Translations under genes and position numbers: made by a program
Shown here: positions 1-34,466 of the stretch, one piece after another
Numbering within the stretch: position 1 is the stretch's first letter
Layout of the letters: each line of letters begins with the position of its first letter
The notes under the pieces: generated by a model
Told to the model about the DNA's origin: nothing
Database searches by the model: none
What the model saw: the letters and a program-made list of their open reading frames with translations, nothing else
Assembly (NCBI GenBank): GCA_017612555.1
Contig: JAGAFR010000047.1
Coordinates: forward strand, 1 to 34,466
DNA: 34,466 bases
DNA from: Lachnospiraceae bacterium
Lineage (GTDB): Bacteria > Bacillota > Clostridia > Lachnospirales > Lachnospiraceae
Direction: 5' to 3'

Positions 1-23
1 GTTTCATCTACAATAGACTCCAT
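1..23 (-). CDS. 5' end of an unidentified gene (partial)
   Basis: An ATG on the minus strand at 21-23 opens a reading frame that leaves the window after seven codons (MESIVDE). A strong ribosome binding site, AAAGGAGGAACA read on the minus strand (about 29-39), lies four bases upstream of the ATG, so a real gene start is likely. Too little is present to name the product. It lies downstream of dnaJ in the same direction, separated by about 150 bases that include a strong hairpin. Confidence 0.6.
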
Positions 24-82
24 CAGATGTTCCTCCTTTAATGTTTTTTTAGCCAATCAACATCTTAGAGGAAATCTGTATG

Positions 83-117
83 ATAGGGAAGTGGGTTCTC
101 CTACTTCCCTATATTTT
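83..117 (+). terminator. Strong hairpin with T-tract; terminator-like in plus orientation
   Basis: Bases 83-95 and 100-112 form a 13-bp stem around a TTCT loop. Read on the plus strand all pairs form, one being a G-U wobble at 93/102, and the stem is followed by ATTTTTG. Read on the minus strand, the wobble becomes an A-C mismatch and the 3' side is not T-rich. It sits just beyond the 3' end of dnaJ and could close the heat-shock operon, but its geometry fits termination of a plus-strand (antisense) transcript better. Confidence 0.55.
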
Positions 118-170
118 TGCCAATGATTATTTTACACTAACAGATCTGCGGCTCTTTGCTGTATCAGTGC

Positions 171-1355
171 TTATTTCATGAATCCACGTTTCTTCTTTTC
201 CGTCTTCTGTCCGTCGTCCCCGGCCTTGGAAGCTTTGTATCTGTCCACAGCCGTCAGAGAATCAGAAGTCGCCTCATCAAACTCTTTCAGAAGCTTCTTG
301 GCGTCCGAAGAAAGCTTTGTGGGCGTCTGCACAACGAGCGTAACATAATGGTCACCGCGGACATTCTGGTTTCGAAGCGACGGTACGCCTTTTCCTTTGA
401 GTCTTACTTTCGTATCGGTCTGTGTTCCGGGCTTGACCGTGTATGCGACCTTTCCGTCAACTGTATCGATCAGTATGTCTCCTCCGAGAGCGGCCACCGC
501 AAACGAAACAGGAGCGGTCGAGTATATATCCATATCCTGTCTCTGGAAGATGGGATGGCTTGCTATCACAACCTCAACAAGAAGATCCCCTCTCGGTCCT
601 CCGTTCGATCCGGGCTCACCCTTTTCACGAAGCCGTACGCACTGTCCGTTATCTATACCTGCAGGGATCGATACGGCAAGCTTCTTACGTGATGCGATAT
701 ATCCCTGTCCGTGACAGTCCGGGCATTTATCCTTGATGACCTTACCTGTCCCTCCGCAGTCCGGGCACGTCTGAACGTTCCTGACCGTGCCGAAAAGCGA
801 CTGGGACGTGAACACTACCTGTCCTTTTCCGCCGCACTTTGTACACGTGGTAGGATTCGATCCGGGCTTCGCTCCGGTTCCGTGACAGGTCTTGCATTCG
901 TCCTTCTGGAGAGGCTCGATCTCTTTTTCACATCCGAAGATGGCTTCCTCAAACGTGATCCGTACGCTCGCGCGAAGGTTCTGACCCTTCATCGGTCCGT
1001 TATATGATCTGCTGCTTCCGCGGCTCCTTCCGCCGCCGAACAGATCACCGAATATATCACCGAAAATATCGCCGAAGTCCATCGAGCCAAAATCAAATCC
1101 GCCGTATCCTCCGGGTCCGCCCTGTTCGAATGCGGCATGACCGAACTGATCATACTGGCGCCTCTTGTCGGGATCCGATAAGACGGCATAGGCTTCGGAG
1201 GCCTCTTTAAATTTGGCCTCCGCATCCTTGTCGCCCGGATTCATATCGGGATGATATTTCTTGGCAAGCTTTCGATATGCACTTTTGATCGCGCTGTCAT
1301 CGGCATTCTTGGCAACACCGAGGACCTCATAATAATCTCTTTTGCTCTCTGCCAT
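171..1355 (-). CDS. dnaJ: Chaperone protein DnaJ (Hsp40)
   Basis: Cytoplasmic co-chaperone that delivers unfolded clients to DnaK and stimulates its ATPase. The 394-residue protein has the full type I architecture. An N-terminal J domain (about residues 5-70) carries the HPD tripeptide in [11 protein letters not shown] Gly/Phe-rich stretch follows (about 75-125). Four CxxCxGxG zinc motifs come next ([32 protein letters not shown]), and then the C-terminal substrate-binding and dimerisation region. The ATG is 13 bases after the dnaK stop, and only a weak ribosome site is seen, so translation may be coupled to dnaK. It is the last gene of the hrcA-grpE-dnaK-dnaJ operon. Length and motifs are normal for the family. 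Confidence 0.98.
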
Positions 1356-1368
1356 TGTTTTTTATCCG

Positions 1369-3291
<1,923 letters not shown>

Positions 3292-3333
3292 TTATGAGAA
3301 TAGCATTCAATTTATAAAATCACGACACTTCAT

Positions 3334-4026
3334 TTACTGGACCACGGAGACCATGCTCGGTCTTACAAGTGTGTCGTGGTACATGTATCCTTTTTGAAGT
3401 TCCGCCGCTACCGTTCCGCTTTCATATTCTTCGCTCTCAACCTGCATCACCGCATTGTGGAAGTTCGGATCGAACGGCTGTCCGACTGCCTCTATCGGCT
3501 TGACTCCCAGCTTATCAAGTTCCGCCGACAGCTGTTTATATATCATCTTCATTCCGTCGGCAAATGCCGCGTCACTGCCTTCGGGAATGTTTTCAAGACC
3601 TCTTTCGAAATTATCGATGACCGGCAGGATCTTCTCGATCACATTCTTTGCTCCCATGTCGTACATCCCTGATTTTTCCTTGTCTGTACGTTTCCGGAAA
3701 TTCTCGAATTCTGCCATCTGGCGCTTTACCCGGTCTTCGAGTTCGGCTATCCTTTCATCCCTCGGATCCTTCTTGTCCTTCTTCTTGCCGAAGTGCTTTT
3801 TCTTATCTCCTTCGGATCCTTCAGGCTTGTCTTCCGCATCCGGCTGCTTCCTGTCTTGTTCTTCGGGATCCTCTCCGACCGTCTCTTTACTTGCCGGTTC
3901 TTCCTTATCCTCTTCTTTTAAGGTCTTCTTTTCTTTTTCTTCCATTTCTTCCATGATCTTTTCCACATCCTCCTCAAATTGCTCGGGAGATTCTATATCG
4001 ATCTTTATTCCTTCGTCGCTGCTCAC
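3334..4026 (-). CDS. grpE: Nucleotide exchange factor GrpE
   Basis: Releases ADP from DnaK so that the chaperone cycle can restart. The 230-residue protein has a conserved C-terminal half. A long helix (ELEDRVKRQMAEFENFRKR) is followed by the GrpE core with KNVIEKILPVIDNFERGLE and the family ending HDTLVRPSMVSVVQ. The first 90 or so residues are an extended, very charged Glu/Lys/Asp-rich tail, which makes this protein longer than the usual 180-200 residues. The start is GTG at 4024-4026, supported by AAAGGAG nine bases upstream on the minus strand. hrcA ends 11 bases earlier, so both are read from the CIRCE-controlled promoter. Confidence 0.97.
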   Translation of the reverse strand: MSSDEGIKIDIESPEQFEEDVEKIMEEMEEKEKKTLKEEDKEEPASKETVGEDPEEQDRKQPDAEDKPEGSEGDKKKHFGKKKDKKDPRDERIAELEDRVKRQMAEFENFRKRTDKEKSGMYDMGAKNVIEKILPVIDNFERGLENIPEGSDAAFADGMKMIYKQLSAELDKLGVKPIEAVGQPFDPNFHNAVMQVESEEYESGTVAAELQKGYMYHDTLVRPSMVSVVQ

Positions 4027-4037
4027 CTGTATCTCCT

Positions 4038-5087
4038 TTAACTCTTCTTAAACATATCATCAAGCTCCGATGTGAGCTTTTTAATGGTAGAAAGCACCTT
4101 GTCGTAATCCATACGCTTCGGTCCGATGATACCTATCGTTCCGTGTATGCCCTCGTCCAGCTCGTACGTTGCCGTAACAACGCTGCAATCCTTCATGTTC
4201 TCAACCGGAGCTTCTTCTCCGATGTAAACCTGTATCCCCTTCTCATCCGAATGGGACAATGTCTCATACACGATATCCGTAAGCTGCTTCTTCTCTTCAA
4301 AAGCTGTTATGATGCCTCTGGCCTTCTCGTTATCCGCAAGTTCCGGATACTTGAAGATGTTATTGGCACCGCTCGTGTATATCTCCAGATCCTCGTCTGC
4401 CTTGATCGACTCCGCTACCGCATCTATGACCTCAGCTATGATCCCTGCCTGCTCTCCGGCCTGCTGTTTCATCTTGGTGATGACTGCGAGGTTGATATCT
4501 TCTATCGCCATCCCGTTAAGAGTCGTGTTAAGGAGCATATTGAGCTTTAAGAGCGTTTCGTCATCTATAGGTTCATCTATATCTATGATCTGATTCTTGA
4601 TCATATTTCCTTCAAGAACGATAACCGCTACTATCTGCTCCGCTTCCATTCTCGACAGCTGTATAAACTTGAGACGGTTCATGTTATAGCGCGGAGCCGA
4701 TATCATTGCGGCGTAATTCGTGTTTGCCGACAGGCTCCTTGCCACCTGCTTGAGAAGGCGCTCCATCTTGTCGGCCTTTTCGATGAGAATTCCTCTCATC
4801 TCATCGGTCTCGCGTTCGCGCTCTTCAACCTGCTGTTCCTTCTCCGCCATCAGTTGGTCAACGTAGAATCTGTATCCTTTATCGGAAGGGATACGTCCGG
4901 CAGATGTATGCGGCTGGATGATATATCCCATATCAACAAGGTCTGCCATCTCGTTACGGATCGTCGCCGATGACAGGTTCAGATCCTCGATCTTGGATAT
5001 GGTCCTCGATCCTACCGGTTCTCCGGTATCAAGGTATGTCTTGATTATCGCCAGAAGTATCTTCTTTTTTCTCTCGTCCAGATCCAC
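4038..5087 (-). CDS. hrcA: Heat-inducible transcription repressor HrcA
   Basis: Repressor of class I heat-shock genes; it binds the CIRCE operator and depends on GroE for activity in related species. The 349-residue protein starts with the typical HrcA sequence DLDERKKKILLAIIKTYLDTG and winged-helix DNA-binding segment VGSRTISKIEDLNLSSATIRNEMADL. The GAF-like ligand and dimerisation region makes up the remainder, ending near the family motif GTIGIIGPKRMDYDKV. The start is GTG at 5085-5087 with AAGGAAGG upstream. The perfect CIRCE at 5109-5135 lies between promoter and start, so the gene represses its own operon. Confidence 0.98.
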   Translation of the reverse strand: MDLDERKKKILLAIIKTYLDTGEPVGSRTISKIEDLNLSSATIRNEMADLVDMGYIIQPHTSAGRIPSDKGYRFYVDQLMAEKEQQVEERERETDEMRGILIEKADKMERLLKQVARSLSANTNYAAMISAPRYNMNRLKFIQLSRMEAEQIVAVIVLEGNMIKNQIIDIDEPIDDETLLKLNMLLNTTLNGMAIEDINLAVITKMKQQAGEQAGIIAEVIDAVAESIKADEDLEIYTSGANNIFKYPELADNEKARGIITAFEEKKQLTDIVYETLSHSDEKGIQVYIGEEAPVENMKDCSVVTATYELDEGIHGTIGIIGPKRMDYDKVLSTIKKLTSELDDMFKKS

Positions 5088-5108
5088 GGGGGCCTTCCTT
5101 TCAAATTG

Positions 5109-5135
5109 TTAGCACTCGCCTCATTAGAGTGCTAA
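5109..5135 (-). promoter_or_regulatory. CIRCE operator (HrcA binding site)
   Basis: TTAGCACTC, nine bases, GAGTGCTAA: an exact match to the CIRCE consensus with the standard 9-base spacer. It lies between the predicted -10 box (5147-5152) and the hrcA GTG, so it overlaps or closely follows the transcription start of hrcA-grpE-dnaK-dnaJ. HrcA bound here would block the operon under non-stress conditions. Confidence 0.98.
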
Positions 5136-5146
5136 CATCTATACAT

Positions 5147-5175
5147 AACATACCACCGGGTTATACGCTTGTCAA
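5147..5175 (-). promoter_or_regulatory. Sigma-A promoter of the hrcA-grpE-dnaK-dnaJ operon
   Basis: On the minus strand TTGACA (5170-5175) is followed after 17 bases by TATGTT (5147-5152). The -35 hexamer and spacing are ideal. The CIRCE operator begins about 11 bases downstream of the -10 box, which fits repression at the start site. The -35 bases are part of TTGTCAA/TTGACAA and are also used by a plus-strand promoter. Confidence 0.85.
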
Positions 5176-5197
5176 TATGGAAAATGTGAAATATGAG
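5169..5197 (+). promoter_or_regulatory. Divergent plus-strand promoter sharing the hrcA -35 region
   Basis: On the plus strand TTGTCA (5169-5174) is followed after 17 bases by TATGAG (5192-5197). It predicts a transcript start near 5204, about ten bases before the first paired base of the structured element at 5214. The -35 box lies in the same TTGTCAA sequence that supplies TTGACA to the hrcA promoter on the other strand. The -10 box is not ideal. Confidence 0.55.
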
Positions 5198-5204
5198 TGA
5201 ATTG

Positions 5205-5450
5205 AGTTAACACGTCGGGCATTTCGGATAATTGCTTATGAGTGCGACCTTGGAATGAGCCTAGAACAGCTTGGGTCGTGCATATATGCAGCAAATCCGC
5301 GACCGGATGGAGCGGATAGACCGCCACCAAAAGGCACGGATGCCGGTTGGCGGTCGGTTGCGGAAATAAAGAAAATGTATCACGACCTTAGCTGTTCTTG
5401 GCGAGTGGAAACGGAGCAGAATAAGCTATTGTCCGTAATGACCGACACTT
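5205..5450 (+). ncRNA. Candidate structured non-coding RNA (rod with large central bubble)
   Basis: The sequence between hrcA and the MATE gene folds into nested stems. Closing stem: 5214-5239 with 5421-5446, 26 positions with three mismatches and one G-U. Central bubble: 5240-5262 opposite 5399-5420. Inner stem: 5263-5280 with 5381-5398, 18 positions with one mismatch and one G-U. A 9-bp stem follows (5296-5304 with 5356-5364, one G-U), then an 8-bp stem (5319-5326 with 5348-5355), and a GGCA-CGGA-TGCC tip (5333-5344). The wobbles are G-U on the plus strand and would be A-C on the minus strand, so the RNA should be plus-strand. A plus-strand promoter lies just upstream. The rod-plus-bubble outline resembles 6S RNA, but I do not recognise conserved 6S sequence. 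No obvious T-rich terminator follows. Identity is unknown. Confidence 0.6.
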
Positions 5451-5457
5451 TCAAGCC

Positions 5458-6846
5458 TTAATCAAGATTCAGTCGTTGTGAATGAGTCCTGTCAAATTTG
5501 CGTTTTACTATGACGTAGCATATGACATGCGTCAGAAATGTTACCGTCCACGAAACGGGATATGTTATGTACAGATACCGCGGTTCATGAAACATCGGCA
5601 TCCTGAAGAATGTGAAGATCCACAGAAGGCGCAGCCCGCATGCACCAACGAGCGATACTATCATTGGAAGGATCGCATATCCGAGTCCGCGAAGGGCTCC
5701 CACCATTACGTCCATCATTCCGCACAGAAAATACGGAAGGCTGACATATCCCATCCTGACGATACCTGCATCCATGACCGCCGGTGAATCGGTATAAAGG
5801 GACAGCAGTCCGTAAGAGAACAGATATGCCGATCCTCCAAGTATCATACCCGTTATGACTACACAAACTTGCGAACGGATCAGTATCCTATTGATCCTTT
5901 CATATTTGCGGGCACCCACATTGGCACTGACAAATGATATGCATGCCTGATAAAACGAGTTCATGGATACATACACGAAGCCTTCTATGTTCTGTGCCGC
6001 GGAATTACCCGCAACAACCGTCGCGCCGAATCCGTTTACCGAAGACTGGATGATCACGTTCGATATTGAAAACAGCATGCTCTGAAAGCTCGCGGGAAGT
6101 CCGATGCGGATTATCCTGAAAAGCGTATCCCTGTCTATCGACAGTTTCTTCGGATCAAGCCTTATGGATCCGCTTTCTCTCATAAGACAGCGTACCACCA
6201 GAAAAGCCGAGATGATCTGTGATATAACGGTCGCTATGGCAACTCCCGCAACATCCATATGAAATGAAATAACAAACAGGAGATTTAGTATCACATTAAC
6301 GATGCCTGCTGCCGTAAGATAATACATCGGACGTTTCGTATCCCCTACCGCACGCAGTATCGCACTTCCGAAATTGTATATCATGGACGCCGGCATTCCG
6401 AGACAGTACAGCCTGAAATACAGACTCGTCAGCTCCATCGTTTCCTCCGGCGTGTTCATGAGCACCAGTATCTTCGACGAAAAAACAATACCTACAACAG
6501 ACAGTAAGATACCGCCCAACAGGCTTACCAGCATGGAAGTATGCACTGTCCGGGCCATCTGGTTATCGTCACCGCTCCCATAGTACCTTGAGGCCAATAC
6601 ATTGCTTCCTATGGACAGTCCGATGAAAAGGCTTACCAGCAGATTTATGAGGGGTCCTACGCAGCCAACCGCCGCAAGAGAGTTGTCTCCGGCGTACTTT
6701 CCCACAACCACAACATCCGCGGCATTAAAAAGAAGCTGCAGTACTGAAGAGAGTATCAGAGGGACCGTAAAAAGAAGAAGTCTTGGGACGATCGGTCCCG
6801 AACACATATCTATTCTGTAAGATGCGGATCTTTTACCGAACAACAT
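5458..6846 (-). CDS. MATE family multidrug/metabolite efflux transporter
   Basis: Polytopic membrane antiporter predicted to export small organic compounds using a Na+ or H+ gradient. The 462-residue length is typical of the family. The N-terminus contains the usual MATE pattern: a first helix (PRLLLFTVPLILSSVLQLLF) with NAADVVVVGKYAGDNSLAAVG after it. The internal repeat recurs from about residue 250 (RIGLPASFQSMLFSISNVII). About twelve hydrophobic segments can be counted, and the tail is basic (VKRKFDRTHSQRLNLD). Its ATG overlaps the end of pncB by 14 bases, so the two are probably translated together. The substrate cannot be told from sequence. It converges on the structured RNA candidate, ending 12 bases beyond that RNA's last paired base. 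Confidence 0.93.
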   Translation of the reverse strand: MLFGKRSASYRIDMCSGPIVPRLLLFTVPLILSSVLQLLFNAADVVVVGKYAGDNSLAAVGCVGPLINLLVSLFIGLSIGSNVLASRYYGSGDDNQMARTVHTSMLVSLLGGILLSVVGIVFSSKILVLMNTPEETMELTSLYFRLYCLGMPASMIYNFGSAILRAVGDTKRPMYYLTAAGIVNVILNLLFVISFHMDVAGVAIATVISQIISAFLVVRCLMRESGSIRLDPKKLSIDRDTLFRIIRIGLPASFQSMLFSISNVIIQSSVNGFGATVVAGNSAAQNIEGFVYVSMNSFYQACISFVSANVGARKYERINRILIRSQVCVVITGMILGGSAYLFSYGLLSLYTDSPAVMDAGIVRMGYVSLPYFLCGMMDVMVGALRGLGYAILPMIVSLVGACGLRLLWIFTFFRMPMFHEPRYLYITYPVSWTVTFLTHVICYVIVKRKFDRTHSQRLNLD

Positions 6847-8050
6847 TTGTTTCGTGTCTCATTCTCCAATCAATACAACGGTTGAGATAATGAACATATT
6901 CATCGCTCTTGCACATACCTTTTCCGGCGGTGTCCGAGATCTTGGCCACATCACATCCGTTGCAGACCGTTGTCTTCATTACTATATTGAGCGCAGGCAC
7001 CTTCGTATCATTCGCGATATATGTACCGATACCGAAGGCCGTCTTTACCTTGTCCTTATATGCCCTGTTGATCGCAGTTGCCTTTTCAAAATCGAGGCTG
7101 TCAGAAAACAGCAGCGTCTTGGTCTTGGGATCTATCCCCAGTTCCTCGTAATGCTTTATCATCTTATCAGCCCACTCAAAAGGGCTGCCGCTGTCATGAC
7201 GTACGCCCGAGAAAAGCGTTGCATATGTGAGCTGAAAATCTTCAAGAAAGCACTCGGTCGTTATCGCATCGGTGAGCGCTGTTCCGTTCAGTACCCCATA
7301 TTCCTTGACCCATGCATCGAGTGCATACCAGTTGGAATATGCGGGGTTATGCTTGTGATTTCCCTGACCTACGCACATTATCCACTCGTGTGCCATTGTT
7401 CCCACCGGCACCAGTTTATGTTTTTTTGCAAGATAGACATTGCTCGTTCCGACAAAATGATTGCCCGCGGGAAGCTTCGCCTCTGCCAGGGCCGTTACAG
7501 CCATTTCCTGCGCCTGGCCAGAGAGTCTTCTTCTTGCACCGAACTCCGAAAAAGCGCCCAGTTCATATGTTCCGTCAAGTATCCCGTTTATCTTGGCGTC
7601 GAGCTTTTCCTTGAAGCTTTCCAGAAGTTCGTTGTAATCGTACGCCATCCTGAAATACACTTCATTGACGATGGCAAGTGTGGGGATCTCATACATGGAT
7701 GTATTGAGCCATGTACCTTTTGTCTCAATCGTAAGACCGCACGGATCATCCGTTCCGAACTCGAAGTCTTCGTATCTTGGTTTCCACAATCTTAAAAAAT
7801 CTACATACGATCCTTTGATCCATTTGATGTTGTTAAGGTATGCAAGTTCATCCTCCGTAAAACGAAGATCGCAGTACATCCTGATCTGACGCTTGATCTC
7901 ATCAATCATCTCAGGTGTAAAGACTACTCCCTCGTTCCGGCATTTAAAAGACCAGGTTGTCTTATAATCCGAGAACTGGTGGTATATTGCCTGTCCCATG
8001 GAAAATTTGTAGGCATCTGTTTCAAGTAAGCTTGTGATTATCGGCTGCAT
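6833..8050 (-). CDS. pncB: Nicotinate phosphoribosyltransferase
   Basis: First enzyme of NAD salvage by the Preiss-Handler route: nicotinate plus PRPP gives nicotinate mononucleotide, with ATP hydrolysis. The 405-residue protein has the family opening SLLETDAYKFSMGQAIYHQF, the segment NPAYSNWYALDAWVKEYG, the phosphate-binding FSGVRHDSGSPFEWADKMI and the FSDSLDFEKA motif near the C-terminus. Length and start fit PncB. AGGAG lies about seven bases before the ATG at 8048-8050. It follows the C11 protease gene by only nine bases and overlaps the MATE gene downstream, so it is inside a minus-strand operon. No regulatory element specific to this gene is visible. Confidence 0.95.
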   Translation of the reverse strand: MQPIITSLLETDAYKFSMGQAIYHQFSDYKTTWSFKCRNEGVVFTPEMIDEIKRQIRMYCDLRFTEDELAYLNNIKWIKGSYVDFLRLWKPRYEDFEFGTDDPCGLTIETKGTWLNTSMYEIPTLAIVNEVYFRMAYDYNELLESFKEKLDAKINGILDGTYELGAFSEFGARRRLSGQAQEMAVTALAEAKLPAGNHFVGTSNVYLAKKHKLVPVGTMAHEWIMCVGQGNHKHNPAYSNWYALDAWVKEYGVLNGTALTDAITTECFLEDFQLTYATLFSGVRHDSGSPFEWADKMIKHYEELGIDPKTKTLLFSDSLDFEKATAINRAYKDKVKTAFGIGTYIANDTKVPALNIVMKTTVCNGCDVAKISDTAGKGMCKSDEYVHYLNRCIDWRMRHETNVVR

Positions 8051-8059
8051 ATTGTTCTC

Positions 8060-10426
8060 CTATTTAACAACTGAACTCCAGTACTGCTGCTGGTACATAT
8101 CCGTGAATACGTATGTCGGTAATGCCTTGGCATCTCCGATGCTCATGTTCGCGATCGTGATATCGGAAGAGTCGAGCACGAGCGGATCCCCGAGATAAAA
8201 CGTATCCTTGTAGTTGCCGTTGTAGTCATAATATCTGCATGTGAATTCAAGCTTGTCTCCGGCAGATAATGCGATCATGTTCTTTGCCACCGTCTCTGTA
8301 GTACCGTCATCGTATATATATCTGGCGCCGGTTATCGTTCCGTCCGGGAATTTGTCGGTAAACGCCAGGAGGAGTTCAACTTTCTGACCATTCAGGTATG
8401 CCGGAACATATCCGTTTATGCTGTAGTTCGTTCCGTTATCTTCGGTATCCGTGTGATAATAAGCAACAGTGTGTCCGTTTATCGACATCCATGTGTTATC
8501 AAAGGAAGCGAGAAGATTATTGTCCGAGTCAAACTCAAATGTATTATCAAGTCCGAGATCTATGAAACCCTCACCGTCGTCAACAAATACATTCAGATCA
8601 ACGTTTGCGACTTTACTCCAGTCTTCCTCGGAAAGAGCAAACACGTTCTCACCCTTTTTGTTTTTAACAACCTTCAGTTTATCCGTGTTAAAATCATCCG
8701 ATGCATGACTCCTTCCGGTAAGGAGCGCCGACATGATCCCGCTGATCGCATCGGTGTATTCGCCGTAGCTTTCTCCCTGCGATCCCGCATAATCGGTTCC
8801 GTAAAGGCTTCCGAAAAGGGACGCAAGAGGTGAACCTGTACCGTCCGTTGTCATCTGCCCCGTCTGCTCGTTTGATGCAAACGCCCTGATACAATCCGCA
8901 TATGCACTGTCCATGCCAATCTCATTGTATGTCTTGACCATCGCTCCGGCCTTGGAAGCTTTCTTGTATGGGAAGTATACCGACAGACCGTTTGCGTTTG
9001 TGATCGACCTTTCGGTCCTGTTGTATTTAATGCAGGACTTAAGAGCATCCGCAAGCTGTCTGCTCTCCGGGGTGTCAAGAAGGTTAGCAAAATGAATGAA
9101 ATCTATCTGGTCGATCTTACAGGAGATCGCAAATTCCTTCGTCTTGTTTCTTGCATCGGAGACCTTCATATATCCGTTTACATCCGAGATAAGACCATTT
9201 GTGGCAACCGAAAAGTTATTCAGTTTATCGGGTACAACATGGGCGATCTCTGCAAGGTCGGTTACCGAAAGCGTAGCTTTTTGTCCGGGGCATTTCCGGT
9301 CACACATTCCGACAAAATCATCCACTATGTTCTTACCGATCTGCGTCGTAGGCATGCTCGGATCCTTTGACAGCTCGGTAAGCCAGTTTGTGTAATACCA
9401 GCCGACACCCGGCTCCGTCTCCTCTGACGCGATCATATAATCCGAATAGTCTGACAGCATGAGAGCAGTTTCAACTGTTGCCATAAGACACGCATCAAAC
9501 CCGATAAAATCAAACTTCACGCCAGAATCGGAAACTGCTTTCTTGATGCCGGAAAGGCTCATCGAACCGCTTCCCGGGTTCTTTTCATCATAGGCATAAC
9601 CCGAAAGCGAACCGCTGCCGTGATCCCACAGTATCAGTTCATTCCTGTTCGCAGGGAAGTTATCGTTACAGTATTTGATGAACGTAGTAAGAGTAGCGGG
9701 ATCGGACATCGAACCTGTACCCATGTTCTTCTCAAGAAGCTTGACTCCGCCTCCCTTTACCTGGTATATCTGGTTAACGCTGCTGCTTACAAGATTGTTT
9801 TTCCATTTCTTACATCCGCCGGTATAGACGATCACTCTTACATTGTCGGATAGCTGTGCCGATGCCATCTCCTGCAGATCAGCCGTTCCCATTCCGCTCT
9901 TTGACTCAAGATCAGTACCGCACAGATAGACCATGACAGTGACCATATCCGCACCCTGTCCGACTATCGATGTAAACTTTTCTCTGGCAGACGGATCAAC
10001 GCTCGTATCAAGCTGCATCTGGGGTGCATCTGCGGTGTATGTGCTGTAGTCTGATGCAGATGTCTCATATCCTCCGAGAAGCGTTCCGAAGATATCATCT
10101 ACCGCACCCGTACCTGCCGGATTTGCTCCTGTATCGATGTTTGAAGCCGCGCTCTGACCCTGGGACTGGTCGGTATAGTCTTCCGAATCGTCGCTGTTAA
10201 AAAGCATTCCACCAAATACAACAACTATGACAATGAGAATGAGAAAGAGCTTTCCGCCTCCGAAACCGCCTCCGCGCATGGAACCGCCGCCCCCGGAACC
10301 GGAACCATGTGATCCCGAAGAAGTACCCGGCGGCTTGCTGTCAAGACCGCTCCCTCTTCTGCGGACATCGCCCTGTCCTTCGATTATCTTTTTTTCTCTG
10401 CTTCTTGGTCTGTTGTCAGGTGCCAT
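8060..10426 (-). CDS. Membrane-anchored clostripain-family (C11) cysteine protease
   Basis: Predicted cysteine protease of peptidase family C11, the caspase-like clan CD fold that cleaves after Arg or Lys in clostripain. The 788-residue protein begins with a basic, Gly/Ser-rich cytoplasmic segment (1-58) and one transmembrane helix (about 59-76), then a Ser/Thr/Asp-rich linker. The protease domain runs from about 158 to 540. The catalytic His is H269 in LILWDHGSGSLSG, and the catalytic Cys is C313 in FIGFDACLMATVE. The last 200 or so residues form an unassigned beta-rich extracellular region. Unlike secreted clostripain it has no cleavable signal peptide. The ATG has AAAGGA upstream. It follows the LicD gene by 47 bases and precedes pncB by nine. 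Confidence 0.9.
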   Translation of the reverse strand: MAPDNRPRSREKKIIEGQGDVRRRGSGLDSKPPGTSSGSHGSGSGGGGSMRGGGFGGGKLFLILIVIVVVFGGMLFNSDDSEDYTDQSQGQSAASNIDTGANPAGTGAVDDIFGTLLGGYETSASDYSTYTADAPQMQLDTSVDPSAREKFTSIVGQGADMVTVMVYLCGTDLESKSGMGTADLQEMASAQLSDNVRVIVYTGGCKKWKNNLVSSSVNQIYQVKGGGVKLLEKNMGTGSMSDPATLTTFIKYCNDNFPANRNELILWDHGSGSLSGYAYDEKNPGSGSMSLSGIKKAVSDSGVKFDFIGFDACLMATVETALMLSDYSDYMIASEETEPGVGWYYTNWLTELSKDPSMPTTQIGKNIVDDFVGMCDRKCPGQKATLSVTDLAEIAHVVPDKLNNFSVATNGLISDVNGYMKVSDARNKTKEFAISCKIDQIDFIHFANLLDTPESRQLADALKSCIKYNRTERSITNANGLSVYFPYKKASKAGAMVKTYNEIGMDSAYADCIRAFASNEQTGQMTTDGTGSPLASLFGSLYGTDYAGSQGESYGEYTDAISGIMSALLTGRSHASDDFNTDKLKVVKNKKGENVFALSEEDWSKVANVDLNVFVDDGEGFIDLGLDNTFEFDSDNNLLASFDNTWMSINGHTVAYYHTDTEDNGTNYSINGYVPAYLNGQKVELLLAFTDKFPDGTITGARYIYDDGTTETVAKNMIALSAGDKLEFTCRYYDYNGNYKDTFYLGDPLVLDSSDITIANMSIGDAKALPTYVFTDMYQQQYWSSVVK

Positions 10427-10473
10427 TGCTAATGTTTCCTTTCTGAGGATGTTGTAGGGGCTCGCGGTGTAGC

Positions 10474-12363
10474 CTATCTACATTCTATATTCATGATCAT
10501 CACAGGCTTGCCCGCGTTCAGCATTTTTGTTGCATAATGTGACGGCTCGCCGTAATAAGCATCTGTTTGTGAAATATCGATCTCGCCGTCATAAGTCTGA
10601 AAACCTTCCGCAGTAAACCGTTCGTACAGCTGCGGATAAAGGGACATAAGATCATCATTAAGGTTCTTTGCGGTCACAAACTTAACCTCAACCTTGTCCC
10701 TGTTTTCTTCAAATATCCCAAATACACTCTTTATCTTGTCTATGGCCTGTTCGCCGTACTGCGCAAAGGTCGCAAGCCCGATACAGAACATTATCGTTTT
10801 CTTTCCTGTGCCTGTTTTTTCCGCCTTCTCATCTTCAAATACGGTTATCTTGTCTTCCCATATGCTGCGGTATCCTTCACCCGAGAAGTCACACAGACAC
10901 TCGATATACCGCTCTTTCATCTCCTCACTGTGAAGTACGATCTCATCGCACAGAGCTGCCAGCGGGGTATGTACATACATCGGCATGAGCTTTTTTGCTC
11001 TTTCATCCTCCGCTTTCAATCGGGAAACCTCAAATGCCGGAACATAGATCAGCCTGTCGGTACATCCCCTAAGAGGTCTTGAGTAAAATGACTTGTCAAC
11101 CGCAGTTATCAGATTGTATTCATCATAAGGATAGTTGGTAACTATTACATCGGGGTGACTCCTGATCTCATCCGGATCATGCGTTACCACCGCTTCTTCA
11201 AGCCCTTCCAGATAGTATTCATCGCTTACCGTGTGGGTATCTGCCGTGATCCCTGTCATGTCCGGTGCTATGTCATATTTTGTCACCGGCATTATCCGAA
11301 CCTCATATCCTCTGTCTATATAAGATCCGGCAAGAGAGCGCATGTTCGCAAAAGCTTTTGCGTCGTAGGTGATAAAGAGACATACACCGCCTGTCTTTTC
11401 ATCATCCGCATCTTTCCTTCTTACAAGATCCCTTTCGTTAAACTTATATGCGGGCCACTCGAATCCGAAGTGCTCTTTAAGCACCTTTACATGATTTTCA
11501 TAATAAGGATACTCGTGCGCTCCTCCGCTTCTTACCGGCATCATATAGGACGGACCGTATTTATGCTTAAGTATCGCATCATAACACACAGGCACCGGTA
11601 TCGTGGTGTTCTCAAACTTCATCCTGATGCCGTTCTTATAATACCCGACCGGGAATCTGTATGAGTGTTCTCCCATCCACAGCGGGTAGAGCGTTATATA
11701 CGCGGCATCCTTTTCATCAACCTCCGCAAAGATCTTCTCGAGCAGCTCGCGAAGCTGTGTCAACACATCTCCTTTTCTGTCGATCTTCGCATGACACCGG
11801 CTCTCGATCTTTTTAAGATCATCTTCAACCGCCGAAGGAGCAAGATCGTACTTTGCCATATCGTTTACCACACCGAACACGAGAGTTGCTCTTTCCTCAC
11901 GCTCTCTTTCATACTCCTCATCGTCCGAGAGAAAATCAAGCGGAAAGATATCTATCCCCATCGGAAACGGGAGCCCCGAATACTTGTGCATGTATTCGGC
12001 ATCGAACCGATAATGGTCGCTTGATACGATACGGCTGAGCATCTGTTTAAAATCACGGCTCGATCTGTAATTGACTATGGAATAATTCTCCGGAAGAAAG
12101 GACGATACATTACGGGTAAAACTGTTATAATCCCCTCTCTTCATGCATATATCCATGTCATCATCCCAGGGGATGAATCCTTCATGTCGGATCACACCGA
12201 GCAGCGTTCCCCACTCGGCAAAATACTCCATTTTGTTTTCGGTACACGCCTTATCAAGGTCAGCAAGTATCTCGATCTGTGCTGCCCATGTCCGCTTCAT
12301 CATTGACGGTACCAGATAATCACATCTGATCTCGTCCTCGTAGAATTTGTGAATAATATCCAT
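10474..12363 (-). CDS. LicD-family phosphotransferase with a C-terminal glycosyltransferase-like domain
   Basis: The N-terminal 270 residues are a LicD/fukutin-type nucleotidyltransferase-fold domain. The diagnostic region is WGTLLGVIRHEGFIPWDDDM (about residues 51-70) with the metal-binding DDDMD. LicD proteins transfer phosphocholine or other phospho-polyols from CDP-activated donors to cell-surface glycans. Residues from about 335 to 629 form a second domain with alternating strands and helices that looks like a CDP-glycerol glycerophosphotransferase or GT-B type fold. I infer this from pattern only. Neither a signal peptide nor a membrane segment is seen. The ATG is 21 bases after the HerA-like stop, with no clear ribosome site. 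The substrate is unknown; teichoic acid or other wall-glycan decoration is the best guess. Confidence 0.8.
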   Translation of the reverse strand: MDIIHKFYEDEIRCDYLVPSMMKRTWAAQIEILADLDKACTENKMEYFAEWGTLLGVIRHEGFIPWDDDMDICMKRGDYNSFTRNVSSFLPENYSIVNYRSSRDFKQMLSRIVSSDHYRFDAEYMHKYSGLPFPMGIDIFPLDFLSDDEEYEREREERATLVFGVVNDMAKYDLAPSAVEDDLKKIESRCHAKIDRKGDVLTQLRELLEKIFAEVDEKDAAYITLYPLWMGEHSYRFPVGYYKNGIRMKFENTTIPVPVCYDAILKHKYGPSYMMPVRSGGAHEYPYYENHVKVLKEHFGFEWPAYKFNERDLVRRKDADDEKTGGVCLFITYDAKAFANMRSLAGSYIDRGYEVRIMPVTKYDIAPDMTGITADTHTVSDEYYLEGLEEAVVTHDPDEIRSHPDVIVTNYPYDEYNLITAVDKSFYSRPLRGCTDRLIYVPAFEVSRLKAEDERAKKLMPMYVHTPLAALCDEIVLHSEEMKERYIECLCDFSGEGYRSIWEDKITVFEDEKAEKTGTGKKTIMFCIGLATFAQYGEQAIDKIKSVFGIFEENRDKVEVKFVTAKNLNDDLMSLYPQLYERFTAEGFQTYDGEIDISQTDAYYGEPSHYATKMLNAGKPVMIMNIECR

Positions 12364-12384
12364 AACTTAAGGTGTGTCGCCAAT

Positions 12385-13980
12385 TTATTTAAAAAATGTT
12401 CCCATCAAACTTCTGCCAAGCTGTGCAGCGAGATTCCCTCCAAGAGTCTTGCCAAACTTACCTCCGACTTTGCCTCCGACACTCTTGCCAAGCTCACGCC
12501 CGATCGTGCCCGCTGCGGAACTAGCGACCGAACCTGCAGCGCTCTTCATCTTTCTCTTTTTGGCCGCCTCTTCTCTGGCTGCGGCTGCTTCTGCTTTCTG
12601 CGCAGCCTTGGCCTCCTCGGCCGCCTGCTTCTCGGCTTCCTTTTGTGCTGCGAGCGTCTCTGCCGCTTCCTTTGCGGCGAGCTCCTGCTGAGCTTTCAGT
12701 CTTTCAAGGAACTCGTATGCGCTGTCGGTCTCAACAGGATCCTTATATGTCAGATACAGATTATTTGCCTTGAATACCTTACTCTTTTCCTCATCGGAAA
12801 CCGGCCCCATAAGCGATCTCGGAGGAAGGACCTTGCATCTTTCCACGATGGTGGGTACCCCCTCTTCATCAAGAACTGATACGAGCGCCTCACCTACGCC
12901 AAGTTCCATAATGGCTTTCTTGGTATCAAATTCCGGATTGGCACGAAATGAATCCGCAGCTGTCTTGACCGCACGCTCCTCCGCCGGTGTATATGCATGA
13001 AGCGCATGCTGAATCTTGTTACCGAGCTGAGCCAGCACTTCGTCAGGGATGTCTCTGGGGTTCTGAGTGCAGAAGTATATTCCGACTCCCTTACTCCTGA
13101 TAAGCTTGACGATCTGTTCGATCTTCTGGCGAAGAGCCTTTGATATATCGTCGAAAAGAAGATGCGCCTCGTCAAAGAAGAATACGAGTCTTGGCTTTTC
13201 CATGTCTCCCACTTCCGGAAGCGTCTCAAACAGTTCCGAAAGCAGATACAGTAAAAATGCGGTATACAGCTTGGGATCCGACGAGAGCTTTCCACCGTCG
13301 AGTATGTTTATGATACCTCTTCCGTCAAGCTCGGTCCGAAGGAAATCAGTGATGTTAAATCCCGGCTCCGTAAAGAACCTGTCGCCGCCCGACGCTTCGA
13401 GAGCCACAACTCCCCTAATGATAGCGGCAACACTTGCCTTGGTTACATTTCCGTATTTCTTCGAGATCTCGCCCGCATTATCGCTTGCATACTGCAGCAT
13501 CGCTTTCAGATCCTTAATGTCAACAAGAAGCAGTTCTTCATCATCAGCCATCTTGAAAAGGCATGTCAGTATGTCTGCCTGTGTATCGTTTAAGTCCATG
13601 AGCTTTGCCAGAAGTATCGGCCCCATCTCGGAAACAGTTGTACGAAGCGGTATACCCGCCTCACCGTATATATCCCAGAATGCGGTCGGATAATCCTTAA
13701 ATGAAAAACCGGCCTCCGACAGTCCGAACCTTTGGATGCGCTCCTGCATATCATCCGAGTCCTGACCGGGCCTGCACATGCCGGAAATATCTCCCTTTAC
13801 ATCAACAAGAAAAACAGGTACTCCCGCATCGGAAAAAGACTCTGCCAGAACTTTGAGTGTGACGGTTTTTCCCGTTCCCGTAGCACCGGCTATAAGACCG
13901 TGTCTGTTCGCCATCTTCGGCAAAACACAAACTCTCTTATCCCCCGCATTTCCGATCCAGATACTGTTATCGATATACAT
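12385..13980 (-). CDS. HerA-like ATPase, DUF853 family
   Basis: Hexameric FtsK/HerA-superfamily ATPase, cytoplasmic, role in bacteria not settled. The 531-residue protein has Walker A GATGTGKT (32-39), Walker B LVFFFDEAH (264-272) and the DUF853 segments FLVDVKGDISGM and GIYFCTQNPRDIPDEVLAQLGNK. The C-terminus switches to an Ala/Lys/Glu-rich coiled coil (about 425-480). It ends in a Gly-rich tail (GKSVGGKVGGKFGKTLGG) typical of this family. I chose the ATG at 13978-13980, which has AAAAGGAGG upstream; the open frame continues 23 codons further but without a ribosome site. It is the first gene of the minus-strand run herA-like, licD-like, C11, pncB, MATE, and is transcribed divergently from the S66 peptidase gene. 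Confidence 0.92.
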   Translation of the reverse strand: MYIDNSIWIGNAGDKRVCVLPKMANRHGLIAGATGTGKTVTLKVLAESFSDAGVPVFLVDVKGDISGMCRPGQDSDDMQERIQRFGLSEAGFSFKDYPTAFWDIYGEAGIPLRTTVSEMGPILLAKLMDLNDTQADILTCLFKMADDEELLLVDIKDLKAMLQYASDNAGEISKKYGNVTKASVAAIIRGVVALEASGGDRFFTEPGFNITDFLRTELDGRGIINILDGGKLSSDPKLYTAFLLYLLSELFETLPEVGDMEKPRLVFFFDEAHLLFDDISKALRQKIEQIVKLIRSKGVGIYFCTQNPRDIPDEVLAQLGNKIQHALHAYTPAEERAVKTAADSFRANPEFDTKKAIMELGVGEALVSVLDEEGVPTIVERCKVLPPRSLMGPVSDEEKSKVFKANNLYLTYKDPVETDSAYEFLERLKAQQELAAKEAAETLAAQKEAEKQAAEEAKAAQKAEAAAAREEAAKKRKMKSAAGSVASSAAGTIGRELGKSVGGKVGGKFGKTLGGNLAAQLGRSLMGTFFK

Positions 13981-14005
13981 TGACAAAACCTCCTTTTGAT
14001 TGAGA

Positions 14006-14035
14006 TTTACTACCAACACATTTTCGTTTATTATA
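14006..14035. promoter_or_regulatory. Divergent promoter region between the HerA-like and S66 genes
   Basis: On the plus strand TTTACT (14006-14011) and TATTAT (14029-14034) are separated by 17 bases and could drive the S66 gene. On the minus strand a perfect TATAAT (14030-14035) could serve the HerA-like gene. Its upstream hexamer (GGTTCT) is poor. The two -10 boxes lie on top of each other in an 80-base intergenic gap, so the genes probably compete for polymerase. Confidence 0.5.
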
Positions 14036-14060
14036 TCATAAGAAAGCAAAGGAGAACCAA

Positions 14061-15143
14061 ATGAACTATCCGAAATTTCTGAATCCCGGCGGCAGGATCG
14101 GCTTCATCGCGCCAAGCTTCGGATGCGCGACAGAGCCCTACCGGTCCGATCTTGACAGTGCACTTTGCGAATTAAAGAAGATGGGCTATAAGACCGTTCT
14201 CGGTCCCAACTGCTACAGCGATGACGGCATCGGCATCAGCAACACACCCAAAAAGTGTGCAGATGAAGTGATGGATTTTTTCACAAACGACAGGAGCGAT
14301 GTCATCATATCATGCGGCGGCGGTGAGCTCATGTGCGAGATACTGCCCTTTGTGGATTTTGACGCAATTGCCTCATCAGATCCGAAGTGGTTCATGGGCT
14401 ACTCTGACAATACAAATCTGACTTTCCTGTTAAACACCCTGTGCGACAGGGCCTCTATTTATTCCGTCTGCGCATCGAAGTTTGCAGCATCCCACCACGT
14501 GTGCGTTGATGATGCGTTTGATGTGCTGTGCGGAAAGAAATTGACGGTTTCCAATTACGATAAATGGTTCAAAGATCATTACGACAAGCCTTCGGACGAA
14601 GAAGAAGCCCCCGAAAGACCGGCTCCTTTGGAAACCTATGTTAACGAGAAGACCGGTGACGTTTATGACGTCTGCAAATACAGGCAGTTTCTGTATATGG
14701 GAGAAAATGCCGCAGACAGCACGGAGTTTTCGGGAAGACTCATAGGAGGCTGCATGGACTGCCTCATAAATCTTGTGGGGACGAAATTTGATCGCGCAGC
14801 CGATTTTTCCGAAAGGTATAAAGACGACGGGATCATATGGTTTCTCGAAAGCTGCGACCTTAATGTAATGTCGATAAGGCGTGCTCTGTGGCAGATGGAA
14901 AATGCCGGGTGGTTTCGAAACGTCAGAGGTTTCCTGATCGGACGTCCTCTTCGTTTTGACGATACATTCGGAGATTTTGATCACTACGATGCTGTCCTTG
15001 GGATACTTGGTAAATTGGGCGTGCCGATACTGATGGACCTTGATATCGGTCATCAGTTCCCGCAGATGCCGGTCATATCCGGTGCGTATGCGAATGTGAA
15101 CGCTTCCGGCAACTCTTTTAACATGGAATTCGTTCTTTCATAA
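14061..15143 (+). CDS. Peptidase S66 family, LD-carboxypeptidase-like
   Basis: S66 enzymes are serine peptidases that remove the terminal D-Ala from murein tetrapeptide (LdcA) or inactivate microcin C-type compounds (MccF). The 360-residue protein has the N-terminal family motif GGRIGFIAPSFG. The nucleophile Ser115 is in WFMGYSDNTNL, and Glu263 (WFLESCDLN) and His331 (LDIGHQFPQMPVISG) complete the Ser-Glu-His triad. No signal peptide is present, so it acts in the cytoplasm. A long loop with Asp/Glu/Pro-rich sequence (about 170-205) makes it larger than E. coli LdcA and more like the MccF subgroup. The start has AAGGAG upstream. It heads a plus-strand run followed by the DUF4037 protein and a DNA glycosylase. 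Confidence 0.9.
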   Translation: MNYPKFLNPGGRIGFIAPSFGCATEPYRSDLDSALCELKKMGYKTVLGPNCYSDDGIGISNTPKKCADEVMDFFTNDRSDVIISCGGGELMCEILPFVDFDAIASSDPKWFMGYSDNTNLTFLLNTLCDRASIYSVCASKFAASHHVCVDDAFDVLCGKKLTVSNYDKWFKDHYDKPSDEEEAPERPAPLETYVNEKTGDVYDVCKYRQFLYMGENAADSTEFSGRLIGGCMDCLINLVGTKFDRAADFSERYKDDGIIWFLESCDLNVMSIRRALWQMENAGWFRNVRGFLIGRPLRFDDTFGDFDHYDAVLGILGKLGVPILMDLDIGHQFPQMPVISGAYANVNASGNSFNMEFVLS

Positions 15144-15184
15144 AATTGCGGGAGTTTAGACGCTGAAAAGAAAAGGAGAATGCG

Positions 15185-17524
15185 ATGAACACAGATGAGA
15201 TCTTTGCTGAGATAGACAGACTGTACAGCGAGCACAGGATCGAAGAGGCCGAACAGTTCATGCTTGACCGGCTGGGGGAAGCAACAAAACTCGAAGATGA
15301 GAATGCGATGATACAGCTCCTTAACGAACTCATCGGACACTATCGTGAGACCGGGGAGTTTGACAAGCTTGTTCCCTTTGCGGGAAAGCTCCTTGGGATC
15401 CTCGATGGCAGCAGCCTCAAAGGCTCGATGGCGCATGCCACATCGCTTCTTAACATAGCAAACGCTTACAGAGCATGTGGGATGCTGCGTGAATCCAACG
15501 CTCTCTATCAGCAGGTGAGGTCGTATTATGACGTGCACGTGTCCCCGGATTCGATGCTTTATGCATCGCTTCTTAACAACATGAGTCTTCTGTTCCAGGA
15601 GATGGGCGACTACGAAAGCGCAGCCGACTGCCTGGAGAGGGCATTGGGAATATCTCTTCTTCACGATGAATGCAGGATAGAACAGGCAACTACATACACA
15701 AACCTTGCCACAACTCTCATCAAACTGGACCGCTTTGACGAAGCGCAGCTCCATCTGGAAAAGGCTTTCGAACTGTTCGAGGAAGACGCCGAACCCGATT
15801 ACCACTATTCCGCTGCATTGTCAGCAATGGCCGAGATCAAATATCACAAAAAGGACTACTCCGGCGCTGCCCTGTACTACCAAAAGGCTCTTGATAAGAT
15901 CGAAAAGAGCGTCGGCCGCAGCAAAGCTTATGAGATCACAAAACAGAACATGGAAGCTGCACTTGCCAAAGAATCAGAGCAGGGAGCAGAACAAAGACGG
16001 AAAGACGCCTCTTCTGTCTTATCCGGTCTGGACCTTTCCCGCATGTTCTTCGAAGAATACGGTATGCCCATGATCCATGAAAAGTTCCCCGAATACGAAG
16101 ATCGGATCGCGGCAGGCCTTGTGGGTGAAGGAAGCGAATGCTTCGGTTTTGACGATGATATAAGCACCGATCATGACTTTGGTCCCGGATTCTGTATTTG
16201 GCTGCCAAAGAAGGATTACAAGAAGATAGGTAAGAAGCTTCAAAAAGAATATGACAGGCTCCCGAAAGAATACAAAGGATACAAACGCCTCACGACCGAG
16301 GCGGCCGGAAAACGTGTCGGGGTATTCCGTATAGACAAGTTCTATGAAAAACTGCTCGGCATAAAAGGTGTACCGGATGATGAAGAAACGTGGCTGTCGA
16401 TCGACGACGACAGGTTCGCTCATGCCGTAAACGGAGAAGTATTCCTTGACGGTCCCGGTGTCTTTTCTGCCATAAGGGAAGAGCTCTTAAAACACTATCC
16501 GGACAGTGTATGGAGACGCAAGATCGCAAGATGTGCCTCCCTCATGTCGCAGACCGGTCAGTATAATTACCCAAGAATGCTTCAAAGAGGCGATCTTGTA
16601 ACCGCATCGGTATGCAGAGCCGAATTCATCAAACAGACAATGCAGATGATGTATCTGCTCGGCAGGAAGTATTCTCCGTATTACAAGTGGATGTACAAGG
16701 GACTGTCACTTATTCCGGGGGCGCAAAGGATCTCCGAAGAACTTGACATGCTTGCAAGGTCCGCAGTTGATGAAGGTCTGGCTCATGATTTTATCAGGAG
16801 TATATGCCGGCAGGTACTTCAGGAGCTCTGCAACCTTGGCCTGGCACAAGGAGATGATGACTACCTGGATCACCATGCGCTTGAGATAGTATTCGGGTGC
16901 GATCACATAAGATCAACTGACAGATCCGCTCTTATCGACAAGCTGATAGATCTTGAGTGGAAAGCATTCGATAAAGTGATAAACGAAGGCGGACGGGCAG
17001 GCTGTCAGGACGATCATGAGACTTTTTATATAATGAGAAAAAGTCAGTACATGCTCTGGAGCCGGGAAATGCTCGAAAGCTTCATAGCCGACTTTACAGC
17101 CGCAAACAGCCGCGGATGGAACCTGATCACCGAAAAGTACGGCCGCATGGAGGAATCCACCGCGCCCGAAGAATACGCAAAGATAAAGGATGAACTGCCA
17201 CCCATTTCCGATGATAAAAAACAGATAATCGAGGCGATAGTTGCGATCCAGGTAAAGATGATGGAAGAATTCGCCGCCAAGTATCCGAAGGCGTCATGTG
17301 AGACAAGGAGCATACACACATCGGAAGACACTCCGGTTAACACATCTTATGAGACATACCTTCGCGGAGAACTGTCCACATATTCCGACAACACTCTCAT
17401 GCTGTACGGAAGATTTGTCGCACAGTATGCGGCCGCCGGCAAAAACATCGCAGGAGATACAATAGAAAACTCGGCGATCCTCTACGGATATGCTTCTCTT
17501 GACGACATGGAGTCAAAGCTTTGA
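15185..17524 (+). CDS. TPR protein with DUF4037 (nucleotidyltransferase-like) and DUF4125 domains
   Basis: A 779-residue cytoplasmic protein in three parts. Residues about 10-260 are helical tetratricopeptide-type repeats with recurring patterns such as LLNNMSLLFQEMGDYESAADCLERAL (127-152). Residues about 285-580 match DUF4037, including the nucleotidyltransferase-like motif GSECFGFDDDISTDHDFGPG (316-335) with G-S and paired Asp residues. Residues about 587-779 match DUF4125, with LEWKAFDKVINEGGRAGCQDDHETF and the tail [17 protein letters not shown]. The biochemical function is unknown; metal-dependent nucleotidyl transfer is inferred only from the motif. AAAAGGAG precedes the ATG. The stop codon overlaps the TTG start of the DNA glycosylase gene, so the two proteins are made together. 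Confidence 0.88.
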   Translation: MNTDEIFAEIDRLYSEHRIEEAEQFMLDRLGEATKLEDENAMIQLLNELIGHYRETGEFDKLVPFAGKLLGILDGSSLKGSMAHATSLLNIANAYRACGMLRESNALYQQVRSYYDVHVSPDSMLYASLLNNMSLLFQEMGDYESAADCLERALGISLLHDECRIEQATTYTNLATTLIKLDRFDEAQLHLEKAFELFEEDAEPDYHYSAALSAMAEIKYHKKDYSGAALYYQKALDKIEKSVGRSKAYEITKQNMEAALAKESEQGAEQRRKDASSVLSGLDLSRMFFEEYGMPMIHEKFPEYEDRIAAGLVGEGSECFGFDDDISTDHDFGPGFCIWLPKKDYKKIGKKLQKEYDRLPKEYKGYKRLTTEAAGKRVGVFRIDKFYEKLLGIKGVPDDEETWLSIDDDRFAHAVNGEVFLDGPGVFSAIREELLKHYPDSVWRRKIARCASLMSQTGQYNYPRMLQRGDLVTASVCRAEFIKQTMQMMYLLGRKYSPYYKWMYKGLSLIPGAQRISEELDMLARSAVDEGLAHDFIRSICRQVLQELCNLGLAQGDDDYLDHHALEIVFGCDHIRSTDRSALIDKLIDLEWKAFDKVINEGGRAGCQDDHETFYIMRKSQYMLWSREMLESFIADFTAANSRGWNLITEKYGRMEESTAPEEYAKIKDELPPISDDKKQIIEAIVAIQVKMMEEFAAKYPKASCETRSIHTSEDTPVNTSYETYLRGELSTYSDNTLMLYGRFVAQYAAAGKNIAGDTIENSAILYGYASLDDMESKL

Positions 17525-18330
17525 AGATAACGATCACAGATGATTTTGATCTTGATAAGATAATAAACTCGGGCCAGTGTTTTCGGGCAAAAAAGATCGG
17601 TGATGATACATACAGATTCGTTACCGGAGATAAAACGCTGGAGATGACCGTGGAGCCGTCCGGTTACCTGGTTTCCTGTACGAAAAAAGAATGGGATACC
17701 GTGTGGCACGACTATTTTGACCTTGATACGGATTACTGCGCCATCAGAAACAGCATCCCCGAAGATGATGATTTTCTGAAAATAGCTGCAGCGGCCGGTG
17801 CAGGTATCAGGATACTCCGGCAGGACAGGTTCGAGATGCTGATCTCTTTTATCATCTCACAGAGAAAAAGTATCCCCGCGATCAGGACAAGTGTTGAACG
17901 TATCGTGTCTCTGTACGGCCGGGACGGATTCTTTCCCACACCTGCCGCAATGGCAGCGGCGACAAGCGAAGAACTTACATCATGCGGGCTCGGGTACCGC
18001 GTTCCGTATGTTTTGAGCGCGGTAAGACGTGTATACGAACATGAAGTCGATCTTGACGCATTGGACGCCCTGTCTGATGAAGAACTCGTTAATGAGTTAA
18101 AATCATTTGCAGGGGTAGGCGATAAAGTGGCAAACTGCGTGGCGCTTTTTGCCTATCACAGATGCGCCCTTGCTCCTGTAGATACATGGATCGCAAGAGT
18201 CATAAAAGAACAGTACTGCGGCACAAACCCTTTTCCGCGTTACGGAGAATATGCAGGGATCATGCAGCAGTACATGTTTTATTATATGTCAGTCATTCAA
18301 AGATCGAATAAGCTTACAGATACTTTTTGA
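17521..18330 (+). CDS. ogg: 8-oxoguanine DNA glycosylase/AP lyase, HhH-GPD superfamily
   Basis: Base-excision repair enzyme that removes oxidised guanine and nicks the abasic site. The 269-residue protein has an OGG N-terminal domain ([10 protein letters not shown], residues 16-25) and the HhH-GPD core. The helix-hairpin-helix [17 protein letters not shown] contains the catalytic Lys202, and the catalytic Asp221 is in [11 protein letters not shown]. The 19-residue Lys-to-Asp spacing equals that of human OGG1. Translation appears to start at TTG 17521-17523, overlapping the upstream TGA (TTGA), which points to translational coupling. Its 3' end overlaps the converging metK gene by 17 bases. 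No terminator lies between them. Confidence 0.93.
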
Positions 18331-19495
18331 GAGCATCAACCTTATCAAGAGCCTCCCAGGGAAGGTTCAGATCGTTACGTCCGAAATGTCCGTATGCAGC
18401 GGTCTGCTTATAGATCGGACGGCGAAGGTTCAGCATCTTGATGATGCCCGCGGGACGAAGATCGAAGTTCTCTCTTATGATCGATACAAGCTTATCATCA
18501 GAGATCTTGCCGGTACCAAACGTATCCACCATGATCGAAGTAGGCTGAGCAACGCCGATCGCATATGAAAGCTGTATCTCACACTTGTCGGCAAGTCCTG
18601 CTGCTACTATATTCTTGGCTACATATCTGGCAGCGTATGCAGCGGAACGGTCAACCTTGGTACAATCCTTACCCGAGAAGGCACCGCCGCCGTGACGGGC
18701 ATATCCGCCATAAGTATCAACGATTATCTTACGTCCGGTAAGACCTGCATCTCCATGAGGTCCGCCGATAACAAAACGTCCGGTGGGATTGATGAAGAAC
18801 TTTGTCTTATCATCGATCAGTTCCTTCGGAAGAACGGGATCAAACACGTACTTTTTGATATCCTCATGGATCTTCTCCTGAGTCACGTCATCGTCGTGCT
18901 GTGTTGACAGAACTACCGCTTCAAGACGGATCGGCTTACCGTTCTCATCGTACTCAACCGAAACCTGGCTCTTTCCGTCAGGACGAAGGTATGAAAGTGT
19001 TCCGTCTTTTCTCACCTTGGTGAGCTGACGCGCAAGCTTGTGAGCCAGTGAGATGGGATAAGGCATGTACTCATCAGTCTCGTTTGTTGCGAAACCGAAC
19101 ATCATTCCCTGATCGCCGGCTCCCGTATCAAGATCGTCCTTGATATCTCCTTTCTTTGCCTCAAGTGCCTTATCAACACCCATTGCTATATCAGCTGACT
19201 GCTCATCGATAGCGACAAGCACAGCACATGTGTTTCCGTCAAATCCGTACTCACTCTTTGTGTAACCGATCTCCTTGACCGTATCCCTTACAACCTTCTG
19301 CATGTCAACATACGCGTTCGTCGTGATCTCACCCGTGATGAGAACAAAGCCCGTACAGCACGCCGTCTCACATGCTACACGGCTCATGGGGTCCTGCTCC
19401 ATGCACGCATCAAGGATCGCATCAGAGATCGCATCGCAAACTTTGTCGGGATGTCCTTCGGTTACCGATTCGGAAGTAAATAGAAACTTTTCCAT
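18314..19495 (-). CDS. metK: S-adenosylmethionine synthetase
   Basis: Makes S-adenosylmethionine from methionine and ATP. The 393-residue protein contains the family motifs [16 protein letters not shown] near the N-terminus, [16 protein letters not shown] and [16 protein letters not shown], plus the ATP and metal ligands expected in them. The start is ATG 19493-19495 ([14 protein letters not shown]), matching the family, with GAAAGGAGA upstream. The open frame extends upstream only into leader RNA. A SAM-I riboswitch, intrinsic terminator and sigma-A promoter precede it, so the enzyme is controlled by its own product. It converges with the DNA glycosylase gene and overlaps it by 17 bases. Confidence 0.98.
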
Positions 19496-19520
19496 TGTGG
19501 TTCTCCTTTCTGTTATCAAT

Positions 19521-19555
19521 ACAAAAGTCCGCTCATCATAGGAATAAGCGGACTC
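19521..19555 (-). terminator. Riboswitch-controlled intrinsic terminator of metK
   Basis: On the minus strand AGTCCGCT (19554-19547) pairs with AGCGGACT (19533-19526), extended inward by four further pairs including two wobbles, and is followed by TTTTGT. The 5' arm contains CTTATT (19548-19543), which is complementary to AATAAG in the 3' strand of riboswitch helix P1 (19580-19575). Without SAM, P1 would open and form this antiterminator; with SAM the terminator forms and metK is off. Confidence 0.92.
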
Positions 19556-19572
19556 AAAACTCAATTTAAATC

Positions 19573-19668
19573 CTCTTATTGTTCGATTGCTCGCTCAGGT
19601 TGGCACCTTCCAAATGGGGTTGCCGTGGCTTCACAGATCCTATGTATCTCCACCACTCTGAATAAGAG
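19573..19668 (-). promoter_or_regulatory. SAM-I (S-box) riboswitch aptamer
   Basis: A 96-nt aptamer on the minus strand, closed by P1 (CTCTTATT at 19668-19661 with AATAAGAG at 19580-19573). Inside are the S-box hallmarks: CAGAGTGGTGGAG after P1, AAGCCACGGCAACC at the base of P2, and AAGGTGCCAACC in the P3 region, followed by GAGCGAGCAATCGA of P4. It sits between the metK promoter and the terminator. SAM binding stabilises P1 and so promotes termination. Family membership is secure from conserved sequence and order; the exact switching position is inferred from the P1/terminator complementarity. Confidence 0.97.
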
Positions 19669-19690
19669 AACAGTTATTTGATTCGTGTAT

Positions 19691-19719
19691 AGCATAAACC
19701 AGGTTGGCACTTTCGTCAA
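19691..19719 (-). promoter_or_regulatory. Sigma-A promoter of the metK riboswitch leader
   Basis: On the minus strand TTGACG (19714-19719) and TATGCT (19691-19696) are separated by exactly 17 bases. The predicted start near 19684 leaves about 15 nt before the aptamer, a normal arrangement for an S-box leader. The spacer contains an 11-base copy of a sequence that also occurs in the aptamer. Confidence 0.8.
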
Positions 19720-19755
19720 CCGATAATTATCCCTGCGGGATCAGACCCTTTAAGG

Positions 19756-20163
19756 TTATTTAGACGGCAGTTTAAATGCCGTGCCGATAAAAAGGGCTAC
19801 GTCCCTTCCGGTATCATCTTCCACGCTCACTTCTATGACAGAAGTCGTCTTGCCGTTCTTGATACATTTTGCCCTTGCGATCAGCTTTTCTCCCTTAGGT
19901 GCCGACAGATAATTGATATTAACGGACTGTGCAACAGACAGACTGTGGATATTGTTGGCGGTAGCTGCAAGTGCAAGATCTGCCAATGTAAAGATCACAC
20001 CGCCCATCACTCCGCCGTATGCATTCCTGTGACCGTCACCGAGTACAACAGAGCATACCGCTCCGTCTTCCGTGATCTCATCGATACCCATGCCCGCGTT
20101 TGTTGCAAACTTGTCATTTTTAAAGAACTCTCTTGCCTCATCCAGGCTTGCGAATGTTCCCAT
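19756..20163 (-). CDS. PaaI-type hotdog-fold thioesterase
   Basis: Small cytoplasmic acyl-CoA thioesterase of the hotdog superfamily. The 135-residue length is normal. The family pattern is clear: NAYGGVMGGVIFTLADLALAATAN, where the Asn/Gly loop and the Asp on the central helix correspond to catalytic positions of PaaI-like enzymes. The strand VNINYLSAPKGEKLIARAKCIKNG follows. The ATG is preceded by AAGGAAGGGAG. It lies 42 bases downstream of the polyol dehydrogenase gene and is the last gene of the long minus-strand run before metK. The thioester substrate is unknown and no obvious link to the sugar genes upstream can be seen. Confidence 0.88.
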   Translation of the reverse strand: MGTFASLDEAREFFKNDKFATNAGMGIDEITEDGAVCSVVLGDGHRNAYGGVMGGVIFTLADLALAATANNIHSLSVAQSVNINYLSAPKGEKLIARAKCIKNGKTTSVIEVSVEDDTGRDVALFIGTAFKLPSK

Positions 20164-20205
20164 TTGTGTTCTCCCTTCCTTGAGCAGCCATATCCGCGAA
20201 CAGTT

Positions 20206-21303
20206 CTAAACAGTTCGTGAATACATTACTTTGATATAGTCCTCGGATTTATCTCTCATAAGTTCAAAGCCTTTTGTGATATCTTCAAGCGTGTATCTCT
20301 GCGTTATAAGCCTTTCGGGATCGATCTTCCCTGATGCGATACGGTCGATAACATACCTCCAGTCATCACGGTCTTCCTCCTTCATCCCGAACGACGAATT
20401 CCACGTTCCCTTCAGGGTTATCTGGTTCCTCAGGATCTTCCAGTATACGTTCTTGTCAAGCGTCATATCCGAATGAGGGTTCCCGACAAGGCATATGCGC
20501 CCCGCAGGGCCTGTTGAATCTATGGCAAGGCTTACTGTCTCGTTGCTTCCGACACATTCAAAGAACGCATCGGCACCCATACCGTCGGTCTTATTCATGA
20601 TAAAATCATGCGCATCTGTATTGCTGCTGTCGCAATAACAGTCGGCAGGTATGCCAAGATCCAGCATCGTTTTTCTCTGGAATTCCTTATTTCCGATCAC
20701 AAGCAGGTCATCGAATCCCGCATCGAGCAGCATCATGACAAGAAGTGTTCCGATGGTTCCGAGACCGCAGACTGCGACTTTTACTTTTGAAGTCCGCTCA
20801 GACTCCGCCCCGGCTAACCCGATCAAAGATCGTGTTACGCTGTGAGCAGCAACAGCCATCGGTTCGAGCATTGCGGCAGCTTCATAAGAAACCGTTTCCG
20901 GAAGTTCTATAAGATTCCACTTCGGAACCGTTACATACTCTGCAAACCCGCCGTTTCTACGCGATCCGAGATAGTCATAATTTCTGCACATTTCATACAT
21001 ACCGTCAAGGCATGGCTTGCAGTTCATACACGGAATGAGCGGGAATATTCCGACACGCTTTCCTATCCACGAACTATCGACATCATCTCCGACAGACTCT
21101 ACGATCCCCGAGAATTCATGTCCGATGATGAGCGGCATGTTGTGTGCTCCGTCTTTGTAAGCTCTCGGAATGTCGGATCCGCATATGCCGCAGGACATGA
21201 CTCTTACAAGCGACTCTCCCTTTCCGGGAACGGGTTTGGGTACATCCATATATTCAAGCTTTCCCACTTTGGTAAGCACGAGTGCTTTCATCGTCTGTTT
21301 CAT
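20206..21303 (-). CDS. Zinc-dependent polyol(-phosphate) dehydrogenase, GatD/sorbitol dehydrogenase-like
   Basis: Medium-chain dehydrogenase, 365 residues, predicted to interconvert a polyol phosphate and a ketose phosphate with NAD(P). Catalytic zinc ligands are in SCGICGSD and GHEFSG, and the structural zinc motif is CMNCKPCLDGMYEMC. The nucleotide-binding motif is VCGLGTIGTLL. The segments SDIPRAYKDGAH and YDYLGSRRNGGFAEY resemble galactitol-1-phosphate 5-dehydrogenase more than simple alcohol dehydrogenases. The start overlaps the cytidylyltransferase stop as ATGA, and AGGAG lies upstream. Together with that cytidylyltransferase and the epimerase it suggests supply of a CDP-activated pentitol, comparable to TarJ acting with TarI. 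Precise substrate unknown. Confidence 0.85.
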   Translation of the reverse strand: MKQTMKALVLTKVGKLEYMDVPKPVPGKGESLVRVMSCGICGSDIPRAYKDGAHNMPLIIGHEFSGIVESVGDDVDSSWIGKRVGIFPLIPCMNCKPCLDGMYEMCRNYDYLGSRRNGGFAEYVTVPKWNLIELPETVSYEAAAMLEPMAVAAHSVTRSLIGLAGAESERTSKVKVAVCGLGTIGTLLVMMLLDAGFDDLLVIGNKEFQRKTMLDLGIPADCYCDSSNTDAHDFIMNKTDGMGADAFFECVGSNETVSLAIDSTGPAGRICLVGNPHSDMTLDKNVYWKILRNQITLKGTWNSSFGMKEEDRDDWRYVIDRIASGKIDPERLITQRYTLEDITKGFELMRDKSEDYIKVMYSRTV

Positions 21304-22004
21304 TTCAGTTTCAGCTCCTGCACGAACCTGTCCAGATCCTTCTTCGTAGTTATCTTATAATTATTCTCATCACCCGGGATCATGGCTACTTTAAGACCTG
21401 CCATAACCGCAGGTTCGGTCGATCCGTTTATCTTCTTGATCTCTTCCGGTATCAGTCTTTCATTGGCCGAAAGGTAACCCGACAGCCTGTACAGCTCCGG
21501 TGCCTGGCCTGCGTATATCCTGCTCCTGTCAAGAAGCTTATCGACCTTATTTCCGTCCTCGCTGTAGTATACGGTATCCTTCATCGGAAGCACCGGCATA
21601 ACTCCGTCATATCCTTCCATCGCATCAAGACACTTATCAAGATACTCCGCTGTAAGATTCGGTCTTGCCGCATCATGTATTATTACGATCGGATCCTCTC
21701 CATCCGTCACATAAGAATCTATGTCACGAAGACCGTTCAATATTGACAGTTGACGTGTGTCACCGGGAAGCGAAAATCCTTTGATCACATCAGTATCCAT
21801 CCCCAGTCGGACACATTCCTCCGATATCTTATCCTGCCATTCGGGCGCCGCAACTATCCATACGGCGTCAACTCTTTTATGATTGGTAAACATATTAAGG
21901 CAGAATGCAATGAGCATTCTGCCGCAGACTTTGGTATATTGTTTTGGGATATCTCCCCCTACCCTTGATCCGGTTCCACCGGATAAGATGAGCGCGATGT
22001 TCAT
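21300..22004 (-). CDS. IspD/TarI-family cytidylyltransferase
   Basis: Transfers CMP from CTP to a polyol or sugar-alcohol phosphate. The 234-residue protein starts with the CTP-binding loop LSGGTGSRVGGDIPKQY and has the metal and base contact segment IVIIHDAARPNLTAEYLDKC. GGTGSR is closer to TarI (ribitol-5-phosphate) than to the usual IspD AAGxGxRM, but the two groups overlap and IspD activity is not excluded. I chose ATG 22002-22004, which has GGAGG upstream and removes a ten-codon extension. Its stop overlaps the polyol dehydrogenase start (ATGA), the arrangement expected for a TarI/TarJ-like pair. The epimerase gene is 36 bases upstream. Confidence 0.85.
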   Translation of the reverse strand: MNIALILSGGTGSRVGGDIPKQYTKVCGRMLIAFCLNMFTNHKRVDAVWIVAAPEWQDKISEECVRLGMDTDVIKGFSLPGDTRQLSILNGLRDIDSYVTDGEDPIVIIHDAARPNLTAEYLDKCLDAMEGYDGVMPVLPMKDTVYYSEDGNKVDKLLDRSRIYAGQAPELYRLSGYLSANERLIPEEIKKINGSTEPAVMAGLKVAMIPGDENNYKITTKKDLDRFVQELKLK

Positions 22005-22040
22005 CGCATCCTCCGTATCTCCACTGAAAGCCACGCCGTT

Positions 22041-22700
22041 TTATACGAGTTCTCTGATGGATTTTATCGTATCTTTATATGATCCCTTCTGACCAAACAG
22101 GAGTGTCGTTCCGAGAACAAAGCCCTTTACGCCCTTGGGTGCAAATTCGCGGATCTTCTCATCCGAGCAGGCTCCGTCCCAATATGCATCAAATCCCATT
22201 TCCTGTTGAAGAGGCAGAAGCTTATCATACTTCTTGGCAACATAAGGCAGATACATCTGTCCCGCATTTCCCGGATTGACCGACATGACGAGGACTTTCT
22301 TAACGATCTGAAGCATCTCCACTACTGTCTCAACACTTGTTCCGGGATTGATCGCAATACCCGGGATCATGCCCGCATTGATTATCTTCTGAAGTGTCGT
22401 TGACGGATGATACTCTGCTTCCGGATGGATATATACCGTATCTCCGCGTCGTAATCTTTCCAGAAAATATCCTACCGTATTGTTCGGATGTTCCACCATA
22501 AGATGAACATCGAGCGGCTTCCTGGTAGCCGATGCGATAAACGCCATATCATTAAGAGACATGGCATAATTCGGTACATAACGTCCATCCATGATGTCTA
22601 TATGAAACGAATCGATCCCCGCTTCTTCAAGATCCTTCACTTCTTTTCTGAGATTTCCGAAATCGGCGCACATCATTGATGCGCACAGTTCAATATCCAT
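22041..22700 (-). CDS. Ribulose-phosphate 3-epimerase family protein
   Basis: TIM-barrel epimerase that interconverts ribulose-5-phosphate and xylulose-5-phosphate, or a related ketose phosphate such as allulose-6-phosphate. The family motifs are SMMCADFGNLRKEV, SFHIDIMDGRYVPNYAM (metal-binding Asp), DVHLMVEHP, GIAINPGTSVE and VMSVNPGNAGQ. The 219-residue product from ATG 22698-22700 matches the usual length, and GAAAGG lies upstream. A longer form from ATG 22743-22745 would add 15 residues and overlap the upstream stop as ATGA. Being inside a sugar-activation cluster suggests it supplies a pentulose or hexulose phosphate for the dehydrogenase and cytidylyltransferase downstream rather than general pentose metabolism. 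Confidence 0.88.
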   Translation of the reverse strand: MDIELCASMMCADFGNLRKEVKDLEEAGIDSFHIDIMDGRYVPNYAMSLNDMAFIASATRKPLDVHLMVEHPNNTVGYFLERLRRGDTVYIHPEAEYHPSTTLQKIINAGMIPGIAINPGTSVETVVEMLQIVKKVLVMSVNPGNAGQMYLPYVAKKYDKLLPLQQEMGFDAYWDGACSDEKIREFAPKGVKGFVLGTTLLFGQKGSYKDTIKSIRELV

Positions 22701-22741
22701 TTTCTCAACCTTTCTGTCCTTTGCCTTTGAGGTCACCATGA

Positions 22742-23965
22742 TCATAAATCCAGGATCATGTCGGCGACTTCCCGGATAACACCTTCACCGCCCTTTGCCT
22801 TGGTCACGAGCGCAGCCACGGCTCTTATATCTGCAACCGCATCTGCCGGACAGCACCCGAATCCGACGAATTCAATGGCATCCTTATCTCCGATGTCATC
22901 ACCGATATACACAACCTCCTCGGGCTTTATCTTATATGTGGCACATAATCTGTTTATGCACGCCACTTTATCCGTACAGCCGGGAGCCAGAACATCTATC
23001 TTAAGCTTTTCACAACGCCTTTTGTTAAGTGCAACATCCTCTCCCGTGATCACACCGGTAATGATGCCTCTCTCACGAAGCAGCCGGAACGCAACACCGT
23101 CCTTCGTATTGAACTTCTTGAGCTCGTCACCCTTCTCGGAATAATACATTCCGCCGTCTGTCATGCAGCCGTCACAATCGGTGAGAAACATTTTGTACTT
23201 GGGACTGCTTTTTTCATCTGTTTCGGAAGTCTCTGCCGCCTTATCCGAAGCAGGAACCTTATCATCTGTATCCTCCGACTCGTCTCTTTTTGCCATAAGA
23301 GACTCCGTTACCGTCCAATCCGACGGCTCGTCGATCTCGTAATATGTATCCTCACTCATGAGGGATATCCTGATGTTTCCGGACAACCTGCAGCCCGTGG
23401 CAAGCAGATCCTTGCGGGACGTTATATAAAATGCACCGTTTTCGACATAGTATTCTTCAAAATCCTGACGTCTCGGCCTGTTCTTAAAATCATAGTTCTG
23501 CGGGATCGCATTGCCCTCGTTATCAAGCGCCCAGATAAACCTCTTCTGCGGAACTACGGAAAGCACGCTGTCGGTATCTTTGACAGCAAATGCGTTGAAC
23601 CCGTTGTCAAGATCGGCTCCTGTAAGCATCGGAGATGTCGCCTGTATGAGTGCGATGTTATCAAACTTATGCGCCTTGGCGAACTCGATCATCGCAGTTT
23701 CCGTAGATGCGGTATCGGTTGCGGATGCAGCGGATCTGTCGATGACTTTTACTTTTCCGAACCTGTCGTAATCCTCCGAACAGAACTTTTCAACACAGAT
23801 CTTGATATCCTTGCTGTCCGTTGCAACGAATACTTTGTCGATCGACCTGCAATCGCATGCCGCTGCAACTACCCAGTAAACAAGCGGTCTGCCGTGTATC
23901 TCTTTGATGTTTTTGAGGGGTATCGATTTGCTCCCGCCCCTGACCGGGATAAAAGCAACATTCAT
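22742..23965 (-). CDS. Acylneuraminate cytidylyltransferase fused to a KdsC-like HAD phosphatase
   Basis: Two-domain enzyme of 407 residues. Residues 1-225 are a CMP-nonulosonate synthetase (NeuA-type): the opening VAFIPVRGGSKSIPLKNIK, VFVATDSKDI, LIQATSPMLTGADLD and the FENGAFYIT-like YVENGAFYIT motif. An Asp/Glu/Ser-rich linker follows (about 226-256). Residues 257-407 are a KdsC-type HAD phosphatase with FLTDCDGCMTDGG (nucleophile Asp263, Asp265), a VITGED motif and YIGDDIGDKDAI. Such fusions dephosphorylate a nonulosonate-9-phosphate and activate the sugar with CTP. AGGAAAAAATAACA precedes the ATG. It lies three bases after neuB, so the two enzymes act in sequence. Confidence 0.92.
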   Translation of the reverse strand: MNVAFIPVRGGSKSIPLKNIKEIHGRPLVYWVVAAACDCRSIDKVFVATDSKDIKICVEKFCSEDYDRFGKVKVIDRSAASATDTASTETAMIEFAKAHKFDNIALIQATSPMLTGADLDNGFNAFAVKDTDSVLSVVPQKRFIWALDNEGNAIPQNYDFKNRPRRQDFEEYYVENGAFYITSRKDLLATGCRLSGNIRISLMSEDTYYEIDEPSDWTVTESLMAKRDESEDTDDKVPASDKAAETSETDEKSSPKYKMFLTDCDGCMTDGGMYYSEKGDELKKFNTKDGVAFRLLRERGIITGVITGEDVALNKRRCEKLKIDVLAPGCTDKVACINRLCATYKIKPEEVVYIGDDIGDKDAIEFVGFGCCPADAVADIRAVAALVTKAKGGEGVIREVADMILDL

Positions 23966-23967
23966 TG

Positions 23968-24843
23968 TTATTTTTTCCTATACTTCAATTTATCTCTCTG
24001 AACCTGCTCGATCGGAAGTATCTCGGCAGATTTATACTGAAGGGCATCTCTTGTATTCTCAAGATTTCTCTTAAGCCTTCTGATACCGTCGGGTTCAAGG
24101 GAAGCTGCATGATCCGTACCCTTAAAAGTACGATCCAGCGTATAATGGCGTTCAAATATAGAAGCTCCGAGTGTATATGCCGCAACATCTATCGCGATAC
24201 CGAGGTGATGACCGGAGAACCCGATAGCCTTAACCCTGTCCTCGTATGCTTCTCTCATCCTTGTGATCTCAAGAAGACACACATCCGCAAACGGAACCGG
24301 ATATCCGGAAGTGCAGTTGAACAGCACAAGATCCTTCGCACGCCCGCGCTCCTCAAAGAACTTCACGATCTTCTCTTCCTCTTCATGAGTCGTCATTCCG
24401 AACGACAACTGTATCTCTCCGTCATAGTTATCGCATATATAACCGAGCATATCGAAATTGGTGTTGCATGCACTCGGGATCTTGATGAACTTGGGATTGA
24501 TCGAGACTATCTCCTTGGCACTCGTCATATCCCATACAGATGTTGAATACGTGATCCCGGACTCTTCACACCACTTTTTCAGCTGTTTGTGCTTATCAAG
24601 ATCGAACTCCAGAAATTCCCTGTGCTCGCCGTATGTAGCCCCGTATGAATTGTATGGCACCGGGTGCGGCGCATTATACTGCTCCTCGGTAAGAAGTTCC
24701 TTAGGGCATCTTTTCTGAAACTTGATGGCATCAGCCTTGCAGAACATGGCCGCAGTAACAATGAGCTCGTGTGCGATATCCATGCTTCCCATATGGTTAC
24801 ATCCTGCCTCAGCTATAACGTATGGTTCTTTGTATTCGATCAT
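23968..24843 (-). CDS. neuB: N-acetylneuraminate synthase-family protein lacking the SAF domain
   Basis: Condenses phosphoenolpyruvate with an N-acetylhexosamine (or its 6-phosphate) to give sialic acid or a related nonulosonate. The NeuB TIM barrel is intact: VIAEAGCNHMGSMDIAHEL (substrate and metal contacts), KADAIKFQKR, STSVWDMTSA, KIPSAC, LSFGMTT, and GFSGHHLGIAIDVAAYTLGA followed by FERHYTLDRTFKGTDHAASL. At 291 residues it stops just after the barrel. NeuB, SpsE and related enzymes usually run to about 340 residues, with a C-terminal SAF domain that closes the active site of the partner subunit. The stop is followed at once by the next gene, so this looks like a natural short form. CGGAGG precedes the ATG. 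Confidence 0.88.
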   Translation of the reverse strand: MIEYKEPYVIAEAGCNHMGSMDIAHELIVTAAMFCKADAIKFQKRCPKELLTEEQYNAPHPVPYNSYGATYGEHREFLEFDLDKHKQLKKWCEESGITYSTSVWDMTSAKEIVSINPKFIKIPSACNTNFDMLGYICDNYDGEIQLSFGMTTHEEEEKIVKFFEERGRAKDLVLFNCTSGYPVPFADVCLLEITRMREAYEDRVKAIGFSGHHLGIAIDVAAYTLGASIFERHYTLDRTFKGTDHAASLEPDGIRRLKRNLENTRDALQYKSAEILPIEQVQRDKLKYRKK

Positions 24844-24952
24844 ATGTGCCTCCGAATATGCTTATTCCATAATAGTTTACCACAGTTTCGGGATTTTACC
24901 ACTTTTAGATCAAATTGGACGGCATAATCTGTAACAAAAAACCGGCTCTCAT

Positions 24953-25588
24953 TCATTGTATAATATCCTCCGGATAACAATGAAGCACATTTGACAGTGC
25001 CAGAACCTTGTCCACAGAAGCCTTCCGGATATCTTTATCCCCTATCTCATATTGCTGAAGTGTTCGCAGATTGACACCTGATGATTTGCTGAGTGAGGAT
25101 TGTGTCATGCCCAGCATTTTTCGATACTCCTGAAGTCTCGATACGATCGCCCGTTTTTGATATAGTTCCACGACAGAATCCACAGCCCTGTCATCCGAAG
25201 CCGTATGAAGCGCCGGATACATTCTGTACAGATCCTCGGTTTTGATCACGTTAATTATCGATCTGAACGGAATACCGGTTCTCCATTGAAACATGGCCAG
25301 TATGTATCCAACCCAGTACTGCTCATCCGTTTTATAACGAATGAGAGCTCGCGGCCATTCACGCAGGACTCCGCACTTTTCCATGATCCTGATGTACAGT
25401 TCGGTTCCCGATATACCTGCAACTACACGCGGGTCTCCGTGACCGAATCTGTCCGCATAACCGCTGATAACAAAGCATCTTAACGCATTGTCAATGTCGG
25501 CATCGCAGGCATCATGAGCATATTCCGTCATCTCTCCAAGATTACGCATGGCATCAAACAAATAAGTTTCACGAAATGCGCAGCTCAT
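24953..25588 (-). CDS. HTH (XRE) protein, probable antitoxin partner of the DUF3990 protein
   Basis: A 211-residue protein with a C-terminal Cro/CI-type helix-turn-helix (about 153-208: LQEYRKMLGMTQSSLSKSSG then VNLRTLQQYEIGDKDI). The N-terminal 100 or so residues are helical. The middle part, including DEQYWVGYILAMFQWRTGIP and DLYRMYPALHTAS, matches a pattern I associate with HTH proteins encoded beside DUF3990 genes in gut Firmicutes. The start codon lies inside the DUF3990 gene, a 20-base overlap, with AAGGAG upstream. It probably neutralises the DUF3990 protein and represses the cassette through the palindromes at 26254-26298. Antitoxin function is inferred from layout. A T6 run follows the stop, but no convincing stem. 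Confidence 0.78.
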   Translation of the reverse strand: MSCAFRETYLFDAMRNLGEMTEYAHDACDADIDNALRCFVISGYADRFGHGDPRVVAGISGTELYIRIMEKCGVLREWPRALIRYKTDEQYWVGYILAMFQWRTGIPFRSIINVIKTEDLYRMYPALHTASDDRAVDSVVELYQKRAIVSRLQEYRKMLGMTQSSLSKSSGVNLRTLQQYEIGDKDIRKASVDKVLALSNVLHCYPEDIIQ

Positions 25589-26231
25589 CTTCCGTCATCT
25601 CCTTCTCGATAATGTCCCTGGCAAATATTCCACCATTTGTCACATACTCTGTCATCTCGAAAAACATATCCCTCGCCTTGTCATCCCTGCTGATACGCTG
25701 CCTGTAGTACACGGCACCGTCAACAGGAGCCGATTCCCTGAATCTTATGATATCAAAACTCTTCGGGCTCTTAAGGCAGATCTGCATCCCTAATCCACCA
25801 AGTTCAAGCGCTGCTCTTAGCTGTTCAAGCGATATGGTATTTGACAGAAACGCCCTGGCAATGGAAAAATACGAATCATCCGCCCTAAACCCTCTGATCA
25901 GATCATATCCGGAAACATCCGGAGTGAATCTGGTTATCAAATACTCTGCTGTCCTTCGCTCTATCGGACTTGAATATCTCACGATCCTGTTAGTCAACAG
26001 CAGTGCTATCCATGAAACAACATTACCACTGTCTATCTCATACACGCTAAGCCCACTCATATCAAGATCATAAGTATTGACAAATCCCCCTTCGGGATCC
26101 TGGCATGACCATTCTTTGGCAAGTTCAATATCTTCAGTACAATAAAATCCCCGCCCATAGTCGTTATCCGGCCTTCCGTAGCCAAACAAAGGCCTCTCCA
26201 CTATTATCTTTGATCCATGATATATGATCAT
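25569..26231 (-). CDS. DUF3990 protein, probable ADP-ribosyltransferase-like toxin
   Basis: A 220-residue protein of the DUF3990 family. The N-terminus reads MIIYHGSKIIVERP, followed by DNDYGRGFYCTEDIELAKEW. The YHGS opening and GRGFYCT segment are the features that tie this family to RES and ADP-ribosyltransferase-type folds. Many members are encoded with a small or HTH partner in what look like toxin-antitoxin or defence cassettes. Here the HTH gene overlaps its 3' end by 20 bases, and a promoter covered by two palindromes lies 50 bases upstream. The ATG at 26229-26231 fits the family start. Catalytic activity and target are unknown. The cassette interrupts the run of glycan genes. Confidence 0.8.
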   Translation of the reverse strand: MIIYHGSKIIVERPLFGYGRPDNDYGRGFYCTEDIELAKEWSCQDPEGGFVNTYDLDMSGLSVYEIDSGNVVSWIALLLTNRIVRYSSPIERRTAEYLITRFTPDVSGYDLIRGFRADDSYFSIARAFLSNTISLEQLRAALELGGLGMQICLKSPKSFDIIRFRESAPVDGAVYYRQRISRDDKARDMFFEMTEYVTNGGIFARDIIEKEMTEDELRIS

Positions 26232-26253
26232 AACACACTCCCGAAACGTTATA

Positions 26254-26298
26254 GTACTTCCATAGAAGTATATATAGATTATACTTCTATGGAAGTAC
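26254..26298. repeat. Perfect 19-bp inverted repeat: paired operator of the DUF3990-HTH cassette
   Basis: GTACTTCCATAGAAGTATA (26254-26272) is repeated exactly in inverted form at 26280-26298 with a 7-base spacer. Each arm contains its own palindrome, ACTTCCATAGAAGT (26256-26269) and ACTTCTATGGAAGT (26283-26296), centred 27 bases apart. One half lies between the -35 and -10 boxes and the other near the predicted start site, so a dimeric HTH protein bound here would shut the promoter. Confidence 0.88.
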
Positions 26299-26307
26299 CG
26301 GGGTCAA
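26278..26307 (-). promoter_or_regulatory. Promoter of the DUF3990-HTH cassette
   Basis: On the minus strand TTGACC (26302-26307) and a perfect TATAAT (26278-26283) are separated by 18 bases. The spacer contains one copy of the ACTTCTATGGAAGT palindrome and the second copy lies just downstream of the -10 box. This gives the cassette its own, probably autoregulated, transcription independent of the surrounding glycan genes. Confidence 0.82.
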
Positions 26308-26353
26308 CAACATTGCCCTAAAAAACCATGTTATATATGATACCTTTTTTACT

Positions 26354-27919
26354 TTATCTATTTCCTGTCACAGAGATCACATAATTGTATGTAAGTGCCT
26401 GTGTCGTGAAGTCTTCTCCGAGCTTGTCGCTTAGGTATTCCCAGATCTCCTGCTCACTGTCAGCAGCCTCTTCGTAGCCCCTTGTTCCGGTTAGTTTTCT
26501 TATTGTAAGATTCGCGCGTTTACATATATCCGCTATTGAATCTACTGTGTAAAAATGCTTTCTGCCATGATCAAAGTGACCTCTTAGCATCGGAAGAAGG
26601 ACAGAGACGTGTATCGGATTATAGAGTCTTAAGATAAAGCATCCCTTCTCGGTAAGATTATTTGACATACTCATCAGAACATCCGCTATGTTTTCTATCT
26701 GACCGGTAATATCTCCCAGTATTATATAATCATATCTCTCGTTTCCAAGATCAAATAACCGATCCCTGTCTCTTGTCTCAATATCAACAGTAGATGACAA
26801 AACATCTGTTATGGCCCGGTTCTCTTCTACTCCCTTGATCTTCGCATGGGGATATTCATACACAGTTTTCAGGAGCGTTGCACCACATCCGCATCCTATC
26901 TCAAGTACGGAAAACTCCGCATTTTTATCTTCATCGATATGCTCTAAGATATCCATCCCGGGAGCTTTATATGAGGTAATATCAAACCCCCATTTATCAA
27001 CAAAATGCTTTCGATTGGTACTGATCAGTTTATTAAACTCATCCGCTCCTTTTTGTTTAAACCCCATCGACCCGAAATGATAGATAAAGCTGTCATGACA
27101 AAGAACACAATCGTATCCGGCCTTACGAATCCTCATGCACAGGTCATCATCTTCAAAGTTTCCAATCCCATATATCTCATCAAACAGACCTGTTTTATCA
27201 AGCACATCTCTTTTAACGAGCAGTGCAAATCCGACCAGGGAAATGACGCTTTCATAAGGATCGTCCGTCCGGGCATTATTCTTTATCCCATACTCCATCC
27301 AGCCTTCCGGGGTATCTATAGGTTCATCAACCCTTTGATAGAATGACACACTGTTTGATACACTTCCTGTCGCACCTGTCTTTCCATCGCGATACAGTCC
27401 CATTCTCAGTCGAAAGATCGAGTTGGGGAGGATGATCGTATCATTGTTCAGGAAAAAGATATCGTTATCTGCCGCTGCGATGCCGACCCCCTGATTGCTC
27501 GCCGGACCAAATCCGGCATTTTCCTTATTCCTGATCAGTTTGATATCATCCTGCTGCTCAAGCCACTCAGCGATCCCGTCCGTCGATGCATTGTCAACAA
27601 CTACGATCTCATATGAACCCACAGGAACATTCATACGTATCGATTCTATGCATCCTATCTGTGCATCCTTACTGTTATATGACGCTATCACGATCGAAAC
27701 ATTTCTGACCGATGCTCCCTGCTGTCTGAGTGCTTCCATTTTTTCGGTCAAAGCCTGTTTCTTCTCCGATGATCGTTCATAAAAACGGGCCTGCTCATAG
27801 CACAAAAAAGCCCGGTCGATATTATCATCAAGATAATAATCTCCCAGATCAGCATATGATGATGCATCGCACGGATTAACCGATAAGGCGTTCTTTATAC
27901 GATCAAGATCACTCATCAT
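26354..27919 (-). CDS. Family 2 glycosyltransferase fused to a SAM-dependent methyltransferase
   Basis: A 521-residue two-enzyme protein. Residues 1-70 resemble a short TPR-like helical segment (DASSYADLGDYYLDDNIDRA). Residues about 74-310 are a GT-A family 2 glycosyltransferase with VSIVIASYNSKD, IVVVDNASTDG, NAGFGPASNQG, the metal-binding NND motif (158-160) and GNFEDDDLCMRIRKAGYD. From about residue 328 a class I methyltransferase follows, with motif I VLEIGCGCGATLL and YDYIILGDITGQIENI. The product probably adds a sugar to the flagellar glycan and methylates it, but donor and acceptor are unknown. GGGAG precedes the start. It follows the phosphoribosyltransferase gene directly and ends the flagellin-linked block before the toxin-like cassette. 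Confidence 0.86.
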   Translation of the reverse strand: MMSDLDRIKNALSVNPCDASSYADLGDYYLDDNIDRAFLCYEQARFYERSSEKKQALTEKMEALRQQGASVRNVSIVIASYNSKDAQIGCIESIRMNVPVGSYEIVVVDNASTDGIAEWLEQQDDIKLIRNKENAGFGPASNQGVGIAAADNDIFFLNNDTIILPNSIFRLRMGLYRDGKTGATGSVSNSVSFYQRVDEPIDTPEGWMEYGIKNNARTDDPYESVISLVGFALLVKRDVLDKTGLFDEIYGIGNFEDDDLCMRIRKAGYDCVLCHDSFIYHFGSMGFKQKGADEFNKLISTNRKHFVDKWGFDITSYKAPGMDILEHIDEDKNAEFSVLEIGCGCGATLLKTVYEYPHAKIKGVEENRAITDVLSSTVDIETRDRDRLFDLGNERYDYIILGDITGQIENIADVLMSMSNNLTEKGCFILRLYNPIHVSVLLPMLRGHFDHGRKHFYTVDSIADICKRANLTIRKLTGTRGYEEAADSEQEIWEYLSDKLGEDFTTQALTYNYVISVTGNR

Positions 27920-27920
27920 T

Positions 27921-30014
27921 TTATTCTCCCGGAGTAGCCCTGACTATTGCCCTTCTGAAGTATGGCGGAGCTATTCTTTCATATTTTCCGTTAGACAAAG
28001 CCATCCTGCCGTATATAAACAGCACATATCCGTCACTTGGGTAACTATTGTATCCCACATTATCGAAAAACTCTCTGATGTCTCTTTCCTGTGATTGTGT
28101 ATGGTATACGGCTACCGAAACATGACAATGATTGTTTTTCATTGTCGTTATTGCGCCTTGCAGTGCATCCATCTCCATGCCCTCTATGTCCATCTTTATA
28201 AAAATCCGTTTGCCGCTGTATTCCGACAACAGAGAATCCAACGTTATGCAATTTCCCGAATCGATATTTCCCGCATATTTGGGTATTATATGGACTTTAT
28301 CCAGATATTCACCAAAAGTTTCATTAAGCGCTCTGATCCACTTATCCGAACACTCGATCAGGTATATCTCGGAAGATTTTTCAACGACATCAAGCGATAT
28401 CATCCCTTCCGCCGCTCCGACGTCTACAAAAATATCCCCCTCTTCGAAATCACATATGTCGTCGAAATACCTATGAGGACTCCTTTCATCCTGTTCCATT
28501 ATCAACTGATTGTATTCATGCTTTGCCAGATCATCCGAATAAGGTGGAAGATGCAGTTCATGTCCGTTATGATCAACATATTTTAAACCTGTTTCATTTG
28601 TCAGAACTTTTATCTCATCTTCGCGGTATTCTTCAGTCCACTTATAAGGATACATTTGCAGACGTCCGATACTTCTAAGATAATCCACTTCAGACTTATA
28701 CTCGTCATCATAATCATCTGACTCAAGAAGTGCTTTGTTAAGAATGCTTTGTATAAGTTCGAGTTCTTTTCTCCATGCCGCATCGGTTACCATATCAGCT
28801 GCATCTACCGTCAGTCTTGTAGTCTCCTTCAGGATCACATCCCGACACAGGCTGTCGAGTTCATCTGCCAGTTTTACACATTTTGCGTTATCTTTTTCTT
28901 CGATACTGTTCCTTAATCTTGTATACAGTTGATCTACTGCTATCACGCTATCGGAAGAATACATGCTTTCCATATCACTGATAACGGCATCCCAACTGTC
29001 TGTTAATGCACTTACCACGTTCGTATCAGCACTGCCCCCACCTATACTCATCGCCAGTATCCGAAGCTTTCCGATCACGTTCGATAACTGGTCGGCATAT
29101 TGTTCCAACGATGTCTTTGTTTCAAGATACTCATCAACACCATGGATCTCATCATAGAATTCGTTAGTTGAAACACAGTAAACAGCTTTTCCGGTAGCCT
29201 CTGCTATATACCTTGCCTGATCCGGATCCGATTCTATGAACAACTTTGTGCCGGCTATCTGATCATAGACCGACGCTTTAAAAGGTGCATGTGCCCCCAT
29301 TCGAATTCTTTCTTCTTTGGATCTGAGATTGAGCATTATCAGATGTTGATATGAAATGTTGTGTTCCGAAAGCCACTTTTCGGTATATGATCTGTATTTT
29401 TCCAGTCGACTGGTTACTATAACTCCGATAGTAAACTTGGGTGTCCAGAGGGGCTTAGCATTTAGAATGAAATCAATGTACTTCTCACCATCGTCATTCT
29501 GTTCTTCGGTCGGATCAACGCACAGCACACCATCCAGATCAAAGCATGACTGGCATATTACCGAATGATTCATGATATTCCATTCAAAGACTCTTGGAGA
29601 GGGAACAATCTCAAAGTAAATATCCACACATGAAGTTGCCTCCGGCATTACATATACACACGCATAGAGTATTTCCGTATCACAATCCGGAATTGATGCT
29701 ATTGACTCCTTGACTTCATTGATGCTCAGGCCTGTGTAACAACTGTCATCTATGACAAGGATTTTCTTATAATCCCTTATATCCGTACTGTTTTTGGAGC
29801 TTTTCAGTCTATAATCCCTGGTAGACGCTGCATGGCTCGCCCCGGATGCTATACTCATGGTATCGGTAAGCGGCAGATTTAAATATACGGCAAGAAGTGT
29901 TGCCGGCAGCATTCCGCTTCGTGGCACTCCGACGATCAGTTCAACATCACTCGGTATGAGTGAAAGCTTTTCCCTGATAACTCTATCCATGTCGCTTACA
30001 GATCTGAAATTCAT
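27921..30014 (-). CDS. Phosphoribosyltransferase-HAD-FkbM methyltransferase fusion
   Basis: About 697 residues with three catalytic domains. The first 150 are a type I phosphoribosyltransferase: LIVGVPRSGMLPATLLA and the PRPP-binding loop ILVIDDSCYTGLSI. Residues about 155-300 are a HAD phosphatase-like domain, with FDLDGVLCVDP (DxD nucleophile), IVTSRLEKYR (motif II) and KASVYDQIAGTKLFIESDPD (Lys and acidic motifs). A helical region of about 200 residues follows. The FkbM-type methyltransferase runs from about 526 to the end, with GDIFVDVGAAEGMISLDVVE and IKMDIEGMEMDALQGA. I favour ATG 30012-30014, six bases after AGAGAGGG, over ATG 30018-30020. PRT plus HAD fits transfer of phosphoribose from PRPP and removal of its phosphate, giving ribofuranose; FkbM would O-methylate. 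The role is inferred. Confidence 0.82.
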   Translation of the reverse strand: MNFRSVSDMDRVIREKLSLIPSDVELIVGVPRSGMLPATLLAVYLNLPLTDTMSIASGASHAASTRDYRLKSSKNSTDIRDYKKILVIDDSCYTGLSINEVKESIASIPDCDTEILYACVYVMPEATSCVDIYFEIVPSPRVFEWNIMNHSVICQSCFDLDGVLCVDPTEEQNDDGEKYIDFILNAKPLWTPKFTIGVIVTSRLEKYRSYTEKWLSEHNISYQHLIMLNLRSKEERIRMGAHAPFKASVYDQIAGTKLFIESDPDQARYIAEATGKAVYCVSTNEFYDEIHGVDEYLETKTSLEQYADQLSNVIGKLRILAMSIGGGSADTNVVSALTDSWDAVISDMESMYSSDSVIAVDQLYTRLRNSIEEKDNAKCVKLADELDSLCRDVILKETTRLTVDAADMVTDAAWRKELELIQSILNKALLESDDYDDEYKSEVDYLRSIGRLQMYPYKWTEEYREDEIKVLTNETGLKYVDHNGHELHLPPYSDDLAKHEYNQLIMEQDERSPHRYFDDICDFEEGDIFVDVGAAEGMISLDVVEKSSEIYLIECSDKWIRALNETFGEYLDKVHIIPKYAGNIDSGNCITLDSLLSEYSGKRIFIKMDIEGMEMDALQGAITTMKNNHCHVSVAVYHTQSQERDIREFFDNVGYNSYPSDGYVLFIYGRMALSNGKYERIAPPYFRRAIVRATPGE

Positions 30015-30037
30015 GTCCATCCCTCTCTAAAACACAT

Positions 30038-31156
30038 TTATCGGTCGTTATGGTCGCAATAATCCAAATACTTGTTATCATATATACTAAGCGCAGAGAT
30101 GTCATATTTGTAGCGGCGATTCCAACACGAATATCCCAAACTGATCTGATCTCTTGCGGTCCTGGAAAGAACTTCATTCCACCAAGTTTCCATAACCTCA
30201 TTTAATGCCTTATCATGATTGCTTCTGACAATACATCCCGAATCAACAAGCGGTTCATCATCTGCATATCCCTCAGCTCTGTATGCATCAACCTGCTCAT
30301 CAAGTTCATTTCTGACCATAGGATCAAGGCCATATCGGAATTCCTTTATCGCTGCAACTTCTTCTTCCAGCGTCTGCCTTTCGGGATGTGGAAAGCATAG
30401 CATCCCACTTCCTCTTGAGAAGATATTGATGTATTCCCTGAGATCACCTGTTATCGTAAACTTTCCATCAACGTATATTGTAAAATCATAATCCGGCAGC
30501 AACACAAACGGATGCATCTTGGCATATCGCTGTGTTCTTGTATTATCATTTTCGACGACAAATTCCAGTTTTTTTATCTTCCAAATACTCGAGCTGTATT
30601 TTTCAGGTTCGTCCGTAAAGAAGTAATAATCCAGCTCCGGATCAACGTAAAGCGGATCATGAAGTTCATCATAGCCCCCAACTATTACCGTATAAACAGC
30701 GCCCCTGCCGGAAAACACATCCGGAGCTTCATGTCCATACCGGGCAATGTATTTTTCGTTGATCCTCTCATATTTATCAAACATATGAAGATTGCTGTAC
30801 GCTTCTTCATACTTCAGTTTATAATAAACGGCACGAAAAACGGCACTGTCTTCTTTCGACCGCGCCTCATACAAGCGACAGAACTCTTCGAATTTAAAAT
30901 CATTCTCCGGAGACTCCAAATACAGAATAAACGCCACGCTTTCCGGCGAAAGTGCGTGTGCGTTGATCAGATTGGTTATTGAAGAGAGTGCTTTGTCCCT
31001 GACAGTCTTTTCGGTTCCGCTTTCAATATACCTCATCACAGAGATCAGCAACCCCAGCTTATCCAGCACTGCATTCTCATCATTTGCACCGTTAAACAAT
31101 TCACTGTGTCCGTACTCATTTTCAAGATCAAGAATATCACTGACGATCGAATTCAA
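30038..31156 (-). CDS. DUF616 (TOD1/MUCI70-like) glycosyltransferase-like protein
   Basis: A 372-residue protein. The first 140 residues are helical and not recognised. From about residue 150 it matches DUF616: AVYTVIVGGYDELHDPLYVD, LDYYFFTDEPEKYSSSIWKI, and TQRYAKMHPFVLLPDYDFTI followed by YVDGK, which takes the place of the DxD metal site. A C-terminal segment contains DSGCIVRSNHDKALNEVMETWW and DQISLGYSCWN. Plant and bacterial members are glycosyltransferase-like, but few have been characterised. The start appears to be TTG 31154-31156 with GGAG nine bases upstream, since no ATG is in frame there. It lies between GT2 and the phosphoribosyltransferase fusion, so a role in the same glycan is likely. 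Confidence 0.82.
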   Translation of the reverse strand: MNSIVSDILDLENEYGHSELFNGANDENAVLDKLGLLISVMRYIESGTEKTVRDKALSSITNLINAHALSPESVAFILYLESPENDFKFEEFCRLYEARSKEDSAVFRAVYYKLKYEEAYSNLHMFDKYERINEKYIARYGHEAPDVFSGRGAVYTVIVGGYDELHDPLYVDPELDYYFFTDEPEKYSSSIWKIKKLEFVVENDNTRTQRYAKMHPFVLLPDYDFTIYVDGKFTITGDLREYINIFSRGSGMLCFPHPERQTLEEEVAAIKEFRYGLDPMVRNELDEQVDAYRAEGYADDEPLVDSGCIVRSNHDKALNEVMETWWNEVLSRTARDQISLGYSCWNRRYKYDISALSIYDNKYLDYCDHNDR

Positions 31157-31195
31157 TTAGCGTTCTCCGTTTCCACTGTATTGATATTAAAAAGC

Positions 31196-31996
31196 CTAAG
31201 AAGATATGTACTGAAGCAGCATATTCTTAACCTGCTCCAATACTCCATCTTCGTATGCCATAACCATAATGCTTTCTACAGTATCATTAAAAGTACCGGT
31301 AGCAAGATAATCGTCCCGGTATTTTCTTAACATATAACACCTGGACAAGTAGTAACCGCTTCTGTCTGAGGTGACGGCATCTGTTGATACTGCTACATCT
31401 ACGAGTACCTCCGGTAAAAATCCTATATCTGTTTTTTGGGATATCCGTATTGCAAAATCCCAATCCACCAGATTTTTCATATTCTCATCAAAGCCCTTCA
31501 CTTCCTTAAACAGGCTTTTATCCATCAATATCGTCGGCGCACCGACAGTATTCTGATATAGCAGTTCGTCAAGCATCCGGCCTTCTTTTTTCCCATTGAC
31601 TTCCGGATCCGGAATGACCATATCATATGATAAAAAATGCTTTACATATTCTGTATACACAAATCTGCAGTTTATATGTGTCTCATAGTATTCAACCTGC
31701 TTTTGTATCTTATTTCTTCTCCATTCATCATCGCTGTCATGAAATGCTATCATGTCATACCTGGCACTTTGAACACCGATATTCCTGGCAGCAGCATTTC
31801 CCTTGTTTTCTTTCTGTTTAAGATATATGATCCTGTTGTCATTAATCCCAAGAACAACCTGTTCAGTATCATCAACTGAACCATCATCTACAACGATGAT
31901 CTCCGAAACAGGATATGTCTGTTCCATGACGCTTCTTATGGCACGTTCTATGGTACCTGCCCTGTTATAGGTTGGTATAATCACGCTTATATCCAT
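31196..31996 (-). CDS. Family 2 glycosyltransferase
   Basis: Inverting GT-A glycosyltransferase of 266 residues. The start MDISVIIPTYNRAGTIERAI, then EIIVVDDGSVDDTEQV, NKGNAAARNIGVQ, the DSDDEW motif (metal-binding DxD) and VDWDFAIRISQK give the full family 2 pattern. No membrane segment is present, so it works on a cytoplasmic acceptor. Its ATG follows the maf stop codon without a gap. With Maf and flagellin next door it probably extends the flagellin glycan; the sugar donor cannot be predicted. Confidence 0.9.
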   Translation of the reverse strand: MDISVIIPTYNRAGTIERAIRSVMEQTYPVSEIIVVDDGSVDDTEQVVLGINDNRIIYLKQKENKGNAAARNIGVQSARYDMIAFHDSDDEWRRNKIQKQVEYYETHINCRFVYTEYVKHFLSYDMVIPDPEVNGKKEGRMLDELLYQNTVGAPTILMDKSLFKEVKGFDENMKNLVDWDFAIRISQKTDIGFLPEVLVDVAVSTDAVTSDRSGYYLSRCYMLRKYRDDYLATGTFNDTVESIMVMAYEDGVLEQVKNMLLQYISS

Positions 31997-33874
31997 CTAT
32001 GATTCCAGCTTCTCTTTCATTTTACTTACATACGGCTCCAGTTCAGATATCGCATCAAGCATGTCCTTCAAATGCTTTTCACCCAGACTGCACACTGCAA
32101 GAAGTTCACTTTTTTCGTCATTCTCAAGCTTGTTCACTTCGTCAAGCAGTTCCGATGACCGCTCCTGCAACTGATTCTGAACGTATTCAATGACCGGACT
32201 GTCTTCGATCTTCTTTGCGCAGTCCTGTGTCTTTCTATATATGCTGCCAAACTTCGAGGAATGATACTTGTCGGATCTGACCAGATCTCTCATTTTTCTG
32301 TAATCGATCAGACTCTCATTTATAAGCCTTTGAAGATCAGCTAACTGTTTCGGGATCATTCCGATATAATCCAGATACTTTTGTTTCTTTGAACCGGGAA
32401 GCAATTTGCCGACTTTTGCCATAATCTCTTTAAAATCAAAACTTTGTGTGCATTCCTGTTCTATGGCTTCTTTAAGGGACATAAGCGTAGTTCCCTCTAT
32501 ACGTATCCCTCCTTCAGTTGCATCTATGACTTTCAGCTCGGGATGCGCTTTAATCTCATGTTCAAACCAGTCTTTATAAGCCTTGAACTCCAGTGACGTT
32601 CTTATGGGTTCTCCGTTAATATCCACTCCCATGACCGCATGCTCCAGATCTTCGACCGCTGTGTACTTTTCCCCTCTTACCGTAACGGCAGAATGCGTCT
32701 TGTCTCCGGTATACGCAAGATCCTGGCCCACAAGTATTATTCTTCTGCAGTGGAGGCTTTCCGCTATGCCAAAGCAGGAATTTGCAACAGAACCACCCGT
32801 TGGGAGGTTCAAAAAAGAACATCCTTCCTCATCCATAAATTCCTTAATATGATCACAGTAATAATCCGTGAAGAATTTTGGTCCTTTATGAAGATTAAGG
32901 AAACTTCCGCCACTTCTTGGCGTACAAAACATCGGAACGTATCTGGATGCTTCCTCCGACATATATCTGTCATCCTTTTTCCCATCCATTATGGCAGCCA
33001 GATCCGGTTTGATGCCCGCAAGTGCCAACGGCTTAAGCGCTGTATCAGTTGAGATGAGCAGACACTTTCCCATCGCCTGTTTCAATTCATTTATGTTTTT
33101 ATCAAGTGAAGGTCCTGCAGCTACTATAATAGCAGGGATATCATCCGGCATTTCGTTTATCAGGTCTTCATAAGAAAGGGAATCCGGTATGAATAGCAGA
33201 TTGTTAAACGTATTTCTGTTATAGTCTTCTCCAAATCGGTCAAATACTACCCTGTCCGCATAAACAGCATCCCGGGCTTCATTCATTCCTTCCATGTACT
33301 GTTTGACGTCGTCTTCAAATATACGGGGATAATTCGGATAATATGCATATTTATGAGAGTCAAGATCTTTGTACGTAAATATCTCTTTATGATAATAATT
33401 TCCGATATCGTCCGTCTGTCTGTGAAGCGGCCAGAATACAAATCTCACCCTAACATCTGTAAATATATCCGTAAGGTCAAAGTTTTCCAGAGCAGCTCTG
33501 AGGATCTTTACCGACGGCTCATGGATCACAATGCTGCAATCATTTCTCGACATCTGAAGAAATTTTCTGGCAAACATACCGTTGCCAAGACCGTACATCA
33601 TTAACTTTGCATCAAGGTTCCATTCCGAACCAAGAGACCTGTACCATATCCCAAGTAGCTCTTCGCTGTCATATAAGCTGTCAAGCTGTATAGTCCTGTT
33701 AGCGAATTCAGCACACAGGACTGTCTTCCCTGCTACATCAGCCGTACCAACTGTAATATCCTTTTCTTCATCAATATAGAGAAGATCATCCTCCGGTGAT
33801 TCGAGATAATCGATCACATCGGAAAACCTTACCCTCATGGCTTCTATATTCTTATCATAGATAGATCGGCTCAT
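31997..33874 (-). CDS. maf: Motility-associated factor (Maf) glycosyltransferase, DUF115
   Basis: Maf proteins O-glycosylate flagellin with nonulosonic acids in the cytoplasm before export. The 625-residue protein has a variable N-terminal domain with a nucleotide-binding-like segment (KLMMYGLGNGMFARKFLQ). The DUF115 catalytic core lies at about 240-420: IPAIIVAAGPSLDKNINELK, CLLISTDTALKPLALAGIKPD, GGSVANSCFGIAESLHCRRI and ILVGQDLAYTGDKTHS, typical of the sialyltransferase-like fold. The C-terminal 150 residues form helices and coiled coil. The start has AAGGA upstream and overlaps the preceding small gene as ATGA. Encoded just behind flagellin, and with NeuB and a CMP-sugar synthetase in the same island, its role is well supported. 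Confidence 0.92.
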   Translation of the reverse strand: MSRSIYDKNIEAMRVRFSDVIDYLESPEDDLLYIDEEKDITVGTADVAGKTVLCAEFANRTIQLDSLYDSEELLGIWYRSLGSEWNLDAKLMMYGLGNGMFARKFLQMSRNDCSIVIHEPSVKILRAALENFDLTDIFTDVRVRFVFWPLHRQTDDIGNYYHKEIFTYKDLDSHKYAYYPNYPRIFEDDVKQYMEGMNEARDAVYADRVVFDRFGEDYNRNTFNNLLFIPDSLSYEDLINEMPDDIPAIIVAAGPSLDKNINELKQAMGKCLLISTDTALKPLALAGIKPDLAAIMDGKKDDRYMSEEASRYVPMFCTPRSGGSFLNLHKGPKFFTDYYCDHIKEFMDEEGCSFLNLPTGGSVANSCFGIAESLHCRRIILVGQDLAYTGDKTHSAVTVRGEKYTAVEDLEHAVMGVDINGEPIRTSLEFKAYKDWFEHEIKAHPELKVIDATEGGIRIEGTTLMSLKEAIEQECTQSFDFKEIMAKVGKLLPGSKKQKYLDYIGMIPKQLADLQRLINESLIDYRKMRDLVRSDKYHSSKFGSIYRKTQDCAKKIEDSPVIEYVQNQLQERSSELLDEVNKLENDEKSELLAVCSLGEKHLKDMLDAISELEPYVSKMKEKLES

Positions 33875-34206
33875 CGCAGGATTCCTTTTTTTGCAAGATT
33901 GTCTCTGAGTTCGATAAGATTTGCCCTTGTTTCATTATATAGGATATCTATTGTTGCAAGATCATCACCGTCTCCGAACGCATTCAGGATCCTCTCCAAT
34001 TGTGCGGGCCAATACTTTGCATCCTCAACGAATTCCTGCATTCGGGGATCACTGTAATAATTGATCACCCCAGGCAATTCGGATATCAACATTTCTGCAA
34101 GTTCCTGTGCACATACCGCATAATCGTTCATCTTGTATTGCACAAGTTCATATACTGTCTGTTCGATCTTTTCAATCAACTCATTCATGTTTCCATTATA
34201 TTCCAT
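33871..34206 (-). CDS. Small helical protein between flagellin and maf (unknown)
   Basis: A 111-residue protein, predicted all-helical and cytoplasmic, with segments such as NELIEKIEQTVYELVQYK and LERILNAFGDGDD. I do not recognise a family; it lacks the FliS flagellin-chaperone sequence and has no signal peptide or membrane helix. The first ATG (34204-34206) has no clear ribosome site, while the internal ATG at 34186-34188 follows GGAAAC, so the shorter form is possible. Its stop overlaps the maf start (ATGA), so it is translated with Maf. Position suggests a partner or accessory factor of the flagellin glycosyltransferase. This is inference only. Confidence 0.75.
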   Translation of the reverse strand: MEYNGNMNELIEKIEQTVYELVQYKMNDYAVCAQELAEMLISELPGVINYYSDPRMQEFVEDAKYWPAQLERILNAFGDGDDLATIDILYNETRANLIELRDNLAKKGILR

Positions 34207-34238
34207 ACTTACTTAATTACAAAGGGTTTTATTCAATT

Positions 34239-34266
34239 GAAAAGAGGCCGGATAACCGACCTCTTT
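34239..34266 (-). terminator. Intrinsic terminator after flagellin
   Basis: On the minus strand AAAAGAGGTCGG, a TTAT loop and CCGGCCTCTTTT form a 12-bp stem with one wobble, with the T4 run inside its 3' arm and AT-rich sequence after it. It lies between the flagellin stop (34310) and the small gene start (34206). It should end most flagellin transcripts, leaving low read-through for the maf genes. Confidence 0.85.
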
Positions 34267-34309
34267 TCTATAGTAGCGACCTGTTGTCTGTAAGACTGTT
34301 AGGAAGCTA

Positions 34310-34466
34310 TTAGCCGAGCAGTGAAAGAACATTCTGTGTAGACTGGTTAGCCTGTGCAAGCATTGCTGTACCTGCCTGTGAGAGAATGTTGTTCTTCGTG
34401 TACTCAACCATGGTCTTAGCCATATCTGTATCACGAATCTGGCTCTCTGCTGCTGTGGTGTTCTCA
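34310..34466 (-). CDS. Flagellin, C-terminal end (partial)
   Basis: The last 51 residues of a flagellin run in from the right edge. The fragment reads [20 protein letters not shown], continues with [20 protein letters not shown] and ends [11 protein letters not shown]. This is the conserved D0 helix of bacterial flagellins (the AESxIRDxDMA motif and the LLG end). It polymerises outside the cell as the filament; export and assembly need this C-terminal helix. The N-terminal and the variable, glycosylated central parts are outside the window. The gene points toward the maf island, with a terminator after its stop. Confidence 0.97.

Follow-up and report, generated by a model that had tools for sequence, protein, structure and literature searches.

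The element at 5205-5450 of the window (the whole stretch of DNA analysed here, 34,466 nucleotides from a Lachnospiraceae bacterium) is a genuine structured element which is already in Rfam as TwoAYGGAY (RF01731). The TwoAYGGAY family is a dispersed repeat, and the window copy is an insertion between hrcA and a MATE transporter gene. Its copies keep GGA in the loops of two hairpins while the stems change with their pairing kept. As to what the family does, we see an about even chance that the copies are MITE-like palindromic insertions which encode, in their centre, an RNA with two GGA hairpins, and that together they titrate CsrA.

The gap that holds the element is bordered by two genes on the minus strand: hrcA (4038-5087, PF01628, 1.2e-66), with its start towards the element, and the MATE gene (5458-6846, PF01554, 7.7e-53), with its 3' end towards it. 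Near the hrcA start, 5109-5135 is a CIRCE-like repeat. ORFs of at least 80 amino acids overlapping 5205-5450 were not found. A sequence-only reading of this DNA had seen no known conserved sequence in the element, had taken it for a divergent 6S RNA or an undescribed RNA, and had suggested a cmscan against Rfam. Over the whole window, cmscan gave a plus-strand match to RF01731 at 5249-5412, well above the gathering cut-off (63.8 bits, gathering 43, E 1.5e-8) and spanning the full model (1-168 of 168). Thus a conserved sequence is present and the RNA is described, as TwoAYGGAY. 6S RNA was rejected: RF00013 was unmatched at gathering level over the window and at E values up to 5 over 5000-5650, and the element has a junction with two GGA-loop hairpins instead of a bubbled rod. 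Apart from RF01731, the only gathering-level Rfam match in the window was a SAM riboswitch elsewhere, and 5000-5650 at E up to 5 yielded beyond RF01731 just a sub-threshold match to ST7-AS2_2.

The plus strand of 5195-5460 has a minimum free energy (MFE) of -112.8 kcal/mol compared with -75.1 +/- 4.6 for shuffled sequences (z -8.2; 0 of 200 shuffles as stable), so the earlier claim of pairing beyond chance is borne out. The minus strand also folds well (-95.2 kcal/mol, z -7.1) because the element is palindromic. Most of the helices that had been read from the letters are present in the plus-strand MFE structure, namely the closing stem P1 (5214-5239 with 5421-5446), the stem P2 (5263-5280 with 5381-5398), which is also covered by the family covariation, the bubble between them, and the helix 5319-5326/5348-5355 with its tip at 5333-5344. 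The 5' side of the bubble (5240-5262) has one GGA and the 3' side (5399-5420), which contains GGAAACGGAG, has two. A further proposed helix, 5296-5304/5356-5364, is absent from it; MFE and Rfam alignment instead put P3 at 5291-5294 (GCAA) with 5358-5361 (TTGC), at the base of a two-hairpin junction. From P3 the hairpins H1 (5295-5317) and H2 (5319-5355) emerge, each with GGA in its loop, at 5305-5307 and at 5338-5340, respectively. The continuous inner rod that had been envisaged is not borne out by the plus-strand fold; a rod-like inner part is seen in the minus-strand fold. The first observation of the structure is thus partly confirmed, and its interpretation is partly supported.

The H2 tip (GCACGGATGC) contains the loop ACGGAU, an exact AYGGAY, and the H1 loop CCGGAU keeps GGA and has C instead of A. 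This non-consensus H1 loop also occurs in genus relatives, and any affinity of the window copy for CsrA may be lower because of it. In the cmscan alignment the RF01731 model ends within the bubble; the sequence-only reading, which included the 26-position closing stem, thus covered more of the element than Rfam does. In a blastn search of 5200-5460 against the fetched loci, the best matches were L074 (180 nt, 88.9% identity) and L073 (183 nt, 86.9%, over 5236-5418), followed by L081, L082 and L076, and similarity ended near the bubble. In the subfamily of the window copy the cores are 72-90% identical and the arms 6 to 70% without consistent likeness, figures that come without a chance level; the same holds for the arm-to-arm pairing, which each copy keeps at 24-27 of 37 positions. 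Since the cores are alike and the arms unlike, what is conserved here spans about 5243-5421 (core and bubble, up to 89% identical in the nearest genus copies), and the closing stem is locus-specific as far as compared. The arms may have been acquired from the target, or they may have turned over with a DNA-level correction that keeps them paired.

The genome of the window contains one TwoAYGGAY copy. In its family, at least 35 of 200 genomes are carriers, a lower bound owing to strict filters by which G193 was overlooked. Fuller scoring of 35 family genomes (34 carriers and G193, in which the element was then found), limited to 58 candidates in each, gave from 1 to at least 50 copies per genome. 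The highest numbers, all of them minimum values, were 50 in G143, 47 in G042, 40 in G037, 32 in G122, 31 in G086 and 23 in G176. The sequence-only reading would have counted a mobile repeat with many copies in the genome against its own claim; such a repeat is seen in the family, with its 1 to at least 50 copies in 35 related genomes, but not to the window's genome with its single copy. Within the genus, 9 of 37 genomes carry 1-5 copies, and in a sample of the class 36 of 391 genomes had matches, 27 of them above the cut-off. The carriers of the class sample come from 12 families, 11 of which have a match above the cut-off. The window sequence 5200-5460 was unmatched in E.coli genomes, and collections of phages and plasmids were unmatched when queried with another copy (L002). 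In a pattern scan of named genomes most of the matches listed look like chance; a few, in Roseburia, Acetatifactor and Lachnospiraceae, resemble real copies by name only and are included in no count.

That the window copy is an insertion is seen from nine relatives in which hrcA and MATE lie side by side and the element is missing. Among the 37 genus genomes hrcA was found in 34, and 30 of these loci, including the window's own, were fetched. In 9 of the 29 others (L209, L210, L211, L213, L214, L215, L217, L218 and L219) MATE lies directly upstream of hrcA and the element is absent; counted from the final MATE codon in the alignment, the gap before hrcA is about 100-170 nt there, and it is 370 nt in the window. 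Four of the nine were aligned, and their gap sequences are too diverged to place the borders or a target-site duplication. In L216 the MATE gene is about 1 kb off with another gene between. None of 17 other fetched genus copies lies beside hrcA or MATE. The nearest relative, G231, whose HrcA is 98% identical, has a different palindrome without an Rfam match upstream of hrcA; its contig begins 296 nt upstream of hrcA, so that MATE is beyond view. The G231 insert (L208:1-200) contains CTTGGAGCG and GCGGAAACG stretches that resemble the TwoAYGGAY bubble, and a 32-nt piece of it recurs in L077 and L075.

Over the 89 copies of the non-redundant set the arms range from 24 to 244 nt. In three genomes (G176, G122 and G042) the copies lie in MITE-like palindromes that have arms in common, and many of them end in GGGTGTCAAAAG-like inverted repeats; in the window copy no terminal inverted repeats could be made out by eye. 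The same three genomes also have shorter palindromes that end alike but lack the core. Those of G176 look by eye like internal deletions, two of them with remnants of the bubble or the core, and for this reason we no longer read the core-less palindromes as empty target sites. Twenty stretches at repeat-end sites of these genomes (L317-L336) were scanned for paired ends, which gave short palindromes of about 60 to 500 bp, with ends like AGATTCGGGTGTCAAAAGG, with or without a TwoAYGGAY core. One of them, L335, holds a second palindrome inside.

The copies conserve GGA in the two loops. Of 138 copies scored by alignment columns, 129 have GGA in the H1 loop, the same number have it in the H2 loop, and 125 have it in both; in the non-redundant set both loops have it in 78 of 89 copies. 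The 138-copy set leaves out unfetched copies and four others (L029, L078, L083 and L084) that were cut short, over-long or entered without coordinates. CANGGANG is the consensus of CsrA/RsmE sites. It occurs exactly in H1 of 60 and in H2 of 53 of the 89 copies, with both N positions variable; a review describes CsrA hairpins with unpaired ANGGA in the text available to us (PMC7366521). GGA outnumbers its complement TCC in 74 of 89 copies and the reverse holds in 10. On the 5' side of the bubble GGA occurs in 57 of 89 copies (controls: TCC 13, AGG 36), and on the 3' side in 51 (TCC 27, AGG 18). That GGA is kept in both loops while the stems change favours an RNA that binds CsrA. In 13 of the 138 copies GGA is missing from at least one loop, most of which read CGA. 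They belong to seven genomes (five copies in G008, two each in G022 and G166, one each in G086, G096, G115 and G170), all of which have csrA. Copies without GGA in csrA genomes either count against a role in CsrA binding or are decayed copies, and those with CGA loops provide a natural test of the need for GGA. In G008 (L301, L303, L304) and G022 (L308, L310), CGA replaces GGA in one or both loops.

The sequence-only reading had looked to homologues with compensatory changes, and these were found: in an alignment of 70 copies, both partners have changed at 24 of 26 predicted pairs. The covariation rests on those 70; the alignment omits 19 of the 89 copies (L025-L028, L030, L033, L040, L269, L280-L283 and L308-L314), among them two G022 copies and one G166 copy without a GGA loop. 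As far as conservation and covariation go, the designation as a structured RNA is backed. Within single genomes, H1 stems deviate from the genome consensus at 254 nucleotides, 94 of them in G042; both partners are changed in 119 pairs, and 29 of 658 pairs are broken. This count covers 11 genomes and the 94 copies with an identified GGA loop, and it took the best-paired register, which favours pairing. Since pairing is kept in diverged copies of the same genome, H1 is maintained instead of decaying.

G-U pairs were compared with A-C, their counterpart on the other strand, in a test run without a known-RNA positive control. In H1 (offsets 1-7) 10 G-U and 2 A-C cells were counted in 138 copies (binomial 0.04), but the non-redundant copies gave only 6 and 2. 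For H2, over offsets 1-10, there were 9 and 20, and 5 and 13 among non-redundant copies, most of them from offsets 9-10, at which the register is uncertain. In the window copy the wobbles do favour the plus strand, in line with the earlier statement (5 versus 2 pairs), but across the family the outer stems are unbiased: arms and P2 together have 454 G-U and 468 A-C in 138 copies, 264 and 310 in 89. With no G-U bias in the outer stems, and fewer G-U than A-C cells in H2, pairing may be maintained in the DNA itself, so that covariation does not prove an RNA. For palindromic repeats in general this is a caution that covariation in outer stems may reflect upkeep of the DNA.

The plus strand folds better than the minus strand in 64 of 89 copies. 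A promoter just upstream of the element had been claimed; the sequence TTGTCA-17-TATGAG exists on the plus strand at 5169-5197, where it overlaps the hrcA promoter region, but as a sigma-70-like candidate it is weak (score 6.3). Within 230 nt upstream the best promoter score was 7.0 for the window copy and 8.3 on average for 86 of the 89 copies, and neither sigma-A nor sigma-28 sites were enriched upstream of the copies. The orientation of the neighbouring genes is about random: among 85 copies for which a simple ORF caller called both neighbours, 29 had both genes in the direction of the element, 23 had both against it, 21 had convergent genes and 12 had divergent ones. In the window both neighbours are encoded on the strand opposite to the conserved one. 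The flank test started from 85 of the 89 copies and was made with 69 after removal of copies in close pairs. The 5' flank was longer than the 3' flank in 47 and shorter in 21 of them (medians 201 versus 114 bp); separated by the gene end that faces the copy, the medians were 209 versus 90 and 199 versus 149. Among the matches listed, a hand count of close pairs (less than 600 bp apart) gave at least nine divergent pairs, at least four of them in one genome (G086), at least two tandem pairs and no convergent pair. The longer 5' flanks and the divergent pairs look as if the copies were units with room for an upstream promoter.

TwoAYGGAY co-occurs with csrA and with flagellin. Of the 200 genomes in the family sample, 108 had csrA above the cut-off; it was present in 34 of 35 carriers compared with 74 of 165 others (Fisher 2e-9, no phylogenetic correction); the carrier without detected csrA is G168. 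In the class sample, which has several genomes in common with the family sample, 125 of 391 genomes have csrA, among them 31 of 36 carriers compared with 94 of 355 others (Fisher 2e-12) and 23 of 27 carriers above the RNA cut-off (Fisher 5e-9), both again without phylogenetic correction. The class carriers without detected csrA are G411, G452, G491, G509 and G551, three of which are less than 90% complete. All 12 carrier families are among the 37 families with csrA, out of at least 86 (1e-5, counted from the listings). The genome of the window has csrA (G000:C19:38292-38450, 7.6e-24). Flagellin (PF00669) was found in 110 of 200 genomes, in all 35 carriers and, by hand comparison, in 107 of the 108 csrA genomes. 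Since csrA and flagellin nearly coincide, CsrA is not separable from motility and the link may be to motility. The presence of csrA in 34 of 35 and 31 of 36 carriers favours a CsrA-binding RNA.

Weinberg is reportedly an author of the 2010 paper listing TwoAYGGAY, and Gardner is said to be an author of the 2014 proposal that it binds CsrA. The table of the former (PMC2864571) rates TwoAYGGAY as "probably" an RNA and "probably not" cis-regulatory, and gives its occurrence as human gut, gamma-Proteobacteria and Clostridiales. The latter (PMC4333381), in the part available to us, proposes TwoAYGGAY as a CsrA-binding sRNA from motif matches and states that CsrA-binding sRNAs have been identified only in Gammaproteobacteria. 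From the accessible portions of later work, a 2025 preprint (PMC11661157) describes the two TwoAYGGAY loops as differing in stability, and in two other papers (PMC7657543, PMC11701678) the annotated helix is extended by covariation or given extra covarying pairs. The Rfam clan CL00106 holds RF01731 and another family. The available parts of the papers naming the family contain no mention of a dispersed repeat, and searches for CsrA sRNAs in these bacteria, for Roseburia MITEs and for CsrA together with transposable elements returned nothing relevant beyond papers on CsrA and FliW. We found no earlier report of the mobile, copy-rich character of TwoAYGGAY; new are its dispersal, the insertion evidenced by empty sites, an outer stem peculiar to the locus, and the figures for the link to csrA and flagellin. 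An orphan Rfam family thereby gains a testable context of csrA-bearing flagellated lineages, palindromic insertions and two GGA loops.

The likeliest interpretation is that the plus strand is transcribed and that a CsrA dimer binds both GGA hairpins of the RNA, the bubble of which would often bring further GGA triplets. Jointly the copies would form a decoy that diverts CsrA from the mRNAs it controls, in such bacteria probably those for flagellin and metabolism, and the arms would serve the spread of the element or the stability of its DNA. If this is true, RNAs control CsrA outside the Gammaproteobacteria as well, and here they come from a mobile repeat. More tentatively, and with some doubt on our side, a transposon-like family could be spreading an RNA sponge in flagellated Clostridia, with transposition tuning the dose of the antagonism. 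To our knowledge, no RNA antagonist of CsrA was known in Firmicutes before; such a mobile decoy, if real, would be the first, and its sponge gene would multiply in the manner of a mobile element. The decoy would act alongside FliW, a protein antagonist of CsrA that, in the text available to us, is known in B.subtilis and inferred in C.difficile (PMC8523840).

Several features of the copies would also suit a non-coding DNA palindrome, that is a MITE whose hairpin is used for transposition or tolerated and whose RNA is incidental. The palindromic arms vary from 24 to 244 nt, G176, G042 and G122 have GGGTGTCAAAAG-like terminal repeats and core-less palindromes, orientation is unbiased, promoters are not enriched, the outer stems show no G-U bias, and in H2 there are fewer G-U than A-C cells. 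Yet a mere palindrome would not be expected to keep its GGA loops while stems and loop N positions change, even within one genome, to be enriched in GGA on one strand, to fold better as the plus strand in 64 of 89 copies, or to be linked to csrA and flagellin genomes; we therefore regard this explanation as unlikely, though it deserves to be taken seriously. The loop conservation with free stems would also fit hairpins that act as single-stranded DNA, with their GGA loops contacted by a recombinase or an HUH-type transposase in the way of REP sequences and IS200/IS605 ends. Close inverted pairs in one orientation only, among the matches listed, point the same way. This would leave the csrA link unexplained, and the symmetric terminal repeats of the TwoAYGGAY palindromes are unlike IS200/IS605 elements; we consider it very improbable.

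A third type of explanation puts the function into the transcripts of the host, where a very stable hairpin in intergenic gaps could be a terminator, an insulator or a stability element; in the window it separates MATE from the hrcA promoter. Such a cis-acting role is hard to reconcile with the about random orientation of neighbours at 85 copies and with a conserved strand antisense to both neighbours in the window, and appears quite improbable. For a divergent 6S RNA there is the outline, a long hairpin with a bubble, and against it stand the failure to match even at E up to 5, the strong match to another family and the many dispersed copies in relatives, which make it next to inconceivable.

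Compared with the Rfam family itself, the window element agrees in its full-length match, in the two-GGA-hairpin junction and in the exact AYGGAY of H2. It differs in the H1 loop CCGGAU and in a structure that runs beyond the model through the bubble into a locus-specific stem of 26 positions, and the family differs from the earlier picture in being a dispersed repeat, with high copy numbers in some genomes. With 6S RNA (RF00013) the element has in common a rod with a bubble in outline, whereas the match is missing and a two-hairpin junction is present. ERIC, REP and RUP are known palindromic repeats or MITEs of bacteria. Like MITEs, TwoAYGGAY is short, non-coding, palindromic and dispersed and has terminal inverted repeats and shortened derivatives (G176, G122, G042); unlike them it has a conserved asymmetric, RNA-like centre, and arms which differ between genomes and, in the window's genus, between copies. 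CsrB, CsrC, RsmX, RsmY and RsmZ have many CsrA sites per RNA, whereas TwoAYGGAY has two strong predicted sites per copy and many copies in some genomes. The window matches none of their Rfam families. Several GGA in hairpin loops and unpaired stretches are a common trait (compare the ANGGA hairpins in the available text of PMC7366521), but unlike the hosts of the CsrB/RsmZ type, those of TwoAYGGAY are related to bacteria with FliW as CsrA antagonist, according to the part of PMC8523840 at hand.

Elsewhere in the window, the SAM riboswitch (RF00162, 19573-19668, minus strand, 69.9 bits) lies ahead of a gene at 18314-19564 on the same strand, which we take to be metK. At 24956-26231 (minus strand) a DUF3990 protein is encoded beside a helix-turn-helix protein, a pair that we assume is perhaps toxin-antitoxin-like. 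The minus-strand region 22041-33874 encodes NeuB, a cytidylyltransferase/HAD fusion and an MptE-like protein (PF01973); together with genes that we read as glycosyltransferase-like, it may be a flagellin glycosylation island.
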